NCBI GenBank assembly: GCA_913057175.1
Contig: CAJXNP010000001.1
Location: 434,001 to 498,000, forward strand
Reading direction: 5' to 3'
Origin: an uncultured Cytophagales bacterium
GTDB lineage: Bacteria; Bacteroidota; Bacteroidia; Cytophagales; Cyclobacteriaceae
DNA length: 64,000 bases
In this document: positions 1 through 64,000 of the stretch, one piece after another
Layout of the letters: every line of letters starts with the position of its first letter
Position numbering within the stretch: position 1 is the first letter of the stretch
Program-made: the position numbers and the translations under genes
Notes under the pieces: model-generated
The model's database searches: none
Told to the model about the DNA's origin: nothing
Seen by the model: only the letters and a program-made list of their open reading frames with translations

Positions 1-2
1 AA

Positions 3-506
3 CAACTTTTCAAGAATCTGTCCTTTCTTCGTGAATGTCTGGAAACTGATCTTAAGCAAAATCCCATTCACAATTTCAAAATTCCGGCAGGTAAAATCAG
101 CAAAGGCGAAAATTTTCATGGACTTCCATACCTGGTTCTGGATTTTCCATCGATATTCAAAAAAGAAAATATTTTTGCCTTCAGAACAATCGTTTGGTGG
201 GGGAATTTTTACAGTAACAACTTAATCTTAAAGGGTAAGTACCTCTCTCATTTTAAGGGAAAGATCCTGGTGGATTATACGAAAATAAAAAATGAACTAT
301 TTTATGTGGGTAAAAACCCCTGGCAACATGAAATCGATCAGAGCTATGTTAAAATCAGTAATTTAGATCATGAGAATTTGAAGGAGCAAATCACGCAAAA
401 CAAATTTGTAAAAATATGTCGCAGACATGAGATCAAGGACCTGAACAAATTGAAATCCAATACCCTGGATTTTTATCAGACTCTTAGAATCAATCTACTG
501 GATTAG
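3..506 (+). CDS. 3' part of a hypothetical protein (5' truncated by window edge)
   Basis: The frame is open from base 3 to the stop at 504-506, giving at least 167 residues before the window edge cuts it. A shorter reading from the first in-frame ATG (270) would discard about 89 residues that look like ordinary protein, including a stretch GKISKGENFHGLPYLVLDFP and a following WWGNFYSN segment. I therefore read this as the C-terminal part of a longer gene. The text resembles a conserved Bacteroidota hypothetical, but I cannot name a family. No signal peptide or membrane helix is visible in this part. It converges with the next gene, with one base between the two stop codons, so the two mRNAs probably overlap at their 3' ends. 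Confidence 0.6.
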   Translation, partial: QLFKNLSFLRECLETDLKQNPIHNFKIPAGKISKGENFHGLPYLVLDFPSIFKKENIFAFRTIVWWGNFYSNNLILKGKYLSHFKGKILVDYTKIKNELFYVGKNPWQHEIDQSYVKISNLDHENLKEQITQNKFVKICRRHEIKDLNKLKSNTLDFYQTLRINLLD

Positions 507-507
507 T

Positions 508-1065
508 CTAATCCTCAAAATCCTCTTCCATCTGAAACGAATAAAGTGTGGTATCCAACTCCAAACTATCGTCATTGAATTCCTTGATAAACCTACGAAT
601 CAAAGTATCGTCAATATGGTCGTAATTTAATGCCGCATCGAGACCTATACCATAAGACAAGTTAGGATCGAGCTCACAAAACTCCTGTACCTTTACCGTT
701 TCTTCCTCCTCCATTTCCATCATCTTTTCTGACATAAACAGTCCTATTTCCTCTTCCAGGTCATCTAACGTTTTAATATCCCCAAATTCATCTTCTTCGT
801 AGGTTATCTTTTTAAAATGAGGAAACTTCTTGGCCGCTTCATGTTCGGCAATTTCATACATTTCACTTTGGTGATGTAACTTTAGTGTATAAAGAGCTGC
901 ATCATAGATCACATCTTTTCCTTCGTACTTACCAAGAAAGAAAAAATTAACAAAATCATCAGTGTTTTCTTCTTCGCTATTCAGTAAATACAGTCCATTT
1001 CCGACAGAGATTTTCTTTTTAAACTCCGTTATTTCCTTTTTATCGAAACCTTTGTTGTTGTTCAT
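508..1065 (-). CDS. acidic hypothetical protein
   Basis: A 185-residue soluble protein that I do not recognise. The start is placed at the ATG at 1065 (MNNNKGFDKKEI); the frame could be extended two codons to a TTG at 1071, which is less likely. It is strongly acidic, with Glu/Asp runs around residues 95-125 and at the C-terminus, and has no signal peptide or membrane segment. The tail FNDDSLELDTTLYSFQMEEDFED ends one base from the stop of the convergent gene on the other strand. A role cannot be inferred from its neighbours. Confidence 0.7.
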   Translation of the reverse strand: MNNNKGFDKKEITEFKKKISVGNGLYLLNSEEENTDDFVNFFFLGKYEGKDVIYDAALYTLKLHHQSEMYEIAEHEAAKKFPHFKKITYEEDEFGDIKTLDDLEEEIGLFMSEKMMEMEEEETVKVQEFCELDPNLSYGIGLDAALNYDHIDDTLIRRFIKEFNDDSLELDTTLYSFQMEEDFED

Positions 1066-1185
1066 AAACAAGTATTAACCTGGACCCAATAAGATTAAGA
1101 TAGAAGATAGAAAAATAACTTTCACTTGTCAAGACAGTGAATGAATAAAAAGGCGGATAATTTTTAACCTAACTTATAACAAGTA

Positions 1186-1950
1186 CTATTTGTATTTGTT
1201 TTTGACGTACCTCGCTTTTTGGTAGATATCAAAAGTATACATAACGGAGAGCTCCAGTGATTGATTGGTAGATTCAAAATTGTCGTCCAGGCCGGAATTG
1301 GGAATGTAGCCTCCCTCCTTTTCTCCAAGGTAAGTATGCCCAAAATAATATCGAAGATCAAGGGCGATTCGATCTGCATCGTTCAGTTCCAGGAGTATTC
1401 CAGTTCCTACGCTTAATCCCAGCTGCCATCGGTTGTATTCATCAAGCATATTCATATAACCAAAATCATCAATGGGTTCGTCAAAGTTGATGACATAATC
1501 ATATGAAGTGATCAACTGATAGTTTGGATCAAACACTTCATAAACACCCTTTCCACCTAGCCAATAACTTATTTGTGGCCCAACTGACATATACCAATCG
1601 AAATAGTTGGTCTTAAATCTCATCCTGAACATAATTGGCATATGAAGATAATTATATGAGGCTGTATTGGCTGTAAATTCATTTCCACTACTGGATACTT
1701 TTCTGCCAATTTTGGAATAGTATAATTCGGTTAGCAAGGCATATTTATCCTTTTTGTTGTTTTCAAAAACAGCTACAATCCCAGCCTGATATCCAATTTT
1801 ATATTTGGAATCATTAAACTTCTTGTACACATTATCATCAAATACACTTCTTGATGCATTGGCACCAAGTCGTACTCCAAGTTCAATTTGACTGTAACAC
1901 GAAAGGCTGATCCCTATCAGCAAAAACAACAATCCGATTTTACGTTTCAT
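1186..1950 (-). CDS. outer-membrane beta-barrel protein, PorT-like family
   Basis: A 254-residue protein with a signal peptide (MKRKIGLLFLLIGISLSCYSQ), then ELGVRLGANASRS, the typical first strand of Bacteroidota outer-membrane beta-barrels of the PorT/OMP_b-brl_2 type. Alternating hydrophobic/polar strands with aromatic girdles continue to the end, including YLHMPIMFRMRF, WQLGLSVGTGILLEL and LELSVMYTFDI. Length fits a small 8-10-strand barrel. The product should sit in the outer membrane; no substrate can be read from the sequence. It is transcribed away from the T9SS locus at 2286 across a 335-bp gap. It could be a PorT-family accessory of T9SS, but that assignment would need a profile search. 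Confidence 0.75.
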   Translation of the reverse strand: MKRKIGLLFLLIGISLSCYSQIELGVRLGANASRSVFDDNVYKKFNDSKYKIGYQAGIVAVFENNKKDKYALLTELYYSKIGRKVSSSGNEFTANTASYNYLHMPIMFRMRFKTNYFDWYMSVGPQISYWLGGKGVYEVFDPNYQLITSYDYVINFDEPIDDFGYMNMLDEYNRWQLGLSVGTGILLELNDADRIALDLRYYFGHTYLGEKEGGYIPNSGLDDNFESTNQSLELSVMYTFDIYQKARYVKNKYK

Positions 1951-2285
1951 ACACCAGTCTAAAAATCAATTAATCCTCACATATAGTTCGAGAATTAACA
2001 CAACAAAAAATTATTATCACTACTGAATACCAATTAACCCCTTAATTGTGACCGCAATTTGTCATTTTAATTCCACTATTACTCGAATATTAACCATACA
2101 AGTAATATTTTCCCTACAATTGTATTTTTACGAGATAGATGGGTACGATTTTTTTTACTTATTTTAAAGTCTGTTACGAGGTGTTTGTTAAATTTTTAGT
2201 TAAACCAGGGAAAACGACCATCCTAATGTGCTAATAATGGGTTACCTTAAGTAGTCCATGGTAATGCAGTGATATATAGGAGTGT
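1951..2285. other. AT-rich divergent intergenic region
   Basis: This 335-bp gap separates the beta-barrel gene (minus) from the T9SS locus (plus) and must hold both promoters. It is very AT-rich with long A and T runs. I found no clear TAnnTTTG box, no strong inverted repeat and no small gene. Confidence 0.4.
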
Positions 2286-3836
2286 ATGAATAAGGTTTTT
2301 TTAATTATATTGTTATTACTTTTTTTTCTTCACGATATTCAGTGTCAGGAATTACCTTTGAGCTCACAAACCTTTTTCAACCCTTACTTCCAAAACCCAG
2401 CCTTCGCAGGATATGAAAACAGACCGGCAATTTTTGCAGGCCGAAAACAACAGTGGACAGGCATCGAAGGAGCACCCGTAACCAACTTCGTCAATTTCCA
2501 CATGCCTATTGCCAAAGTTGTACCATTTGGCATCAACATCTACAACGATCAGAGAGGGATTCTCTCTACTACCCATGCACTACTTACCGTAGGCTTTCGG
2601 GCACGTTTTGATGAAGACAATCATTACCTGAGCTTTGCCCTTTCCGGAGGAGCTGGGTTTAACTCTGTAGATTTCACAAATGTCAACATTGGGAATGACC
2701 CCGCCTTACTTGGCGCTCTCGATAATAATATCTTTCTGGATGGAAATGCCGGGCTGCTTTACCACAATCAGGGATTCAATTTTGGAGTATCCTTTCCAAA
2801 ACTATTTAAAACCCCTTCTTTGAGTGAAAACTCATTTGAACAAGGAGAATTCAATCCGCTAGGACGAGCAACAGCTACTTTAAATTACAAGATAGTGGTC
2901 AATGAAGAATCGTTCGCCATTGATCCGTGGGTATCGTATCATTACTACGAAGATTTTGATGGACAGATAGAAGGAAGCCTGCGATTTATATTGAAAAATT
3001 TCTTATGGATTGGTGGGTCATATCGTGTTGATTATGGCGCATCTGCGTTTTTTGGATTGAATATCAAAGACAATTTCCGGTTTGGATATGCCTACGATAT
3101 GGGAGTGGCATCCGTTAATTCTTTCAACAATGGTTCTCATGAATTTCAGCTGGGTCTGATATTTGGCAAATCTGAGAAAGAGAAAAACAAGAAAAGCTTT
3201 TACCAGCGAAGAAGGCAGATGCTCAATACAATGCGAGGCAGCCAGCCACCTCCTGCAAGAACCCAGACCCAGACTCAAACCCAAACGCAGACACAGGGCC
3301 AAAACCTTTACAAGGTTGAAAATGATCCATTCGAAAGCAAAGAAACTACACAGCCAAAAGATGATTCAGGTGAAATTAATCTGGATGAATTCATGGAGGG
3401 CTATGAGAGTGAAGAGAAAAAAGATACTGTTCAGCAGCAGAGGGTAAGAAAACCAACCCCGACGAAACCAACCTCAAAACCATCGCTTCTTTCTACATTT
3501 GATAGTCCTAAAAAGGATGAGGTTACTACCAGAGACGAACAAGGTATCTATATCGGGCCGACTACCGTGACGAAGGGAGACCACTTATTAGAACTGGAGA
3601 AAGGTTATTATGTAATCGTCGGAACATTTAACAGTTACAGAGGTGCGGAAGAATATAGTGACAAGCTTTTCATGCAAGGGTTCTACACGAAATTCGGATA
3701 CATCTCGCAAACGACCGATTACTATGTTTACCTGTTCTACAGTGAAGATAATAAACAAGAATGTGAAGATACGATTGAGCGGTTTAAGCAGATCACTTCT
3801 GTCTTCACGGATATGTGGGTATTGACAGTACAATAG
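2286..3836 (+). CDS. PorP/SprF family T9SS membrane protein with C-terminal SPOR-like domain
   Basis: A 516-residue protein in three parts. Residues 1-20 are a signal peptide. Residues 21-300 carry the PorP/SprF signature: SSQTFFNPYFQNPAFAGYE, then KQQWTGIEGAPVTNFVNF, followed by beta-barrel strands. PorP/SprF proteins are outer-membrane partners required for secretion or display of particular T9SS cargoes. Residues 300-435 are a low-complexity linker with a (TQ)6 run and Pro/Lys-rich text. Residues 435-516 (LELEKGYYVIVGTFNSYRGAEEYSDKL and on) resemble a SPOR-type domain, a fold known to bind septal peptidoglycan. The typical PorP/SprF is about 300 residues, as in the second copy at 16878, so this is a long, fused version. 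It starts the surface-protein locus, ahead of two type B cargo genes. Confidence 0.88.
   Translation: MNKVFLIILLLLFFLHDIQCQELPLSSQTFFNPYFQNPAFAGYENRPAIFAGRKQQWTGIEGAPVTNFVNFHMPIAKVVPFGINIYNDQRGILSTTHALLTVGFRARFDEDNHYLSFALSGGAGFNSVDFTNVNIGNDPALLGALDNNIFLDGNAGLLYHNQGFNFGVSFPKLFKTPSLSENSFEQGEFNPLGRATATLNYKIVVNEESFAIDPWVSYHYYEDFDGQIEGSLRFILKNFLWIGGSYRVDYGASAFFGLNIKDNFRFGYAYDMGVASVNSFNNGSHEFQLGLIFGKSEKEKNKKSFYQRRRQMLNTMRGSQPPPARTQTQTQTQTQTQGQNLYKVENDPFESKETTQPKDDSGEINLDEFMEGYESEEKKDTVQQQRVRKPTPTKPTSKPSLLSTFDSPKKDEVTTRDEQGIYIGPTTVTKGDHLLELEKGYYVIVGTFNSYRGAEEYSDKLFMQGFYTKFGYISQTTDYYVYLFYSEDNKQECEDTIERFKQITSVFTDMWVLTVQ
3261..3296 (+). repeat. in-frame hexanucleotide repeat encoding (Thr-Gln)6
   Basis: Six consecutive 6-bp units of the form ACNCAR encode TQTQTQTQTQTQ in the linker of the PorP/SprF-SPOR protein. 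Because the unit is a multiple of three, copy-number change by slippage would lengthen or shorten the linker without breaking the frame. Third positions vary among units, so the tract is not a perfect microsatellite at present. Confidence 0.75.
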
Positions 3837-3857
3837 GCCCGGTAAATGTTTATAAAA

Positions 3858-6800
3858 ATGAAGACTTTTTTTCTTACTACGGTTTTACTTTCTGCGATTG
3901 CTATGCAACTTTTTGCGCAGAAGCCGGACATCCAAACTATTAATAAAATTACCGGAACAGTTGGGCAGGTCATTACGATCTCAGGTAATGGATTTGCCGG
4001 GACAACCAGCCAAAACGTAGTTTTTTTTGGCGCTGCGAAAGCTAAGGTATTGTCGGCCACGAATTCCACTCTTGAAGTGGAGGTTCCGGCCGGAGCAACA
4101 TTTGACCAGGTTTCAGTAACCAATACAGCTTCGGGATTAACCGGGTTCACATCAGAAAAATATTTATTGAGCTTCAATGGAAGTGAAAGTATTAATGGAG
4201 ATAAGCTGTCTGAAAAATTATTAATTAATGAAGAAGACGGTCTCTTTGATCTCTGCGCATGTGATTTCAATGGAGATAATTTAAATGACATAGTGACCAC
4301 CAACAACAGGGATGAGAACTATTCCATTACTGCCTATATTAATACCACTCCGGAAAACCAATCTGCCATTCAGTTTACCCGGTACGACGACAACAACTTT
4401 TTCCTTGGTGAACAAACCAGAAACGTAGCCTGTGGCGATTTGGATGGAGATGGGAAAAAAGACTTTATTGCCGGAAAAGGAGGCAACATTGCCGACAGGC
4501 TTTACCTTTTCAGAAATATTTCAAGCGGAACTGCAGTTAAATTTGACGCGGTAGTTTCCCTAACCATTAATATCGCATCGACTCAGGCCAGCTCCAGAAG
4601 AATCAAGATCCATGACATGGACAATGACGGAAAACCGGAAATTATCATGACCGATCAACGTAATTCATTTGTCCATATTTATAAAAACAACTCTACTCCC
4701 GGACAATTTAACTTCTCCCGAGACAACCGCTTGCTGATCCGGTCAGACAGAATTACACTAGGCCTGGATATAACGGACATCAACAAGGATGGCAAACCCG
4801 ACATAGTTTTCGGTTCTAACCTGGCCTCAGATGTTTACGTGGCAATAAACAGAAGTAATAACGGGGCGTTAAACTTCGACGATGCAATCAGAATTCCGGT
4901 TCAGGGACAATTGATCAATCTCACTACAGGCGATTTCGACCTGGATGGAGATCAGGATATTGCCGTGGTCAATTTTGTAAACAACATCTATATTCTTCTC
5001 AATCAAAGCTCAGGCAACTCGGTAGCATTTGCCAGTCCATTGCTTTATGAAACAGGTCTTTTACCATATGGCATCGATGCCGGTGATATCAATGGGGATG
5101 GAAAAGTTGACCTTGTAGTCGCAACCAATGAAGCAACGGCTCCTCTAACCATTCTTGAAAACAAATCAACAGCCGGAAATTTATCTTTTGTTCAGGAAGA
5201 AGTTGGACAACTGGAATTTCAAAGAAATGTGAAAATTGCGGACTTTTCAGGAGATGGGAAACCAGATATTAGCTATACAATTGACGGAATCAACAAAGTA
5301 GCCTTTTTAAGGAATCAACATTGCGTCGATGCATTCATCAGACCGGAAGATCCAAAGCCTATTTGTGCAGGAAATCCTTCTCCATTAAATGCTACAAAAG
5401 CATTAAAAGTCGATTATACATGGACAAACAAATCAAGTAATACAACAGCTATCGGAAGCTTTGAATATGGAGCTGCAACACCGGGTGATTATATAGTTAC
5501 GATCAAATCAGATGTAGATGCCTGCGAAAGTGAATCAAACGAGGTGACAGTCGTAACAGGAGGTTCTGTTTTACCGCCTTCCCCTACTGTCACAGGTCCG
5601 GATGCAGTTTGCCAGGGAAGCACTCTGACGCTGCAGTCAAATATTGTAAGTGGTGTCAGCTATATTTGGCAGGCACCTGATGGAAATACTTATCTGGGTC
5701 CCACTTTGCAAGTCAACAATGCCTCTGGTGAAGACGCTGGTAAATATTCCTTAGTCCTCGAAGGAGATGGTTGTCAAACTGATCCGGTTTACAAGAGTAT
5801 AGATATCAGCATTGTACCAGAATTGGAAATTACCGCCACTCAGGGAGAGAATTTCTGCGAAGGAACGCAAAACATCTTATCTGTAGCAAATCTGGAAAAC
5901 GGAACCTACAAATGGTATAGAAACGGTCAACAGGTAACAGGCGCTACGGATTACAAGCTTACAACCGGAGAGGAAGGCAGCTACTACGCCACATTTACCA
6001 ATATTTATGATTGCAGCAGCACATCAAATACATTTACTATTAATAAAGTAGCAGCTCCAATAGCTTCATTTGATGTCAATGAAAATGCATGTTTAAACGA
6101 ATCTGTCAGTTTCACGAATACATCGCAGGTTGCAAATGGTGTGGAGGCTGTTTATCTATGGGACTTTGGTTCTGATGATATTTCTGGCGAATTTCAACCG
6201 ACAAGAACTTACAATACTCCCGGAATTAAGCCGGTAAGCCTGACCGTAAGCTATGGCAACCAATATTGTACGGATAAATCAGAAAAAACCATAACCGTTG
6301 CTGCCATAGAAGGTATTGCCATTCTAGTCAACGACGAAAGCGCCACAGACAGTCAGGTAGATCTTTGTGAGGGAGATACCATGAAGCTTTCTGTTGGAGA
6401 AACCCTGTCTAATATAGAGTGGAGCAATGGAAGTATCAGTCATGAAATATTCGTTACCGACGGTGGCACATATTCAGTAACAGCCGTTGCAGAAGGAAAC
6501 TCCTGTAATTCATCCGATGCAATTACCGTCAATACCATTGACGGAGTACACGTTGAGATCCTGACGGAGAGAACCAAAATAAAGAAAGATGAATCCATTC
6601 AACTGGAAGCTACAGGAGCCGAAGAGTATGAATGGACCCCTGTTGAAACGCTGGACTATGCAAATGTATCAAATCCTATCGCAACACCTAATGTAACCAC
6701 AACTTATACAGTTACCGGTTATAATTACCTGCAGTGTACAGGATCCGCTTCCGTGGAAATTTTTGTAGAAGGTGACCGTACGATAGAGGTAGATGCTCAA

Positions 6801-7046
6801 CCTGTCTTTACCCCAAATGGTGACGGTGTGAATGATCTATGGGTAATCGATAATAGTGAAGTATTCAACGGCTGCAACATTGTGATCATGAACAGAAACG
6901 GGCAAACTGTATATGAAGCTCCTAATTACAACAATGATTGGGATGCAAAAATGAATGGTACAGACCTTCCTGAAGAAACATATTACTACGTGATCCAGTG
7001 CAGTACAGATGAAGTTCACACAGGAAGCATCACCATCATGCGGTAA
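3858..7046 (+). CDS. secreted FG-GAP/PKD repeat protein with type B T9SS sorting domain
   Basis: About 1062 residues from the ATG at 3858, chosen because it gives a clean signal peptide (MKTFFLTTVLLSAIAMQLFAQ); an in-frame ATG at 3846 adds four residues. Residues about 25-105 form an IPT/TIG-like domain (ITGTVGQVITISGNGF). Residues about 125-490 hold FG-GAP/VCBS repeats with Ca-binding loops such as DFNGDN, DLDGDGKKD, DMDNDGKPE, DINKDGKPD and DINGDGKVD. Ig-like and PKD-like modules follow (LWDFGSDDISG). The last about 85 residues, with FTPNGDGVNDLW, NRNGQTVYE and YYYVIQCS...GSITIMR, are a gliding-motility-associated CHU_C domain, the signal for T9SS export and attachment. This suggests a large cell-surface or secreted adhesin. 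It lies 21 bp after the PorP/SprF gene and is probably co-transcribed with it. Confidence 0.9.
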   Translation: MKTFFLTTVLLSAIAMQLFAQKPDIQTINKITGTVGQVITISGNGFAGTTSQNVVFFGAAKAKVLSATNSTLEVEVPAGATFDQVSVTNTASGLTGFTSEKYLLSFNGSESINGDKLSEKLLINEEDGLFDLCACDFNGDNLNDIVTTNNRDENYSITAYINTTPENQSAIQFTRYDDNNFFLGEQTRNVACGDLDGDGKKDFIAGKGGNIADRLYLFRNISSGTAVKFDAVVSLTINIASTQASSRRIKIHDMDNDGKPEIIMTDQRNSFVHIYKNNSTPGQFNFSRDNRLLIRSDRITLGLDITDINKDGKPDIVFGSNLASDVYVAINRSNNGALNFDDAIRIPVQGQLINLTTGDFDLDGDQDIAVVNFVNNIYILLNQSSGNSVAFASPLLYETGLLPYGIDAGDINGDGKVDLVVATNEATAPLTILENKSTAGNLSFVQEEVGQLEFQRNVKIADFSGDGKPDISYTIDGINKVAFLRNQHCVDAFIRPEDPKPICAGNPSPLNATKALKVDYTWTNKSSNTTAIGSFEYGAATPGDYIVTIKSDVDACESESNEVTVVTGGSVLPPSPTVTGPDAVCQGSTLTLQSNIVSGVSYIWQAPDGNTYLGPTLQVNNASGEDAGKYSLVLEGDGCQTDPVYKSIDISIVPELEITATQGENFCEGTQNILSVANLENGTYKWYRNGQQVTGATDYKLTTGEEGSYYATFTNIYDCSSTSNTFTINKVAAPIASFDVNENACLNESVSFTNTSQVANGVEAVYLWDFGSDDISGEFQPTRTYNTPGIKPVSLTVSYGNQYCTDKSEKTITVAAIEGIAILVNDESATDSQVDLCEGDTMKLSVGETLSNIEWSNGSISHEIFVTDGGTYSVTAVAEGNSCNSSDAITVNTIDGVHVEILTERTKIKKDESIQLEATGAEEYEWTPVETLDYANVSNPIATPNVTTTYTVTGYNYLQCTGSASVEIFVEGDRTIEVDAQPVFTPNGDGVNDLWVIDNSEVFNGCNIVIMNRNGQTVYEAPNYNNDWDAKMNGTDLPEETYYYVIQCSTDEVHTGSITIMR

Positions 7047-7348
7047 GTTTACTTATCATGTAAGGGTTAGATGCATTTCTTCACATTTTCCAGAAAGTAA
7101 AGTATTATAAACATCTCAGAAACACATTAAACACACCTTTTTAAACAAAGGCAACAGGTAATAAATTTCAGTAATATCAGGAAAACGTCGATTTTGTTGA
7201 AAATCAATCAGAATATTACCTCAACACTTGCATAGAAAGTAAAAATATGCCCTTTTTTAGCAGAATATATCAATTATACACATTCACCTGAACGGCTAAA
7301 AGGGTATATATAATAGAATTTTTGAGCCGACTATAATTTTTTAAATAT
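7047..7348. other. intergenic region ahead of the giant cargo gene
   Basis: This 302-bp AT-rich gap has no gene. It contains an imperfect inverted repeat, 7249-7261 (gcccttttttagc) against 7295-7304 (gctaaaaggg), which could be part of a terminator or attenuator. The bases just upstream of the giant gene are T- and A-rich. The gap suggests that the giant gene may have its own promoter rather than depending only on read-through from 3858-7046. Confidence 0.3.
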
Positions 7349-10300
7349 ATGACATCAGGTTTTAGTTCTTTTTGGAATATTAAAATCACAACCTGGCTAA
7401 TCTTTTTGATCGCATTTTTAAATCTTTCAAACGCATTTGCCCAGGATCCTTTCATTCCCAAATACGATGCGGTTAAAAGATCAGAGAGATGTTTTACCAT
7501 CACTTATGATCAGGGTAACCAGTTTGGAGCTGTTTGGTTCAGGGATAAAGGGGACTTTAGTCAGGACACCGCTCTTTATTTTGTAATGTACTTTGGGCAT
7601 AAGAATAGTGACGGAGCAGATGGATTTGCCTTTGTGATGCACAATGACCCTCGCGATATAAATGTTGATCCGTCTCAAACGGTCGACATCGGCGGCGGTG
7701 GCAACTTTGATTTAGAAGCCGCAACTGGTGATGATGGTGGAGGCTTGGGATATGCCTTACATAATTCAAGGGTAAACAATAATACCATCGATGGGCCACA
7801 TCCTGATGGATCGGGTACAACCTGGAGGGACAACCACAGAATTTGGCCATCAGTTGCTATAGAATTTGACACATATTATAATGGTGATGTACAGGATGGA
7901 GCCAATAATTCTGGTGCCCCACCAGCAAGCCCATATAGTGGACAAGATCATACTTCTGTTGTCTATGATGGGGACCTGTATAATCAACAGCAAGAGATTT
8001 GGGGATACGATCAAAATGGCAATCTCTTCCAAAATCGTTTGCAACCAATTCTTCCAATTGAAGGTTGGGGATGGAACAAAGATGCGGAAGACAATAATTG
8101 CTATGCATTTAAAATTAACTGGATTGTAAATAATGACGGAACGCAAACATTAGAACTTTGGGCGGATAATTATGATCCGGACATCCTGGATGCAGAGGAT
8201 TATAACTACTACCAGGTAATGACTCATACCGATGACATGATCAATGGTGTTTTTGATGGTATCACTGATTTAAGGTTTGGTTTTACCGGTTCAACCGGCG
8301 GGCTGAATAACGAACAAACAATTTGTTTGTTAGGTGGTAACTCACGACCAACAGCACTCGATGATTTTGCATCAACGCCTGTTAATACCCCTGTAACTGT
8401 TGATGTTGAATCAAATGACAATGACTTTGATGGTGACAACTTATTTGTTCCGACCATTGTCCAGCAGGCAGATAACGGTTTTGCGGAGGTAATTTCGGTT
8501 GGTGATGACAATTTTATTCGATACACCCCTAATACAAATTTTGTTGGAACCGACACTATTCGATACAGAACGTGCGATGTGGATTCAGATAAATGTTATG
8601 CACTTTGTGATGAGGCAAATGTTATCATCACTGTAGGATGTGAAACTATTGAAATTGGTGCCAATCCACTAACACCTTATGCCCTTTGCGATCCAAATTT
8701 GACACCAAATGGGTCAGCTGAAGCTTTCTTTGTTTCCGGAACTATTGTTGGAAATGTTTGGGTAGAAACTTTTGCGGGTTTAAATGGGAATACAGCAGAT
8801 ACCGGAACAACGGCATGGGCATTTACTACTGATGGAACCTGTAATAATAGTGGTGACGATATCGATGTTGATAATGAACGCTTCAGAGCGGAAAACACCG
8901 GTTGCGAAGTAATATGGGAAACGGAAGATATTGACATCTCAACCGTTACTGATGTTGGAATTTCGATTTTCCTGGAGGCGGCAGGCGACATGGAATCAAG
9001 TGATTTCCTTGAAGTATATTATATCCTTGATGGTGGTGCAGAAACCCCTCTCACAAATGGAAGCTTCACAGACAATTTTGGTTCCTCTACTGCGACAGCC
9101 TCAGCTATAAACGGCAACTCTTTAAGGATAAAGATTTACGCTCAGAACTCTGCAAGTGGCGAGAGATATTCCTGGGACGATATTTACGTGACAGGAACAG
9201 GCGCAGGGGCGCCTCCAAGCCTGACGTACAACTGGTTTGAAGGTTCTGTTTTACCAGCAAATTCAATCGGAACAGGAGCTGTTCAATCGGGTTTGAGAGA
9301 TACTACCTACTATGTTTTTGCTACCAATCCATCCACAGGCTGTAATTCAGATACCGTTTCGGTAACGATTAGCAGCCAACCGGAGGTTGTTGATAGTATC
9401 TATACATTACAAACATCACCATTTACCACCTGCTTGCCTCCTTACGATGGATCCCTGGCAGCAGGAGTAATTGTAGATGGAGATTCAATCACATCCGGAT
9501 ATACTTTTGAATGGAGATATCTGACAGATCCCGGAGCAGCTCCTATTCGTGTTGGAGCCAATGCTACTAATCTGGAAGCATCGGAGTACATCGTTACAGC
9601 CATTAACCAGGCAACAGGTTGTTTTGCGACCAAAACTGACTCTGTTACCAATGAAGTTCGAACTCCGGAGGTCTTTCCATCAGTTATCAATGATGTTTAT
9701 TCCTGCGTTGCTGTTAATGGTTCTGTTACCGCTACCGCACAAAAAGAAGGCATTCCTTTGAATTCAGGAGTTGGGTATTTTTGGTATAATGGATTGATTG
9801 CGGATATTACTACTCCGGCAGATTACGTCGGACAGACCATTATTGACTTAGCTCCGGGTAACTACTCTGTTATTGTGATTGATAGTTCGACCATGTGTAC
9901 GTCGGAATCGCAAAACGTGAATGTCGCTGATCTCAGGCAGTTACCGCAGCCGATCATTACAAATGCCACAGATCAAATATCCTGCGACCCGAGCAATCCA
10001 ACCGGTTCATTCACTTCTGCTGTGGACAACTTATCGGGTGGAACGATGACCAGCGGATTTACTTTTAACTGGTACAGAGGGTTGAACGACGTGACACCTG
10101 CCAGACCTGGTTATACAGGCGGACCAAATGTTGATCAATTACCGGAAGATATTTACCGGTTGATCGTAGTGAATGATACTTCTGGTTGTGAGGCGATACT
10201 GGATACAGCAATTGTTGAAAATCTCGTCACTCCGACCATTGATACTGCTGTTACTACCCCTGTGAATATTTGCGGACCAAATCCAAATGGAACCATTACG

Positions 10301-13300
10301 GTAACTCCAAACGGAAACGTTGCCGATTTCGACTATCGTTTGTATGCCGGCAATGGTGTGGTTCCTGCCAATCTGATCACAGAGACCAGCTCGAATTTCT
10401 TTGATATGCTGGATATCGGAACATATACAGTTACCATTGTTGATGCTATCACAAATTGCGAAAGTCTGGGCCGGGTAGTGAATATTACGGACATGACTGT
10501 TATCCCGTTAGCGGATTTTGAAGTATTTCCACAGTATGCATGTACTCCTGCTCCACCAACAGGTCGGATTGAAGCGACCGTTACAGTAGGCTCACCTGCG
10601 GATTATACATTCGAATGGTTTGTGAATGATACTTCCGGAGCACCTGTTACTTCGACAAGAGGTGTCAACGGTGAGATCCTGGATACGCTTGCGGTAGGAA
10701 CTTATGCTTTATTGTTGACAAACAATTCTACCAATTGCCAGAATGTTTATTTCCAGAATATCGGGCAAAGCATCACCCTTCCTGTAGTAGATACAGCTTA
10801 TTCGGCGCCATCAACTTTCTGTGGCCCGAATGGCAATGGAGAATTACATGCAGCCGCAGATGCCGGTTCAACTGATCCATCTATTTTCACCTTTAACTGG
10901 ACAGATCTGGGAAGCGGATCGGTTATTTCAACATTAGCTGATGTGAATAACTTAGTGCCGGGCGACTACGAATTGGTAATTGTGAATGATACAACACAAT
11001 GTAGGTCTAATCCATATCCTGTGACGGTAGATGATGAATCCATCACCCCGGATGCCATCATTGCAGCAACGGATAACTCGTCATGTGATGTTAACAATCC
11101 AAATGGACAATTAGAGGTATCAAATGTAACGAACGAAGGCGTTTATGATCCTACCAACTATTCCTTCGAATGGTATGTCGGAAATTCAAGTGGAACCCAG
11201 TTGGTTACTCCGAATGTGTCATTCCCTAATACACCCGATAGTTCCCTGGTATTTGGATTAGCAGAGGAAACATACGCACTGGTTATCACCAACAATACTA
11301 CCAATTGTAGCAATGAGGTATTAGCGCAAATCATTGACACGAACATTAAACCTGTGTTGGATTATCCAACCATTATAGATGCGGTACGATGTACGGACCC
11401 ATATATGAGTGGTGTGGAGATTACCACAGTAAACGGTGGGCAACCAATCCCAGCCGGATATAGCTTCGAACTGGAAAATATCGGAACAGGTGATATTTAT
11501 TCTAATACAACCGGGATTTTTGAAGATTTGACAAATGCAGATGGTATCATTTTACCTCCCGGAGATTATCGTATCATCGCATTAAACTCATTCAATTGCG
11601 CATCTGACACTATTGAATTTGCAATTGACGATGATTCAACAGATCCGGTGTTTGATTTAACATCATACAACAACTCTTCCTGTGACATGACGCTGCCAAA
11701 TGGTATTGTTGTGGCATCAACGGATGGAAGTTATGGAGTCAATCAGATTGAATGGTTTATCACCAATACAAGCGGAAGCCCGGTTGTACCAACTATCCCA
11801 ACAGCTGCAATAGTCCGGGATGATTCTGTTGCCACGGGACTTTCAGGCAATACATACGCAGTTAGGCTGACTGATGAGAATGGATGTGCAAGCACAGAAT
11901 TTGCTTCAGTCTTAGATATACCTGGAAACGATCCAATCATTGATTCACTTTATGCCGAAAATCTGACTTCATGTGTGATTGATGATGGGTTGATCGGTTT
12001 GGGTGTATCACCGCTTGAACAACTTCCTCCGGATTTAATTGATAACAGAACCTATACTTTCACCATTGACAATTCAGGAACTATATTCTCAAGGTCAACT
12101 AACCCGGTTACACATCCTGATACGGTGAATTTTGTCGGTTTGGCTGATGGAGATTGGATAGCAACCGTGACGGATGATTTTACACATTGTACATCTGATC
12201 CGATAACAGTTACACTTGAAACAGCTCCTGAGATATTCTTTAATGTGAATGTCACTCCAATCGTAAGTTGCGGTGATGTAGATGGTTCTATTGAATTGGA
12301 AGCTGAGAGTCCCGGGTTCAATGAAAGACCTGGAGGTGACGGTTTTACATTTGAGTGGCATGATGGTAATTTAATTTCTGACCCTATATTATCAACAGTG
12401 ACAATCGACGACGATTGGCAAACTACGGCGAATTCCCTGGAATCGAAGTTCTATACTGTCAGGGTAACCGACAATTTTTCACTATGCTCGAAAGACACAA
12501 GCATTTTTGTGCAATCATTCAGTGTACCACTATTGCAAGGCTTAACATCAACTGATGCAACCAATTGTTCACCTAGTAATGGAAGCGCAAGTGTTGACGT
12601 AGATCCATTTTCATTCCCCGTTGGGAATAGTTACAGTGACTATGATTTCAAAATATATGAAGGCCTCTCATTTGATGCGTCAGATACTCCTTACAGAGTT
12701 ATTGAGAATCCAGTTAGTGGTCCGGTCAATTTTGCTGCCGACTTGGAGTTAGGAACCTATATCGTTGTGGCCCAGGAAGATTTTGTAGGAAGTGGTGGAT
12801 GTTATACTGATCCATTACCTTTTACCATTGGCTTAGATTTTGACTTAGAGCTTAATCCTTTTGTAGTCGTAAGTGATAGTTCATGCACAGGCGGAATAGC
12901 TACAGGAGAGCTAGATGCTTCATTTAACGATTTTACCTACAACGTTACGCAAGTGGACTACGCCTGGTATCAAGGCAACGGAACCACAGTGCCGGAAGAA
13001 GATCCTTTAAATGGCGATCCTGCAACGATCTCTGGAAAAAATGCTGGAACGTTTACGGTTGAGTTAACAGTAACCGGTGGTGATGGATTGGGATGTGTTT
13101 ATTCAGAGCCAATTAACCTTCCAAAAATTCAACCTGCTATGGCAATCAATGCCTCATTAGTTGATAATTTAAACTGTATAGGTCACAATGGAGAGGTTTC
13201 ATTGGTGGATATCAGCATTGATGGTTCAAACTTCAATTTGAATAATTTCGAAAATTTTGTCATAGATGATGAAAATGGCAACGAGATAAGTGTTGTTCCA

Positions 13301-16300
13301 AATACAGCGACAAATTGGTTGAATCTTTCACCTGGTGATTACTTTTTATCTGCTCGAAAAATTACAACACAGTGTTATACAGCCATAAGAAAGGTCACCA
13401 TCGATGATGATTCTCAAACGCCTATATTAAACATCACAATGGATTCACCTGATTTTAGCTGTAATGACATAAGCCCAACCGGGCAGCTTACCGCTATTGC
13501 GACTCCGGTTCCTGGTGGTGCATACACCTGGCAATGGACTAATTCATTAGGTGGACTGGTGGCAAGTACGGATACTCCACCAAATACATCTGTTGTATCC
13601 AACATCCAGGATGACAAATACACGGTTATTGTTACGGATAATGATGGTGATGGCATCAATGATGGTTGTTCAACAACTCGTGACTTTACACTAACACAAG
13701 GAAGCATTTCGATTGTTACACCTTTAGTTTCGCATACCGATCAGACGATCTGTGATGAAAATGCTTCTATCACAGTTGATGAAATTCGGGAAATAAGAAA
13801 TGGTACCATATTCTATACTGAATCCCCTCCTCCACTACCTGGAACTGGCTATTTTGATTTAATAGCAGAATTATACGACCAAAACTTAACAGCAATCAAT
13901 ACGGGTACAAACCCATGGGCAGCATTTCAATCGGTAGACGGTAGATTTGGTCCAACCAATGAAATACCTGTCGGAACGTATTATGTGAAATCAAGAAACA
14001 TAAGTACCGGATGTAATTTTGGACCTCCTACCCAGGTGATTGTTAAGAATGTAAGCAAAAAACCGACCATCAATATCACAATGGACAGCCCTGATTACTC
14101 TTGCAGTGACATGGCTACTCCGACCGGTGAACTTTCCGCAATTGTCTATGGTGGAAGTGATCTGGATGCTTTACAAACAAACTTTACATTCGAATGGACG
14201 GATGACTTAGGTAATCCTATAGTAGGGACTACAAATATTACTACCCTGAGTGAAGGTATATATAACCTAAAAGTAACTGATAATACCAGCCTTGATGAAT
14301 TCTGTGAAAGAACTGTTTCATTCGAAGTCACCCATGAACTACAGGAAATCATTATCGTTGATGCGGATGGAACAGATAACACTTGGTGTGAGCCCGGAAA
14401 CGGACAATTCTGGGTCAATGGACTACTGGTAAATGGAACCCTAATAGACCATATATCAGATCCCGTTGCTTTTTCAAATTATTCAGTAGATATGTTTGTT
14501 GGGAATTTAAGCACACCATTAGGACCAATGTATAATACAGGTTTATATGATGATCCTATTGATAGTCTGCATGAAAATACCCTCTATGCAATAGCCAAAA
14601 ACAATATCACTTTATGTGAATCTTATCCGAGACAGGTTATTGTTAATGATCGTTCAGAAGATCCATTGATCAGTATGACCAAGCTTTCAGATAACTACAG
14701 CTTGAATTATGACAATATCAATTCACTGACTGGTGAATTGGAAGCTGAATCTTTTGAAGCTGATGGAATGGGTAAAAGCCCTCTTGGATACTCGTATAAA
14801 TGGTATCGAAATGAAATTGTTGGAGATAGTTTATTTGCAGAAGCGAATGCAACCAATGCCGTCCAAACCCATGAATACCTTAGAGATGCCCAATATTTTG
14901 TTGAGGTTACAGATAGCCTTACCGGTTGTGTATCAACAGCTGCATTGAACCTGCCATTTGTCTATCTGAAACCGAAGTTTAATCCGGTTCCGGTAGCGCA
15001 AACACACTGTGATCCACCAAATGGAAGCATCAACATACCATCGATTTATAAAGTTTCTGATTCGACTGAAACCTTTACAAAATATGAATTCGACTGGCAT
15101 TCGGGAACATACAACCCTGGCAACCCATTCTTCCAGGAATACGGAGGAAACGGTGGCAATGCCGTCAATGGATTGACTGCGGGTAAATACTATGTTCATG
15201 CTTTGGATACCTTCTGGATGGTACAATCCGATCCGGTTCAGGTAGAAGTGGAAGACAGCACGGTTTATCCAATGATAGCCTATAATGGGTCTCTTTCTGA
15301 TGATCAGACGAGCTGTAATCCAAATGATCCGAATGGTGCGCTTGGTGTCAATGTGCCAGGATTTGACCCTTACAGTTACTCATGGTATGAAGGGCAAACA
15401 GCATCCGGAACGCCGATTGGCAGTACCAACCAGATAATTCAACAAAATGCAGGGTTTTATACCATTTTGGTAACCAATCAAACAACTGGTTGCCAGTCTT
15501 TGAGAACGTTCGAAATCCGGGACAACATGAAAATACCTGTTGTTGCAGCCAGCATGTCTCCGGTCACCAATTGTTTACCGGATCTGGCCAATGGTATTGC
15601 GACAGCAACCATCACCAATATCATCAATAGTAACTATGACTTTTACTGGTATGAAGGCATGTCTGAAAGCGGCACACCGGTTTACACCGATCTGGCAGGA
15701 GCTTTTGATTCCGAAAAAATAAACTCTGCTTATTACGACATTCCGGGTGGTTTCTACACCGTAGTGGCAAGGGATACATTTGATTGTCGATCGGATGCCG
15801 TTACCATTGAAGTTTTGGAAGACCTTACCTATCCGAAAATTGCGGTAAATGAACTGTCTCCATTGACTTACTGTGATCCTGACAGGCCAAATGCGGTCAT
15901 GTCCGCTACAGCGAATGGGCAGGTGGCCGGATATACATTCAACTGGAACATCAAAAATGGTCCGCTCTATACTTCCGGTCCGATCGTCAACAATCTGAAT
16001 GATCAACTATATACATTGGTAGTCATTAATAATACCACAGGATGTCGGTCATTCCGAGATGTTCAGCCAACTGTCGCCTACGTAAATGTTCCGGAACCTA
16101 TAGTTGATGTGTTGGATGAAATGTCGAGTTGTATTTCTCCTAATGGTCGTGCTACCAGTACCATACTCGGGCAACTGGAGGATTACTCATTCCACTATTT
16201 ACACCCGAATGGGTTCAATCCTATGACGGATAATATCAATGGAACAACCATTTCCGAGCTTGATATCAACGACTACTTTGTCTATGCCAAAGACCGAACT

Positions 16301-16873
16301 TCAGGATGTATTTCTGATACGGTAATGTTTGTGATCAATGATACAAGGTATGTGCCGGATTATGACATCATCACAGAACCTTCGATTTGTAATGAAGCTA
16401 CGGGAGAGGCTGAGGTGATCATCGGTGACCTGACCAGGCCATTTGAAGTCAGGTGGTATGACGATTATGAATCCTATGGAACAGGTCGATCTATCAATTA
16501 CAAACCAGCAGGACAATATTATGTAGCAGTTGAAGGAACAGAGGGATGTATTGATAGCACAACGACCTTTATTGGAACGGATATCATCATTTACAATGCT
16601 GTTTCAAATAACTACGATGGATTGAACGAAGCATTCTACATAGAATGTATTGACATATTCCCTGACAACAATGTGAAGATATTTAACAGAGCAGGTGAAT
16701 TGGTTTATGAAATAAATGATTACGACAGTGAAGACCCGGATAGAAGCTTTACAGGTTTCTCTAACAGGGGACCTATAAACGGTAATCAGCTTGCAATTGG
16801 TACTTATTACTATGTTGTGGACTTACAGGATGGGACCAAACCACGTGTAGGGTTCCTGGAATTAAAACGCTAA
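7349..16873 (+). CDS. giant secreted lectin/repeat protein with type B T9SS C-terminal domain
   Basis: A 3174-residue surface protein. Signal peptide about 1-32 (ending NLSNAFAQ). Residues about 33-325 resemble an L-type (legume-like) lectin: DGADGFAFVMHNDP, VAIEFDTYYNGD and LRFGFTGSTGG are typical carbohydrate-binding beta-sandwich segments. Residues about 330-430 are a cadherin/Ig-like module (PTALDDFASTPVNTPVTVDV, then NFVGTDTIRYRT). After this I count about 26 units of roughly 90-110 residues, each opening with Cys-x-x-x-(P)NG text such as CGPNPNGTI or CDVNNPNGQL and closing with a second Cys after a Y-x-V/L-x-V strand. The C-terminus (VKIFNRAGELVYEI, then GTYYYVVDLQ and GFLELKR) is a CHU_C domain in which the usual FTPNGDG is replaced by NAVSNNYDG. 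More than 20 D-S/T-A/I/L/V/M/T triplets, the Bacteroidota O-glycosylation motif, are present. The gene is followed after 4 bp by its likely PorP/SprF partner. Confidence 0.9.
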   Translation: MTSGFSSFWNIKITTWLIFLIAFLNLSNAFAQDPFIPKYDAVKRSERCFTITYDQGNQFGAVWFRDKGDFSQDTALYFVMYFGHKNSDGADGFAFVMHNDPRDINVDPSQTVDIGGGGNFDLEAATGDDGGGLGYALHNSRVNNNTIDGPHPDGSGTTWRDNHRIWPSVAIEFDTYYNGDVQDGANNSGAPPASPYSGQDHTSVVYDGDLYNQQQEIWGYDQNGNLFQNRLQPILPIEGWGWNKDAEDNNCYAFKINWIVNNDGTQTLELWADNYDPDILDAEDYNYYQVMTHTDDMINGVFDGITDLRFGFTGSTGGLNNEQTICLLGGNSRPTALDDFASTPVNTPVTVDVESNDNDFDGDNLFVPTIVQQADNGFAEVISVGDDNFIRYTPNTNFVGTDTIRYRTCDVDSDKCYALCDEANVIITVGCETIEIGANPLTPYALCDPNLTPNGSAEAFFVSGTIVGNVWVETFAGLNGNTADTGTTAWAFTTDGTCNNSGDDIDVDNERFRAENTGCEVIWETEDIDISTVTDVGISIFLEAAGDMESSDFLEVYYILDGGAETPLTNGSFTDNFGSSTATASAINGNSLRIKIYAQNSASGERYSWDDIYVTGTGAGAPPSLTYNWFEGSVLPANSIGTGAVQSGLRDTTYYVFATNPSTGCNSDTVSVTISSQPEVVDSIYTLQTSPFTTCLPPYDGSLAAGVIVDGDSITSGYTFEWRYLTDPGAAPIRVGANATNLEASEYIVTAINQATGCFATKTDSVTNEVRTPEVFPSVINDVYSCVAVNGSVTATAQKEGIPLNSGVGYFWYNGLIADITTPADYVGQTIIDLAPGNYSVIVIDSSTMCTSESQNVNVADLRQLPQPIITNATDQISCDPSNPTGSFTSAVDNLSGGTMTSGFTFNWYRGLNDVTPARPGYTGGPNVDQLPEDIYRLIVVNDTSGCEAILDTAIVENLVTPTIDTAVTTPVNICGPNPNGTITVTPNGNVADFDYRLYAGNGVVPANLITETSSNFFDMLDIGTYTVTIVDAITNCESLGRVVNITDMTVIPLADFEVFPQYACTPAPPTGRIEATVTVGSPADYTFEWFVNDTSGAPVTSTRGVNGEILDTLAVGTYALLLTNNSTNCQNVYFQNIGQSITLPVVDTAYSAPSTFCGPNGNGELHAAADAGSTDPSIFTFNWTDLGSGSVISTLADVNNLVPGDYELVIVNDTTQCRSNPYPVTVDDESITPDAIIAATDNSSCDVNNPNGQLEVSNVTNEGVYDPTNYSFEWYVGNSSGTQLVTPNVSFPNTPDSSLVFGLAEETYALVITNNTTNCSNEVLAQIIDTNIKPVLDYPTIIDAVRCTDPYMSGVEITTVNGGQPIPAGYSFELENIGTGDIYSNTTGIFEDLTNADGIILPPGDYRIIALNSFNCASDTIEFAIDDDSTDPVFDLTSYNNSSCDMTLPNGIVVASTDGSYGVNQIEWFITNTSGSPVVPTIPTAAIVRDDSVATGLSGNTYAVRLTDENGCASTEFASVLDIPGNDPIIDSLYAENLTSCVIDDGLIGLGVSPLEQLPPDLIDNRTYTFTIDNSGTIFSRSTNPVTHPDTVNFVGLADGDWIATVTDDFTHCTSDPITVTLETAPEIFFNVNVTPIVSCGDVDGSIELEAESPGFNERPGGDGFTFEWHDGNLISDPILSTVTIDDDWQTTANSLESKFYTVRVTDNFSLCSKDTSIFVQSFSVPLLQGLTSTDATNCSPSNGSASVDVDPFSFPVGNSYSDYDFKIYEGLSFDASDTPYRVIENPVSGPVNFAADLELGTYIVVAQEDFVGSGGCYTDPLPFTIGLDFDLELNPFVVVSDSSCTGGIATGELDASFNDFTYNVTQVDYAWYQGNGTTVPEEDPLNGDPATISGKNAGTFTVELTVTGGDGLGCVYSEPINLPKIQPAMAINASLVDNLNCIGHNGEVSLVDISIDGSNFNLNNFENFVIDDENGNEISVVPNTATNWLNLSPGDYFLSARKITTQCYTAIRKVTIDDDSQTPILNITMDSPDFSCNDISPTGQLTAIATPVPGGAYTWQWTNSLGGLVASTDTPPNTSVVSNIQDDKYTVIVTDNDGDGINDGCSTTRDFTLTQGSISIVTPLVSHTDQTICDENASITVDEIREIRNGTIFYTESPPPLPGTGYFDLIAELYDQNLTAINTGTNPWAAFQSVDGRFGPTNEIPVGTYYVKSRNISTGCNFGPPTQVIVKNVSKKPTINITMDSPDYSCSDMATPTGELSAIVYGGSDLDALQTNFTFEWTDDLGNPIVGTTNITTLSEGIYNLKVTDNTSLDEFCERTVSFEVTHELQEIIIVDADGTDNTWCEPGNGQFWVNGLLVNGTLIDHISDPVAFSNYSVDMFVGNLSTPLGPMYNTGLYDDPIDSLHENTLYAIAKNNITLCESYPRQVIVNDRSEDPLISMTKLSDNYSLNYDNINSLTGELEAESFEADGMGKSPLGYSYKWYRNEIVGDSLFAEANATNAVQTHEYLRDAQYFVEVTDSLTGCVSTAALNLPFVYLKPKFNPVPVAQTHCDPPNGSINIPSIYKVSDSTETFTKYEFDWHSGTYNPGNPFFQEYGGNGGNAVNGLTAGKYYVHALDTFWMVQSDPVQVEVEDSTVYPMIAYNGSLSDDQTSCNPNDPNGALGVNVPGFDPYSYSWYEGQTASGTPIGSTNQIIQQNAGFYTILVTNQTTGCQSLRTFEIRDNMKIPVVAASMSPVTNCLPDLANGIATATITNIINSNYDFYWYEGMSESGTPVYTDLAGAFDSEKINSAYYDIPGGFYTVVARDTFDCRSDAVTIEVLEDLTYPKIAVNELSPLTYCDPDRPNAVMSATANGQVAGYTFNWNIKNGPLYTSGPIVNNLNDQLYTLVVINNTTGCRSFRDVQPTVAYVNVPEPIVDVLDEMSSCISPNGRATSTILGQLEDYSFHYLHPNGFNPMTDNINGTTISELDINDYFVYAKDRTSGCISDTVMFVINDTRYVPDYDIITEPSICNEATGEAEVIIGDLTRPFEVRWYDDYESYGTGRSINYKPAGQYYVAVEGTEGCIDSTTTFIGTDIIIYNAVSNNYDGLNEAFYIECIDIFPDNNVKIFNRAGELVYEINDYDSEDPDRSFTGFSNRGPINGNQLAIGTYYYVVDLQDGTKPRVGFLELKR

Positions 16874-16877
16874 GAAA

Positions 16878-17813
16878 TTGAAAAGACTAATTAAACTCAT
16901 CCTGATAATGGTTGCTTTTTTGGGCCTGGCAGAAGTCATGGCTCAGCAAAGACCTGTCATTTCTCAATATATGTTGAATGGACTGGTGTTAAACCCAGCC
17001 TATGCGGGAAGGCATGAATATTCGTCTTTCTCTGTCATGTATCGTGACCAATGGGTAAATGTACCCGGAGCTCCAAAATTGGCAGTTGCAAGTGCTCAAA
17101 CAGGTTTTAAGGGAAAGAAAATCGGAGTTGGCTTATTATTGGCCAATGATGCTCTTGGAATGCACGATAACCAAAGCGTGTATGCCAGCTATGCCTACAA
17201 TCTTGAGTTAATCAATGGTGGTAAGATATCAATGGGTGTTCAGGCAGGTTTTGACCGATTAAGGGAAGATCCTAATGTATTGAATATCCGGGACGACGGT
17301 GACAGTCAATTTGCGGGAGTGAACGTCAGGTACCTTCCCAATTTTGGAACAGGCGTTTTTTATCATGATGACTATAATTATCTGGGTGTATCCGTTCCTT
17401 ACATATTATCAAACAGAGATGTACAAAACGAAGAATTCACTGAGATCTACAAAATGCCCAGGTATTATTATGTAACCGCTGGAAGACTAATCGAAGCTGG
17501 ACCTCGACTGATCATTAAACCGTCCATGCTTCTAAGAATCCAGGAGCAAAATCCATTTGCATTTGATGCGAACATCAATTTCTACATTGATGATATTATT
17601 GGTTTAGGAGCTTCTTATAGATTTGGTGATAGTGTGATCGGGATATTCGAATTCCAGATCAACCAATTCATTAAATTCAGCTATGCTTACGACTATGTAT
17701 TTTCCAATTTAACCCAGTTCACCAAAGGTACACATGAACTGATGCTGAATTATCGTATCAATTTCTCAGCACCGAGAAAACATAGAATGTGTCCTGGTCC
17801 TTTGTACTTTTAA
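16878..17813 (+). CDS. PorP/SprF family T9SS outer-membrane protein
   Basis: A 311-residue protein of the standard PorP/SprF length. The signal peptide (MKRLIKLILIMVAFLGLAEVMAQ) needs the TTG at 16878 as start; the first in-frame ATG lies inside the hydrophobic segment and would destroy it. Family features are QQRPVISQYMLNGLVLNPAYAG, then RDQWVNVPGAPKLAVASAQT, then beta-barrel strands to TKGTHELMLNYRINF. In Flavobacterium johnsoniae the gene after sprB, sprF, is needed to export the giant adhesin SprB. By analogy this protein probably serves the 3174-residue cargo directly upstream. Only 4 bp separate the two genes, so translational coupling is plausible and would fit the weak TTG start. Confidence 0.92.
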   Translation: MKRLIKLILIMVAFLGLAEVMAQQRPVISQYMLNGLVLNPAYAGRHEYSSFSVMYRDQWVNVPGAPKLAVASAQTGFKGKKIGVGLLLANDALGMHDNQSVYASYAYNLELINGGKISMGVQAGFDRLREDPNVLNIRDDGDSQFAGVNVRYLPNFGTGVFYHDDYNYLGVSVPYILSNRDVQNEEFTEIYKMPRYYYVTAGRLIEAGPRLIIKPSMLLRIQEQNPFAFDANINFYIDDIIGLGASYRFGDSVIGIFEFQINQFIKFSYAYDYVFSNLTQFTKGTHELMLNYRINFSAPRKHRMCPGPLYF

Positions 17814-17816
17814 TAT

Positions 17817-18164
17817 TTATTCGTTTACACCGGCAATTGCCAGGAAGATAGAATTGACGAGAGAAAGAACAAGGCTGAATAAAAACGCCCACAAAAATCC
17901 ATCAACGTGGAAACTATCAATTAAATAGGCCGCCAGAAGTATGATCACCGTATTAATCACCAATAGAAATAATCCCAGCGTGATTACCGTGAGTGGAATG
18001 GTCAAAAAGACCAGGATTGGCTTTAATGTAGCATTTAATAAAGTAAGAAGTGCGGCAACGATCAACGCTCCAACAATATCGTCGACATTTACTCCGGGAA
18101 GCAGGTATGCCGTGAGCAAAACTGCCATTGCATAAATAATCAATCTTAATAAAAACTTTACCAT
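17817..18164 (-). CDS. phage holin-like four-TM membrane protein (YvlD family)
   Basis: A 115-residue, almost wholly hydrophobic protein with four predicted membrane helices. It matches the 4-TM holin-like family (phage_holin_4_2, YvlD), with the signature NATLKPILVFLTIPLTVITLGLF near the middle. Despite the family name these are normally chromosomal genes of unknown function, and there is no phage gene near. The gene converges with the PorP/SprF gene; the two stops are 3 bp apart. Confidence 0.85.
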   Translation of the reverse strand: MVKFLLRLIIYAMAVLLTAYLLPGVNVDDIVGALIVAALLTLLNATLKPILVFLTIPLTVITLGLFLLVINTVIILLAAYLIDSFHVDGFLWAFLFSLVLSLVNSIFLAIAGVNE

Positions 18165-18288
18165 GGGTTTAGTCAGTTAGTTATTGAATTTGGTTCTAAG
18201 TAAAATCCTGTGTGTAAACTTTCTCAAACGGTGAACAGGTTCCTTCACAAAGCCTCATCGAGGGTCCCAACCCCTGATGCTCTGGAAT

Positions 18289-18357
18289 AAACCTCGTAGA
18301 GGTTTTAATTATTGTAACAAGATCTCTCGCCCTAAAATCGAATCCTTGTAGAGGATT
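18289..18357. repeat. two REP-like hairpins 3' of the transposase gene
   Basis: Hairpin 1: aaacctc (18289-18295), loop gta, gaggttt (18299-18305), a perfect 7-bp stem. Hairpin 2: aatcctt (18341-18347), loop gta, gaggatt (18351-18357), with one G-T pair. A weaker relative, cctc-atc-gagg, lies at 18253-18263. All share the core TCGTAGA or TTGTAGA, the complement of the TCTACGA core found on the other side of the gene. Confidence 0.7.
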
Positions 18358-18359
18358 TA

Positions 18360-18863
18360 TTATGACCCGGACTTTAAATAAAGATCGTCGAAAAATTCAA
18401 ATAAAAATCTTTCGTCATATTCTATTGAGAATTTTTTCAACAGTGCCATATACTCTTCTTTGAAACTTCTCGTCTTATGATGTTGTTCCTGGTTGTGAAT
18501 ATAATTATATACATTGTCCAATTGTGACCGGCTGCAAGAAAATGCCCCATATCCGTCCTGCCAATGAAATTTCCCGTTGAGCCAACCTTTACTATTTATA
18601 AATGTGGATGATTCCTTCTTAATACACCCAACCAAATCCGATATTTTATCATTCGGATTTGCTCCAAATAATATATGTATATGATCGGACATACCATTTA
18701 TAATGATTGATTTATGTCTCCGGTTTGATATGATCCCGCTTATATATTTGAAGACTTCACTTCTGATTTCTTTTTTTAATAATCTTTCTCGGTACTTTAC
18801 CGCAAACACCAAATGGATATATAATTGGGTGAACACACCTGGTTTCATGATACTTCTCACCAT
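18360..18863 (-). CDS. REP-associated tyrosine transposase (IS200-like Y1 family)
   Basis: A 167-residue intact member of the Y1/HUH transposase family (RAYT type). The HUH metal-binding motif is H61-I-H63 in SDHIHILFG, and the catalytic Tyr is Y121 in NVYNYIHNQEQHH. Family landmarks FTQLYIHLVFAVKYR, FHWQDGYGAFSCS and FKEEYMALLKKFSIEYDERFLFE are all present, so the enzyme looks complete. An alternative ATG at 18848 (MKPGVFTQLYIH) would fit homologues slightly better. Such enzymes nick and move short palindromic REP sequences as single strands. The gene is bracketed by four short hairpins with a shared core, probable substrates. Confidence 0.93.
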   Translation of the reverse strand: MVRSIMKPGVFTQLYIHLVFAVKYRERLLKKEIRSEVFKYISGIISNRRHKSIIINGMSDHIHILFGANPNDKISDLVGCIKKESSTFINSKGWLNGKFHWQDGYGAFSCSRSQLDNVYNYIHNQEQHHKTRSFKEEYMALLKKFSIEYDERFLFEFFDDLYLKSGS

Positions 18864-18868
18864 TTATT

Positions 18869-18937
18869 GATCCTCTACGAGGATCGATCATTGATTGTGA
18901 ATATTTTTCTACAATAATAAAACATCTACGATGTTTT
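18869..18937. repeat. two REP-like hairpins 5' of the transposase gene
   Basis: Hairpin 3: gatcctc (18869-18875), loop tac, gaggatc (18879-18885), a perfect 7-bp stem immediately before the start codon of the transposase. Hairpin 4: aaaacatc (18919-18926), loop tac, gatgtttt (18930-18937), a perfect 8-bp stem. Both have the TAC loop, while the pair on the other side of the gene has GTA, so the two sets are in inverted orientation. Stem sequences differ between copies but the CTACGA core is kept. Confidence 0.7.
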
Positions 18938-19109
18938 CCCAATTTTGAAATTTTGGCATTTATGGTGTAGCCAAGGCTGTACCATATACCACTAATTCTG
19001 AATCCACACAAAATCACATAAAAACTTGATCTCCTCAAAAATCAATTTAATTAAAGTTTTTATCAATCAAATTCATTCAGTTTAAAAATAAAATTCTAGT
19101 TTCGCCAAA

Positions 19110-20084
19110 ATGAAAATATTCGATGTTATCATAATTGGCGCAGGTCCATGTGGACTCGCTTGCGGAATAGAAGCACAAAAGGAAAATCTGGACTACCTCA
19201 TCATTGATAAGGGTAATATTACCGAATCTGTCAGAAGATATCCGGTTAATATGGTTTTCTTCTCTACTTCAGAAAACATTGAAATCGGTGAAGTGCCATT
19301 CGTTTCAATGGGTATGAGACCCAACCGGACCGAAGCATTAAAATATTACAGAAAAGTTGTCGATCATTTTGATTTGCATCTACAGCTATTCACACTGGTT
19401 GATAATGTCACAAAAGAAAAGGACAATTTTGTGCTAACGACCAACAAGGGAACATGGAAAGCCAAAAAGCTCATTCTCGCCACGGGATATTATGATGTGC
19501 CAAAGTATCTGAAAATTCCCGGAGAAAACCTTCCGCATGTTAGCCACTATTATGATGAAGCATTCAAATACACCAAAACAAAGGCTGTCGTGGTCGGAGG
19601 TGCAAATTCAGCCATTGAGACAGCGCTTGATCTTTACCGGAATGGTGCGGAGGTTACCATCATCCACATCTATGATGGCCTGGACAGAAGAGCAAAGTAC
19701 TGGATCGTCCCCGATCTGGAAAACAGGATCAAAAAAAATGAAGTGAAGGCATACTTCAACACCGCTGTAAAGGAAATTGAAGAGGGCAAAATCACGATTG
19801 AAAATTTGCGCTCGAAAGAAACAAAAGAAATTGAAGCGGATTTTGTATTCCTTATGACCGGATACCGGCCTGATTCAGAATTCCTTCAAAAAATCGGTAT
19901 CGAACTGCAGGGAGAAAACCTCATTCCCAAACTCAACACAGAAACTTTTGAGTCAAACATCCCAGGGATCTACCTGGCTGGAAGCCTCATCGGAGGAGAA
20001 GAAACAGCAAAAGTATTTATCGAAAACGGACGGCTGCATGGAAAGCCCATTATTCAGGATATTCTTGCGAAGGTGAGAAGGTAG
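19110..20084 (+). CDS. ypdA: YpdA-family FAD/NAD(P)-dependent disulfide reductase
   Basis: A 324-residue two-dinucleotide-domain flavoprotein. The N-terminal FAD site is VIIIGAGPCGLACGIEA (residues 6-22); the NADPH site is AVVVGGANSAIETALDL (about residues 159-175); a second FAD motif GIYLAGSLIGGEE lies near the C-terminus. It resembles thioredoxin reductase but has no CxxC redox pair in the NADPH domain. That is the hallmark of YpdA/Bdr, the proposed bacillithiol-disulfide reductase. It is likely cytosolic and acts in low-molecular-weight thiol recycling; the substrate is inferred from the family. Eight bases after the stop a 7-bp repeat array begins. Confidence 0.85.
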   Translation: MKIFDVIIIGAGPCGLACGIEAQKENLDYLIIDKGNITESVRRYPVNMVFFSTSENIEIGEVPFVSMGMRPNRTEALKYYRKVVDHFDLHLQLFTLVDNVTKEKDNFVLTTNKGTWKAKKLILATGYYDVPKYLKIPGENLPHVSHYYDEAFKYTKTKAVVVGGANSAIETALDLYRNGAEVTIIHIYDGLDRRAKYWIVPDLENRIKKNEVKAYFNTAVKEIEEGKITIENLRSKETKEIEADFVFLMTGYRPDSEFLQKIGIELQGENLIPKLNTETFESNIPGIYLAGSLIGGEETAKVFIENGRLHGKPIIQDILAKVRR

Positions 20085-20092
20085 GTTTTTCT

Positions 20093-20134
20093 GGTTGCGG
20101 GTTGCTGGTTGCCGGTTGAGAGTTGCGGGTTGGA
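20093..20134 (+). repeat. heptanucleotide array after ypdA (6 units)
   Basis: Six contiguous 7-bp units: ggttgcg, ggttgct, ggttgcc, ggttgag, agttgcg, ggttgga. The array begins 8 bp after the ypdA-like stop codon, in the G/T-rich orientation relative to that gene. The same unit family appears after three other genes of this window. Confidence 0.85.
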
Positions 20135-20537
20135 ATTGGTTATCATCACATCAGGTTTATCTTTTAATTTTAACACTTTTTAACATTCCATCATAAAAGA
20201 AACCATATAAACCGACCTCATACAAAAATTTAAGGCATAGAATTTGTTTGATATTAACTCAAAAGGTAATTACAAGATCCTTCCGGAAAAGATTCTTTTA
20301 TCAACCTTTCTTTAGATCCTCGCACGGATTCAGCAATAACGATTTTTAAGGGACTGGGCATGTGTCCGAAAGTATGAAAAAGACAGGCCTTTTGCATGGT
20401 TTGATCACTCCTACACAAAGTAAAGCCGCACTAAAAATCATTATTGTTTTTCCGGGCTACCGATGAAAGATTCGGTCAATGTTCACAAAGGGTGAATTAC
20501 TTAACGTGTTTTTCTCACATTTCTTAATCTTACAAAA
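20135..20537. other. intergenic region upstream of the HU-like gene
   Basis: About 400 bp without a gene between the heptamer array and the HU-like gene. It is AT-rich with no long open frame. I see no clear hairpin, riboswitch or promoter consensus. Its length suggests the HU-like gene has a sizeable leader or regulatory region. Confidence 0.3.
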
Positions 20538-20924
20538 ATGTTAAAATTCAATATCGTACAGCGCAAAGATCCAAGGGATATCAGCGCTACACCAAAGTTT
20601 TATGCCACCATAAAAAAAGTACAGTCCATTGATTTGGATTATATCCCCAATGAGTTGGCGTCCAAATCATCCATCAGCAAAGGGGATGTCATGTCCATCA
20701 TCACCAACCTGATTGACCTTGTGCCCAAAGAATTGTCCATGGGCAGAACGGTGAATCTAGGAAAATTAGGGACTTTTTGGCTAAATGTTAACAGTCATGG
20801 ATATGAAAACCAGGAAGAGGTCAGCCCGGAAGCCATCAAAAAGGTGAATGTTCGGTTTAAACCATCCAATGTCATCAAAAACCTTTTGGGCTCATTAAAA
20901 TTTGAAAGGCTTGAATTCATTTGA
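20538..20924 (+). CDS. HU-like DNA-binding protein (Bacteroidota HU-HIG type)
   Basis: A 128-residue protein of the divergent histone-like family common in Bacteroidota. It opens with LKFNIVQRKDPRDISATPKFYA, has the HU core helix-strand region GDVMSIITNLIDLVPKELSMGRTVNLGKLGTFWL (a G-x-x-V-x-L-x-x-L-G-T-F motif like that of HU/IHF), and ends with VRFKPSNVIKNLL. It should be a small dimeric nucleoid protein that binds or bends DNA. The gene stands alone, with a strong intrinsic terminator 27 bp downstream. A 22-bp tandem repeat follows about 70 bp after the terminator. Confidence 0.85.
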   Translation: MLKFNIVQRKDPRDISATPKFYATIKKVQSIDLDYIPNELASKSSISKGDVMSIITNLIDLVPKELSMGRTVNLGKLGTFWLNVNSHGYENQEEVSPEAIKKVNVRFKPSNVIKNLLGSLKFERLEFI

Positions 20925-20950
20925 TCGATTATCCACGAGATGGTGCGAGT

Positions 20951-20977
20951 AGGCTGTTCGAAAGAGCAGCCTTTTTT
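20951..20977 (+). terminator. intrinsic terminator of the HU-like gene
   Basis: Stem aggctgttc (20951-20959), GAAA tetraloop (20960-20963), stem gagcagcct (20964-20972) with one G-U pair, followed by a six-T tract. A stable 9-bp hairpin with a GNRA loop and a U-tail is a textbook Rho-independent terminator. Confidence 0.9.
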
Positions 20978-21045
20978 ATGTTCTTTCCTGTTGAAGATGA
21001 TCAGGTATTAATATAAAATACGAACAAGAAGCCCAAAATACAAAA

Positions 21046-21155
21046 ACATTGTCCGCAAAACGCGCAAACATTATGCGCAAAGTGTTCAATCATTTACCGC
21101 AAAGTATTTCATCATTGTCCTCAAAGTGTTTCGTCATTATGCGGAAAACATCTAC
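21046..21155. repeat. five-copy 22-bp tandem repeat (iteron-like)
   Basis: Five direct, gap-free 22-bp units at 21046-21067, 21068-21089, 21090-21111, 21112-21133 and 21134-21155. The core is CATTRTSCGCAAAGTGTT; the first and last units are the most diverged. A 22-bp period is about two helical turns, so equivalent bases face the same side of the DNA. No frame runs through it as a plausible protein. Confidence 0.75.
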
Positions 21156-21277
21156 TGAGTTTAATAATCAAGATTTAGTTAAACAAACCATTTAAAAATA
21201 TCTATTAAATAACATGAAAACATACAGATAAAAGACTAAATCTTTCCAAAAAACGGTCACCCTATTTTAGGGATTGT

Positions 21278-21389
21278 CAACACGCAACTGGCAACTGGCA
21301 ACTCGCAACCAGCAACCCGCAACTTGCAACTCGCAACTCGCAACTCGCAACTCGCAACTGGCAACTGGCAACTCGCAACCCGCAACCCG
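21278..21389 (-). repeat. heptanucleotide array after gamma-carbonic anhydrase gene (16 units)
   Basis: Sixteen contiguous 7-bp units, written on the plus strand as caacNNg (caactgg, caactcg, caaccag, caacccg and so on) from 21278 to 21389. On the sense strand of the minus-strand gamma-CA gene they read as GGTTGCG-type units and start 3 bp after its stop codon. Internal near-duplicates (four successive caactcg) suggest copy-number change by slippage. Confidence 0.9.
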
Positions 21390-21392
21390 CCT

Positions 21393-21902
21393 CTACTTAA
21401 ACCACTTCGCATACTTAATATAGTTATTCGCCGTGCGGGCAAATACCTCTCTCATCTTGTCATCTACATCCTTCACTTTTTTGGCGGGAATGCCAGCATA
21501 AATGCTCCCTGGCTCGACCTTGGTACCTGTCAATACCACTGCTCCTGCTGCAATGATCGACCCCTCTCCTACAACAGCATCATCCATCACAATAGCACCC
21601 ATTCCGATCAACACATTGTCTTCCACCACACATCCGTGAACGATGGCATTGTGTGCAATGGAAACATTATTTCCGATAGTGGTACTGTATCTTTGGTAGG
21701 TGCAGTGAATGACCGCCCCATCCTGGATATTTGTGTTGTTTCCGATTCTAATGGTGTTGACGTCTCCGCGAACCACTGCATTAAACCAGACGCTGCAGTT
21801 ATCTCCCATCTCCACTTGTCCGACAACTGTTGCATTTTCCGCTAAAAAGCAATTCTCTCCAAATTTTGGTTCAACTCCTTCTACTGGTAATATGAGCGCC
21901 AT
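21393..21902 (-). CDS. gamma-class carbonic anhydrase-like left-handed beta-helix protein
   Basis: A 169-residue hexapeptide-repeat protein with I/V-G-x-N-x-x-I/V coils throughout (VGQVEMGDNCSVWFNAVVRGD, IRIGNNTNIQDGAVIH). Candidate zinc ligands are the His in GAVIHC and the two in SIAHNAIVHG, as in gamma-carbonic anhydrases of the YrdA/CaiE/PaaY group. Length and the C-terminal helix (DDKMREVFARTANNYIKYAKWF) fit the family. It is probably a cytosolic trimer; whether it is an active carbonic anhydrase or a related acyl-CoA thioesterase-like protein cannot be told. It is divergent from pabB over a 76-bp gap. Confidence 0.9.
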   Translation of the reverse strand: MALILPVEGVEPKFGENCFLAENATVVGQVEMGDNCSVWFNAVVRGDVNTIRIGNNTNIQDGAVIHCTYQRYSTTIGNNVSIAHNAIVHGCVVEDNVLIGMGAIVMDDAVVGEGSIIAAGAVVLTGTKVEPGSIYAGIPAKKVKDVDDKMREVFARTANNYIKYAKWFK

Positions 21903-21942
21903 AGTTATTTGTGTTTAATGATAGTATTTAATCGGCAATTTA

Positions 21943-21950
21943 TAATTTTG
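21943..21950 (+). promoter_or_regulatory. candidate -7 box upstream of pabB
   Basis: TAATTTTG at 21943-21950 matches the Bacteroidota TAnnTTTG -7 consensus and lies 28 bp before the TTG start of pabB. No convincing -33 TTG is seen at the expected distance, so this is a weak call. Confidence 0.3.
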
Positions 21951-21978
21951 CCGCTTCAAATGTTAATAATAATTCACA

Positions 21979-23253
21979 TTGCAAAAGATAAAAAAGACAA
22001 AAATCATAAACGATGAATTAATCCAAAAAATGCTCCTTTGGGCCACTCAGCATCCATACTTCTGCTATTTTAATCCCAATCGACATTTAAATCCTTATAG
22101 TACTTTTGAACATTTTTTATGTGTTGGAAGTCACGCCTCGGTCCGATCAAACGAATCAACATTTCATCATCTTCAAAACGAGTTAGAATCGGAAAAAAGA
22201 CATTTAATTGGCTACTTCAGCTACGAATTAAAGAATGAAACAAGTAATTTAAAAAGTAAAAATCCGGGAACAATCATTCCCTTTCACAGTGAGTTTTTTA
22301 CTCCCAAAACAATCATAAAATTTTCAGATGAATCCATTGATATTGAATCAGAATACGATCCTGAAAATATCTGGAAGGAAATCAATTCTATTGCATCACC
22401 GCCACAAACTTCATCTCAACCAATTGACATTCAATGCGACACATCAAAAGAAGAGTATGTTTCCAAATGTAAAAAGATCAAGGAAGATATTGTAAACGGG
22501 GAATACTATGAGCTAAACTACTGCATAGAATTCAAAGCTAAAAACTGCGAAATAAATCCCATTCAAAAATACCTGGACCTGAATGATCTTTCACCTATGC
22601 CTTTTTCCTGCCTCGGAAAATTCGATGACATCTATGTCCTCTGTGCCAGCCCGGAGAGATTTATCCGAAAAGATGGTCAAAAACTGGTTTCCCAGCCTAT
22701 CAAGGGAACTATCAGGAGGGGAAAGGACGAAACAGAAGACCAGCAATTAAGGACTATACTAAAAACAAGTCAAAAAGAATTGGCTGAAAACATGATGATC
22801 GTGGACCTGGTCCGAAATGACTTGAGTAAATGTTCCGTTCCGGGTTCGGTGAAAGTCGATGAATTTTTCGGTATTTATTCCTTCAAGCAAGTTCACCAAA
22901 TGATCTCCACCATTTCATCTACTGTAAAAGATGGAATTAAATCAACCGAAATCATTGACAATTCCTTTCCAATGGGTAGCATGACCGGCGCTCCAAAAAA
23001 AAGGGTAATGGAAGCCATCGATCAATATGAAAATAGTCAGAGGGGAATTTATTCGGGAAGTATCGGGTACTTTACTCCTGATGGGGATTTTGATTTTAAT
23101 GTGGTGATCCGAAGCATTATCTATGATCAAAAACACAAAAATTTATCCTTTCATGTGGGCAGTGCAATAACTTTTGATGCAGATCCTGAGTATGAATACG
23201 AAGAATGCCTGCTCAAGGCAAAAAGCATGATGGAAATATTATCCCGAGATTAG
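21979..23253 (+). CDS. pabB: aminodeoxychorismate synthase component I (PabB)
   Basis: A 424-residue chorismate-binding enzyme. Family motifs: PMPFSCLGKFDDIYVLCASPERFI, then PIKGTIRRG (residues 240-248), AENMMIVDLVRNDLSKCS, SFPMGSMTGAPKKRVMEAID and RGIYSGSIGYF. The Lys of PIKGT is the residue that distinguishes PabB from anthranilate synthase TrpE (PIAGT), where it forms a covalent intermediate with chorismate. It therefore should make 4-amino-4-deoxychorismate for folate with a PabA amidotransferase, which is not in this window. The start is taken as TTG at 21979 because the residues after it look like the normal N-terminus; the first in-frame ATG is at 22030. miaB follows after 81 bp. Confidence 0.87.
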   Translation: MQKIKKTKIINDELIQKMLLWATQHPYFCYFNPNRHLNPYSTFEHFLCVGSHASVRSNESTFHHLQNELESEKRHLIGYFSYELKNETSNLKSKNPGTIIPFHSEFFTPKTIIKFSDESIDIESEYDPENIWKEINSIASPPQTSSQPIDIQCDTSKEEYVSKCKKIKEDIVNGEYYELNYCIEFKAKNCEINPIQKYLDLNDLSPMPFSCLGKFDDIYVLCASPERFIRKDGQKLVSQPIKGTIRRGKDETEDQQLRTILKTSQKELAENMMIVDLVRNDLSKCSVPGSVKVDEFFGIYSFKQVHQMISTISSTVKDGIKSTEIIDNSFPMGSMTGAPKKRVMEAIDQYENSQRGIYSGSIGYFTPDGDFDFNVVIRSIIYDQKHKNLSFHVGSAITFDADPEYEYEECLLKAKSMMEILSRD

Positions 23254-23255
23254 GC

Positions 23256-23296
23256 TGACATAATGTCACAATTCCATTGAGATTTCTTTATATTTG
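23256..23296 (+). promoter_or_regulatory. palindrome plus candidate -7 box upstream of miaB
   Basis: A perfect inverted repeat tgacat-a-atgtca lies at 23256-23268, and TATATTTG (matching TAnnTTTG) lies at 23289-23296, 38 bp before the miaB start. The palindrome occupies roughly the place where the -33 element should be, and no TTG is found there. It could be an operator or an alternative upstream element. Confidence 0.45.
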
Positions 23297-23334
23297 CGGT
23301 TCGTAAAAATCAGAGCACAGGAAATAAACCTAAA

Positions 23335-24801
23335 ATGGCTGAAGATTTAATTCAAGATATTGGGATTTTGTCTGAAACAGAGACAGAGGCGTGTGAAACG
23401 GTTAAAGTTTCCAAAGACACTCATACCGGAAAGAGCCGGAAGTTGTATATCGAAAGTTACGGTTGTCAGATGAATTTTTCCGACAGCGAAATCGTCACTT
23501 CCATCCTTACTCAGGAAGGGTTTGACACTACTTCTGATTTTGAAGAGGCGGACGTTATTTTACTGAACACCTGTTCTATTCGCGATAAGGCAGAACAAAC
23601 TGTACGTAATCGCCTGAATAATTTCAATACCATTAAAAAACAAAACCCTGATGTGCTGGTCGGTGTGTTGGGATGCATGGCGGAGCGTCTGAAAAGCAAA
23701 TTACTGGAAGAAGAAAAGATTGTTGACCTCGTTGCAGGACCAGATGCATACCGGGACCTGCCTAATCTCGTCAAAAAAGTAGATGATGGCGATAAAGCCG
23801 TCAATACCTTTCTGAGCAGAGAGGAGACTTACGCAGACATCAGTCCGGTGCGATTAAATTCCAATGGAGTGACGGCTTTCATTTCCATTATGCGTGGTTG
23901 CGATAACATGTGTTCATTTTGTGTAGTGCCTTTTACCCGTGGCCGGGAAAGAAGCCGCGACCCGTATTCCATCGTGAATGAAGCAAAAGACTTGTTTAAC
24001 AAAGGATATCGGGAAGTTACCCTGTTGGGACAAAACGTTGATTCCTACAAATGGTCGCCAAATGAAGAGTTGAAAGGAAAGGCCCAGATAGAAAAAAGTG
24101 GTGAAGACAATGTTATCAATTTTGCTCAATTACTGGAAATGGTGGCTCTTGTTCATCCCGATCTGAGGATCAGGTTTTCAACATCTCATCCAAAAGATAT
24201 CACAGACGATGTCTTGTACACGATGAAGAAATACGAGAATATCTGTAAGTACATTCACTTACCAGCTCAGAGCGGTAATTCAAGGGTGTTGGAATTGATG
24301 AACCGAACCTATGACCGCGATTGGTACATGGAAAAAGTAGACGCGATAAGAGATATTCTGGGAAAAGAATGTGGAATTTCTTCTGATTGGATAGCCGGAT
24401 TTTGCTCCGAAACAGAGGAAGAACACAGCGATTCTATTTCTTTAATGGACTACGTACAATATGATTTTTCGTACATGTTTTACTACTCCGAAAGACCGGG
24501 TACATTGGCGGAGAAAAAATACAAAGACGATATTCCTCTAAACATCAAAAAAAGAAGACTACAGGAAATAATCGCCAAACAACAGGAAATATCCCTAAAC
24601 AGAAACAAACTCGACCTGAATAAGACCCACAAAGTTTTGATAGAGGGATATTCCAAACGATCAAACGAACATCTGCAGGGAAGAAATACCGCTAACAAAG
24701 TGGTCATATTCCCCAAACAAGACAAACAAATTGGCGAATATGTAAATGTATTCGTTAAGGATTGCAGCGCAGCAACCCTGTTTGGTGAAATTGCAGATTA
24801 A
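23335..24801 (+). CDS. miaB: tRNA (N6-isopentenyl-adenosine-37-C2) methylthiotransferase MiaB
   Basis: A 488-residue radical-SAM methylthiotransferase. The N-terminal MTTase domain has the three auxiliary-cluster cysteines C44 ([11 protein letters not shown]), C80 ([13 protein letters not shown]) and C114 ([11 protein letters not shown]). The radical-SAM cluster CxxxCxxC is C189, C193 and C196 ([22 protein letters not shown]). Further family motifs are LLGQNVDSY and [25 protein letters not shown]-binding domain ends the protein. It adds the 2-methylthio group to i6A37 of tRNAs. The stop lies 10 bp before the next gene, so it probably heads the operon that continues to secG. Confidence 0.97.
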
Positions 24802-24811
24802 AAGCAAATAC

Positions 24812-26098
24812 ATGACAGAATCTGATATACTTAGTATAAAACAACGATTTGGCATTATTGGCAATTCGCCTTCACTGAACCACGCCATTGAAGTTGCCTC
24901 CCAGGTTGCCCCTACCGACATGACCGTGTTAATTACCGGTGAAAGCGGTAGTGGAAAGGAATCATTCTCCAAAATCATCCACAGCCTCAGCCACCGAAAA
25001 CATGGGAAATTCATTGCAATTAACTGTGGAGCCATTCCTGAAGGGACGATCGATTCTGAGCTTTTTGGCCATGAAAAAGGTTCGTTTACTGGGGCTCATG
25101 AGTCACGCAAGGGATACTTTGAGGTTACTGATGGAGGCACGCTATTCCTGGATGAAATTGCTGAATTACCATTGGGAACACAAGCGCGTTTATTGAGAGT
25201 CCTGGAAAACGGCGAATTCATAAAAGTAGGTTCATCTAAGGTACAGAAAACAGACGTACGGGTAGTTGCTGCCACGAATGTCAACCTTTATGAAAATGTG
25301 CAAAACGGCAAATTCAGACAAGACCTGTATTATCGCCTGAGTACCGTGCCCATCTATGTACCTCCACTGCGTGAAAGAGGTGATGATGTAGCATTATTGT
25401 TCCGAAAATTTGCAACTGATTTCTCGGAGAAGTATAAAGTAAAGCCCATTTTCCTAACAGACGATGCTAAAGTAACGCTGGGGAAATACCGGTTTCCGGG
25501 GAATATCCGGCAGTTGAAAAACCTGGTTGAGCAAATATCAGCGCTGGAACTCGATCGCGAAATTACAGCTGAAAAACTGTACAAATATTTACCGGAGGAT
25601 TCCAACTACCTGCCAGCAATTTATAAACCTCCATTTGATGCAGAAAAGGGCGGAGATAATAAATTTTCTGAAAGAGAGCTTTTATATAAGGTGCTCTTTG
25701 AATTAAGGAAAGACGTAAGTGAGTTGAAAAAAGTGGTGTACGATTCTATTCATTCCGGGAATTGGGAGAATAACCACTTTGAAGAAAGAAACATAGAAAG
25801 AGAGCCCGTCAATTACGAAGAGGAGCAGGAACATGAAGAAATAAAAAATTTAAGCTCTCAGCCTTTCGTTTTAGAACCAAAGATAAAATCGTTAAGCGAC
25901 ATCGATTATGACAAAATAGAAGATATAGCTCATGAAACTGAAAGAGATGATTCTTTGTCGATCGAGAAAAAGGAAAAGGAATTGATCATCAAGGCACTGA
26001 GAAAAAACAATAATAAGAGGAAATATGCCGCAAAAGACCTGGGTATTTCCGAACGAACCTTGTATCGAAAAATCAAACAATACGGAATTAATGACTAA
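24812..26098 (+). CDS. sigma-54-dependent transcriptional activator, AAA+ and Fis-HTH, no receiver domain
   Basis: 429 residues from the ATG at 24812, 10 bp after miaB. An upstream in-frame ATG at 24746 would overlap miaB and add unconserved residues. The AAA+ domain has Walker A GESGSGKE (43-50), the sigma-54 contact loop GSFTGA (90-95) and Walker B LFLDE (111-115), followed by RQDLYYRLSTVPIYVPPLRER and the arginine-finger region. A linker rich in Glu precedes a Fis-type HTH at the C-terminus (RKYAAKDLGISERTLYRKIK). There is no N-terminal receiver, GAF or PAS domain, so it is either constitutive or controlled by level or a partner. Its last bases overlap the lptE start, which ties it to envelope genes. 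Confidence 0.93.
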   Translation: MTESDILSIKQRFGIIGNSPSLNHAIEVASQVAPTDMTVLITGESGSGKESFSKIIHSLSHRKHGKFIAINCGAIPEGTIDSELFGHEKGSFTGAHESRKGYFEVTDGGTLFLDEIAELPLGTQARLLRVLENGEFIKVGSSKVQKTDVRVVAATNVNLYENVQNGKFRQDLYYRLSTVPIYVPPLRERGDDVALLFRKFATDFSEKYKVKPIFLTDDAKVTLGKYRFPGNIRQLKNLVEQISALELDREITAEKLYKYLPEDSNYLPAIYKPPFDAEKGGDNKFSERELLYKVLFELRKDVSELKKVVYDSIHSGNWENNHFEERNIEREPVNYEEEQEHEEIKNLSSQPFVLEPKIKSLSDIDYDKIEDIAHETERDDSLSIEKKEKELIIKALRKNNNKRKYAAKDLGISERTLYRKIKQYGIND

Positions 26099-26621
26099 GT
26101 TTTTCGGATTTTTTATTCTAATATTTACCATGACCATCAGTGGGTGCGGAGTGTACTCCTTTACAGGTGCATCCATTCCTCCGGAGGTCAAAACCATTTC
26201 CATTCAGTTTTTTTTCGATGAAGTTGGAGCAGGCCCTCCTACATTAAGCCAACAATTTACGGAAGAACTCAGGGATTATTTCCAACAAAACACTACCTTA
26301 CAGTTGGTTGATTTTGGAGGAGATTGGCAGTTTGAAGGAAGCATTGTGGGCTATAGCACTAATCCATTGGCTGCCAGAGCCGGCGGAAGCGAAAGTTTTG
26401 AGGATGCAGATGTATCAGGACAGGAGCGTCTGCAAATCACCGTAAGTGTGTCCTTCATTAATTTATATGACGAAACAAAAGATTTTAACAGGTCATTTTC
26501 ATTTTACAGGGATTACGATCCACAACGTGAACCCTTGACAAGCAATGAACAGGAATTTGTGGATGAAATTTTAGAACAAATAGTATTAGATATTTTTAAC
26601 GCAACAGCTTCAGACTGGTAA
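26091..26621 (+). CDS. lptE: LPS-assembly lipoprotein LptE
   Basis: A 176-residue lipoprotein with start ATG at 26091, inside the last codons of the sigma-54 activator (8-bp overlap). The signal peptide ends in a lipobox, TISGC, followed by GVYSFTGASIPPEVKTISIQFF, the typical N-terminus of Bacteroidota LptE. A later segment FEGSIVGYSTNPLA and the strand QITVSVSFINLYD also fit. LptE plugs the LptD barrel in the outer membrane and guides LPS insertion. A longer reading from 26025 exists but would remove the signal peptide from the N-terminus. Confidence 0.88.
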   Translation: MTKFFGFFILIFTMTISGCGVYSFTGASIPPEVKTISIQFFFDEVGAGPPTLSQQFTEELRDYFQQNTTLQLVDFGGDWQFEGSIVGYSTNPLAARAGGSESFEDADVSGQERLQITVSVSFINLYDETKDFNRSFSFYRDYDPQREPLTSNEQEFVDEILEQIVLDIFNATASDW

Positions 26622-26632
26622 AAGAAATAATT

Positions 26633-27598
26633 GTGACTAAGAAAGAACTAAGCGATCTAATAGAAAATCTTGAAAACGGCAATTCAGTTGATTTAAACAA
26701 TCTGGAATCGCTTATCCGGGAATACCCCTACTTCCAAACCTTACACATTCTCTCCGCCAAAATTGCTTCGGATCTCGACAACGAAAATAAAAATGAGTTG
26801 ATCGGAAGAGCGGCCATCCATACATCCGACAGGGGAAATCTTAAGAACCTTATTGAAAACAATTTGGTTATTCCCAAAAAAGATCCGGTCGAATCTGCAA
26901 AAGAAGAACCTCAGGAGGAAATAAAAGAACCAGAAAAGACTGATGCGAAGGAGGAACCTGAACAAATAACGGCAGAGCTCCCAGCAGCCGAAGATGAACC
27001 TGCTGACGAGATCATTGCAGAAAATACTGACCCCAAGTCCAGCCAGGGCAGCAGCGGGTTATTCCAGGAAGTAATGCAAAATCTGGAAACTCTAAAATCA
27101 CTGCGGAAAAAGTACGAGTTTCTCGAGGAAATAGTGGAGGACACCAATCCAGAAAAAGAGGACTCAAACGAAAAGGATAAATCTGAAAAAAGTCGGAAGC
27201 CGAAAAAGAAAGAAAAGAAAAAAGCAACCAAATCGGTCATTTCAGAAGAAAAATCAGACAAGGACACAGAGTCTGGCAAAACACTTCTCAGTTCTTACGA
27301 GGAAGTTCCATTTAAGAAAATTGATCTTAATGAACAAAGTTTACTGATTGAAAGTTTTATAAAAAAAGAATCAGAGTTCAGCAATAAAAAACCTAAACTT
27401 GACTCAGAAAACAAAAAGGACCTTTCTCAACCAAGCACAACAATCAAAGATGATCTGATCAGCGAAAATCTTGCAGAAATAATGGTTGGACAAGGTAAAA
27501 GGGAAAAGGCAATAGACATTTATAAGAAATTAATTTGGAAATTTCCTCAAAAAAAGTCGTACTTTGCATCCCGAATTGAAGAAATAACAAATAATTAA
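26633..27598 (+). CDS. acidic, Lys/Glu-rich protein with C-terminal TPR-like helix pair
   Basis: A 321-residue soluble protein with a GTG start at 26633 (TKKELSDLIENLENG). Residues 1-85 are helical and look like a folded domain (LESLIREYPYFQTLHILSAKIASDL, a motif seen in Bacteroidota proteins of this locus). Residues 85-225 are low-complexity Glu/Lys/Pro with charged coiled-coil text. The C-terminal 50 residues (LAEIMVGQGKREKAIDIYKKLIWKFPQKKSYFASRIEEI) look like a single TPR unit. I cannot assign a function. The position between lptE (11 bp) and secG (2 bp) suggests an operon-linked envelope or export role. Confidence 0.75.
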   Translation: MTKKELSDLIENLENGNSVDLNNLESLIREYPYFQTLHILSAKIASDLDNENKNELIGRAAIHTSDRGNLKNLIENNLVIPKKDPVESAKEEPQEEIKEPEKTDAKEEPEQITAELPAAEDEPADEIIAENTDPKSSQGSSGLFQEVMQNLETLKSLRKKYEFLEEIVEDTNPEKEDSNEKDKSEKSRKPKKKEKKKATKSVISEEKSDKDTESGKTLLSSYEEVPFKKIDLNEQSLLIESFIKKESEFSNKKPKLDSENKKDLSQPSTTIKDDLISENLAEIMVGQGKREKAIDIYKKLIWKFPQKKSYFASRIEEITNN

Positions 27599-27600
27599 AT

Positions 27601-28017
27601 ATGTTGACGTTTTTAATCGTGTTGGTAATCATAGCAGCTGTGCTGTTGGTATTAGTGGTGTTGGCGCAAAACCCAAAAGGTGGTGGATTATCCAGCCAGT
27701 TTGGAGGTTCAGGAACAAGCCAGATCATGGGTGTTCAGAGAACAGGAGATTTTCTTGAAAAATTGACCTGGGGACTTTCAATCGCAATTGTAGTAATCTG
27801 CATGTCTTCATTTATCTTCATTCCACGCGGAGAACAGCGACAAGGGTTGACTACTCCTGCAATGGAAAAAGCAACAGATCAGCCAATCATGAATAACAAT
27901 CTGGATGACACTCCGCTTGGTATTGAGGGAGCCGAAGAAACAGAAATGGAAATCGAGTCGGACGAAAATGGCTTGGATGGTTTGGAAGGCTTGACCGATG
28001 AGAATGACGAGGAGTAA
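27601..28017 (+). CDS. secG: preprotein translocase subunit SecG
   Basis: A 138-residue protein with two membrane helices (about 3-22 and 56-74) and the conserved cytosolic loop VVLAQNPKGGGLSSQFGGSG between them, the SecG signature. The acidic C-terminal tail (about residues 95-138) is longer than in enterobacterial SecG but is common in Bacteroidota. SecG is the accessory subunit of SecYEG that stimulates SecA-driven export. It ends the operon starting at miaB. Five bases after the stop begins a 7-bp repeat array. Confidence 0.93.
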   Translation: MLTFLIVLVIIAAVLLVLVVLAQNPKGGGLSSQFGGSGTSQIMGVQRTGDFLEKLTWGLSIAIVVICMSSFIFIPRGEQRQGLTTPAMEKATDQPIMNNNLDDTPLGIEGAEETEMEIESDENGLDGLEGLTDENDEE

Positions 28018-28022
28018 GTTCT

Positions 28023-28057
28023 GGTTGTAGGTTGCCAGTTACCTGTTGCGGGTTGTA
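28023..28057 (+). repeat. heptanucleotide array after secG (5 units)
   Basis: Five 7-bp units: ggttgta, ggttgcc, agttacc, tgttgcg, ggttgta. The array starts 5 bp after the secG stop, in the same sense orientation as the arrays after ypdA, gamma-CA and GH15. It also lies 23 bp from the stop of the convergent four-helix-bundle gene. Confidence 0.75.
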
Positions 28058-28080
28058 GCTTTGAGCCATGTTTTTGAATA

Positions 28081-28455
28081 CTATGACCTCCAGTTTCTTA
28101 TCACATATTCGATAAAATTGTGAATTTTTCCACCCAATAGATTATACTCCTCAAGCATTTCAGATATAGATGTACCAAACTGGGGATAAAGAATTTTTAA
28201 TTTCTCTAAGTGATTGATGGTTTCATCATTACTTGAATGAGCATAAGTAAGAAATTTAGCAAATTCATTTTTATATCTTCTTCGTCCATAACCTTCTACA
28301 ATATTAGAATTTATGGAATCGGAGGATCGACGCAATTGATTTCCTAATTCAAATAACTCATGTTTAGGAAGTTTTAAAGAAAATTGATGAGTTTGGATAA
28401 ACAATTGAAAGGACATTTTATATATATCAAGATCTCGATATGATTTAGCGGTCAT
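28081..28455 (-). CDS. four-helix-bundle protein (23S rRNA intervening-sequence / S23-like family)
   Basis: A 124-residue all-helical protein of the family TIGR02436/PF05635: RDLDIYKMSFQLFIQTHQFSLKLP, then ELGNQLRRSSDSINSNIVEGYGRR, then EFAKFLTYAHSSNDETINHLEKLK. Homologues were first noticed inside 23S rRNA intervening sequences of Leptospira; most free-standing copies have no known function and behave like accessory genes. Here the gene is flanked on both sides by heptamer arrays in inverted orientation, and is separate from any rRNA. There is no partner gene in the same direction except GH15 upstream. Confidence 0.9.
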   Translation of the reverse strand: MTAKSYRDLDIYKMSFQLFIQTHQFSLKLPKHELFELGNQLRRSSDSINSNIVEGYGRRRYKNEFAKFLTYAHSSNDETINHLEKLKILYPQFGTSISEMLEEYNLLGGKIHNFIEYVIRNWRS

Positions 28456-28527
28456 ATTTTAAAAAATTTTTTCCCTATTTAAAAAGAATTATTCTTTAGC
28501 CTAAATGGCATTTCTGAACAATCTCAA

Positions 28528-28632
28528 CAACTCGCAACTGGCAACCCGAAACCGACAACTCACAACGGGTAACCCGAAACTGGTAACTGGCAACCCGAAA
28601 CCGGCAACCGACAACTCGTAACCCGACAACCC
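28528..28632 (-). repeat. heptanucleotide array after the GH15 gene (about 15 units)
   Basis: About fifteen 7-bp units on the plus strand (caactcg, caactgg, caacccg, aaaccga, caactca, and so on), from 28528 to 28632. On the sense strand of the minus-strand GH15 gene the units read as GGTTGCG/CGGGTTG and begin 5 bp past its stop codon. This copy is more degenerate than the one after the gamma-CA gene. Confidence 0.85.
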
Positions 28633-28637
28633 ACCTC

Positions 28638-30431
28638 CTACTTTTCAAAATTAAAAAAGACAGGATGATCGAGCTTTTTAGATATGCGATAAGCTGCGTT
28701 CATCAAACCTACATGGCTATATGCCTGAGGAAAATTACCCCACTGACTACCATTCACCGAATCAACATCCTCGCTCAGAAGACCCAAATGATTGCTGAAT
28801 TTCATCAGGCTTTCAAAATTTTCAATAGCCTCATCCACTCTTCCAACACAGGCAAGCGCCTCTACATACCAAAAGGCACAAATTAAAAATGTAGTTTCAG
28901 GCTTTCCGAAATCATCCTCGTGCTTGTACCTGTAAAACAACCCCTCAGGAGTTTTTAATTCTTTTTCATGCGCAATCAAATGCTCTTTCGCTCTTTCCGA
29001 ATCCGGATCGAGGTAGCGCATCAGTATCAGCTGAAGGGAGCTGGCATCAAGGTTCTTTGACCCAACCGCTTGTGTATAAGCTTTCAACTCATTGTCATAG
29101 GCGCTTTCAAGCTTCTCAGAAGCAAAATTCTTCAATTCCCTGGCCAAATGGGCCATTTTCTCATTTTTCTTGTATTTGGCAATCTCCAGAGCTGCGCTGG
29201 CTCCAGCCCAGTGGAATAGGTATGTATATGAATGAAACTGGGCAAAGTCGCGGAATTCCCATAACCCGGCGTCGGGCTCATTCATGGTCTTGCTTATTTT
29301 CTCGAGCGTATCATAGATCATCTTGTCCAGGGATGACCTTTCTCCAACGATAAATCGATTGTCAACAAACAAAGGCAACATCGAGATCAGCACCTGTCCG
29401 TAGACATCATTTTGGATATGTGTATAAGCGTCATTTCCGATCCTAACAGGGCCATTTCCGAGATATCCCTCCAGGTCCGTGATATGTTCTTCGATTTTCG
29501 ATTCCCCAGTAATTTTATACAGTGGCTGAATTCTTCCATTAATGGAGCTGTAGATATTGGTGATGTAGTTAAAATACTTCTCCATCTCTTCAAAGTGACC
29601 GATGTTGTTAAAAGCAGTCAGGATATAATAGGTGTCGCGCATCCAGCAATATCGGTAGTCCCAGCACCGACCACTCCCGGGCGCTTCTGGCAGGCTGGTG
29701 GTAGTCGCAGCAATGATTGCTCCCGTATCTTCAAACTGATGAATTTTTAAAGCAAGCGCAGATCTGATCACCTGCTTCTGATAGAATTTGCTAATACTCG
29801 TACTTTTCACCCATCGGTGCCAATACCTTGTGGTTTGTCTGAGAAATTCTTCACAGGTGCTTTCCAGTGGCGCCTCGAGCGGGCCTCCAAATGTGAGTAC
29901 CAGGTATTTTGCCTCATTCAGTAAGACGGGTAATTCCGAATTGATATACGTCAAAGAGATGTTGGTAGTCAAACGAACCATTTTCTCCAATCCGAGAAAT
30001 TCAATGTGGTTAGAGCCATAAGATATTTTTGGTCGGACCTTCCCATAATCTCCAACCGGATCACATTTCACCCGAATTCTTGGAGATCCTGACAAAGGTT
30101 CGATCTTACGGATAAGCATCAAAGGACGAAAATATCGTTCATAGTTCATGAATCGAGGAGCAAAATCAGTTACTCGATATCGTCCATCAGAACTTTCAAT
30201 TTCCGTGCAAAGTATATTGGTATTTTCAATGTAGTACTGATCTGAAAAATATTCCGACTCAAAAGGTTTGATAGAAAACTCTCCTCCTTTTTTCGAATCA
30301 AGCAAGCTTCCGAATATAAAACTACTATCAAATCTTGGCCAGCATTGCCAAACTACATTGGTAGATTTATCAATTCCAGCCAAAAATGCGCAATTGCCAA
30401 CGATGCCAAAATTGTACGTATGTTTCTTCAT
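28638..30431 (-). CDS. glycoside hydrolase family 15 protein (glucoamylase/trehalase-like)
   Basis: 597 residues from the ATG at 30431; the frame extends one codon to a TTG. The N-terminal beta-domain starts YNFGIVGNCAFLAGIDKSTNVVWQCWPRFDS, typical of bacterial GH15. The (alpha/alpha)6 barrel carries TTTSLPEAPGSGRCWDYRYC around residues 243-262 with WMRD following, then RIGNDAYTHIQNDVYG and GLWEFRDF near residue 390, which are catalytic-region motifs of GH15. There is no signal peptide, so the enzyme is probably cytosolic and acts on trehalose or malto-oligosaccharides; the substrate cannot be decided from sequence. It stands alone on the minus strand. Confidence 0.92.
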   Translation of the reverse strand: MKKHTYNFGIVGNCAFLAGIDKSTNVVWQCWPRFDSSFIFGSLLDSKKGGEFSIKPFESEYFSDQYYIENTNILCTEIESSDGRYRVTDFAPRFMNYERYFRPLMLIRKIEPLSGSPRIRVKCDPVGDYGKVRPKISYGSNHIEFLGLEKMVRLTTNISLTYINSELPVLLNEAKYLVLTFGGPLEAPLESTCEEFLRQTTRYWHRWVKSTSISKFYQKQVIRSALALKIHQFEDTGAIIAATTTSLPEAPGSGRCWDYRYCWMRDTYYILTAFNNIGHFEEMEKYFNYITNIYSSINGRIQPLYKITGESKIEEHITDLEGYLGNGPVRIGNDAYTHIQNDVYGQVLISMLPLFVDNRFIVGERSSLDKMIYDTLEKISKTMNEPDAGLWEFRDFAQFHSYTYLFHWAGASAALEIAKYKKNEKMAHLARELKNFASEKLESAYDNELKAYTQAVGSKNLDASSLQLILMRYLDPDSERAKEHLIAHEKELKTPEGLFYRYKHEDDFGKPETTFLICAFWYVEALACVGRVDEAIENFESLMKFSNHLGLLSEDVDSVNGSQWGNFPQAYSHVGLMNAAYRISKKLDHPVFFNFEK

Positions 30432-30505
30432 CAATAATCCGTTGAAAGACTTAAAAATAAATTTTTAATTTTATAAGCAATTAAAGAATTATTTGGAAAA
30501 ATAAT

Positions 30506-30553
30506 AAAAAAAATCGGTCATTAAAGTCTCTTTGACAAAAATGACCGATTTTT
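30506..30553 (-). terminator. intrinsic terminator of the M48 peptidase gene
   Basis: On the minus strand a 13-bp perfect stem (30541-30553 with 30509-30521, core aatcggtcat) encloses a 19-base loop and is followed by a T-run (A-run at 30506-30513 on the plus strand). It lies 19 bp beyond the stop at 30572. The A/T-rich base of the stem also gives a T-run in the other direction, but no plus-strand gene ends here. Confidence 0.8.
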
Positions 30554-30571
30554 ATTGAATGCGCTTAAAGA

Positions 30572-31375
30572 TTAATTCGATTGCTGGTAATATTTCAAAG
30601 CTTCGGGAATTGCTTCGTTTAATTGCTGTATTCGCGTTTCATGCGCAGGGTGAGTGGACATAAACTCAGGAGGTGCTCCTCCACCACTTTGCTCACTCAT
30701 TCTCTTCCAGAATTCGGGCGCTTCGCGGGGATCATATCCGGCCATTGCCATAAATATTAATCCCATTTTATCGGCCTCAGATTCATGCAAGCGGCTGAAT
30801 GGCAACATTCCTCCCACATTGGTGGTAACACCATAGGCTGTTTCATAGATCTGTTGAGTAGCAGCAGGTTTTTCAGCAATGGCCACACTTAAAGCCGAAA
30901 ACCCCAATTGCTGTACCATACCCTGGCTCATTCGCTCACCGCCATGATTCGCTATGGCATGAGCAACTTCATGTCCCATTACGACAGCAACACCAGTTTC
31001 GTTCTGACAAATAGGAAGTATCCCGGTATAAAAAACAACCTTACCTCCAGGCATACACCAGGCATTTACAATGTCTTCGTCGATGACATTAAATTCCCAC
31101 TTGTATCCTTTCAATTCATCGGACATGCCCTTTTCTGCCATGAATTCCTCCACTGCTTTCTGGATGCTCTTTCCAACTGTCTTCACCATATTGACCTGGC
31201 TTTGGTCAGTTGCAAGTTTACTGCTGTCAAGTACCGATTGATAACTTTGAAAACTCATGGGAAATATCTCATCATTTGATATGAGGGAGAGTTGCTTCCT
31301 TCCTGTTACAGGGACAGTATTGCAGGCTGAAAACATAAATATTACCAAAATGATAAATGCAAAATTTTTATTCAT
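30572..31375 (-). CDS. M48-family metallopeptidase lipoprotein
   Basis: A 267-residue lipoprotein with lipobox FSAC (C18). Zinc-protease motif HEVAH is at residues 135-139 (VVMGHEVAHAIANHGGERMS), and the third ligand lies in ESEADKMGLIFMAMAGYDP. The text NAWCMPGGKVVFYTGIL is a family signature of BepA/LoiP/OMA1-type M48 peptidases. It is expected in the periplasm, anchored to a membrane, working on misfolded envelope proteins. Single gene with its own terminator; upstream 300 bp are non-coding and shared with the divergent FAH-family gene. Confidence 0.93.
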   Translation of the reverse strand: MNKNFAFIILVIFMFSACNTVPVTGRKQLSLISNDEIFPMSFQSYQSVLDSSKLATDQSQVNMVKTVGKSIQKAVEEFMAEKGMSDELKGYKWEFNVIDEDIVNAWCMPGGKVVFYTGILPICQNETGVAVVMGHEVAHAIANHGGERMSQGMVQQLGFSALSVAIAEKPAATQQIYETAYGVTTNVGGMLPFSRLHESEADKMGLIFMAMAGYDPREAPEFWKRMSEQSGGGAPPEFMSTHPAHETRIQQLNEAIPEALKYYQQSN

Positions 31376-31675
31376 CTCTATTAAATTTTTAAGGATATAC
31401 GAATTCTAAAATTAGAGGATAAATTTCTATGCTGTGATTAATAAAAATTATCAAAAATAATACCGTGAAATACCCAGGTACCTTTCTTGTCTTAATAATA
31501 GATGTAATATTAAAATATTGCATCTTAAATGAATAAATTATCCATTCCTTTTAATTAATGTTTTACAAATTTTAATTTCGTCGCTTAATTTACGTTTGCC
31601 AGGTAACACAATCGGCTGAAACACTACGAATCCGACAATAATCGGACTCGGACACAAAACTAAAATGAAACACAC
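31376..31675. other. divergent intergenic region with a candidate promoter
   Basis: A 300-bp AT-rich gap between the M48 gene (minus) and the FAH-family gene (plus). TACGTTTG at 31591-31598 fits TAnnTTTG and would drive the plus-strand operon with a leader of about 75 bp. A short repeat aatcc/gacaataatcgg/actcgg near 31630-31650 has no clear meaning. No small gene is seen. Confidence 0.3.
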
Positions 31676-32287
31676 ATGAAGATTATCGGTGTCGGGAGAA
31701 ATTATGTCGAGCACGCCAAAGAGCTAGGTAATGAAGTACCGGAAGAGCCACTCATCTTCCTGAAACCAGATACCTCGTTAATCAGGAACAACCAGCCCTT
31801 TTACTATCCGGATTTTTCAAAAGACGTCCATTTTGAGTGTGAAATAATTTACCGCATAAGCCGGGAAGGGAAATATGTCAAAGAAGAATTTGCTCACAAA
31901 TATTACGATGCTATTGGTATTGGAATAGATTTTACCGCCCGGGACATTCAGCAGAAAGCGAAGGAAAAAGGACTCCCCTGGACATTGGCAAAAGGATTCA
32001 ATGGCTCAGCTCCCGTCTCGGAATTTGTTGACAAATCTCATTTTACGGATTTGAAAAACCTGGATTTTAGTTTAAAAATAAATGGAGAACCGCGTCAGAA
32101 TGGCAATACGAGTTTAATGATTTTTACCATTGATCATTTAATCTCATTCGTTTCACGGTATATCACATTAAGAAAAGGAGATATTATATTTTCGGGCACA
32201 CCAAAGGGTGTTGGTCCGGTAAAGATTGGAGATAAATTAGAGGCATTTATAGAAAATGAAAAATTGTTGGATGTTGAAGTTAAGTAG
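31676..32287 (+). CDS. fumarylacetoacetate hydrolase family protein
   Basis: A 203-residue short FAH-family enzyme. Motifs: IIGVGRNYVEHAKELGNEVP at the N-terminus, EPLIFLKPDTSL, FECEIIYRISREGK with the metal-binding Glu residues, IGIGIDFTARDIQQKAKEKG, WTLAKGFNGSAPVS and IFSGTPKGVGPVKIGD. These fit YcgM/FAHD1-like acylpyruvate hydrolases or oxaloacetate decarboxylases; the family is Mg-dependent and cytosolic. The exact substrate is not decidable. Its end overlaps the M23 peptidase gene, so the two and probably bcp form one transcript. Confidence 0.92.
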   Translation: MKIIGVGRNYVEHAKELGNEVPEEPLIFLKPDTSLIRNNQPFYYPDFSKDVHFECEIIYRISREGKYVKEEFAHKYYDAIGIGIDFTARDIQQKAKEKGLPWTLAKGFNGSAPVSEFVDKSHFTDLKNLDFSLKINGEPRQNGNTSLMIFTIDHLISFVSRYITLRKGDIIFSGTPKGVGPVKIGDKLEAFIENEKLLDVEVK

Positions 32288-34163
32288 TGTTTTATTCATT
32301 TTTCTTGTTTTTTCTCAATTGGCTTTCGGTCAGGAAGACCAATACCTGTTCCCGATCAATCCCAACCAGCAAAACTATCTGGCGGGGACTATGGGTGAGT
32401 TACGGGGAAGTCATTTTCACGGAGGAATTGATATCAAAACCGGGGGTGTGACAGGTCTGCCTGTTTATTCCACAAATGACGGCTATATCAGCCGCATCAA
32501 GGTCTCACCGGTGGGGTATGGAAACGCCCTTTACATTTACCATCCAAAGGACGGTACTACATCTGTTTATGGCCACCTTGACAAATTTGAAGGAAGAATT
32601 GCGGATTATGTTCTTAAAGAGCAATACAAAAGAAAATCATTTGACATAGACTTGAATTTATCGTCCACTCTGTTTCCTGTTCACAAGGGCGACCTGATTG
32701 CCTACTCGGGAAATACGGGAGGATCTTCAGGCCCTCACTTGCATTTCGAGATCAGGGACAATGCCCAGCGACCATTGAATCCATTGCATTACAACTTCAG
32801 TGAAGTTAAGGATAACATTGCCCCCTATCCACAATTATTTGCACTTCGGGCACTCAACCAGCAATCACGGGTAGATGACCAGTATCAGACAGTCCAGTAT
32901 TCCCTGAGAAGAAGTGGATCTGACTATTACGGTATCTCCAAACCGGAGGTATGGGGAGAGATTGGCTTGATGATCATGGGCTATGATCTTTTAAATGGGG
33001 TCCCCAACCGCAATGGAATCCCTCATATCACAACAAAGCTGGACGGACATGTGGTTTCAGAAATCGAGATCAACCAGGTCCCGTTCTCTCACAACCGGGA
33101 AATACTGGTTTTCAGAGATTATGACCTAAAGAAAAATTCCAACCGAAGCTTTCAGAAAGTCTACAAGGATGAAGGCATGACCATCGACGTCTATCGCCAA
33201 TTACTGAAAGGAGGGAAAATATGCATTGATGATACACTGGAACATGAAATAGAAATTGAGTTAGAAGATGCATATAAAAATAAGTCCGTTATTCACCTTA
33301 CGGTGGTTGGTAAAAAGCCTCCTCAAAACCTGACTGTTTTGGAAAAGAATTTCAGACCATTCGGCCAAAAGGTAGATAATAATACCCTTGTATTTATGGG
33401 CAAAAAGGAAAAGACCAATGGGCTTATTTCTGAGATTTATGCCAACCGTATGAAGTACGAGCTATTGCCCTCTTACTATGTTAATGATTATGCCATTTAT
33501 CATTGGGACTTGAGAAAAGGACTTCCCGACTCCATCAACGTATGTCACGAATATATTTTTCCAGAGCTGGATATCATGATCCCTTCAGGTAAGGACTTTA
33601 ATTTCTTCACAGATTTTATGGATATCAGCTTTAGGAAATACACCCTGTTTGATACCCTTTTCCTGCAGGTAAACTATGAAGGAGAAATGTATGAGGATAA
33701 AGAGCTGTTTCTGATTGGTAATGAAGACATTCCTCTCAGATCTTCATTTACAGCGAAGGTAAAGCCCAAAAAAGAATATAAAAACAGAGACAAAGTCGCA
33801 GCCTACTGGACATCCAACATGAAATACTTCTCCTACGAAGGAGGTGGCTGGGAAGGTGATAAGTTTGAGTTCAGATCCCGCACATTTGGAACATTCACCT
33901 TATTGGAAGACACTGTTCCTCCTACCCTGAAAATCTATCAGCAAAATCAGAATAAGATTTCCTGCAGAATAAATGACGACCTTTCGGGAATAAAGGACTA
34001 TAAAGTAACGGTTAATGGCGAGTGGGTATTGATGCAGTACGATGCTAAAAACAACTATATTTCTTCCGAAAAACTGGACAATGACAAACCATTTTCCGGG
34101 GAAATGGTTATCACCATTACCGACAATGCAAACAATACCAAAGTTTACAAATCAAACATTTAA
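32271..34163 (+). CDS. M23-family metallopeptidase (secreted LytM-type)
   Basis: About 630 residues from the ATG at 32271, which gives a good signal peptide (MLKLSSVLFIFLVFSQLAFGQ); an ATG at 32256 adds five residues. It overlaps the FAH-family gene by 17 bp. The LytM/M23 domain is N-terminal: first Zn ligands in RGSHFHGGIDIK (H50, D54), then TSVYGHLDKFEG and SGPHLHFEIRD with the HxH. All four ligands are present, so endopeptidase activity on peptidoglycan cross-links is plausible. The 450 residues after it are beta-rich and unassigned, ending in an Ig-like segment (KISCRINDDLSGIKDYKVTVNGEW). Bacteroidota M23 proteins of this layout are common. Confidence 0.9.
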   Translation: MLKLSSVLFIFLVFSQLAFGQEDQYLFPINPNQQNYLAGTMGELRGSHFHGGIDIKTGGVTGLPVYSTNDGYISRIKVSPVGYGNALYIYHPKDGTTSVYGHLDKFEGRIADYVLKEQYKRKSFDIDLNLSSTLFPVHKGDLIAYSGNTGGSSGPHLHFEIRDNAQRPLNPLHYNFSEVKDNIAPYPQLFALRALNQQSRVDDQYQTVQYSLRRSGSDYYGISKPEVWGEIGLMIMGYDLLNGVPNRNGIPHITTKLDGHVVSEIEINQVPFSHNREILVFRDYDLKKNSNRSFQKVYKDEGMTIDVYRQLLKGGKICIDDTLEHEIEIELEDAYKNKSVIHLTVVGKKPPQNLTVLEKNFRPFGQKVDNNTLVFMGKKEKTNGLISEIYANRMKYELLPSYYVNDYAIYHWDLRKGLPDSINVCHEYIFPELDIMIPSGKDFNFFTDFMDISFRKYTLFDTLFLQVNYEGEMYEDKELFLIGNEDIPLRSSFTAKVKPKKEYKNRDKVAAYWTSNMKYFSYEGGGWEGDKFEFRSRTFGTFTLLEDTVPPTLKIYQQNQNKISCRINDDLSGIKDYKVTVNGEWVLMQYDAKNNYISSEKLDNDKPFSGEMVITITDNANNTKVYKSNI

Positions 34164-34173
34164 TTAAGGTACT

Positions 34174-34626
34174 ATGAAATTAAAGATTGGCGACCAGGTT
34201 CCTGATTTTGAAGCAAAGGATCAAAATGGCAATTTGATCAAATTATCTGATTACAAAGGAAAAAAGATCGTTCTCTTTTTTTATCCGAAAGATGATACAC
34301 CCGGCTGTACTGCGGAAGCGTGTAACCTTAGAGATAACTATTCTGCTCTTCAAAGCAAAGGTTACGAGGTCATTGGTGTAAGCTCGGATGACGAAAAATC
34401 GCATCAAAAATTTATCTCCAAATTTGAACTCCCTTTTACACTCATCTCGGATCCGGACAAAAAAGTGCATGATATTTTCGGAACCTGGGGAGAAAAGTCA
34501 ACTTTCGGAAGAAAGTACATGGGAACCATCCGAACGACATTCATCATCGATGGGGAAGGCAAAATCGAGGATGTCATCGAAAAGGTAGATACCAAGGAAC
34601 ATACCTCTCAGATACTTTCTGATTAA
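34174..34626 (+). CDS. bcp: thioredoxin-dependent thiol peroxidase (Bcp/PrxQ)
   Basis: A 150-residue peroxiredoxin. The motif YPKDDTPGCTAEACNLRD holds the peroxidatic Cys45 and a resolving Cys50 five residues later, the classic PrxQ/Bcp arrangement. The downstream Arg and the KYMGTIRTTFIID segment also fit. It reduces H2O2 and organic hydroperoxides with thioredoxin in the cytosol. It starts 10 bp after the M23 gene, suggesting co-transcription. Confidence 0.96.
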   Translation: MKLKIGDQVPDFEAKDQNGNLIKLSDYKGKKIVLFFYPKDDTPGCTAEACNLRDNYSALQSKGYEVIGVSSDDEKSHQKFISKFELPFTLISDPDKKVHDIFGTWGEKSTFGRKYMGTIRTTFIIDGEGKIEDVIEKVDTKEHTSQILSD

Positions 34627-34688
34627 CATTTTTAAGTGTGGGATGGCTTTTGGTGAAAACAATATAGCCTTCAACTAAATAAAGAAAA

Positions 34689-34766
34689 GCCCCAAAGGGG
34701 CGCTCTCAACAGCGTAGGGCAACGCCCTACGTTATTGATTTATTTCTAACACAGCCCCAAAGGGGC
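34689..34766. repeat. three REP-like hairpins 3' of the broken transposase
   Basis: Hairpin A: gcccc-aaa-ggggc (34689-34701). Hairpin B: cgtagggc-aac-gccctacg (34713-34731), an 8-bp perfect stem. Hairpin A again: gcccc-aaa-ggggc (34754-34766). The order A-B-A mirrors the set on the other side of the gene. Confidence 0.75.
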
Positions 34767-34785
34767 GAAATCAACTAATATCAGG

Positions 34786-35239
34786 TTAATCCCAAACATA
34801 CCGGACATCATAATCTATTTTGTATTTTTTTAAGAACAGAAGATACTCCTGTTGAAATGTCCTGTTTTTGTGATGTTCTTCCTGTTCAATTATATATTTT
34901 TTTACAACCTCCTGTTTCCGTTGAATTTACTGAAAAAGCACCATACCCACTTTGCCAGTAAAAATCTGCATACTTTTTGTCTTTAGTTTTGATCCATTTT
35001 GAAGAATGTGATTTAGTCTCTTCCAACAATTTCATCAAGGCGATTTTTCTTGATAAAAGACAAAGAATATGGATATGATCAACATGACCTCCTATGATGA
35101 CAGGGCTGCATTCCAGTCTTTTGCAAATTCCTCCAATATAGGTGTATAACTCATTTTCAATTTCCAAGTCAATGAATGGTTGCCTGTTTTTGGTACTATA
35201 GATGATATGAACATAATTTTTAACTAACGACTGTGGCAT
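34786..35239 (-). pseudogene. frameshifted REP-associated tyrosine transposase (Y1 family)
   Basis: The start at 35239 (MPQSLVKNYVHIIYSTKNRQ) gives a RAYT with intact HUH motif (VDHIHILCL) and FYWQSGYGAFSVNSTE, but the frame then stops at 34886. Shifting one base at about 34908-34912 restores VVKKYIIEQEEHHKNR and then FLKKYKIDYDVRYVWD, with a natural stop at 34786-34788. The catalytic Tyr (KKYIIEQ) is therefore only in the second frame, so the gene is inactive as it stands. A single-base insertion explains this. The protein otherwise looks well conserved, so the break is probably recent, or a sequencing error. Confidence 0.88.
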
Positions 35240-35254
35240 TGCATTATTGATTAC

Positions 35255-35333
35255 GCCCCTTTGGGGCTTTGTTTAAACATTCTTAAATTTCTCAGGGCTA
35301 CACCCTGAGCTAATGATAACGCTCCTTTGGAGC
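35255..35333. repeat. three REP-like hairpins 5' of the broken transposase
   Basis: Hairpin A': gcccc-ttt-ggggc (35255-35267). Hairpin B': ctcaggg-ctaca-ccctgag (35291-35309). Hairpin A'': gctcc-ttt-ggagc (35321-35333). Loops are ttt here and aaa on the other side, so the two sets are inverted with respect to each other. Confidence 0.75.
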
Positions 35334-35405
35334 TATTGTAGATTACCTTATATTTTCTCAAGTCACAACTATTTCGAAAACACCAACAACGATATCGGTC
35401 TCTAA

Positions 35406-36215
35406 TCAATTAACCAGGATCTTATTGGCGCTATCTATGAATAGCTCGATCTGTTCTTTGGAATGCGTGATGAAATTGGCAATAGTGAAGTAATCATCTC
35501 CTTCGTTATTTTTCATCCTTCCTATTTCAATTCCATTATTTATCATCTGGCGGTAAAAATCATTATGATCCATATTTGGGACAATAAAGGAATATACTGA
35601 TGAAGGATGAGAAGTATGTGGCTGATGGAAAAATTCCAACATCGGATTTTTCTCAATGAGATTGACAATTAACACAGACTTATAGTTCATATCTCGTTTG
35701 ATCAATTGCTTTTGAAGAACAAAGTCAGATAGCAACAAACTAACTAATTTCAATGCTTTTAGCTGGTCTACTGTCAATTGACCTATGTCGAGATAATTTT
35801 TTGCAGATCGATCATTATTCAGGATTAAGACAATTTCTCTATCCAATCCAACAAACGGGTTAAAGCGATAAACGACATTTTCAATTCCGAATTTTGAAAA
35901 ATCAACGGAATATGGTGGGTAGCCCGTTAGCTCTACCATATCATTACTATCTGAGGTCATTAAACCATCCGGATAATTTAATATTTGAGATACGATTTCA
36001 TCTATACCAGACAAATACCCGCCCTTACTTACTTGTATGTCAGAAAGATAAAATTCCTTCACACCAATAAATTCGGACAGATTCATATTCAATTCAGCCA
36101 GATCATTCCCATTGAACAAAATGTAGCTTTCTACGGCCATTTTATTCAGAACGTTCAACAATGGATAAACAGGAGGGTTAAATGGGTTTAGCTGAACTTT
36201 GGAAGGACTCTTCAT
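35406..36215 (-). CDS. hypothetical protein
   Basis: A 269-residue soluble protein I do not recognise with confidence. The last 50 residues (FYRQMINNGIEIGRMKNNEGDDYFTIANFITHSKEQIELFIDSANKIL) look like the C-terminal small domain of fold-type I PLP enzymes of the aminotransferase V type. No PLP-lysine motif or the large-domain glycine-rich text can be seen, so it may be only a distant or truncated relative. No signal peptide or membrane segment. It lies 61 bp downstream of the POT transporter gene, with an intrinsic terminator between them. Confidence 0.65.
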   Translation of the reverse strand: MKSPSKVQLNPFNPPVYPLLNVLNKMAVESYILFNGNDLAELNMNLSEFIGVKEFYLSDIQVSKGGYLSGIDEIVSQILNYPDGLMTSDSNDMVELTGYPPYSVDFSKFGIENVVYRFNPFVGLDREIVLILNNDRSAKNYLDIGQLTVDQLKALKLVSLLLSDFVLQKQLIKRDMNYKSVLIVNLIEKNPMLEFFHQPHTSHPSSVYSFIVPNMDHNDFYRQMINNGIEIGRMKNNEGDDYFTIANFITHSKEQIELFIDSANKILVN

Positions 36216-36255
36216 AAAAAAGGTGTCATTATTTATTGCAATATAATGACACCTT
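36215..36255 (-). terminator. intrinsic terminator of the POT transporter gene
   Basis: Minus-strand hairpin: 36243-36255 pairs with 36220-36232, a 13-bp perfect stem (core aggtgtcatta), 10-base loop, then a T-tract (A-run at 36215-36220 on the plus strand). It lies 21 bp beyond the stop at 36277 and ends at the start codon of the next gene, so that gene is probably expressed by read-through or from within the transporter gene. Confidence 0.85.
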
Positions 36256-36276
36256 CTCCAATTATTAAATTATCTT

Positions 36277-37776
36277 TTATTTTACATCGCCCATCCATTT
36301 TCGGAGCAACCCTGATAAAACAATGAATGTCAAACCGGCGCCAACACCTAACCATACCACTGATCCAAACAGATCGGGTAACTGTGAAACATCTTCGGAA
36401 TCAAATCCTCCGGCAAAGAGTCCAGCTATCAGGTTTCCTACTGAGGCGCCAACAAACCAGATCCCCATCATTTGTCCAACATAGGCTTTTGGAGCTAATT
36501 TGGTTGTAACACTCAATCCAACAGGACTCAGTGTAAGCTCACCTATCGAATGTAAAAAATAGGTTAAGATCAAGTATGCCATACTTGCTGCTCCCGCGGC
36601 TTGTGCAGCGGCATGAGAGGCAAAAACCATTACCAGAAAGCCGAGTCCCATCATGATCAAGCCAAATCCAAATTTAATTGGTGTATTGGGATTTAAGTTC
36701 TTTGCTGAAAGTTTCACCCACAAGGCACCAATAATCGGAGCGAATATGACAATGAATGCCGGATTTGCATTTTGTAACCAACCCGGTGGAATGATATATC
36801 CAAATAAATCTCTGTTGGTGTAATCTCTTGCAAATAGATTTAGGGTAGATCCTGCTTGTTCAAAGCCTGCCCAGAAAGTAGCAGCACCTAAAAACAGAAC
36901 AAATATGATAACCACCTTTTTCTTCTCATCAGTTGTCAGCCCCCCTGCTAAAATGATATTCAATAGGTAGAAAAATGTAATTCCTGGAATCAATATTGCC
37001 ATGGATTCGGCAATTCCCTGTGCAGTAGTTAAATCGACCACATTAGTCACCTGTGCGATGACAAGTGATGCGATACAGATAGTTAGTATGATGATTGCAA
37101 ACGCTTTATTAGGTTTTTTACCTTCTACGTCTTTCTTCTCTTTTGCCTTGGGAATCACCCCAATTTCGCCCAGGTGACTTGGTCCGGTAAGCCTGTACTG
37201 GAGTAATCCAAAAAACATTCCAATGGCGGCAAGACCAAATCCGTAGTGCCAATTCCACGTAGCAAAAAGACTGACAAATGTTTGTCCTAGGACCGATCCG
37301 AGGTTAATTCCCATATAAAAAATTGAAAAACCAGCATCCCTTCTTGCTCCACCTTCAGGGTATAAGTCGCCAACAATTGTACTAATATTCGGCTTCAAAA
37401 AACCGGTTCCCAGGGCCACGAATGCCAATCCCGCAATAAAAATGTCGGTATTCCCTGGTATAGCAAGTAGTCCATGGCCAATCATGATAAGGATTCCACC
37501 ATACCAGATTGCTTTTCTCTGTCCAAAAACATTATCTGCCAACCATCCACCCGGTAATGTTAACAAATAAACACCTGCGGTATATAATCCATAAATCGCA
37601 CCCGCAGTTTGATTATCCAATCCAAGGCCCTGCTTTGCTATGTCAGTTGTCATAAACAGAATGAGGATCGCCCGCATTCCATAGTAACTGAACCGCTCCC
37701 ACATCTCTGTAAAAAATAAGGTGAACAATCCGCGCGGATGTCCAAACCACTCCTTTTGTCCTGTTGAATTCACCAT
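36277..37776 (-). CDS. POT/PTR-family proton-dependent peptide transporter
   Basis: A 499-residue MFS protein with about 12-14 membrane helices. The N-terminal signature GHPRGLFTLFFTEMWERFSYYGMRAIL contains the ExxERFxxYG motif of peptide transporters, where Glu and Arg take part in proton coupling. The segment FYMGINLGSVLGQTFVSLFA is the second PTR signature. It should import di- and tripeptides across the inner membrane. Single gene with its own terminator. Confidence 0.95.
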   Translation of the reverse strand: MVNSTGQKEWFGHPRGLFTLFFTEMWERFSYYGMRAILILFMTTDIAKQGLGLDNQTAGAIYGLYTAGVYLLTLPGGWLADNVFGQRKAIWYGGILIMIGHGLLAIPGNTDIFIAGLAFVALGTGFLKPNISTIVGDLYPEGGARRDAGFSIFYMGINLGSVLGQTFVSLFATWNWHYGFGLAAIGMFFGLLQYRLTGPSHLGEIGVIPKAKEKKDVEGKKPNKAFAIIILTICIASLVIAQVTNVVDLTTAQGIAESMAILIPGITFFYLLNIILAGGLTTDEKKKVVIIFVLFLGAATFWAGFEQAGSTLNLFARDYTNRDLFGYIIPPGWLQNANPAFIVIFAPIIGALWVKLSAKNLNPNTPIKFGFGLIMMGLGFLVMVFASHAAAQAAGAASMAYLILTYFLHSIGELTLSPVGLSVTTKLAPKAYVGQMMGIWFVGASVGNLIAGLFAGGFDSEDVSQLPDLFGSVVWLGVGAGLTFIVLSGLLRKWMGDVK

Positions 37777-37898
37777 CGTTCTTATTTACATTTTAAAAAA
37801 ATTGAGCCTAAACTAATTAGTCCAGCGAACTTTCGCAAATCATTAATTGTAATACTTCTATATTAGATCAAAGGCAAAAGCTTAAAGACGAGACAAAT

Positions 37899-37944
37899 GT
37901 TGCGGGTTGCCGGTTCCGTGAACTAGCAACCCGCAACCCGTAAC
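37899..37944. repeat. heptamer-type inverted repeat forming one long hairpin
   Basis: gttgcgggttgc at 37899-37910 is perfectly complementary to 37926-37937. Inside, ggttc (37912-37916) pairs with gaact (37920-37924) including one G-T pair, leaving a three-base loop. Units are the same GGTTGCG type as the arrays after ypdA, secG, gamma-CA and GH15, but here both orientations occur within 46 bp. Confidence 0.8.
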
Positions 37945-37999
37945 AATCACAAGTAAACCTGATCCTCTAAATTTTATGAATATTATAAATATCCTATGT

Positions 38000-38042
38000 C
38001 CAATCCCCAATTTCCCAATTCCTAATCCCAAATCCCCAGTCA
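38000..38042. repeat. second degenerate 7-bp repeat family
   Basis: About six units of a C/A-rich heptamer: ccaatcc, ccaattt, cccaatt, cctaatc, ccaaatc, cccagtc. It is unrelated in sequence to GGTTGCG but has the same period. No start or stop codon of a real gene adjoins it. Confidence 0.65.
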
Positions 38043-38128
38043 CTCCAACCGTTTTTATCAACGTGTAACCAATCATGTGCCATCGATTTATTGAACGATT
38101 TTTATAGTTAAAACCTGACGATTATCAT

Positions 38129-38158
38129 AACTTAGGTTTACCCTAAAAACTAAGTTTG
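38129..38158 (+). promoter_or_regulatory. inverted repeat overlapping a candidate -7 box upstream of pckA
   Basis: aacttag (38129-38135) and ctaagtt (38150-38156) form a 7-bp inverted repeat with a 14-bp spacer. TAAGTTTG at 38151-38158 fits TAnnTTTG and overlaps the right arm. A protein bound there would cover the promoter, as expected for a regulated gluconeogenic gene. The leader to the pckA ATG would be about 110 bp. Confidence 0.35.
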
Positions 38159-38272
38159 TATCTGAAAATAGAGAAGAAGTAAAAATCGACTTTACACCTA
38201 ATAAACCTCCATTTTCCTGGCTTTAACCAGTCTGTATTATTAAATGCTGTTCACAAAAAAAGTATAATAATT

Positions 38273-39892
38273 ATGAGACAATCAGGAATCAGATCAAAAG
38301 TTTCAGACCTTTACTCCATCGGCATCAAATCCGCCAAAGTTCACTGGAATTACCAGCCCTCAGAACTATATGAAGAAATCCTCAGAAGAGAAGAGGGTAT
38401 TCTTACCGACACAGGTGCAATAATGGTCGATACCAGTGCATTTACCGGTCGCGCGCCTAAGGACAAATATGTCGTAAAGGATGAAAAATCAGAATCTACC
38501 GTTTGGTGGGGTTCTATCAACCAACCTATTGAATCAGAAATATTTGATGAGATTTATGATGAAATGATCAAATATCTCTATTCTAAAGAACTTTATGCCC
38601 GTGAGGGATATGCCGGTGCAGATCCGGACTACAGAATGAAAATTCGTTTCGTTAATACCCAGGCGTGGCAAAATCTATTCTGCTATAACATGTTTATCCG
38701 TCCTTCAAGAGAGGATCTGGATTCATTCGCACCTGAGTGGACCGTGATCGATGCACCTGAATTTACAGTAGACCCGAAAAGATTCGGCATCCGGCATAGC
38801 AACTTTGCTTTGGTCAACCTAACCAAAAAACTTATCATCATTGGTGGATCAGGATATGCCGGTGAAATGAAAAAAGGTATATTCTCCGTGTTGAATTACA
38901 TTCTTCCCGAAGAAAAACACATCCTTTCCATGCACTGCTCAGCAAACATTGGCGAAAATAACGATACCGCCGTATTCTTTGGGTTGTCTGGAACAGGTAA
39001 AACCACGCTCTCTGCAGATCCCAATAGAAAACTGATCGGAGACGATGAACATGGTTGGACAGAAAAAGGAGTATTCAACTTTGAAGGTGGTTGCTACGCA
39101 AAAGTGGTTGACCTGACAAAGGAAAAAGAACCTCAGATATGGGATGCTATTAAATTCGGTGCGATCCTTGAAAACACCCGGTTTTTCGATGATACAAGAA
39201 CCGTGAATTTTCACGACACTAGGGTGACGGAAAACACAAGGGTTTCTTATCCGATCTATCACATTGACAATGCCGCTGAGCCATCTGTAGGTCCTGTTCC
39301 CTCTAATATTTTCTTTTTGACTTGTGATGCATCAGGTGTATTGCCTCCGATTGCAAAACTAAGTCCGGGCCATGCTATGTATCACTTTATTTCAGGTTAT
39401 ACTTCCAAAGTTGCCGGAACGGAAATGGGGATAACAGAGCCGGTACCAACTTTCTCTGCATGTTTTGGTGCAGCCTTCCTTCCATTGCACCCGACTAAAT
39501 ATGCTGAGATTCTGGGTGAAAACATGAAGAAAAACTACGTGAATGTTTGGTTGATCAATACCGGATGGTCTAATGGTCCATACGGCAAAGGAACAAGGAT
39601 CAAATTGAGCTACACGAGGGCTATGATCACAGCAGCATTGAAAGGGCAGTTGGAAGATGTGAAATATACTAAGCACACAATTTTTGGTGTTGACATGCCA
39701 ACAGAAGTCCCGGGAGTTCCAAGTGATATTCTGAGCCCACGTAAGCAATGGAGCGATGACAAGAAGTTTTATGAAGCAGCGACTAAATTAGCTGAAGCTT
39801 TCAATAAAAACTTCGAAAAATATCAGGCTTACGCCAATGATGAGATACTGTCGGGCGCCCCGTTAACACAAAAGGGTGAATTGGCAGTATAA
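38273..39892 (+). CDS. pckA: phosphoenolpyruvate carboxykinase (ATP)
   Basis: A 539-residue enzyme. The P-loop (kinase-1a) GLSGTGKTT is at residues 237-245; the metal-binding GDDEHGW follows; FTGRAPKDKYVV near residue 57 and RHSNFALVNLTKKLIIIGGSGYAGEMKKGIF are family signatures, as is GYTSKVAGTE. It converts oxaloacetate to PEP with ATP in gluconeogenesis (or the reverse in fermentative metabolism). Length is typical. A single gene with its own candidate promoter and a hairpin 20 bp downstream. Confidence 0.97.
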   Translation: MRQSGIRSKVSDLYSIGIKSAKVHWNYQPSELYEEILRREEGILTDTGAIMVDTSAFTGRAPKDKYVVKDEKSESTVWWGSINQPIESEIFDEIYDEMIKYLYSKELYAREGYAGADPDYRMKIRFVNTQAWQNLFCYNMFIRPSREDLDSFAPEWTVIDAPEFTVDPKRFGIRHSNFALVNLTKKLIIIGGSGYAGEMKKGIFSVLNYILPEEKHILSMHCSANIGENNDTAVFFGLSGTGKTTLSADPNRKLIGDDEHGWTEKGVFNFEGGCYAKVVDLTKEKEPQIWDAIKFGAILENTRFFDDTRTVNFHDTRVTENTRVSYPIYHIDNAAEPSVGPVPSNIFFLTCDASGVLPPIAKLSPGHAMYHFISGYTSKVAGTEMGITEPVPTFSACFGAAFLPLHPTKYAEILGENMKKNYVNVWLINTGWSNGPYGKGTRIKLSYTRAMITAALKGQLEDVKYTKHTIFGVDMPTEVPGVPSDILSPRKQWSDDKKFYEAATKLAEAFNKNFEKYQAYANDEILSGAPLTQKGELAV

Positions 39893-39911
39893 GTTTTATC
39901 AAATTCAAAAT

Positions 39912-40013
39912 GAAAGGGTCTATCTCAAAAGGCCCTTTCTAGACATCCTGAACTTGTTTCAGGATGACACATATTTTTACTTTTGAGGTAACAGTATTTT
40001 TGTTTGAGACCCT
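39912..40013. repeat. REP-containing unit downstream of pckA, possible terminator
   Basis: A hairpin gaaagggtc (39912-39920) with ggccctttc (39931-39939) lies 20 bp after the pckA stop and may end its transcript. Just beyond is a REP-like hairpin with a 9-bp stem, catcctgaa (39944-39952) and ttcaggatg (39958-39966), loop cttgt. The block is bounded by agggtct (39915-39921) and agaccct (40007-40013), an inverted terminal pair followed inward by ctcaaa/tttgag, giving a roughly 100-bp MITE-like unit. A second copy of the REP core is at 54764-54784. Confidence 0.6.
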
Positions 40014-40086
40014 ATAATTCTACCTATCCTACAATTTCTTTCGTAAATTAGTTGTTATTCTAATAGAAATTTCAATCTGCGATAAA

Positions 40087-40413
40087 ATGAAAGCTTTATC
40101 AATTTTTTTTCTATCATCGTTTATTTCAATCGGTTTATCGTTCGCCCAGACGCCTGAAGGATTTGAATGGCCGGAAGGTGAAAAATTCCTTCAGTTCGAA
40201 GATTCCACAACGTTACAAGATCTTTTAAGGGATACACCATTTCAGAACAATATGAAAATCTACGAGCCCGATATAAATGAAATGGCTCCCATGCCATTCG
40301 CTCAGATTGACACATCAACAAGCTATCCTATCCATATTAAAAAATATGAAATGGTTAGACCGGAAAAGCCTGAATACCTTAAAAAAGAATTCCTGAAAGA
40401 GGACAATAAATAA
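40087..40413 (+). CDS. small secreted hypothetical protein
   Basis: A 108-residue protein with a signal peptide (MKALSIFFLSSFISIGLSFAQ) and an 87-residue mature part rich in Glu, Pro and Met, without cysteines. The text FEWPEGEKFLQFEDSTTLQDLL is not familiar. There is no lipobox. Expected in the periplasm or outside; function unknown. 46 bp before the TrpF-like gene, possibly co-transcribed. Confidence 0.65.
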   Translation: MKALSIFFLSSFISIGLSFAQTPEGFEWPEGEKFLQFEDSTTLQDLLRDTPFQNNMKIYEPDINEMAPMPFAQIDTSTSYPIHIKKYEMVRPEKPEYLKKEFLKEDNK

Positions 40414-40459
40414 ACAGGTTTTATAATTTCGCCTCCTGAATGTCATCTATTAATTCCAT

Positions 40460-41089
40460 ATGTCCTTAATCACTTTTGTCAAAATCAGCCAGGTAAACAA
40501 TCTTTCCGATGCACGTTATTGTGCTGGTATGGGTGTGAATTTAATGGGATTTATCATTGACCAGACCCATCTCGACTACATCGATCCGGAAAAATTCGAC
40601 GAAATAGCAGGCTGGATTTCAGGTGTGGAATACGTCGGGGAATTTCAGACCAACGATTTTAATCTCATCAAAGAGACCATAAATAATTACCCGGTTCAAT
40701 ATATCCAATTCGAACATGCGGAATTGGCAGATGCAATTAAATCATTAGGTCTTTTGAGCATTTTTAAGGTTTCACTGGTCCAAAATGATAGTTACAAGGA
40801 TCTCGCAGATACCATCAAATTTCTTTCCGATAAGATTGATTATGTTTTATTGGATGATTTTGAGGATAACCAGCTCGAAAAATATCAAGACACTTTGCAG
40901 GAAATAAGCCTCACCGTCCCGATCATTATCAGTGGAAACATTACCAGGAAAAACATCAAAGATATACTGGATCAGTATCCCATTCATGGCATCAACCTAT
41001 ACGGAGGAAATGAAATCAAACCTGGATTAAAGGATTTTGATGAGCTGGCGGATGTATTGGAAGAACTGGAAATGGATGAGTATTCCTAG
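40460..41089 (+). CDS. TrpF-like beta/alpha-barrel protein lacking the catalytic Cys
   Basis: A 209-residue protein whose layout follows phosphoribosylanthranilate isomerase: FVKISQVNNLSDARYCAGMGVNLMGFI at the N-terminus, VLLDDF about residue 129-134, PIIISGNITRKNI and GINLYGGNEIKPGLKDF at the C-terminus. In active TrpF the first strand reads KICG with a catalytic Cys; here it is K8-I9-S10-Q11. The C-terminal DVSSG motif is changed to NLYGG. The general-base Asp (132 or 133) and PG-x-KD remain. It is therefore probably not a tryptophan-pathway isomerase, and no trp gene is near. It may be a related sugar-phosphate isomerase or a regulatory paralogue. Confidence 0.75.
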   Translation: MSLITFVKISQVNNLSDARYCAGMGVNLMGFIIDQTHLDYIDPEKFDEIAGWISGVEYVGEFQTNDFNLIKETINNYPVQYIQFEHAELADAIKSLGLLSIFKVSLVQNDSYKDLADTIKFLSDKIDYVLLDDFEDNQLEKYQDTLQEISLTVPIIISGNITRKNIKDILDQYPIHGINLYGGNEIKPGLKDFDELADVLEELEMDEYS

Positions 41090-41203
41090 AAATTGAACGA
41101 CAAGCCGATTGATAATTCATGCCAGAGTTTTCACCCAGGTCAAACTCGTTTAAAAATTGTATACCAAACGATCTCAATTTTAGGCTGAAAAAACACCCAT
41201 GGT

Positions 41204-41219
41204 CCCTCTTTGAAGAGGG
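41204..41219. repeat. short REP-like palindrome
   Basis: ccctctttgaagaggg is a perfect 16-bp palindrome-type hairpin (7-bp arms around tg). It lies between convergent genes, 115 bp after the TrpF-like stop and 74 bp from the UbiB-like stop. No T-tract follows in either direction, so it is more likely a repeat than a terminator. Confidence 0.5.
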
Positions 41220-41292
41220 TGAAGGGAGATGTCCCATCTAAAAAATCCGTTTTTGCAGGCTAAAATTCCTAAATGCGCTCAACAAGGGTTTT

Positions 41293-42963
41293 TCACCGCC
41301 TGTTAAACACATGATACAAAAATAAAACAATCACCGCACCAGTTGAGATCAAAATAAATAGCCAACTCACAATAGGTAGATCCAAAAACACCAACTCAGG
41401 CCTGGAAGGCTTAATAAAAAAAGTAGCAGCCGTCACAAGCATCAGCATGGAAGTAATGATCGCCAAGACGATCTTGTTATTCCAAACCTCCCTTCTATGA
41501 TTGTAATGCTCCAGTTCTTTGATATTCAGGTTGACAGAAACCTTTCCCTTTCGTATCTGACGAATGATGTCCCTGATCTCCAATGGAAGATTGTAGAACA
41601 GAGACATGGTTTGATAAGTGGTATGCTCTATCTCGGTTTTAATATTTGACCATGAAAATTGCTCAGCAATCAGTTTCAATCCATACGGCCGGATCAATTC
41701 CATCGTATTAAATTTAGGGTCTAGTTTTGTGGCTATCCCCTCCAAAATTGCGAGAGCACGAAAGATAAGAAAGATCTTTCCTGGAATATGTAATTTAAAT
41801 TTGTAAGCAATCTTCTGAAGCCGGGCTGTAAATTCCTGTAACCCCATATCTCCTACATCGAGAATGACATAATCAATGATCAGATCCTCCAATTCATTCT
41901 CGAATTCTTTCATATCGGAGATATCATGATCTGTCGACAATCTGCGAAGGTTAATAGCCAGGCTACTTGCGTCTTTTTTGGCGATGCTGACAAAAATCCC
42001 CGCAAAAGCAAAACGTTGAGATTGAGTAATCTTCTCCGTCATGCCATAATCGATCAACACAATCTTGCCATTCGGTTTAATGAGAACATTGCCGGGATGT
42101 GGATCTGCATGAAAAAATCCTTTCTCAAAGATCTGGTTCAGATACAGGTTGCATCCTTTAATGCTGATTTCCCTCGTATCCAATCCCCATGACCGAATGG
42201 TCTCCACATCTGTTATTTTGCACCCACTGATAAATTCAATGATGATCATTCTCTCAGTAGAAAACTGATGGTAGACCTTTGGCAGGTATAAATTTTCTTC
42301 GTTGCTATAAACCTTCTTAAACTGCTCCAGATGTTTTGCCTCGTTTCTGAAATCAATTTCCTCCAACATGATCTTTTCAAAAGACTCAATGATCTCCATC
42401 GGATTGAGAATGCCTTGCTTCATAAAGAAATTCTCGGTCAACCGAACGAAATCCTTCAACAGACCCAGATCGACGACTACTTTTTTCCTGGCTCCTGGCC
42501 TTCTGACTTTCACCACCACATCTTCTCCACTGATCAATCTTGCGCGATGAACCTGTCCAAAAGAGGCGGAGCCAAGAGGCTTCTCATCAAAATAGGAAAA
42601 CAGTTCTTCAATTTTCTGACCGCTTTCATTCTCAATAATTTCCTTTGCAGCCTGCACTTCGAAGGGCGGGATCTGGTCTTGCAACTTTTCGAGCTCCTGT
42701 ATGAGTGGTTCGGGTAAAACATCCGGGCGATTGCTCATCAACTGACCTAACTTAATAAATGTTGGGCCAAGCTCTTCAATGACCAGCCGAATCCTCACCC
42801 ACCGGTTAGTAGTTAAAACTTCTTTTTTGGTAGATGATGATTTTCTAAAGAATACTTTTCTTAAAGCAGTATTTTCAACAATGTCCTCAAATCCGTATTT
42901 GATAAGCACCTCTGCTAGTTGCCTGATTCTGGAGATGTTTTGAATGGTCCTGTTGAAATACAT
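41293..42963 (-). CDS. ABC1/UbiB-family atypical kinase
   Basis: A 556-residue protein of the AarF/UbiB/ABC1 family. Signature KxGQ is in GPTFIKLGQLMSNRPDVLP (KLGQ 71-74), the Ala-rich loop is GSASFGQVHRARL, the nucleotide-binding Lys is in VVVKVRRPG, and the catalytic region is FFHADPHPGNVLIKPNGKIVLIDYGM. Two C-terminal membrane helices (about 495-552) anchor it in the inner membrane. The family supports quinone or prenyl-lipid biosynthesis through ATPase activity. Phasin-like and TerB-like genes lie upstream in the same direction. Confidence 0.93.
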   Translation of the reverse strand: MYFNRTIQNISRIRQLAEVLIKYGFEDIVENTALRKVFFRKSSSTKKEVLTTNRWVRIRLVIEELGPTFIKLGQLMSNRPDVLPEPLIQELEKLQDQIPPFEVQAAKEIIENESGQKIEELFSYFDEKPLGSASFGQVHRARLISGEDVVVKVRRPGARKKVVVDLGLLKDFVRLTENFFMKQGILNPMEIIESFEKIMLEEIDFRNEAKHLEQFKKVYSNEENLYLPKVYHQFSTERMIIIEFISGCKITDVETIRSWGLDTREISIKGCNLYLNQIFEKGFFHADPHPGNVLIKPNGKIVLIDYGMTEKITQSQRFAFAGIFVSIAKKDASSLAINLRRLSTDHDISDMKEFENELEDLIIDYVILDVGDMGLQEFTARLQKIAYKFKLHIPGKIFLIFRALAILEGIATKLDPKFNTMELIRPYGLKLIAEQFSWSNIKTEIEHTTYQTMSLFYNLPLEIRDIIRQIRKGKVSVNLNIKELEHYNHRREVWNNKIVLAIITSMLMLVTAATFFIKPSRPELVFLDLPIVSWLFILISTGAVIVLFLYHVFNRR

Positions 42964-43105
42964 AAAAGCGTCAAAAATCTGAAGCTGAATTTATACTTTA
43001 ATTGAAAAATAAAAAACGTGTGAGGTATTCCTATGAAGGAAATTCCGGAATTATAATTTAATGAAGAGTACTATTTTTTTGCAACCAGTAATTTCTAAAT
43101 CCAAT

Positions 43106-43135
43106 AAGAGGTTGTCCTTATTCAAACAACCTCTT
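43106..43135. terminator. hairpin between the phasin-like and UbiB-like genes
   Basis: aagaggttgt (43106-43115) pairs perfectly with acaacctctt (43126-43135), loop of 10 bases. It lies 46 bp beyond the phasin-like stop on the minus strand. Only a short, interrupted T-run follows, so it may be a weak terminator or processing site. Confidence 0.4.
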
Positions 43136-43180
43136 GTGACGTAGTTTATTGAATCTTTTCTTGATTCTGCCAATTAGGAA

Positions 43181-43507
43181 TTATGCCGAAGCAGTTTCTT
43201 TTTTGCCTTTGCTTTTCTTCAATTCTTTCTCCAATGCCTCAATTCTTCCCCTCAATTCTTCCATCTCTTCTTTTTTAGCATAGTTTAAACCCTTTACAAC
43301 TTTTTCTGTAATGCTTTTAAGCTGGCTTTCGAACTCTTCCCTTTTGGTATTGGTATTTTTTATAAAGTCATCTACAATTTTCTTTCCTTCTTCGGCAGAA
43401 ATTTTGTTTTCATCTATCAGCTTATTGACGGACTGCTGAATTTTCTCGGCAGTATGGGCAACGACACCAACGCTTGTGTAAATAAATTTTTTAAATAGAT
43501 CTTCCAT
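43181..43507 (-). CDS. phasin-family-like coiled-coil protein
   Basis: A 108-residue, highly helical protein: EDLFKKFIYTSVGVVAHTAEKIQQSVNKLIDENKISAEEGKKIVDDF, then a heptad-type coiled coil (EEMEELRGRIEALEKELKK) and a Lys-rich tail. This is the layout of the small PhaF/PhaI-like phasin family (polyhydroxyalkanoate granule-associated), which in Bacteroidota is often beside a UbiB-type kinase. No PHA synthase is in the window, so the granule role is only inferred from the family. Confidence 0.75.
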   Translation of the reverse strand: MEDLFKKFIYTSVGVVAHTAEKIQQSVNKLIDENKISAEEGKKIVDDFIKNTNTKREEFESQLKSITEKVVKGLNYAKKEEMEELRGRIEALEKELKKSKGKKETASA

Positions 43508-43592
43508 AATGAAATGTTTGTTCCTTTTTCTTCCTATACAACGTTTTTGATGCTCAAAAAGATCGCCGGGTTACACTTTTATTCAAATATTT

Positions 43593-44024
43593 TTATTGAA
43601 TGGAAAACTTTTTCGATTCTTCCACAAAATCTTCCCATTCTTCAAAATCCTGAACTCCTCCTCTATTATAGATCTTAACCATTTCCCTGATCAATTCGGG
43701 CTTTATACTCATTTTTTCACACATCTGCTCACAAAAGTCCATCTCCTTCTCATCTACAACTTCATCGGCCATCATCATCCCCACGATATCATATAGCTGA
43801 CCAACCTTCATGTAAAATTTTTTGGGAACCTGAAGTTCGTATTCTTCATTGGAATCCAGTATATCCTGGATTTGCTTTTTCTTTAAGCCATACTTCCTTC
43901 CGATATCATGAAGAAACTTCACCTCAGTTTCATCTATGTGTCCATCTGCCTTGGCCAAAGCCACTAGGTTTTTCAGGTGGTTCTTTTTAAACTTTAAATA
44001 CTGATACTCAAAAAACCCTATCAT
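43593..44024 (-). CDS. TerB-like helical protein
   Basis: 143 residues from the ATG at 44024 (MIGFFEYQYLKFKKNHLKNL); the frame extends eight codons to a TTG at 44048. The text LVALAKADGHIDETEVKFLHDIGRKYGL and MMMADEVVDEKEMDFCEQMCEKM repeats a D-G-x-I/V-D-E-x-E motif, characteristic of the TerB fold. TerB-like domains bind metal ions and are found in many signalling and stress contexts. The family name refers to tellurite resistance but no other ter gene is present, so no resistance role should be assumed. Confidence 0.82.
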   Translation of the reverse strand: MIGFFEYQYLKFKKNHLKNLVALAKADGHIDETEVKFLHDIGRKYGLKKKQIQDILDSNEEYELQVPKKFYMKVGQLYDIVGMMMADEVVDEKEMDFCEQMCEKMSIKPELIREMVKIYNRGGVQDFEEWEDFVEESKKFSIQ

Positions 44025-44606
44025 TCTCTTTCTGTTTGTGACAGTCAAATATATCCATTTAAGTTTTCTGCCTCAAATGAATTATTGTTAAAGAAATAAG
44101 GAAAGTGATTGTTATTCAACACCATCAGACCAGGTTAATGACCAAAAAAATTTCTGAATGGCATCGATTTGTTCCAGGAGTCATTACCTTCTCATTTGTT
44201 ATTCTTCTCTTAATTCAGAATTTCTAACATGAAAGCTGCAAAACCGGATTTGCCAAAACTGTTCCATGCAACGATCAGTTTGTAGCGATTATTGCAATTC
44301 AATAAAGGTAATTTTTTCTTGCTTTTGTACAATTTTCCATAAAGCATGGTTTTACCTCATTTAATTTTTACACCATTTCGTTGAGGAATCTTTTCTCATG
44401 TGCAACTGAAATAAATTCGTAAATCACTGATCCACAATCATTTAATATTAAACCAATAAATACTCTAATAGGATTTTGCGTCTTAAAGCTCGAAAAGTCT
44501 TACATAATGAATTCTACATATACTCTAAAAATCTGCGGGTAATATAATTGCTAACTTGAATGCCTGTAATTGGGATAAATACTTTTTTAAATAAAATCAA
44601 AATTAA
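44025..44606. other. long AT-rich intergenic region upstream of the SprB/OmpA gene
   Basis: A 582-bp region between divergent genes. It contains a 29-codon frame at 44138-44227 (MTKKISEWHRFVPGVITF, then a hydrophobic stretch) that could encode a tiny membrane peptide but has no support beyond its composition. The last 100 bp before the SprB gene are extremely AT-rich, as expected for a Bacteroidota promoter and leader. No strong hairpin, riboswitch or repeat was seen. Confidence 0.35.
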
Positions 44607-47600
44607 ATGAGCAATAGTACATTTGTCAGACGATGTTATGCCACAGTTATTGCCTTAATTTTTATTTTTTTCGCTCAGATTTCATATGGTCAGAATGCGC
44701 CAGCTGGGGAGAAAGAAAAATCTACGGGGATTGACATTATTATTACACAATCTCCAAAGATTATCGTAAAGGTTGAAGCGGTAACGGATAACAAGTGCTT
44801 TGCAGAAAGCAAAGGTGCGATCAATATTTCAGCTAGTGGAGGATACCCTCCCTATAAATATCACTGGTCGCACGGTGATACCACCCAGGATGTAGCCGGT
44901 TTGAAAGCCGGTAAATACCGGGTTGCTGTTTATGATAACTTTAGCTGTAGTGATACCTTGACAATCGAGATCAAGCAGCCGGAAAAGCTTCTTGCTGATA
45001 TTGAATCTGTTAAGGATATCTTATGTTACGGATACAAAAACGGTGAAGTCAATATCAATGTATCAGGTGGTAAGCCACCATACACTTATAGCTGGAACAA
45101 CGGTGAGACTACTCAGGATTTAAAGGAAGTCAATTCAGGCCGATATTCAGTATTAATTACGGATGCCAATTCCTGTCAGGAAATCATCACGGCAGACGTG
45201 GAAGAAAAGCCACTGATTGTCAGATCCTTAGACGATGTCCAAAACATACTCTGTCATGGGGACACAACGGGAAAAGTTGATATCACGGTTAGTGGTGGGG
45301 TTCCTCCTTATACCTATTTATGGAACAACGGGACCACCACGGAAGATCTGGCAGGCGTAATAGCGGGGACATACGATGTCACCGTCAAAGACTCTGAAGG
45401 ATGTACGGAAGTTTCAACTACCAAAGTGGTTGAGCCAGCAGCTCTTTCTCTATCTTTTGATGAAGTAAGAAATCTTAGCTGTTTTGGGGACCTCGGTGGT
45501 GCCATCAACATCAAAGTGGAAGGTGGGAAAGTTCCTTACACTTATAAATGGAATAATGGCCTTGCCACACAAGATATTGCTGGTATTCCGGCCGGAAAAT
45601 ATCATGTTGATGTAACGGATAAAAACGGATGTAAAGCTGAGATCAGCACAGAAATTTCGCAGCCAAATGCTTTACTTGTAAACCTCAAAAATTCAAAAAA
45701 CATTTCTTATTACGGTGGTGAGGATGGAGCGATTGACATTGAAGCAACAGGTGGTATTCCTCCCTATGTTTACAAATGGAATAATGGTTCTGAAAACCAG
45801 GATTTAAGCGGTTTAAAATCAGGTAGTTACACAGTAAGGGTAACAGATGCTTCCGGTTGTGCAAAAATCATGAACGTGACGCTTACGCAACCCACTCCGC
45901 TTATCGCAAAACTGGATAACACCAAAGACATTAGCTGCTATGGAACCAGTACAGGTGAAATTAATATTTCCGTACTAGGTGGAGTTCCTCCTTATAAATA
46001 TGTGTGGAGCAATGGTGCAACAACCCAGGACGTAGCCAATCTTCCTGCGGGGGATTACTCTGTACGAGTCATCGACGCTAACAATCACGAACAATTAATA
46101 GAAGCATCACTTTCTCAACCCGATGAATTTACTGCTCAGATTGTCGGAACGACTGATATCAAATGTAATAGCAATAATACCGGGGCTATTGACCTGGAAG
46201 TTCAGGGTGGTGTGTTGCCTTACAAATACCGATGGAGCAATGGTCAGTCAACTCAGGATCTAACCAATGTATTGGCGGGTTCTTATTCCGTTAAAGTCAT
46301 TGATGCTAACTTCTGTGAACTGGAACTGTCAGCCTCTATTTCTGAGCCGGATCCACTTGAGCTTAGCTTTGAGAACATCACTCATATCAATTGTTTCGGA
46401 CAAAGCACCGGTGCAATCGACCTGACTGTTACGGGTGGAGCTTCTCCTTATAAATATGCCTGGAATAACGGATCTGACACTCAGGACCTGAAAAGCATTA
46501 AAGCAGGAGAATACTCGGTCAACGTAACCGATGCAAACGGATGTGTAAAGGTTCTTTCAACTACCATCAACGAACCTCAATTGCTTTCATTGAAAGAAAA
46601 TTCTGTTCAGAATATAGATTGTAAAGGAAATAGTACCGGTTCGATCAGTATCGAAGTTTTTGGTGGTGTGAAGCCTTACAGTTATGCATGGAACAATGGC
46701 GCTGCCAGCAAGGATATTTCCAATCTGACAGCTGGTGATTATAGTGTGAAAGTCACTGATGCAAACGGATGTACAACTTCCTATTCAAAGACAATCACTG
46801 AACCTGCTCAGCTGGTTCGATCGCTGGAGGATGTCACCAATATCCTTTGCTATGGTGACCTAAAAGGAGCCATCAATATCAATGTTTCCGGAGGAGTTGA
46901 ACCTTACTCTTATCGATGGAGCAACGGCGCCATGACCCAGGATGTCGTAAATCTGAAAGCAGGAAACTATTCGGTAATGATCCGGGATGCAAATGGTTGT
47001 ACAGATTCATTAAGCGCAACGGTAAAGGAAAACCCAAGATTGACGGCAACAGCCGCAGTAACAGATATCAAGTGTTACGGGCAAAAATCAGGCGCAGTTA
47101 ATCTTTCTGTTGCAGGTGGAGTAGCTCCCTATACATATCTGTGGAGCAATGAGGCTACCTCACAAAGCATTACTCAGATCGGTGCGGGCAACTATTCCGT
47201 TTCTGTGAAAGACTCTAAGGGTTGTCAAATCAATGTAGATGCTACGGTCAGTGAGCCACCAAGATTCATCGCCAGCCTGGAATCCGATACGGATATCCTT
47301 TGTAATGGTGAAAATACAGGATCTGTTAGCGTACGTGTGAGTGGTGGTGTAACTCCATATAACTTTAAGTGGAGTAATGGCGAAACTACTCAAAACCTAA
47401 CCAATACCGCAGCAGGTGACTATACCCTGACGGCTACTGATGCTAATGGCTGTCTGCAGACGGTATCCACTACATTGACTCAGCCTTCAGCCATCGATTT
47501 CTCTGTTAAATCCGTTACGAATGTACTTTGCTATGGCGATAATGGCGGAGCAATAGATATCTCCGTTGCGGGTGGTGTCGGACCTTTCACATATAAATGG

Positions 47601-50600
47601 TCAAACGGAGCAACCACGCAGGACCTTGAAACGCTCAAAGCTGGTAAATATTCCGTTCAGATTGTGGATGCCAATGGCTGTGCAAAAACGCTGGATGCAG
47701 AAGTTACTCAACCGGAATTGCTAAGCCTGAATATAGACTCAGTTGTAAACATTTCTTGTCATGGAGATTTAACAGGTTCAATTGATCTGAATGTAGAAGG
47801 CGGTGTAGCGCCTTATAAATATAGCTGGAGCAATGGATCATCCACCCAGGATATTTCCAAGCTACCGGCAGGGAACTATTCTGTAACCGTAACGGATGCA
47901 CACGGTTGTTCCAAAACGATCGGTGCGGCAGTTAAGCAGCCACCTTTATTGGCTGCAAAAATTACAGATGTAAAAGACATTTTGTGCTATGGCAACGAAA
48001 CCGGAGCGATCTCAATTGATGTGATTGGCGGTGTGAAGCCATACAAATTCAAATGGAGCAGTGGCGAAACAACTCAAAACCTTGTTGACGTTGTAGCCGG
48101 AAACTATACGGTAGAAATCACGGATCAGATGGGTTGTTCACAGACATTATCTGCCATTATCACTCAGCCGACAAAACTGACTGCTTCGCTTGCTTCTGTA
48201 AATGATGTATCATGTTTTGAAGGAAGCAATGGTGCTGTGAATATCACAGTCGTAGGTGGGACTGCTCCTTATAAATATTCTTGGAGCAACGAGGCTTCTA
48301 CCCAGGATCTGGAAAATGTTGTGGCCGGAAGGTACCAGGTGAAAATTGTAGACCAGAAAGGATGTAAAGATTCAGCTATTATTGCTGAGGTGAAAGAACC
48401 AACTTTGCTTGAGGTAAAACTGAACGGTGTTACGAACATCCAGCAATATGGACAACATACTGGTGCAATTGACATTACCGTTTCGGGTGGTGTCGCTCCT
48501 TATATTTACAGTTGGAGTAACGGCGCTACCACACAGGACATTTCGAAAGTTCCCGGTGGGGATTACTCCGTAAATGTACGTGATGCAAATGGATGTGAGA
48601 AGAGAGTAGATGCTTCCATCTTACAGCCTCCTCCATTGGTGTTGACCATTCAAGCACAGGAAGATATCATGTGCTACGGTGACAAAACAGGAAGTATTGA
48701 TATTGATGTGAAAGGTGGTGTTCCTCCATACAAATTTGCATGGAGCAATGGAAAAACGACTCAGAACATCGCTGATGTTGCGGCTGGAGATTATACGGTT
48801 ACGGTAACAGACGCTAACGGACATCAGCAGTCGATGAGCACAAAGATCGCCCAGCCATCTCAACTATTAGTGAAACTGGATGATGTGAATAACCTGAGGT
48901 GTTTCAACGATGGATCAGGATCGATCAGCGTGACAACAACAGGTGGTATTGCACCTTATAAATATTCATGGAACTCCGGTCAGACAGCGCAGGATATCGA
49001 TCAGCTTTCTGCTGGCGATTATACCCTGACAGTGACAGATAGCTATAACTGTCAAAACATCCTTCAGACGAAGGTAACTCAACCGGACTCATTCAAACTT
49101 GACCTGGCAAATATCAATCACATCAACTGTTTTGGTCAGGCAGAAGGAGATGTAAGCATCAATGTCAGTGGCGGAACATTGCCTTATAGCTTTAACTGGA
49201 GCAATGGCGAACGGTCAAAGGATATTGAAAACGTACTTGCCGGAGAATACAGTATTCGCGTGAATGACGCAAATGGATGTGAAAATACAATGGATGTTAA
49301 AATCGAACAGCCAACTGAATTGGTCGCCAGCATCGGCGAAGTAAACAATAACCTGTGTAGCGGTGAAAGCAAAGGTTCGATCAGCCTCAGTATTTCAGGA
49401 GGGTCTACACCATACACTTTTGCCTGGAGCAATGGCGCTACCACGCAGGATATCAGCGACCTGCCAAGCGGCAAATACAGTGTGAGTATTACCGATGCCA
49501 AAGGTTGTACGAGAGAATTATTTGCTGAAATTACCGAACCGGAATTGTTGATGGCATCCATTTCTGATGTCTCCAATGTAAACTGCTTCGGAAATAATAC
49601 AGGTAGCATTTCCGTAGATGTTTCAGGCGGTGTTGTTCCTTACTCTTATATCTGGAACAACGGTTCTGCTCAGAAAAACCTTATTGGTATCCCTGCAGGT
49701 GACTATCAAATGTCCGTGAAAGATGGAAATGGTTGTGTCAAAACCGTATCCACGACCATCACACAGCCGGATGTATTGTCATTGGGAATCGACTCTATCA
49801 ATCATGTTTTGTGCTACGGTGATAACAAAGGCTTCATTGATATCAATGTGACTGGTGGTGTTTATCCATACAATTATACCTGGAGTAATGGTTCACAGGG
49901 CGAAGACCTTGTCAATGCACTTTCTGGGACTTATTCTGTAAAAGTAAAAGATGTAAACGGTTGTGAAGAAACACTGCAGGCGACTATCGAGCAACCAGCT
50001 AACCTGTTGGTTACACTCGATTCCATTAATAACATCAGCTGTTCGGGTGACGAGACCGGTTATGTGAGAATTAAGGCGAATGGAGGTAAAGCACCTTACT
50101 CTTATCTTTGGAATAATGGTGTGACGTCCAATGAGTTGAAGAATGTTGTCGCTGGTATTTACCGGGCAACCATTACTGATGCAAACGGATGTATCACGAC
50201 CTTCGAAACGGAAATCACACAGCCTTCACCATTAGTGAAGACGATCGATGCCATCACAGATATTCGTTGTAACAGTGACAGCACAGGAGCCATCCAGGTT
50301 TCAGTGATGGAGGGTGTGCAACCCTATTCATTCAGCTGGAGCAATGGTGCAGCTACGGAGGATATCAGAGGACTGACTGCCGGCAACTATAAGCTGACCA
50401 TTACGGAAGGTAACGGTTGTCAGAGTGTATTGGAAGCAACTATCGAGGAACCACCAGCATTCTACGCTTCTATTGATGAAGTAGTTGATGTGAATTGCTA
50501 TGGCGCGATGACCGGATCGATCGACATCTCGGCATCGGGTGGTGTGGAGCCATACATGTACGCATGGAGCAACGGCGCAGAAACACAGGATATCAGTGAG

Positions 50601-51317
50601 ATCGGTGCAGACAGTTACTCAGTTATGGTGACGGATGGCAACGGATGTTTGAATACGCTTAATGCTGAAATCGTTGAGCCACCATTGCTAACATTGAGAA
50701 TTGACTCAGTGCATAACGTAAAATGTTGTGGTGATAACAGTGGTGCGATCTTCATTACCGTTGAGGGTGGTGTGAAGCCATACAAATACGACTGGAGCCA
50801 TGGTGCAACAACCGAGGATATCGAAAACCTTGTATTAGGTGTTTATACGGTCAATGTAACGGATGCGAACGGTTGTGTCGTGACTACTCCTGATGACATG
50901 ACACTTTACGAGCAAGTGGTGTCTAAAGGTAGATTTACTACCAGGGATATCCTCTTTGATGTTGGGAAATCGATCATCAAGCCTGAGTCCTTTACGACCA
51001 TCAACAGAATTGCAACGTTCATGAAAGAACATCCGGATATCTCATTCCGAATTGACGGACATACGGATAGCGACGGATCTGCAGAGTCTAACCAGCAGTT
51101 ATCACTGGACAGAGCAAGGGCGATTCGTTTAGCGCTGATCAAGTTCGGTATACGTGAGAACCGACTGGATACAAAAGGTTTCGGAGAGTCGAGCCCACTT
51201 GTACCAAATACCACTGCTGAGAACAAATCACTCAACAGAAGGGTAGAATTTATCGCCCTGACCGGTACGATCGAGGGAACGAAGATTGAATCCGAAGGCG
51301 TACAATTACAGGATTAA
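44607..51317 (+). CDS. SprB-repeat rod protein with C-terminal OmpA-like domain
   Basis: A 2236-residue protein. Signal peptide residues 1-29 (ending AQISYGQ), a 26-residue leader, then 27 tandem units of about 76 residues (about 56-2107). The consensus is I-x-C-Y-G-x-x-x-G-x-I-x-I-x-V-x-G-G-V-x-P-Y-x-Y-x-W-S-N-G-x-T-T-Q-D, then L-x-A-G-x-Y-x-V-x-V-x-D-A-N-G-C. These are SprB repeats (PF13573), Ig-like beta-sandwiches found in the F. johnsoniae adhesin SprB. Residues about 2120-2222 are an OmpA-like peptidoglycan-binding domain (FRIDGHTDSDGSAESNQQLS, RARAIRLALI, LNRRVEFI). There is no CHU_C or type A T9SS domain and no PorP/SprF gene beside it. Each repeat keeps two Cys except units 5 and 17 (first missing) and 6 and 18 (second missing). 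Confidence 0.93.
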   Translation: MSNSTFVRRCYATVIALIFIFFAQISYGQNAPAGEKEKSTGIDIIITQSPKIIVKVEAVTDNKCFAESKGAINISASGGYPPYKYHWSHGDTTQDVAGLKAGKYRVAVYDNFSCSDTLTIEIKQPEKLLADIESVKDILCYGYKNGEVNINVSGGKPPYTYSWNNGETTQDLKEVNSGRYSVLITDANSCQEIITADVEEKPLIVRSLDDVQNILCHGDTTGKVDITVSGGVPPYTYLWNNGTTTEDLAGVIAGTYDVTVKDSEGCTEVSTTKVVEPAALSLSFDEVRNLSCFGDLGGAINIKVEGGKVPYTYKWNNGLATQDIAGIPAGKYHVDVTDKNGCKAEISTEISQPNALLVNLKNSKNISYYGGEDGAIDIEATGGIPPYVYKWNNGSENQDLSGLKSGSYTVRVTDASGCAKIMNVTLTQPTPLIAKLDNTKDISCYGTSTGEINISVLGGVPPYKYVWSNGATTQDVANLPAGDYSVRVIDANNHEQLIEASLSQPDEFTAQIVGTTDIKCNSNNTGAIDLEVQGGVLPYKYRWSNGQSTQDLTNVLAGSYSVKVIDANFCELELSASISEPDPLELSFENITHINCFGQSTGAIDLTVTGGASPYKYAWNNGSDTQDLKSIKAGEYSVNVTDANGCVKVLSTTINEPQLLSLKENSVQNIDCKGNSTGSISIEVFGGVKPYSYAWNNGAASKDISNLTAGDYSVKVTDANGCTTSYSKTITEPAQLVRSLEDVTNILCYGDLKGAININVSGGVEPYSYRWSNGAMTQDVVNLKAGNYSVMIRDANGCTDSLSATVKENPRLTATAAVTDIKCYGQKSGAVNLSVAGGVAPYTYLWSNEATSQSITQIGAGNYSVSVKDSKGCQINVDATVSEPPRFIASLESDTDILCNGENTGSVSVRVSGGVTPYNFKWSNGETTQNLTNTAAGDYTLTATDANGCLQTVSTTLTQPSAIDFSVKSVTNVLCYGDNGGAIDISVAGGVGPFTYKWSNGATTQDLETLKAGKYSVQIVDANGCAKTLDAEVTQPELLSLNIDSVVNISCHGDLTGSIDLNVEGGVAPYKYSWSNGSSTQDISKLPAGNYSVTVTDAHGCSKTIGAAVKQPPLLAAKITDVKDILCYGNETGAISIDVIGGVKPYKFKWSSGETTQNLVDVVAGNYTVEITDQMGCSQTLSAIITQPTKLTASLASVNDVSCFEGSNGAVNITVVGGTAPYKYSWSNEASTQDLENVVAGRYQVKIVDQKGCKDSAIIAEVKEPTLLEVKLNGVTNIQQYGQHTGAIDITVSGGVAPYIYSWSNGATTQDISKVPGGDYSVNVRDANGCEKRVDASILQPPPLVLTIQAQEDIMCYGDKTGSIDIDVKGGVPPYKFAWSNGKTTQNIADVAAGDYTVTVTDANGHQQSMSTKIAQPSQLLVKLDDVNNLRCFNDGSGSISVTTTGGIAPYKYSWNSGQTAQDIDQLSAGDYTLTVTDSYNCQNILQTKVTQPDSFKLDLANINHINCFGQAEGDVSINVSGGTLPYSFNWSNGERSKDIENVLAGEYSIRVNDANGCENTMDVKIEQPTELVASIGEVNNNLCSGESKGSISLSISGGSTPYTFAWSNGATTQDISDLPSGKYSVSITDAKGCTRELFAEITEPELLMASISDVSNVNCFGNNTGSISVDVSGGVVPYSYIWNNGSAQKNLIGIPAGDYQMSVKDGNGCVKTVSTTITQPDVLSLGIDSINHVLCYGDNKGFIDINVTGGVYPYNYTWSNGSQGEDLVNALSGTYSVKVKDVNGCEETLQATIEQPANLLVTLDSINNISCSGDETGYVRIKANGGKAPYSYLWNNGVTSNELKNVVAGIYRATITDANGCITTFETEITQPSPLVKTIDAITDIRCNSDSTGAIQVSVMEGVQPYSFSWSNGAATEDIRGLTAGNYKLTITEGNGCQSVLEATIEEPPAFYASIDEVVDVNCYGAMTGSIDISASGGVEPYMYAWSNGAETQDISEIGADSYSVMVTDGNGCLNTLNAEIVEPPLLTLRIDSVHNVKCCGDNSGAIFITVEGGVKPYKYDWSHGATTEDIENLVLGVYTVNVTDANGCVVTTPDDMTLYEQVVSKGRFTTRDILFDVGKSIIKPESFTTINRIATFMKEHPDISFRIDGHTDSDGSAESNQQLSLDRARAIRLALIKFGIRENRLDTKGFGESSPLVPNTTAENKSLNRRVEFIALTGTIEGTKIESEGVQLQD

Positions 51318-51344
51318 ATTTAACCAATCATAAACTCAACAAAG

Positions 51345-51372
51345 GCCAGTTCTTCGGGACTGGCTTTTTTTT
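51345..51372 (+). terminator. strong intrinsic terminator of the SprB/OmpA gene
   Basis: Stem gccagt (51345-51350) and actggc (51359-51364), extended by a T-G and a C-G pair that close a UUCG tetraloop, followed by eight T. It lies 27 bp after the stop and is among the most stable terminator structures possible. Confidence 0.93.
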
Positions 51373-51586
51373 GTTAAAAAGAAAAAATTTCCGGACCACG
51401 TTCCGGGATCTTTTGCTAACTCGGCCATGCTGTAAATATCAGAAGACTGAACAGCACCTCTCCTATGTGATTGGCTAATTGATTCAAGGGGATCCTGCAG
51501 ACTGAAATAAATTCAGCAAAGGCAGGTGGAGGAATTTCTTTTCTTAATTATTTGATCGATTATATTTAAGCCACAATCCCTAAATT

Positions 51587-51910
51587 TCACCCCTCACGTT
51601 CCATCCTCTTAAACTTCTTAATGATGTTCATGGTGATGTTCACCAGGGTATCTTCCTCATTCTCACGGATTCCTGCTCCGTACAGCAGGCGATTCTTTTT
51701 CTTAATCACTTCCACGAGGTCTTCACAGATATTGATCAACTTGTTATAATTGCTACAGGCTTCCGCAATGTATTCGGCTTGCTCCTGCAATAAAATGCCA
51801 TTGTGATTGGCCACTTCCTGATTATTACAATCTAGGATCTCGTTATAACGTCTTCCAATCAGGCTGTGGTCACGATAACCTGTGTATTTCCAGGGTAAAT
51901 TCTGATTCAT
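51587..51910 (-). CDS. small helical hypothetical protein
   Basis: A 107-residue soluble protein, probably mostly helical: WKYTGYRDHSLIGRRYNEIL, then a long helix region with three Cys (DCNNQE, EACSNYNK, NICEDL) and a basic C-terminus (IIKKFKRMEREG). I do not recognise a family. Single gene after a 269-bp gap that holds the SprB terminator and nothing else I can see. Confidence 0.55.
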   Translation of the reverse strand: MNQNLPWKYTGYRDHSLIGRRYNEILDCNNQEVANHNGILLQEQAEYIAEACSNYNKLINICEDLVEVIKKKNRLLYGAGIRENEEDTLVNITMNIIKKFKRMEREG

Positions 51911-52023
51911 GAGTAGAGGATTTGGTTGGTTTTTAAAATTAACTGATTTTTTTGATATTTATGGATTCCATTTTTCAATGTCAAATTAAGTATGAATATT
52001 TTTATTTTTTTTATATCTGAATC

Positions 52024-52362
52024 ATGATTTTTTTGATTATTAGGGCAATTGGATGGTATTTATATAGAATAATTTTACTCAATCTTATTCCTTTCACTGT
52101 TGTAATTATGCTGGCTGCTGTGCGAAACCTTTTTGAGCAAAGTGAGATTTTTCGGATAAAAATTCCTTTTCAAGTATACTTTATATGCTTGTTTCTGGTA
52201 AACTTTATCTATTTGACAGGTAATTCATTTGAAATCATTTACCTGAAACTCTGGAACAAACCAATTGATTATAGGAAGTTTGAAAAGAACTTCTTTAAGG
52301 TAGGAATAGCTATGATTGTCATTATAAATATAGCCGCGTCTGTATTGTATTTTATTCGATAA
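52024..52362 (+). CDS. small hypothetical membrane protein
   Basis: A 112-residue protein with three likely membrane helices (about 12-32, 48-68 and 92-110) and a basic loop between the second and third. It is more AT-rich than its neighbours. No family is recognised. It lies 44 bp before the DUF3592-like gene, and the pair looks like a small operon. Confidence 0.5.
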   Translation: MIFLIIRAIGWYLYRIILLNLIPFTVVIMLAAVRNLFEQSEIFRIKIPFQVYFICLFLVNFIYLTGNSFEIIYLKLWNKPIDYRKFEKNFFKVGIAMIVIINIAASVLYFIR

Positions 52363-52406
52363 ATGATCAAACGAACTTTTTTGATAGTTAAAATAGTCTT
52401 GATGAT

Positions 52407-52814
52407 ATGGGAATTTCAAATCTTTTTTTGATAATTTTTGGGCTTATATTCGTTAGGTTTGGGATAATTGAATTTCGGCGAATTAGAAAAATAGAACGAA
52501 ATAAAATAAAAACACAAGGTATTGTGGTAGGGTCTAAAAAAGAATTGGACAATGACAATGATATAATCTACTACCCTATTATTGAATTTAGAACTAGAGA
52601 GGGCAAACATCTTAAACAAAAATTTTTTGAAGCAGGGAGATACTATGAGCCACAAATTGGACAGAAGATTAATTTAGTATATGAACTTGAAAACCCTTCA
52701 AATATCTCACATTCAAATTTCTTAAAAAGGAATTTCAAATGGATACTCAGTCTTTCATTCGGTTCTTTAGTTACTAGCTTAGGAATTCTGTTGGCTCTAT
52801 TTAAAATCGAATAA
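52407..52814 (+). CDS. DUF3592-like membrane protein
   Basis: A 135-residue protein with an N-terminal membrane helix (GISNLFLIIFGLIFVRFGI), a beta-rich domain and a second helix near the C-terminus (WILSLSFGSLVTSLGILLAL). The central text GIVVGSKKELDNDNDIIYYP, then IIEFRTREGK and IGQKINLVYELENPS fits the DUF3592 layout. Probably located in the inner membrane; no function is known for the family. Confidence 0.65.
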   Translation: MGISNLFLIIFGLIFVRFGIIEFRRIRKIERNKIKTQGIVVGSKKELDNDNDIIYYPIIEFRTREGKHLKQKFFEAGRYYEPQIGQKINLVYELENPSNISHSNFLKRNFKWILSLSFGSLVTSLGILLALFKIE

Positions 52815-52934
52815 GTTAGAACAAAAAGAGGGTTTCGCTTAGCTGGCATCTTCACAAAGGAGTCCTTGAGGCATCACAAAGCAAACACCACTAAGTCAAA
52901 ACCAATCTTCAATCTACCATAATCAATTAAACCA

Positions 52935-52966
52935 ATCACAACTTCACCAAATCACCAAATCACAAA
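52935..52966 (-). repeat. 8-bp repeat directly after the helicase stop codon
   Basis: On the plus strand the units are atcacaac, ttcaccaa, atcaccaa, atcacaaa, ending at the base before the helicase stop codon (52967). On the helicase sense strand they read as TTTGTGAT, TTGGTGAT, TTGGTGAA type units, again G/T-rich. More degenerate units may extend back to about 52900. Confidence 0.65.
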
Positions 52967-54586
52967 CTATTCGGGATTTACCCTCAGCTTATGCCCTTTG
53001 AATTTTTGGTTTTTAAAGCTTCGAACGATATGGTCCCTTGAATTGCGATCTACCTCTACGAAACTGTGTCGCTCAAATAACCGGACTTCTTTGATGGAGT
53101 TTCTCTCCAGACGGCTTTGTTTGGATATGAAACCCGCCAGATCTTTTTTATTGAAACCATCCATCAAACCAAGGTTGATGAATAATGTTGTACCGTTTGT
53201 ATTTTGAGATTTTTTACCTCTGTTCGATCTGTCCCGTTTCCCAGCTCTTTCTTTTTTGTCAGTCTTTCCGGAATCCCTGGAAATTTTCTTCCCGCTTTGA
53301 AGACCTTTTAATTCCCTGGCTATCAACCTTTTGATCAATTCTTCTTTGGATATGTATTGAAAATGGGGAAGGACCTGATCGACGATTTTCTTGTTAACTT
53401 CCATTTCTTGTTCTTCATCAACCAATCCCTGTGTCCAGCTGGAAATACGAGCCAACATTAATTCTTCTTCTTCTGGAATGGTGATTTCATGAAAAGTGAT
53501 TTTCAGCTTTTTCTCCAGGTTTTTCATTCTGGATAGATGCTTCTTGTCTACCAAAGCCAGGGAAATGCCTTCCTTCCCAGCCCTTGCTGTCCGGCCACTT
53601 CTGTGTGTATAGTAAGAAAGGTCCTCTGGAAGCGAATGGTGTACAACGTGAGTGAGGTTATTCACATCAATGCCCCTGGCTGCAACATCCGTGGCTATCA
53701 AAACCTGAATTTGATGTTCCTTGAATCGCTTCATCACAATGTCCCTCTGTTTCTGACTGAGGTCGCCGTGTAATGATTCTGATTTAACTCCCAGTGAATT
53801 CAGCTCATTGCTCAGGGACTGGGTTTCTACCTTCGTCCGGCAAAAAACGATTCCCCTGAACTCCGGGTCCATAGCGATGAACCTTCGCAGCGCCTCGGTT
53901 TTATCAGAAGGCTTTACCTGTACGAACTGATGATCGATGTTTTCATTGACCATCACGCCGGTATGAACAGAAACCTCAACCGGATCAACCATGTAGTTCT
54001 TGATGATCCTCTTAATTTCAGGAGGCATAGTTGCTGAAAACAGCCATGTATATTTATCTTCAGGTGTATGGGATAATATATAATCAAGGTCCTCTTTGAA
54101 GCCCATGTTCAGCATTTCATCGGCTTCATCCAGGATGACATTTCGGATAGTATCCAGCTTAACAGCTTTTCTTTTGATCAAATCGATCAACCGGCCAGGG
54201 GTGGCAACAACCACCTGAACCCCCGCTTTTAATTCCTTGATCTGTGTAGAAATATTCGCACCTCCATAAACAACGGCTATTTTCACCTGTTTCAGGTACC
54301 TGGCAAATGCGATTAGCTGATGGGCAATCTGCTGGCCCAATTCGCGTGTTGGCGCTAAAACGAGTGCCTGTGTCTCATTACTAGTGCTGTCAATGTTATC
54401 GAGAAGTGGCAATCCGAAAGCAGCAGTTTTGCCCGTTCCGGTGTTTGCTAATCCAATAAAGTCACTGTCATTGCTGGCGAGGAGAGGAATTGCCTCTTTC
54501 TGAATTTCTGTTGGCGCCACAAAACCCAACTCCGGTAGTGCTTTCGTCAAGTTTGCTGAAAGCCCTAATTCTTCAAATTTATTCAA
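52967..54586 (-). CDS. DEAD-box RNA helicase with C-terminal DbpA RNA-binding domain
   Basis: A 539-residue helicase. Motifs: Q-motif FVAPTEIQKEAIP, I (ANTGTGKTAAFG), Ia (PTRELGQQIA), II (VILDEADEML), III (FSATMPPE), IV-VI (GIVFCRTK, ATDVAARGIDV, HRSGRTARAGKEG). Residues about 455-539 (TLFINLGLMDGFNKKDLAGF to KGHKLRVNPE) are a DbpA RNA-binding domain, as in DeaD/CsdA/DbpA proteins for ribosome assembly and cold adaptation. The start is a TTG at 54586, required to keep MNKFEELGLS. A three-codon frame ATG-CAG-TAT-TGA ends across this TTG. Confidence 0.94.
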   Translation of the reverse strand: MNKFEELGLSANLTKALPELGFVAPTEIQKEAIPLLASNDSDFIGLANTGTGKTAAFGLPLLDNIDSTSNETQALVLAPTRELGQQIAHQLIAFARYLKQVKIAVVYGGANISTQIKELKAGVQVVVATPGRLIDLIKRKAVKLDTIRNVILDEADEMLNMGFKEDLDYILSHTPEDKYTWLFSATMPPEIKRIIKNYMVDPVEVSVHTGVMVNENIDHQFVQVKPSDKTEALRRFIAMDPEFRGIVFCRTKVETQSLSNELNSLGVKSESLHGDLSQKQRDIVMKRFKEHQIQVLIATDVAARGIDVNNLTHVVHHSLPEDLSYYTHRSGRTARAGKEGISLALVDKKHLSRMKNLEKKLKITFHEITIPEEEELMLARISSWTQGLVDEEQEMEVNKKIVDQVLPHFQYISKEELIKRLIARELKGLQSGKKISRDSGKTDKKERAGKRDRSNRGKKSQNTNGTTLFINLGLMDGFNKKDLAGFISKQSRLERNSIKEVRLFERHSFVEVDRNSRDHIVRSFKNQKFKGHKLRVNPE

Positions 54587-54763
54587 TACTGCATTTTTAA
54601 ATTGAGCCGCAAAGGTACAGCTAATTATTTGATTTTCAGTTATGAATGTTATTTATTCTTGAAATGTGATTTAAATTAGCTGAAAGTATTCACTCAAATA
54701 GAGTCAAATCATGTAATCCTTAAATCAGTACACTATTTATGGATAAATTACCGGATTTTACCG

Positions 54764-54784
54764 ATCCTGAAACAAGTTCAGGAT
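54764..54784. repeat. REP-like hairpin, inverted copy of the one after pckA
   Basis: atcctgaa (54764-54771) pairs perfectly with ttcaggat (54777-54784), loop acaag. The loop is the reverse complement of the cttgt loop at 39953-39957, so the two copies are the same element in opposite orientations. Confidence 0.75.
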
Positions 54785-54830
54785 GACTATCAGATAGGTT
54801 TTAGGACATCTACTATATTCAGAGATGCAA

Positions 54831-54878
54831 ATTACCACATTTGCACATTCCCTCATCAGCAGATCAGCACATCAACCC
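54831..54878 (-). repeat. 8-bp repeat directly after the symporter stop codon (6 units)
   Basis: Six contiguous octamers on the plus strand: attaccac, atttgcac, attccctc, atcagcag, atcagcac, atcaaccc. The last unit ends at 54878, the base before the symporter stop codon (54879-54881). On the sense strand the units read as GTGCTGAT-type, G/T-rich. Confidence 0.8.
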
Positions 54879-55757
54879 CTATACAGCCACCACCTCTTCC
54901 TTTTGGGTAAGATAACTACTAATCAAAATAACCGCTGTCCCAGTCATCAACATGATCAAACTGTAAATCGCCCCGGCGATGGCCAATGATTCCATTCCAA
55001 TGGAAATCGATGCGATGGCAATAGCCAATGTACCATTTTGAATACCCGATTCGACGGAAATACTAATGGATTGGCGGTTTCTCAGCTTCATCAGGTATTT
55101 GGCTGATAAAAAACCAATCAACAAAGAAATAACATTGAGCAGCAAGGCAATGAAACCAGCCTGCTCGAAATATGAAAGGACATTGGATTTTTCCTTCAAA
55201 ATGATTCCTGCAACAACAATGAACAGAACAATTGCGGAAGCCGTTTTGACTGGTTTATCCATCTGTCTCGCAAAGCTTTCCTTTTTCGCTTTGATGAACA
55301 TGCCAATGGAAACCGGAATAATGGTGATCACAAATAATTGCCCGACTACTTTTGGAATATCCAGAACAATCGCTGTTTCCGTACTCATGTATTCCAATAA
55401 GGCGAATTGAACAATGAAAGGAATGGTAAAAATGGTTACGATGCTGCTGATTGCTGTTAAGGTCACAGATAGGGCCGTATCTCCCTTCGCCAAATGTGTG
55501 ATCAGATTGGAAGTGGCCCCACCCGGACAAGCAGCCAGGATCATTATTCCGACGGCGATTTCCGGTCTGACGGGAAATAACCAGACCAATAGGAAGCCAA
55601 TTAACGGAAGCAATACAATTTGATTGATGAGACCGGTAACAACCGCTTTTGGATATAAAACAACACGTTTGAAATCATCAATGGTGAGGGAAAGCCCCAT
55701 GCCCAACATGATGATAAACAAAGAGGCTGCGAGAAAAATAGCCGAAAACTTATCCAT
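54879..55757 (-). CDS. bile acid:sodium symporter (BASS) family protein
   Basis: 292 residues from the ATG at 55757 (MDKFSAIFLAASLFIIMLGMGLSL); the frame extends 13 codons upstream with unlikely text. It has about nine or ten membrane helices. Family motifs: GMGLSLTIDDF, QIVLLPLIGFLLVWLF, AVGIMILAACPGGATSNLITHLAKGDTALSVTLTA and ESGIQNGTLAIAI. The ACPGG and crossing-helix ESGIQN motifs match bacterial ASBT homologues. It probably co-transports an organic anion with Na+ over the inner membrane; the substrate cannot be inferred. Confidence 0.92.
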   Translation of the reverse strand: MDKFSAIFLAASLFIIMLGMGLSLTIDDFKRVVLYPKAVVTGLINQIVLLPLIGFLLVWLFPVRPEIAVGIMILAACPGGATSNLITHLAKGDTALSVTLTAISSIVTIFTIPFIVQFALLEYMSTETAIVLDIPKVVGQLFVITIIPVSIGMFIKAKKESFARQMDKPVKTASAIVLFIVVAGIILKEKSNVLSYFEQAGFIALLLNVISLLIGFLSAKYLMKLRNRQSISISVESGIQNGTLAIAIASISIGMESLAIAGAIYSLIMLMTGTAVILISSYLTQKEEVVAV

Positions 55758-55931
55758 TGTGAAAAATATTTTAATTGACCAACCTCCAAGTTGCACAAGT
55801 AGAATGGCATTTCAAACAGGATGTAATTTTTCAATTAAAATAGCGTAAAGTTCTCTGTATCAACTTTTTCCTTTTAATATTAAACTAATGAAAGCAACCT
55901 TGTAAGTTACAATTAACTTAAAATTACAGGT

Positions 55932-56171
55932 TCAAAATAGCAAATTGATTAACTCATCTTTACTCATCTCAAAGTGATCTGCGATATCTTTAATTATGGA
56001 AGACAATGTGCCAATTTTAATAGGGCGATGCTCCGGAATGGTGATGTGATGGGTTCCTTTTTCGTTTGTAGTAAGTCGAATATGACTTCCTACCTGTCGG
56101 GTAGGTTCGTAGCCAAGTTTTTTTAGCTTTTTAATCAGATCTTTTCCTGACAAATTCCTGGGTAATTTCAT
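55932..56171 (-). CDS. hicA: HicA-family toxin (mRNA interferase)
   Basis: A 79-residue protein: LSGKDLIKKLKKLGYEPTRQ, then VGSHIRLTTNEKG and HHITIPEHRPIKIGTLSSIIKDI. The catalytic His is in GSHIRL, in a dsRBD-like fold. HicA toxins cleave mRNA. The gene overlaps hicB by 4 bp (ATGA at 56168-56171). The order is antitoxin first, toxin second, the less common arrangement but seen in many Bacteroidota. Confidence 0.9.
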   Translation of the reverse strand: MKLPRNLSGKDLIKKLKKLGYEPTRQVGSHIRLTTNEKGTHHITIPEHRPIKIGTLSSIIKDIADHFEMSKDELINLLF

Positions 56172-56371
56172 GCAGCAATGATCTCATCGCGCACAAAGTG
56201 CAATCTTATTATTTTAGGAGAATCTTTTTCGAAGTGACACCGAACCGCTTCCCTTACATTGTGTTTTAACTCTTCAACAGTTTCTCCATCAGTAAAAATT
56301 GAATGGCCTAAGGCCCGCGCTTCATAACCGCCTTCACTGGATTCTTCTACCACAAAAATAATTTCTGTCAT
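56168..56371 (-). CDS. hicB: HicB-like antitoxin (short, no DNA-binding domain)
   Basis: A 67-residue protein with the HicB partial-RNase-H fold: IIFVVEESSEGGYEARALGHSIFTDGETVEELKHNVREAVRCHF. It lacks the C-terminal HTH or RHH domain of full-length HicB (usually 110-150 residues), so its own repression of the operon would need another factor. It should neutralise the HicA encoded next to it. Confidence 0.88.
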   Translation of the reverse strand: MTEIIFVVEESSEGGYEARALGHSIFTDGETVEELKHNVREAVRCHFEKDSPKIIRLHFVRDEIIAA

Positions 56372-56464
56372 AGCTATTTTTCTTTGGTTTATAAAAATAA
56401 CGATTTTAATTTTTCTTAATTCCTGTTTAGCGAAAATTTCAATGCAAAATCCCTAATTGAAAGA

Positions 56465-56495
56465 TCCCTCCAAGGGTTTGAAACCCTAGGAGGGA
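56465..56495. repeat. 31-bp imperfect palindrome downstream of the DUF2723 gene
   Basis: Outer arms tccctcc (56465-56471) and ggaggga (56489-56495) and inner arms agggttt (56473-56479) and aaaccct (56481-56487) are perfectly complementary, with one A-A mismatch between them. It lies 16 bp beyond the stop of the DUF2723 gene. No T-run follows, so it is more likely a REP-type repeat, though it could help stop transcription. Confidence 0.6.
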
Positions 56496-56510
56496 AATGC
56501 TATCTATGGG

Positions 56511-59500
56511 TTATTTCTTCAAATTGGCTACTAAAGAAGACATATTTTGCAAAACATATTCGTTCAGATCTGAAGATTGCCCGTTTTTGTTTTCCTCCTC
56601 CAAAGCAGAAGAATAATACTCAATGGTCTCCTCGCCTATTTTCACTGCCTCTTCATTCATATCAAGTGCCGACAAGAGCTGAACGGTCTGCAAATTGGCG
56701 TATGTTGGAGGTAAATGTGGCGAATGGAACAACTCCAGTGATTTATCCATGATTTTCTGAGCATATTCCCTATCTCCGTTATTCAGATAAGAGACCGCTA
56801 GCGTGTAGAAATACTGGCTGACTGGAACAACTATTCTCGAAACATAATCCTCATGGTTCAGGTAAATGTTATCATTCTTCAGATTGTCAAAGTCAGATGA
56901 ATTGACAAGGTGGTCAAACATTTTTTCCCGGTTAAGCATCGGTTCCTGTGAATTATTCTTGATAGGCAAAAAACGAAAGACCTGACCTTCCTGAACCAGA
57001 TAGGGCTTTACATCCAAACCGATTGAATTCATGGAGGTGTAGTTAAAATACACCGGTCTTTCCCAATGGTTACTGATCAAAAGATCGAGGAAAACAAGTG
57101 CATTTTTTTCCAGGTAGTTATTTTTCATTTTCAGGACAATGCTTTCCTGAATTCCGTCAGACAAATAGGATGGTAAAGAAACATTTTGAACAATTTTAGC
57201 TTGATCAATTTTTAAAACCAATTCTTTTGATGGAATCAAACTGATCGGATCACCATCCTGGGTTTGGGCAACCAAAGCAGGATGCTGGTCGTGAAGCAGG
57301 TTAATGTAATTCCTGACATCAATGGCTCCCTTCACCTTTGGATTTTCCCGATAATAAATGACATCATTTAGCCCATATTGCCGATAATCCTCCCTATCCA
57401 ATGTCAGATTAAATGCTTCGGATTCGTAATAGGTGTTTTTCAGTTGACCGATGTACCAATCCGTATTGAAATAGCTCAGAACAATGATCCGCACATCCGT
57501 GCGAATCCCTTCCACTTCCTGCAAATACCAGAGTGGAAAGGTATCATTGTCACCACCTGTAAAAAGGATAGCATTGGGTTCGCAGGTCTCCAACAAATTC
57601 CTCGCGCTGTCCATTTGAATCGTTCTTCCGGAACGATCATGGTCATCGAAATTCTTAAACAAAAGCAAACTAGGAAGACCGAGAGTAATTACCACTCCAA
57701 TAACTTTTTGGATTCCTTTAGATTGAACTTTTTCATTCAAAAACTGAAGAATAAACAAAACTCCAACCCCAACCCAAATGCAGAATGCCATGAATGAACC
57801 CACATAAATATAGTCCCGTTCACGTGGCTCCTGCGGTGGGGAATTGAGGTAAAGCGCCAGGACAATTCCTGTGATCAAAAAAAACACCAGGGTAGTTAAA
57901 AAACCTTTTCGATCATGCCTGGATTGAAAAAACATTCCGGCTAATCCAATCAAAAATGGGATCATCCAATATTGATTCCTGGCTTTTGAGGAAAATTCCG
58001 ACGAAGCTTTTTCCCATGGCCTCAGCCAGTCATCATGCTGCACGTCGCTCACCCTTCCGGAAAAATTCCACATCAGGTACCGGAAATACATGTGACCAAG
58101 TTGATATCGAAACAGATAATAAATGTTATCGATAAAGGTCGGCTTTTCATTTTCTCTCAGCCTCGCCCAGGCTTTGTATTGGGCTATGTGATCCGCATCC
58201 CGACTGTACATCCTTGGCAAGAGTGTTTCATGTTTTGCATCATATTGGTATTCGACCCGGTTTCCAGCAATTTCATAGTGATCTTCATCCTGGTAGTAAG
58301 CCTTTTTGCCACTGGAATAACCCGTAATTTCCGTATCGAAATAAGGTCCGTAAATCAACGGGCGGGTACCGTAGGATTCACGGTTCATGTAAGCCTTGAT
58401 CGAAACCAGGTCTTCGGGATTGGTCTCATCGATCGGAGGATTGAAATTGGAACGAATTAAAAGCATTAAATATGGAGTGAAACCCAAAATGACGAACAAC
58501 AACGACCAGGTGAAAACATTGAATTTGGGTTTTCTGCGGATCAGAAAGAAAGCGATTCCTAAAATCAGGATGATTGTCAGCCAGGCTCCGGAGTAAAATG
58601 GAAAATGCAAAGAATTTACTAAAAGAAGATCAAGTTGAAACGCTAGTTCAAAAAGTCCGACGGCTACAAATCGGTTGATGAATAACAAAACAACCAGTCC
58701 CAGAATTACTGACAAGGATATATTCTTAAAGTTCAATTCCCGTTTTTCGAAATACCAGGAAACAGCAATGACAGGTATGGCCAATAATGCCATTGGGTGA
58801 ACACAGTAGGAAAGACAAACTATATAGGTCGTTAAAACGATCCATCGTCTTTTCATTTCGGTATCCTGAATTTTGAGGTAAACAAGACCTAGCCAAACAT
58901 TAAAAACCAGGAAAAAGCTACCTGCGGCGTATGTCTCCGCTTCCACAGCTGAAAACCAAAAAGAATCGATAAAAGCCATTGCCAATGAACCGGACATTGC
59001 TCCAAAAATCACTGACCATTCAGGCATTTTAAGCTTGTTCCGGATTTTTCCACTCAATTCCAAAATGATCAGAAATACAAATAGAACAGCCAGGGAAGAA
59101 AAAACAGCGCTCATGAAATTCATCCACCAGGCCACCATTGACACATCGCCAAAAGAAAACAGTGTGAATATCCTACCAAACAATAAAAACAAAGGATTTC
59201 CTGGTGTGTGGGGAACCTGCAGTTTGTAAGCACAGGCAATGAATTCGGCACAATCCCAAAGGCTTGCTGTTTGTTCAAGTGTCAAAATGTAAATAAATAA
59301 AGAAGATAAGAAAACGAAAATCCCACCACCTATTTTCCAATAGTTTTGTTTTATACTATTTGATGCGAAGTTTTTTCGAAACTTTTTTCGAATATTTTGG
59401 AACCCCAAAATGCCGATTACAGGTAGAAAAAATCCAATCAACAAAACAATCGGAGCAAACCAAAGTGTTAACCAACCAAACCCATTTTGTACGGGGTCAT

Positions 59501-59594
59501 TTGCCATAGCTAAAAACCCTGTGGACAGTAACACGAGTGTAGATAAAAAGATAAACAGATCCTTTTTTGAAAAAATCAGGTAATTCTTCTTCAT
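56511..59594 (-). CDS. DUF2723 integral membrane protein (candidate protein O-mannosyltransferase)
   Basis: A 1027-residue membrane protein. It has two N-terminal helices, then the DUF2723 core LASLWDCAEFIACAYKLQVPHTPGNPLF (an acidic D-x-A-E motif after a helix, typical of C-type glycosyltransferases). Further helices continue to about residue 640, followed by a soluble part (FTGGDNDTFPLWYLQEVEGI, then NTDWYIGQLKN) and a C-terminal TPR-like region (LNNGDREYAQKIMDKSLELF). The human relative of this family, TMEM260, is a protein O-mannosyltransferase for IPT domains. Bacteroidota O-glycosylate many exported proteins, so a role in that process is reasonable but unproven here. Confidence 0.85.
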   Translation of the reverse strand: MKKNYLIFSKKDLFIFLSTLVLLSTGFLAMANDPVQNGFGWLTLWFAPIVLLIGFFLPVIGILGFQNIRKKFRKNFASNSIKQNYWKIGGGIFVFLSSLFIYILTLEQTASLWDCAEFIACAYKLQVPHTPGNPLFLLFGRIFTLFSFGDVSMVAWWMNFMSAVFSSLAVLFVFLIILELSGKIRNKLKMPEWSVIFGAMSGSLAMAFIDSFWFSAVEAETYAAGSFFLVFNVWLGLVYLKIQDTEMKRRWIVLTTYIVCLSYCVHPMALLAIPVIAVSWYFEKRELNFKNISLSVILGLVVLLFINRFVAVGLFELAFQLDLLLVNSLHFPFYSGAWLTIILILGIAFFLIRRKPKFNVFTWSLLFVILGFTPYLMLLIRSNFNPPIDETNPEDLVSIKAYMNRESYGTRPLIYGPYFDTEITGYSSGKKAYYQDEDHYEIAGNRVEYQYDAKHETLLPRMYSRDADHIAQYKAWARLRENEKPTFIDNIYYLFRYQLGHMYFRYLMWNFSGRVSDVQHDDWLRPWEKASSEFSSKARNQYWMIPFLIGLAGMFFQSRHDRKGFLTTLVFFLITGIVLALYLNSPPQEPRERDYIYVGSFMAFCIWVGVGVLFILQFLNEKVQSKGIQKVIGVVITLGLPSLLLFKNFDDHDRSGRTIQMDSARNLLETCEPNAILFTGGDNDTFPLWYLQEVEGIRTDVRIIVLSYFNTDWYIGQLKNTYYESEAFNLTLDREDYRQYGLNDVIYYRENPKVKGAIDVRNYINLLHDQHPALVAQTQDGDPISLIPSKELVLKIDQAKIVQNVSLPSYLSDGIQESIVLKMKNNYLEKNALVFLDLLISNHWERPVYFNYTSMNSIGLDVKPYLVQEGQVFRFLPIKNNSQEPMLNREKMFDHLVNSSDFDNLKNDNIYLNHEDYVSRIVVPVSQYFYTLAVSYLNNGDREYAQKIMDKSLELFHSPHLPPTYANLQTVQLLSALDMNEEAVKIGEETIEYYSSALEEENKNGQSSDLNEYVLQNMSSLVANLKK

Positions 59595-59891
59595 TTTGCT
59601 TTTTTAGCAATGTTCGGAAGAATCAGGATGCACAAAAGTTAAATAGTGTGAAAGAGTGTTAATGGAGTGTTAAAAAGAGTTAAAAATTAAGGAGAGTAGT
59701 AATTAAGGGTTAATTTTATAGAATAAATCAAATCACAAGAAACAAAAGTCAAATAAATTCCAAAACACTAAACCATAATCTTCAAAACTGTTTGCTTATT
59801 GATTCATTTGGGTTTCAATATTATTTGAGTTTTGACATTTGTCTTTTGTCATTTAGAAAGGTGAATATTTTCCAAGAAGTATTAGAATAAA
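59595..59891. other. divergent intergenic region
   Basis: A 297-bp AT-rich gap between the DUF2723 gene (minus) and the histidine kinase gene (plus). It includes a short direct repeat tgttaatggagtgttaaaa / gagttaaaaa near 59656-59685. No gene, terminator or clear promoter motif was recognised. Confidence 0.3.
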
Positions 59892-61142
59892 ATGAAACAT
59901 CGTCATCTTCGGTACATTATCTTTTTTGGAACAGTCGTACTCGCTGCACTGTTTGTTGTACAGCTTTACTGGTTTCAAAAAGCCTTTGACATCACTGAAA
60001 AACAATTTGACCATACCATTCAGGTGGCCTTGAAAAGGGTTGCTGACTCCGTCAGCCAGGAGAATGCTCAGCTAATCGAAGTAAAAAAGCTTTCTTCCAA
60101 TTTCTATTTTGTCAACACCAACAGCCAGATTAACCCGCATACCATTGATAGCCTTGTCAAGAAAGAATTGCTGCAACGGGCATTGGATATTGATTATGAA
60201 TTGGGTGTTTATGATGCTGACAAAGACACATTGGTCTATGGAAATTATATCCAGTCTACGATGGCCCGATTGATTGAGGAAGAGTTTTCAGGGAAAAATA
60301 CTTCCGAAATCCCTCTTCAGAATTTTGCGGTTTACTTTCCCAACAAAACAAGCTACCTGGCTTCTGAAATGAAGATCTGGCTATTTTCTACCTTTACCCT
60401 CTTTCTGATGATGGGATTCTTCGGGTACGCCATGTATTCCCTTCTAAGGGAAAAACGCTACACTGACGTGAAGACAGATTTCATCAACAACCTTACCCAT
60501 GAGTTTAAAACCCCGGTCACCAATATCCAGATTGCCAGTGATGTCCTGAAAAACAAATATTCCAAATCCAATGAAGACATTCTGTACTTTGAGATCCTGC
60601 AAAAAGAAAATAGAAAGCTTCAGCAGAAAATTGAGCATATTTTAACAGCTGCTACTTCTGAGCAACCCCTCGGAAAGGATTTTCGGGAAATTGATGTTCA
60701 CGAAGTGATTCGCGACTGTGCGGAATCATTTCAATTGAAAATCACGCAGCGAAACGGAAAACTTGAGCTCGCGCTCGACGAAGGTCAGCCTACCGTCTTC
60801 GGCAACCGGGAATTGTTATATCAAACTTTCAACAACCTGATCGACAATGCGGAAAAGTATTCACCTGATCATCCTACTATCAGGATTGAAAGCAAAAACA
60901 CGGAAAAGGGCCTTTTGTTAACCATCATGGATCGGGGAATAGGTATTCCTAAAGAAATTCAAAAAAAGGTGTTTCATAAATTTTATCGCAACCAAACAGG
61001 AAACATCCACAGTGTAAAAGGTTTTGGTCTGGGGTTGAATTTTGTTGAAAAGGTTATCCGTGCCCACAAGGGAAAAATCAAACTGTCAAGCGAGCAAAAC
61101 CAAGGAACTCAAATTTCCATTCTTTTGCCGATCATTTCATGA
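59892..61142 (+). CDS. sensor histidine kinase
   Basis: A 416-residue kinase with TM1 (7-27) and TM2 (162-185) flanking a periplasmic sensor of about 135 residues that has no recognised fold. The H-box is FINNLTHEFKTPVTNIQ (H203). N-box NLIDNAEKYS, G1 MDRGIGIPKE, F-box VFHKFYR and G2 GFGLGLNFV are all present, so it should be active. It forms an operon with the response regulator by a 4-bp ATGA overlap. The ligand cannot be inferred. Confidence 0.95.
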   Translation: MKHRHLRYIIFFGTVVLAALFVVQLYWFQKAFDITEKQFDHTIQVALKRVADSVSQENAQLIEVKKLSSNFYFVNTNSQINPHTIDSLVKKELLQRALDIDYELGVYDADKDTLVYGNYIQSTMARLIEEEFSGKNTSEIPLQNFAVYFPNKTSYLASEMKIWLFSTFTLFLMMGFFGYAMYSLLREKRYTDVKTDFINNLTHEFKTPVTNIQIASDVLKNKYSKSNEDILYFEILQKENRKLQQKIEHILTAATSEQPLGKDFREIDVHEVIRDCAESFQLKITQRNGKLELALDEGQPTVFGNRELLYQTFNNLIDNAEKYSPDHPTIRIESKNTEKGLLLTIMDRGIGIPKEIQKKVFHKFYRNQTGNIHSVKGFGLGLNFVEKVIRAHKGKIKLSSEQNQGTQISILLPIIS

Positions 61143-61828
61143 ACGCTAAAGCCAACATATTGCTTGTAGAAGACGATGAAAGTCTAGGCTTTCTTATTAA
61201 AGATAATCTGACAAAAAATGGATGGTCCATTCAACTTTGTACAGATGGTGAGAAAGGCTGGTCCACTTACAAAAGTCAGGAATTTGATTTATGTGTATTG
61301 GATGTGATGCTGCCACATCAAGATGGGTTTTCCCTTGCTACCGAAATAAGAAAAATTGACCAGCATATTCCGATCATATTTCTTACCGCCAAAAACATGA
61401 CCGAAGATAAGATCAGAGGTTTCCAGATCGGTGCGGACGACTACATTACCAAACCCTTCAGCATTGATGAATTTCTATACCGAATTGAGGCGATACTCAG
61501 GAGAACAAATGGTCTGGAAAAAACCCGTGAACCCGAAGAACTCACTTTTCACAACGCTCGTCTTGACATTCACAACCTGAAACTTTTTGTCGGAGATGAA
61601 TCTTCTCAACTTACTCATAAGGAATGTAAGCTGCTGCAAATATTCTTTCAAAACCCTAATCGATTGATCCAAAGGGATACATTTTTAAAAACCGTCTGGA
61701 AAAATGATGGTTTTTTTGTTGCACGAAGCATGGATGTATTTATTTCCAGGATCAGGAAATATCTGAAAACTGATCCTCATATTAGAATAGAAAATATCAG
61801 AGGTGTGGGTTATATTATGAAAGGATAA
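61139..61828 (+). CDS. OmpR/PhoB-family response regulator
   Basis: A 229-residue regulator. The receiver domain has the acidic pair in LLVEDDES, phospho-acceptor D55 (CVLDVMLP), T83 (FLTAK) and K105 (YITKPFS). A winged-helix DNA-binding domain follows from about residue 130 (LTHKECKLLQIFFQNPNRLI to RIENIRGVGYIMKG). It is the partner of the kinase directly upstream (4-bp overlap). Target genes are not known; the divergent DUF2723 gene is one candidate. Confidence 0.96.
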   Translation: MNAKANILLVEDDESLGFLIKDNLTKNGWSIQLCTDGEKGWSTYKSQEFDLCVLDVMLPHQDGFSLATEIRKIDQHIPIIFLTAKNMTEDKIRGFQIGADDYITKPFSIDEFLYRIEAILRRTNGLEKTREPEELTFHNARLDIHNLKLFVGDESSQLTHKECKLLQIFFQNPNRLIQRDTFLKTVWKNDGFFVARSMDVFISRIRKYLKTDPHIRIENIRGVGYIMKG

Positions 61829-61833
61829 AATCT

Positions 61834-62577
61834 CTAAAGTACTTTTAGTTTCTCCTGGATTTTAAACCTGTTTTCAATTTCCTCGGTTGTCACAACTTCT
61901 GCGTAACGATTTTTCAATGTAGTAATCGACGCCCTGTGAAGCTCAGGGGTTACAGTGGTACAGGCATCCTCCACCATTGTGACCAGATATCCCAGGTCAC
62001 AAGCATCTCTAACCGTTGTTTCCACACATTCATTTGTGTAAACACCAGCAACGACCAATTCGTGAATATCAAGGTTTTGAAGGACGTAGTTCAGGTTAGT
62101 GGAAGAAAATACTCCACTCGCAGTTTTATTAATGACAATCTCATTATCTATGGGAGCAACTTCATCTAAAAATTCGGCTTCTTTTGAACCAGGTAAAGCA
62201 AGAAGATTCAGCCTTTTGTGGCCATGACTTCGATCCCTTCCATCTTGTGTAAGAGCCTGAATTCTGGTATGAATGACCTCCATTTTGGTTTTGCGAAAAA
62301 CTGATAACAGTCGCTGGATATTAGGAATGACGTATTCCTCAAGTGTATCGAAATAATAATTTTGCTGTTCTATGGGAATACCCGAAGAGGTAATATCTTT
62401 GAAAACTCCATATCCTTTGGCTGCATCCAAATATTGCATATCAATAACTAAAAGTGCAATTCCTTTACTCTCAAAATTCTCTTTCCTTTCCTCATTTTCT
62501 TCTACCATATCATGGTAATACTCCTTCAGAGGATCCAGGTAGTCATTTTTAGTTAAAGGTCTGCTAATTTCAGTCAT
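61834..62577 (-). CDS. isochorismatase-like cysteine hydrolase
   Basis: A 247-residue hydrolase of the isochorismatase/nicotinamidase superfamily with catalytic triad D46 (LLVIDMQ), K151 (VINKTASGVF) and C184 (VYTNECVETT); the cis-peptide region GVYTNECV also fits. The N-terminal 35 residues extend beyond the usual core. In such a context members hydrolyse ureidoacrylate, N-carbamoylsarcosine or similar amides. It is the last gene of a minus-strand operon, 1 bp after the M20-type amidase gene, so both probably act on successive steps of one nitrogen-compound pathway. Confidence 0.9.
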   Translation of the reverse strand: MTEISRPLTKNDYLDPLKEYYHDMVEENEERKENFESKGIALLVIDMQYLDAAKGYGVFKDITSSGIPIEQQNYYFDTLEEYVIPNIQRLLSVFRKTKMEVIHTRIQALTQDGRDRSHGHKRLNLLALPGSKEAEFLDEVAPIDNEIVINKTASGVFSSTNLNYVLQNLDIHELVVAGVYTNECVETTVRDACDLGYLVTMVEDACTTVTPELHRASITTLKNRYAEVVTTEEIENRFKIQEKLKVL

Positions 62578-62578
62578 A

Positions 62579-63835
62579 TCATGTATTTAATTCAATTATC
62601 GTATTTAAGAGCACGTTTGCTCCATTTTCTATGTCTTTGTAATCCGTCCATTCATGTGGCGAGTGGCTCACCCCTCCTTTGCTGGGTACAAAGAGCATAC
62701 CTACCGGAGTGATGTTTGACACCATTTGAGCATCATGAGCCGCTCCGCTGGGCATCTTAATATATTTTAAATGTTGCTCTTTTGCAACTCTTTCAAACGC
62801 GCTGATTAATTCCTTTTCACAAGCAACAGGATTGATCCAGCTTAATTCTTCAAAATCAAACATCAGGTTTCTCCTTCTGGCGATCGCCGACAATGCTTTC
62901 CGGCTGGCATCCTGCAGTTCCTTCATGATATCTGCAGAGACATCCCTCACATCCAATGAGAACCTGACTTCACCCGGTACTGTATTAGCCGAACCGGGAT
63001 AGAGCTGAACTTTCCCAATGGTCATCCTGGAGTCATCGGAACCATTCTCATCAATGATCCGGGGAATTTCGTGAGCAAAATCGGCCAATCCCATGAAAGC
63101 ATCATTTCGCATATCCATAGGAGTTGTACCGGCATGATTGGACATTCCAGTCAGGGTAACCTGCCACTTAAACAACCCGGTAATATCTGTAACAATCCCT
63201 AGTTCGAGATGCTTTTGGTCCAATACCGGGCCTTGTTCAATATGCAATTCAAGAAAATACTTCAATTCGTTGGTATGACGTGCTGCATCCAATGCCTTAT
63301 ATGGATCATAGCCCAGTTCTTTCAATGCATCTTTCAGCTTAACGCCATCCAAATCAGATGCTTCTTCCAGATAACCGGGCGTCATCATTCCCGAAAAGGA
63401 ACGTGAACCAAACATTCCTCCGAATCTACCTTCCTCGTCGCTAAATGAAATAAGTTCCAAAGGGTTTTCTAATGGAATATCCAGCTCTTTTATTCTCTGA
63501 AGACATTCCAGCCCGATCAAAACACCGAGCGTTCCATCAAGTGCGCCGGCATTTGGAACAGTGTCCGTATGAGAACCCACGACTATCGAAGGACCTTCCT
63601 TCTGACCAGGCAATCTCCCAACAACGTTCAATGCACCGTCGAGTTGTGCCTGTAGCCCAATGTTTTTAATTTTTTCCAGGAGCCATAATCTTGCCTGGTA
63701 ATCCTCCCGTGTAAAGCCCATTCGGTCAATCCCACCATGATCGTTCTTGCCAATTTTGGAAAGCTCAATAATGTTATCTTTCAGGCGATGTATGTCTACC
63801 TGTACATTCTCATTTACCTTTTCTGTTACTTTCAC
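62579..63835 (-). CDS. M20-family Zn amidohydrolase (allantoate amidohydrolase / N-carbamoyl-amino-acid hydrolase type)
   Basis: A 418-residue enzyme of the HyuC/AllC family. Metal ligands: H89 (VVGSHTDTVPNAG), D100 (GALDGTLG), E134/E135 (FSDEEGRFGG), the His of ELHIEQGPVLD and the His of SGAAHDAQM near the C-terminus (SGAAHDAQ is specific to this group). It removes a carbamoyl group from allantoate, ureidopropionate or N-carbamoyl amino acids; which one cannot be told. The start is a GTG at 63835 that overlaps the TGA of the upstream gene (GTGA), so the genes are translationally coupled. Confidence 0.92.
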   Translation of the reverse strand: MKVTEKVNENVQVDIHRLKDNIIELSKIGKNDHGGIDRMGFTREDYQARLWLLEKIKNIGLQAQLDGALNVVGRLPGQKEGPSIVVGSHTDTVPNAGALDGTLGVLIGLECLQRIKELDIPLENPLELISFSDEEGRFGGMFGSRSFSGMMTPGYLEEASDLDGVKLKDALKELGYDPYKALDAARHTNELKYFLELHIEQGPVLDQKHLELGIVTDITGLFKWQVTLTGMSNHAGTTPMDMRNDAFMGLADFAHEIPRIIDENGSDDSRMTIGKVQLYPGSANTVPGEVRFSLDVRDVSADIMKELQDASRKALSAIARRRNLMFDFEELSWINPVACEKELISAFERVAKEQHLKYIKMPSGAAHDAQMVSNITPVGMLFVPSKGGVSHSPHEWTDYKDIENGANVLLNTIIELNT

Positions 63836-64000
63836 GACTGTTTAATTACTGGAATTTCAATTTCCTCATCCGTAAGAAAGTGATCATGCAATATATGCAA
63901 TCCCAAAATATGATTGATCAAAGCATCTTTCCTCACCAGCGACACTGAATCTTTATCCTGATTGTAATCATCAAAGAATTTTGTCAATCTTTTCACATCG
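63832..64000 (-). CDS. 3' end of an unidentified gene (runs off the right edge)
   Basis: The minus-strand frame is open from the window end to a TGA at 63832-63834, giving the last 55 residues (DVKRLTKFFDDYNQDKDSVS and on, ending HDHFLTDEEIEIPVIKQS). The stop overlaps the GTG start of the amidohydrolase gene, so it belongs to the same operon. The fragment has a His-rich segment (NHILGLHILHDHFL), but I do not recognise the family. Purine or pyrimidine catabolism is the natural guess from the neighbours. Confidence 0.6.
   Translation of the reverse strand, partial: DVKRLTKFFDDYNQDKDSVSLVRKDALINHILGLHILHDHFLTDEEIEIPVIKQS

Follow-up and report, generated by a model that had tools for sequence, protein, structure and literature searches.

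The window, a stretch of 64,000 nucleotides from an uncultured Cytophagales bacterium, carries an intact gene for a Y1 (HuH) transposase, which is placed in the gap between two neighbour genes and surrounded by four hairpins with 3-nt loops, two per side and inverted about the gene. The features of the locus are as follows:

17817-18164, minus strand: Phage_holin_4_2-family gene, one neighbour of the transposase
18289-18305, minus strand: 3' outer hairpin, AAACCTC-TAC-GAGGTTT in the minus-strand reading, aligned with the right ends of relatives
18314-18317, minus strand: TTAC, the YTAY motif of the 3' outer hairpin (putative cleavage site), from alignment with relatives
18341-18357, minus strand: 3' inner hairpin, AATCCTC-TAC-AAGGATT, with one G.T pair, from the hairpin scan and alignment with relatives
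18360-18863, minus strand: intact open reading frame of the Y1 (HuH) transposase, 167 aa
18866-18888, plus strand: 5' inner hairpin, ATTGATCCTC-TAC-GAGGATCGAT, from the hairpin scan and alignment with relatives
18909-18912, plus strand: CTAC, the YTAY motif of the 5' outer hairpin (putative cleavage site), from alignment with relatives
18919-18937, plus strand: 5' outer hairpin, AAAACATC-TAC-GATGTTTT, from the hairpin scan and alignment with relatives
19110-20084, plus strand: pyridine nucleotide-disulphide oxidoreductase gene, the other neighbour of the transposase

Translation probably starts at the internal ATG at 18846-18848, giving a form of 162 aa, since the homolog L083 begins MKPGVFTQIY and the window protein MVRSIMKPGVFTQLY. 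Elsewhere in the window, 7349-16873 (plus strand) encodes a repetitive, secreted-looking protein of 3174 aa and is followed by an open reading frame at 16878-17813 (plus strand), which we take to resemble PorP/SprF-type outer membrane proteins. A second Y1 homolog, at 34783-35236 (minus strand), is broken, reads as two pieces and belongs to another branch (MPQSLVKNYVHIIYSTKNRQ); it is flanked by inverted GCCCCAAAGGGGC / GCCCCTTTGGGGC palindromes and a AGCGTAGGGCAACGCCCTACGTT hairpin.

The window transposase matched the Pfam model Y1_Tnp (E = 3.8e-28), and its best named family was the NCBIfam IS200 model (76.6 bits, cut-off 55). The HuH motif and catalytic tyrosine within a Y1_Tnp fold place it in the Y1 (HuH) transposase superfamily, and the catalytic residues H61, H63 and Y121, together with Q125, were invariant across 23 aligned sequences. 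An AF2 model built on an alignment of 22 homologs (pLDDT 87.5, compared with 48 for a model made without the alignment) matches the fold of ISDra2 and IS608 TnpA and also fits the complexes of these enzymes with hairpins. All 30 structures that matched the model at E ≤ 0.001 were Y1 transposases, mostly ISDra2 and IS608 TnpA, and the RAYT-REP complex ranked 30th of the 30.

The initial annotation had called the protein a RAYT (TnpA_REP), an identity that we reject: the NCBIfam model REP_Tyr_transpos scored 28.3 bits against a cut-off of 80, and the Y motif is Y---Q--HH (YIHNQ), whereas that of RAYT class 2 is Y---NP. The hairpins spoke against the label as well, as GT[AG]G at the 5' foot was absent from base counts around the inner and outer hairpins. 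The motifs DHIH, WQ and YIHNQEQHH fit the DH[IV]H, WQ and Y---Q--HH of TnpA_Y1 subclass 1.2, and on these motifs we file the protein there. Quentin et al. 2018 (PMC6006769) set this subclass apart from the IS-like subclass 1.1; in the sections of that first characterization available to us, a table has "no" for subclass 1.2 where other subclasses have structures, and the text describes its members as "generally without typical terminal IS200 secondary structure features." This published trait, a lack of associated hairpins, does not hold for the window protein and its homologs. We keep the protein in subclass 1.2 because the absence of hairpins in the paper is descriptive rather than defining.

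Read on the strand that runs from the gene to the outside, each side has an inner hairpin, a spacer, YTAY and an outer hairpin, with the loop TAC in all four; on the plus strand, the loops read GTA at 18289-18305 and 18341-18357 and TAC at 18866-18888 and 18919-18937. In coordinate order the stems are 7, 7, 10 and 8 bp long, with one G.T pair in two of them, and the loops within each pair lie 52 and 51 nt apart. This is the inverted set of two GTA-loop and two TAC-loop hairpins that the initial annotation had described, and dinucleotide shuffles of 18230-18960 gave at least four such hairpins in 2 of 2000 cases, none of the 2000 having four with a single class of loop. Two details had to be corrected: positions 18253-18288, with which the feature had been made to begin, hold no hairpin of this class, and the hairpin said to adjoin the start codon directly would lie about 17-20 nt upstream of it if translation begins, as is probable, at the ATG at 18846-18848. 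Three of the four hairpins have the core CTACGA/TCGTAG, described as constant, in exact form; in the remaining one (18341-18357) it is TTGTAG and includes a G.T pair. Loop and stem top are constant, as had been noted, but the differing stems are not arbitrary: in relatives they are position-specific (ATCCTC in the inner hairpins of both sides, ACATC in the 5' outer and RACCTC in the 3' outer hairpin), which weakens the suggestion that the enzyme recognises the loop and stem top alone. When the window ends were aligned with those of relatives, the hairpins and a YTAC motif were kept and the spacer drifted; the outer hairpin was lost in one of the six aligned left ends, that of L083. Across 400 kb elsewhere on the same contig, there was no further hairpin with a TCTACGA core and a stem of at least 6 bp. 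An Rfam element as the identity of the hairpins was rejected, as a scan of ten loci with these hairpins gave no match at the gathering score.

We looked for the same layout at 80 named homolog loci, picked by protein match alone, which come mostly from Bacteroidota and also include Ignavibacteria, Balneolia, Chloroflexi-labelled MAGs and Desulfonema magnum. By one detection rule, tandem hairpins about 50 nt apart were present on at least one side in 65 of the 80, and a single locus had no hairpin on either side; tandem pairs on both sides were found in only 25 of the 80, which we count against a REPtron-like reading. In unselected flanks, pairs 44-60 nt apart occurred in 89 of 158 gene-proximal 230-nt stretches, compared with 15 of 1151 distal stretches taken from the same loci and 10 of 1580 shuffles. 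Loops of the TAC/TTC type outnumbered GTA/GAA loops by 158 to 29 near the gene and by 37 to 29 far away, so that the inversion about the gene is general among homologs. An earlier set of 53 homolog loci had matched inverted palindromes (at least 14 identities) in 16 loci, compared with 4.3% of 2756 cross-locus pairings. We also placed loop class (TAC, TTC or 4-nt) on a tree of 70 transposases, namely those from both sets whose outer hairpin lay at distance 17-19 and whose loop could be classed clearly. The tree required 17 changes, whereas shuffling gave a mean of 33.5 and none of 200 shuffles came down to 17. Loop type thus tracks the phylogeny of the transposases, although it can still differ between near relatives. 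A longer inverted repeat beyond the outer hairpins was rejected as a general terminus, with only 9 of 130 loci above the 99th percentile of the cross-locus control; in many of the loci listed in that test, the shared repeat consisted of the outer hairpin and the YTAY that precedes it.

One script found a 5' hairpin in 43 of the 80 homologs; it ended 8-91 nt before the ATG, and in 25 of these 43 the distance was 8-22 nt. This position would suit hairpins that are RNA control or terminator structures and not transposition substrates, with the inner 5' hairpin dampening translation, and IS200 is reported to use such a stem-loop for control (PMC3196728). As an account of all the hairpins we regard this as very improbable, because it leaves the inverted outer pair, YTAY, the gene-free dispersal and the arrays (described below) without explanation. 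RNA control may be a second role.

The outer hairpins are preceded at a fixed distance by YTA[TC]AA and the inner ones are not (57 of 266 flanks with the strict pair), and the two central positions of this motif are T in 93% and A in 93%. A looser search of all flanks, again unselected, found YTAY plus hairpin in 146 of 266, with 87 of the 146 at distance 18 from the loop; the wrong-strand control gave 79 of 266, with 21 of the 79 at distance 18 and a less sharp spacing, and we weigh this wrong-strand yield against a REPtron-like reading. The window's two outer hairpins fit the pattern with CTAC and TTAC. IS608 serves as an analogy for cleavage at such a motif, and by this analogy, together with that of the CT cleavage sites of TnpA_REP, YTAY is a candidate cleavage site. 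The CT sites are described in PMC8266576. Pairing of a guide tetranucleotide with YTAY was not apparent, by reading, in the base counts around the strict-pair hairpins.

Whole genomes were searched with two models. R1 is a model of the window's own class; R2 is an outer-hairpin model with rows chosen for perfect stems and TA in the motif (44 rows, of which 41 were used together with two window rows), so that base pairing in its alignment (A4) is not independent evidence. The E-values of both are rough, and the hairpin counts, which include gene-flanking copies, are minimum values, with 51 to 150 candidates scored in each genome. In the host genome, R2 gave at least 15 matches at E ≤ 1: two are the window's, three adjoin the paralog L002, two adjoin a decayed transposase copy and the remaining eight lie elsewhere, on four contigs. 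Twelve of the 15 overlap no open frame of at least 90 aa. The initial annotation had named a lack of further hairpins in the genome as grounds against it; in the exact class, R1 recovered nothing beyond the four copies already known when 150 of 1134 candidates were scored, the best of the others reaching 20.7 bits, while the clear dispersed gene-free units of the host belong to the TTC class of L002, a sister to the window class.

Among the 20 genomes of named homologs, R2 matches (E ≤ 0.001) were present in 13, with top counts of at least 45, 32, 30, 27, 23 and 21, and in some genomes gene-free hairpin units outnumber the genes. In 20 stretches taken from four relatives, the solo twin-hairpin units of G008 had a common sequence that began shortly before the inner hairpin and ended shortly after the outer one. 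The window class itself was amplified in G154 (transposase 74% identical), where R1 gave at least 29 matches at E ≤ 1 in the form of an array of ~215-bp repeats on contig C11 and isolated gene-free units on C1; G059 (L083, about 77% identical) has a gene-free unit of this class on another contig. The initial proposal of an intact Y1 transposase with a cognate hairpin set is borne out by the recurrence of the architecture in homologs and by these exact-class copies in G059 and G154. For the exact window class, relatives thus show the REPtron architecture, inverted cognate palindromes plus gene-free copies, and the host genome does not. Outside Bacteroidota, G075 (Desulfonema magnum) has runs of R2-type hairpins with a 50-nt period beside a transposase (C1:3075228-3078232).

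We consider it probable that the locus is a REPtron-like element, in which a subclass 1.2 HuH/Y1 transposase is accompanied by its own cognate twin-hairpin ends in the order outer'-inner'-gene-inner-outer. This reading builds on the observed architecture, orientation rule, YTAY motif, agreement of loop type with the tree and gene-free dispersal in relatives. The transposase would bind the tandem hairpins on single-stranded DNA, cleavage would take place at or near YTAY, ~18 nt before the outer loop, and twin-hairpin units would be moved by the enzyme; such movement would produce the gene-free copies and arrays of the relatives.

A classical IS200/IS605 insertion sequence, with subterminal hairpins as its left and right ends, would agree with IS200 as the best named family, with ISDra2 and IS608 TnpA as the nearest solved structures, and with the several gene copies of G032, which have 88-94% identity. 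In IS200/IS605 elements, however, the hairpins of the two ends are used on a single strand and in one orientation, and the window gene has a pair of hairpins on either side in mirror-image arrangement. The excess of gene-free units over genes in some genomes also argues against such an element, as does the separation of subclass 1.2 from the IS-like subclass 1.1 by Quentin et al. (PMC6006769), and we find it distinctly unlikely.

In the isolated units of the window class (G059 C4 and, twice, G154 C1), the right end adjoins the left end, giving the order inner-outer-outer'-inner'; over all classes, both this and the reverse order occur among the gene-free units listed. It is conceivable, though we are doubtful, that subclass 1.2 performs a distinct Y1 transposition whose unit is the twin hairpin, with the cleavage site between the hairpins and gene-free units arranged as in a circle junction. 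If so, these units would arise from, or feed into, a circular intermediate and would not be internal deletions of the element. In the 3' flank of L083, the right end of the gene is followed by another left end, which includes the beginning of the gene leader, and the arrangement resembles a tandem copy of the element that has been cut short.

For the REPtron-like reading we also compared genomes with and without the gene. Across 148 genomes from the phylum, R2 matches (E ≤ 0.001) were found in 14 of the 67 that carry the gene and in 3 of the 81 that lack it (Fisher test, p = 0.0014), and among the 59 nearer genomes, host included, in 8 of 33 and 0 of 26 (p = 0.007); hairpins in genomes lacking the transposase, the other finding that was to speak against the initial proposal, are thus rarer yet not absent. 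Counting against the REPtron-like reading, 53 of the 67 gene-bearing genomes gave no R2 match; R2 is biased towards TTC loops, and scoring was limited to 51 candidates per genome. G082, G137 and G152 have R2 hairpins and no transposase match at E ≤ 1e-10; these hairpins may be orphan repeats. The transposase gene is present in G105, a congener of G137 and G152.

The three gene copies of G032 lie in different places, the match of the decayed second copy near L002 begins at the outer hairpin, and the closest homologs of the window transposase (about 76% and 74%) are outside the host's class, within the phylum, with 59% the best in 36 other same-family genomes. We take these as signs of past movement; a direction of transfer and present activity are putative. 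A further inverted repeat (TTRRGTTGACGSCTATG...) encloses the element in the G032 gene copies (flanks of L006, L055 and L056) and is also found around the G059 gene-free unit (L210, L223), as though a single separate palindromic repeat had been the insertion target of both. Similar genes in L095, L096, L100 and L109 were rejected as proof of transfer, because the neighbourhoods are partly common to these loci and MAG mis-binning is possible. The Chryseobacterium copies have flanks 84-91% identical over kilobases, conserved neighbourhoods that are a sign of stability, so not all copies are mobile. These flanks, together with the confinement of the window class to the gene in the host genome, favour a domesticated, immobile transposase with a host role and hairpins as relics. 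The position of the closest homologs in other classes and the amplification of the window class in G154 point the other way, and domestication appears unlikely to us.

The hairpin architecture is real, non-random and family-wide; it is REPtron-like in its apparent working and not that of a RAYT. As described in PMC6006769 and PMC8266576, REPtrons (TnpA_REP/RAYT plus REP, class 2) likewise have inverted palindromes on either side of a HuH/Y1 gene, gene-free copies that are dispersed, clusters as well as inverted pairs, and an enzyme and palindrome that co-vary, whereas the window system has YTAY ~9 nt before the outer stem in place of GTAG at the hairpin foot, twin hairpins per end, and Y---Q--HH instead of Y---NP. 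With the IS200/IS605 TnpA enzymes (IS608, ISDra2; subclass 1.1) it shares the fold, HuH plus Tyr, Gln at Tyr+4 and a hairpin beside a tetranucleotide, and it differs in its inverted doubled ends, gene-free repeats, Y---Q--HH and subclass 1.2 C-terminal extension. Subclass 1.2, in PMC6006769, agrees in DH[IV]H, WQ, Y---Q--HH, a length of about 150 aa, low copy number and occurrence in Bacteroidota, and is described there without the associated hairpins that are common in the homologs here. TIRYT/TIRtrons and REPINs (PMC3733652, PMC3116915) are alike in inverted palindromic ends and miniature derivatives and unlike in sequence, twin-hairpin layout and transposase subclass.

We found no description of these hairpins in the open-access full-text literature, most subscription papers and ISfinder being outside this scope; RayT genes in Chryseobacterium are mentioned in PMC11194056, whose RayT passages do not treat hairpins. 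As far as open-access full text shows, no REPtron-like system has been published for subclass 1.2, which was reported to be without one. When this subclass was separated in 2018, it was described as lacking IS properties and, in general, associated structures, so that it had no known substrate; the hairpins described here are candidate substrates with a defined layout and a motif testable as a cleavage site. The TAC, TTC and 4-nt loop classes provide natural enzyme-hairpin pairs usable for swap experiments, and the finding draws attention to short palindromic repeat families of Bacteroidota and of some further phyla.

Follow-up and report, generated by a model that had tools for sequence, protein, structure and literature searches.

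SprB repeats (PF13573) form tandem Ig-like rods in the SprB gliding adhesin and in other T9SS SprB proteins, which carry a Sec signal peptide. In the class of the host studied here, such repeats scored above cut-off in 130 of the 149 genomes sampled. Attachment to the cell wall is a property of another set of proteins, Pal, YiaD, OmpA/OprF, PorE, and MotB, whose C-terminal domain carries an Asp/Asn/Arg wall-binding triad; in PorE, peptidoglycan is held by three side chains, Asp576, Asn584, and Arg591 (PMC7192894). Recent work showed that disulfides in the periplasm tie client proteins to the moving gliding/T9SS track, with SprF and PorG held to the GldK track by intermolecular bonds of this kind (PMC12635249). 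The protein described here, SprB27-OmpA, shares the repeat family, the tandem rod, and the Sec signal peptide with the first group and the C-terminal domain with its triad with the second. However, it ends in an OmpA domain, whereas the other long SprB arrays with a readable C-terminus mostly end in a T9SS sorting domain. Unlike Pal, YiaD, OmpA/OprF, PorE, and MotB, it carries the wall-binding domain on a rod of 27 Ig-like units, without a lipid anchor, barrel, or TM helix; OmpA/OprF porins have an N-terminal eight-strand outer-membrane barrel that SprB27-OmpA lacks.

The gene was read as an ATG-initiated ORF from the window, the whole 64,000-nucleotide stretch of Cytophagales DNA that was analyzed. 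The initial annotation had described a 27-repeat SprB rod with a C-terminal OmpA domain, and Pfam searches of the protein confirmed this layout, preceded by a Sec signal peptide: PF13573 matched 27 stretches (968 bits, E 2.9e-300, cut-off 28) and PF00691 matched aa 2116-2211 (E 1.4e-21). The features are as follows, in window coordinates.

44607..51317, + strand: SprB27-OmpA gene, 2236 aa (ORF and 16 further intact orthologs)
44607..44690, + strand: Sec signal peptide, about aa 1-28 (...AQISYG/QNAP), without a lipobox Cys (from the sequence; cleavage site inferred)
44742..50897, + strand: 27 SprB (Ig-like) repeats, aa 46-2097, period 76 (Pfam and period analysis)
44946..44948, + strand: Cys69 of repeat 1 (C114), invariant, partnerless in the inter-repeat disulfide scheme
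45708..45710, + strand: Cys19 position of repeat 5, here Y368; Cys lost in 17/17
46086..46088, + strand: Cys69 position of repeat 6, here H494; Cys lost in 17/17
48444..48446, + strand: Cys19 position of repeat 17, here Q1280; Cys lost in 17/17
48822..48824, + strand: Cys69 position of repeat 18, here H1406; Cys lost in 17/17
50724..50729, + strand: twin cysteines C2040-C2041 of repeat 27 (SVxNVKCCGDxSGAI), invariant
50952..51239, + strand: OmpA-like domain, aa 2116-2211, predicted to bind peptidoglycan; D2154, N2162, and R2169 invariant
51341..51368, + strand: intrinsic terminator-like hairpin, 24 bp 3' of the stop codon (consensus match only)

Given the hairpin, the gene is probably a monocistronic unit; a promoter scan yielded hits no more numerous than in shuffled sequences. 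The repeats follow a period of 76 aa, with one exception each of 75 and 77, and share on average 42% amino acid and 56% nucleotide identity (maximum 64% nucleotide), which indicates that they are old and diverged. At about 4 nm per repeat, the rod would extend to ~100 nm, but its straightness is at most predicted, as the AF2 models have a low pTM (0.53 and 0.33).

Sixteen further intact orthologs were found in other genera, spread over three Cytophagales families and falling into well-separated lineages in the ortholog tree. All 17 intact copies contain exactly 27 repeats (2211-2243 aa), and although identity among them is only roughly 50-60%, just 4 of about 2,050 alignment columns inside the repeats are gapped. 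The compared T9SS SprB arrays, in contrast, vary in size: secreted relatives, within the same family, of a SprB protein on contig C10 range from about 834 to 1480 aa, and a T9SS protein with 37 repeats has a counterpart with 41 in another member of its genus, the two C-termini being about 90% identical. The constancy of 27 repeats across families suggests that the length of the rod matters. The gene is sporadically distributed, so its function is not a core one; one cultured carrier of an ortholog is Reichenbachiella versicolor DC003.

In the OmpA domain, the triad D2154, N2162, and R2169 and the motif GHTD...NRRVEF are invariant in 17/17 orthologs, and the spacing of the triad is that of Asp576/Asn584/Arg591 in PorE (PMC7192894), supporting peptidoglycan binding as judged from the sequence. 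The protein is not itself a PorE, Pal, or YiaD: the full-length PorE model reached 60.7 bits against a cut-off of 600, through the OmpA part only, and scores fell below the TIGR02802 and NF053611 cut-offs, as they did for every listed NCBIfam equivalog.

The cysteine map is nearly invariant across the 17 orthologs, and where cysteines have been lost, Cys19 of repeat n and Cys69 of repeat n+1 have gone together every time (three events, no single losses). The pair is missing at joints 5/6 (Y368 and H494) and 17/18 (Q1280 and H1406) in 17/17, both predicted to be unstapled, and additionally at 19/20 in one genus. Across 56 other, unrelated SprB arrays, losses of Cys19 in one repeat and of Cys69 in the next were likewise coupled (odds ratio 103, p 3.6e-5), and losses inside a single repeat were not. 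In the AF2 secondary structure, C19 directly follows strand A and C69 directly precedes strand G, which would place them at opposite ends of a bead. The coupled losses suggest that neighboring SprB repeats are stapled to each other by C19(n)-C69(n+1) disulfides.

Other pairings were considered and set aside. A disulfide within one repeat, as the main reading, is opposed by 677 interior repeats from other arrays, none of which has lost both cysteines, by the strand-end positions, and by the patterns at array ends; coupling for the reverse pairing, C69(n)-C19(n+1), was not significant (p 0.14). Nor do the matching losses at 5/6 and 17/18 appear to reflect a 12-repeat higher-order duplication, as the lag-12 signal was only 1.7 sd. 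An earlier, stricter count of cysteine coupling had comprised few losses.

The two ends of the array follow a different pattern. All 17 orthologs keep Cys69 of repeat 1 and the Cys-Cys of repeat 27, for which the chain itself offers no partner, and the mature chains contain no N-terminal Cys other than C114. Where a T9SS array begins at the N-terminus, C69 of its first repeat is accompanied by an extra N-terminal Cys; array L178 has neither. The invariant, partnerless end cysteines are therefore predicted to form intermolecular disulfides.

With regard to export, the initial annotation had reported no barrel, type A/B sorting domain, or PorP/SprF neighbor, which domain and genome searches bore out. 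CHU_C/TIGR04131 and Por_Secre_tail/TIGR04183 were absent from the C-terminus, where searches with the whole protein and with its last 142 residues returned OmpA-type families alone (best 25 of 43 hits); PF18962 gave a sub-threshold match within the repeats (aa 1058-1099), and the tail after the OmpA domain is short and variable among orthologs. No outer-membrane barrel family was detected in the protein, its N-terminal part being SprB repeats throughout, and none of the 17 orthologs has a lipobox Cys where the signal peptide is expected to be cleaved. The host genome has T9SS/gliding genes, and none of its 8 PorP/SprF genes lies next to the SprB27-OmpA gene; the two in the window (2286-3836 and 16878-17813) are 27-42 kb away, each adjoining its own CHU_C protein. 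No operon, transport partner, or transporter-like neighbor was conserved across genera in the window's family. An OmpA protein of 236-249 aa adjoins the gene in family f16, and a two-OmpA protein does so in G038, neither being the case in f1.

The topology puzzle raised at the outset is thus real: a long SprB array and a peptidoglycan-type OmpA domain occur together without a known outer-membrane export signal. Of the suggested unusual cell-wall-anchored surface fiber, the wall anchoring is upheld by the triad, whereas no sequence feature points to the surface. With no outer-membrane export signal of any kind, it is simpler to place the rod in the periplasm. A straight ~100-nm rod, however, spans several periplasm depths and so has to be flat or bent, or to reach into an extension of the outer membrane.

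We propose, giving it about an even chance, that SprB27-OmpA is a Sec-exported, peptidoglycan-anchored, stapled rod of fixed length that serves as a periplasmic strut or tether. The architecture, the fixed count, the cysteine covariation, and the triad conservation were computed; from them we infer disulfide formation, periplasmic location, and tether function. The exit-end Cys19 of each Ig-like bead would bond the entry-end Cys69 of the following one, and these staples would stiffen the chain, with the missing staples at 5/6 and 17/18 dividing the rod into stiff segments of 5, 12, and 10 beads. The C-terminal OmpA domain would grip wall peptide, and the chain, having no outer-membrane export signal, would remain in the periplasm, probably along the wall, as a length-defined connection to a partner bound at the N-terminal tip (unpaired C69 of repeat 1), at the neck (twin Cys of repeat 27), or at both. 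Counting against this, most other long SprB arrays with a readable C-terminus end in T9SS domains, indicating that SprB repeats are normally surface material.

The same point favors a surface fiber, whose N-terminus would lead the rod out through the outer membrane while the OmpA domain stayed at the wall. Such a fiber would also suit a rod longer than the periplasm is deep, a best solved structural match (GhpA) that is a cell-surface appendage of the grappling-hook type, and a genome equipped with T9SS/gliding genes. We nevertheless consider it unlikely, as the CTD, the barrel, and a dedicated adjacent PorP/SprF are all missing, its own family has no conserved transporter-like neighbor, and known retained fibers of the LapA and intimin types rely on signals that SprB27-OmpA lacks. 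Similarly doubtful is the view that this is an ordinary envelope protein whose length is unselected, its repeats being too diverged to recombine. Divergence of this degree would reduce slippage, and the period is very even in two other arrays as well; yet one-residue indels are almost absent at this level of ortholog identity, size varies in two comparable SprB proteins, and specific joints, end cysteines, and features of repeats 25-27 are conserved.

The end cysteines could also build a head-to-tail or tip-to-tip disulfide polymer, in which C69 of repeat 1 bonds a repeat 27 or repeat 1 Cys of a second molecule; the product would be a filament or girdle attached to the wall, a closed ring, or a link to the GldK track. 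The invariance of these cysteines, the extra N-terminal Cys in T9SS arrays, and the disulfide-bound SprF and PorG (PMC12635249) are indirect evidence for such assembly, but C19-C20 of repeat 27 could instead pair with each other as a vicinal disulfide or bind another partner, and we regard it as very unlikely. Scarcely more probable is the boldest reading, a new cytoskeleton-like periplasmic class of stapled, fixed-length, OmpA-anchored Ig rods with two programmed hinges, joined covalently through the invariant unpaired cysteines at their ends into a filament, ring, or girdle or coupled to the Bacteroidota track.

Beyond the initial annotation, the main facts are a count of 27 fixed across three families, a near-invariant cysteine map, and disulfides that appear to link neighboring repeats. 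If this is true, each SprB repeat is bonded covalently to the next, a property that would account for the ability of gliding and adhesion rods to carry load and that can be tested directly on any SprB protein. Bacteroidota would also possess an Ig strut of defined length attached to the wall, of which we found no description in the open papers searched, and its invariant unpaired cysteines would predict covalent assembly in the periplasm.

A search of the open literature for SprB repeats with an OmpA domain, or for Ig adhesins with interdomain disulfides, gave no match, and a sequence search for a solved SprB-repeat structure gave only weak matches to GhpA and phage Ig domains. Among solved structures of multi-bead Ig chains, Aureispira GhpA (9flw, 9flp) comes nearest, with a Foldseek E of 4e-16 and a VIA Z of 11.6 across 429 residues (rmsd 6.4, 15% identity); at 5898 aa and 15-20% identity, a shared fold is at most suggested, and a shared function does not follow from the match. 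The GldJKN/PorKN track is likewise periplasmic and force-bearing, with twin or free cysteines for intermolecular disulfides (PMC12635249), but it has no known sequence relation to SprB27-OmpA, a sporadic accessory gene. Inverse autotransporters of the intimin type place a wall-binding module and a barrel at the N-terminus and the Ig rod at the C-terminus, an order that SprB27-OmpA reverses, with its barrel-less rod leading and its wall-binding domain last.

The initial annotation of this gene had described 27 SprB repeats followed by an OmpA domain, and our analysis bore this out. We looked for a type A/B sorting domain or barrel in the protein and for a PorP/SprF (outer-membrane partner) gene adjoining it, and found none. 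The features are as follows.

44607-51317, + strand: SprB27-OmpA open reading frame, 2236 aa
N-terminus: signal peptide, Sec-type, without a lipobox
Signal peptide to repeat 1: linker of 17 residues
aa 46-2097: 27 SprB repeats
aa 2116-2211: OmpA domain
After the OmpA domain: C-terminal tail of about 20 aa, variable, short or absent in some orthologs

The repeats have a period of 76 aa (exceptions: one of 75, one of 77) and an average identity to one another of 42%. Because a terminator-like hairpin lies 3' of the stop codon and the nearest genes on either side run in the opposite direction, the gene is probably monocistronic. The window's two PorP/SprF genes go with two CHU_C (T9SS type-B sorting domain) proteins 27-42 kb upstream, forming pairs at 2286-7046 and 7349-17813. 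The PorP/SprF of the first pair is fused to a SPOR domain; the CHU_C proteins are of 1066 aa (FG-GAP, PKD) and 3174 aa (L-type lectin, cadherin/Ig).

The repeat number was 27 in all 17 intact copies read over their full length (the window protein and 16 orthologs), in proteins of 2211-2243 aa whose identity to the window protein is 47-61%; two incomplete copies, L051 (truncated where its contig stops) and L059 (frameshifted), match the same plan in their readable parts. Only 4 alignment columns are gapped across the repeat region of the 17 copies, and in three same-family orthologs repeats at orthologous positions share 54-61% mean identity, versus 41-43% at non-orthologous ones. As a first control, same-family relatives of another SprB protein of the window's genome (contig C10) have frames of about 834-1480 aa among the longer matches, some of the shorter probably being contig fragments. 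As a second, a T9SS SprB protein from a different family counts 37 repeats in each of three species (L171, L173, L182) and 41 in a fourth species of their genus (L175), with C-terminal identity of about 90%, suggesting a recent change of repeat number. That the SprB27-OmpA length is frozen but not under selection seems to us unlikely; the even period of its repeats is unusual, yet shared by some other SprB arrays. We regard the protein as a real variant of SprB-repeat proteins, with a wall anchor and a fixed length, more constrained than the initial annotation could see.

Searching with repeat 27 plus the OmpA domain, we found orthologs confined to the order. In the window's own family, of which about 295 genomes were covered, the gene turned up in 13 genomes besides the window's. 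Twelve of these have a long frame; in the thirteenth (G003), a draft assembly, the ortholog (L017/L046, contig C240) sits at a contig end, contains in-frame stops and is either a pseudogene or an assembly error. Carriers from two further families (G038, G098, G138, G177, G189, G227) were found among 390 genomes of the order. None of 395 genomes sampled across the class showed a SprB-OmpA fusion at E below 1e-35. A scan of named genomes found an ortholog in Reichenbachiella versicolor DC003 (Cytophagales) and no further fusion type among the best 80 loci listed. The ortholog tree parts the window's family from families f3 and f16 with full support, a pattern consistent with ancient vertical inheritance and frequent loss. 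A 'Rickettsiales bacterium' record bearing the Cytophagales gene (L062, PBTY01000081.1) is probably a mislabelled MAG. At loci of f16 and f3 (L057, L058, L060, L056, L045), a second OmpA-domain protein, of 236-249 aa or of 792 aa with two OmpA-like motifs, is encoded on the same strand within about 600 bp of the ortholog.

The OmpA triad D2154, N2162 and R2169 is invariant among orthologs and has the spacing of the PorE residues Asp576, Asn584 and Arg591, which hold a peptidoglycan fragment through their side chains (PMC7192894); on these grounds the domain likely binds the wall. The adjacent repeats 25-27 (50214-50897, aa 1870-2097) carry family-wide oddities (EGV for GGV, TEGNGC, ADSYSVMV, KCCGD), repeat 27 being the most conserved of all (68% mean pairwise identity), and may form a candidate partner site.

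Cysteines at positions 19 and 69 of the repeat are both present in 23 of the 27 repeats. At joints 5|6 and 17|18, the repeat before lacks Cys19 and the repeat after lacks Cys69 in 17/17 copies, and L054 and L055 show the same at 19|20; the lost pair is therefore always Cys19(n) plus Cys69(n+1). This loss was also coupled in 56 SprB arrays of other proteins (table 3/7/3/720, odds ratio 103, p 3.6e-5, approximate because overlapping loci may count some arrays twice), with the joint losses stemming from only two proteins. Cys19 and Cys69 of one repeat were never jointly lost there (0/5/4/668). Array ends lean the same way: Cys19 is missing from the last repeat in 11/56 and from interior repeats in 5/677, and Cys69 from the first repeat in 3/56 and from interior repeats in 4/677; the opposite end losses are fewer but present (first without Cys19 in 5, last without Cys69 in 2). 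N-terminal arrays that keep the first-repeat Cys69 also have an extra N-terminal cysteine, and L178 has neither.

An AF2 model of repeats 3-8 (pLDDT 90) places Cys19 just after strand A and Cys69 just before strand G; judged by this secondary structure, they would lie at opposite ends of a bead and meet across the joint in an end-to-end chain. Most likely, SprB repeats are stapled by predicted C19(n)-C69(n+1) disulfides. Paired loss in two unrelated arrays, repeats 3-6 of L169 (747-aa frame) and repeats 2-3 of L011 (3171-aa frame), suggests that such disulfides may be general to the family. The scheme gives the window protein 24 predicted staples and two free joints. It leaves three cysteines without a partner, C114 in repeat 1 and C2040/C2041 in repeat 27; each is invariant, and no other mature N- or C-terminal cysteine was found in any ortholog.

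Because the protein combines a Sec signal and a wall-binding C-terminus with no outer-membrane signal, a periplasmic topology would be simplest. Each bead is about 4 nm long, giving a rod of about 100 nm if straight, which must bend or lie along the wall; the unstapled joints 5|6 and 17|18 would ease either. The set length would suit a strut, ruler or tether, and the cysteines left unpaired at its ends hint at a covalently bound partner. We put the chance of a periplasmic strut at about even. The surface fibre raised by the initial annotation ranks below it as improbable, and a polymer is less probable still.

Among solved structures, fragments of GhpA, the grappling-hook protein of Aureispira, come nearest (Foldseek E 4e-16; VIA against GhpA, Z 11.6 and rmsd 6.4 across 429 residues). 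The likeness is one of similar bead chains, from which shared function does not follow; a larger AF2 model, from repeat 16 to the OmpA domain (pLDDT 78, pTM 0.33), does not fix the long-range shape. Closer to a possible partner, Liu et al. (2025) found that disulfides join SprF and PorG to the GldK track in the periplasm, and remarked on the rarity of such bonds from one periplasmic protein to another (PMC12635249). The window's genome encodes GldK, with a GldJ-like gene below the cut-off; a tie of SprB27-OmpA to the GldK track may be taken as a lead only.
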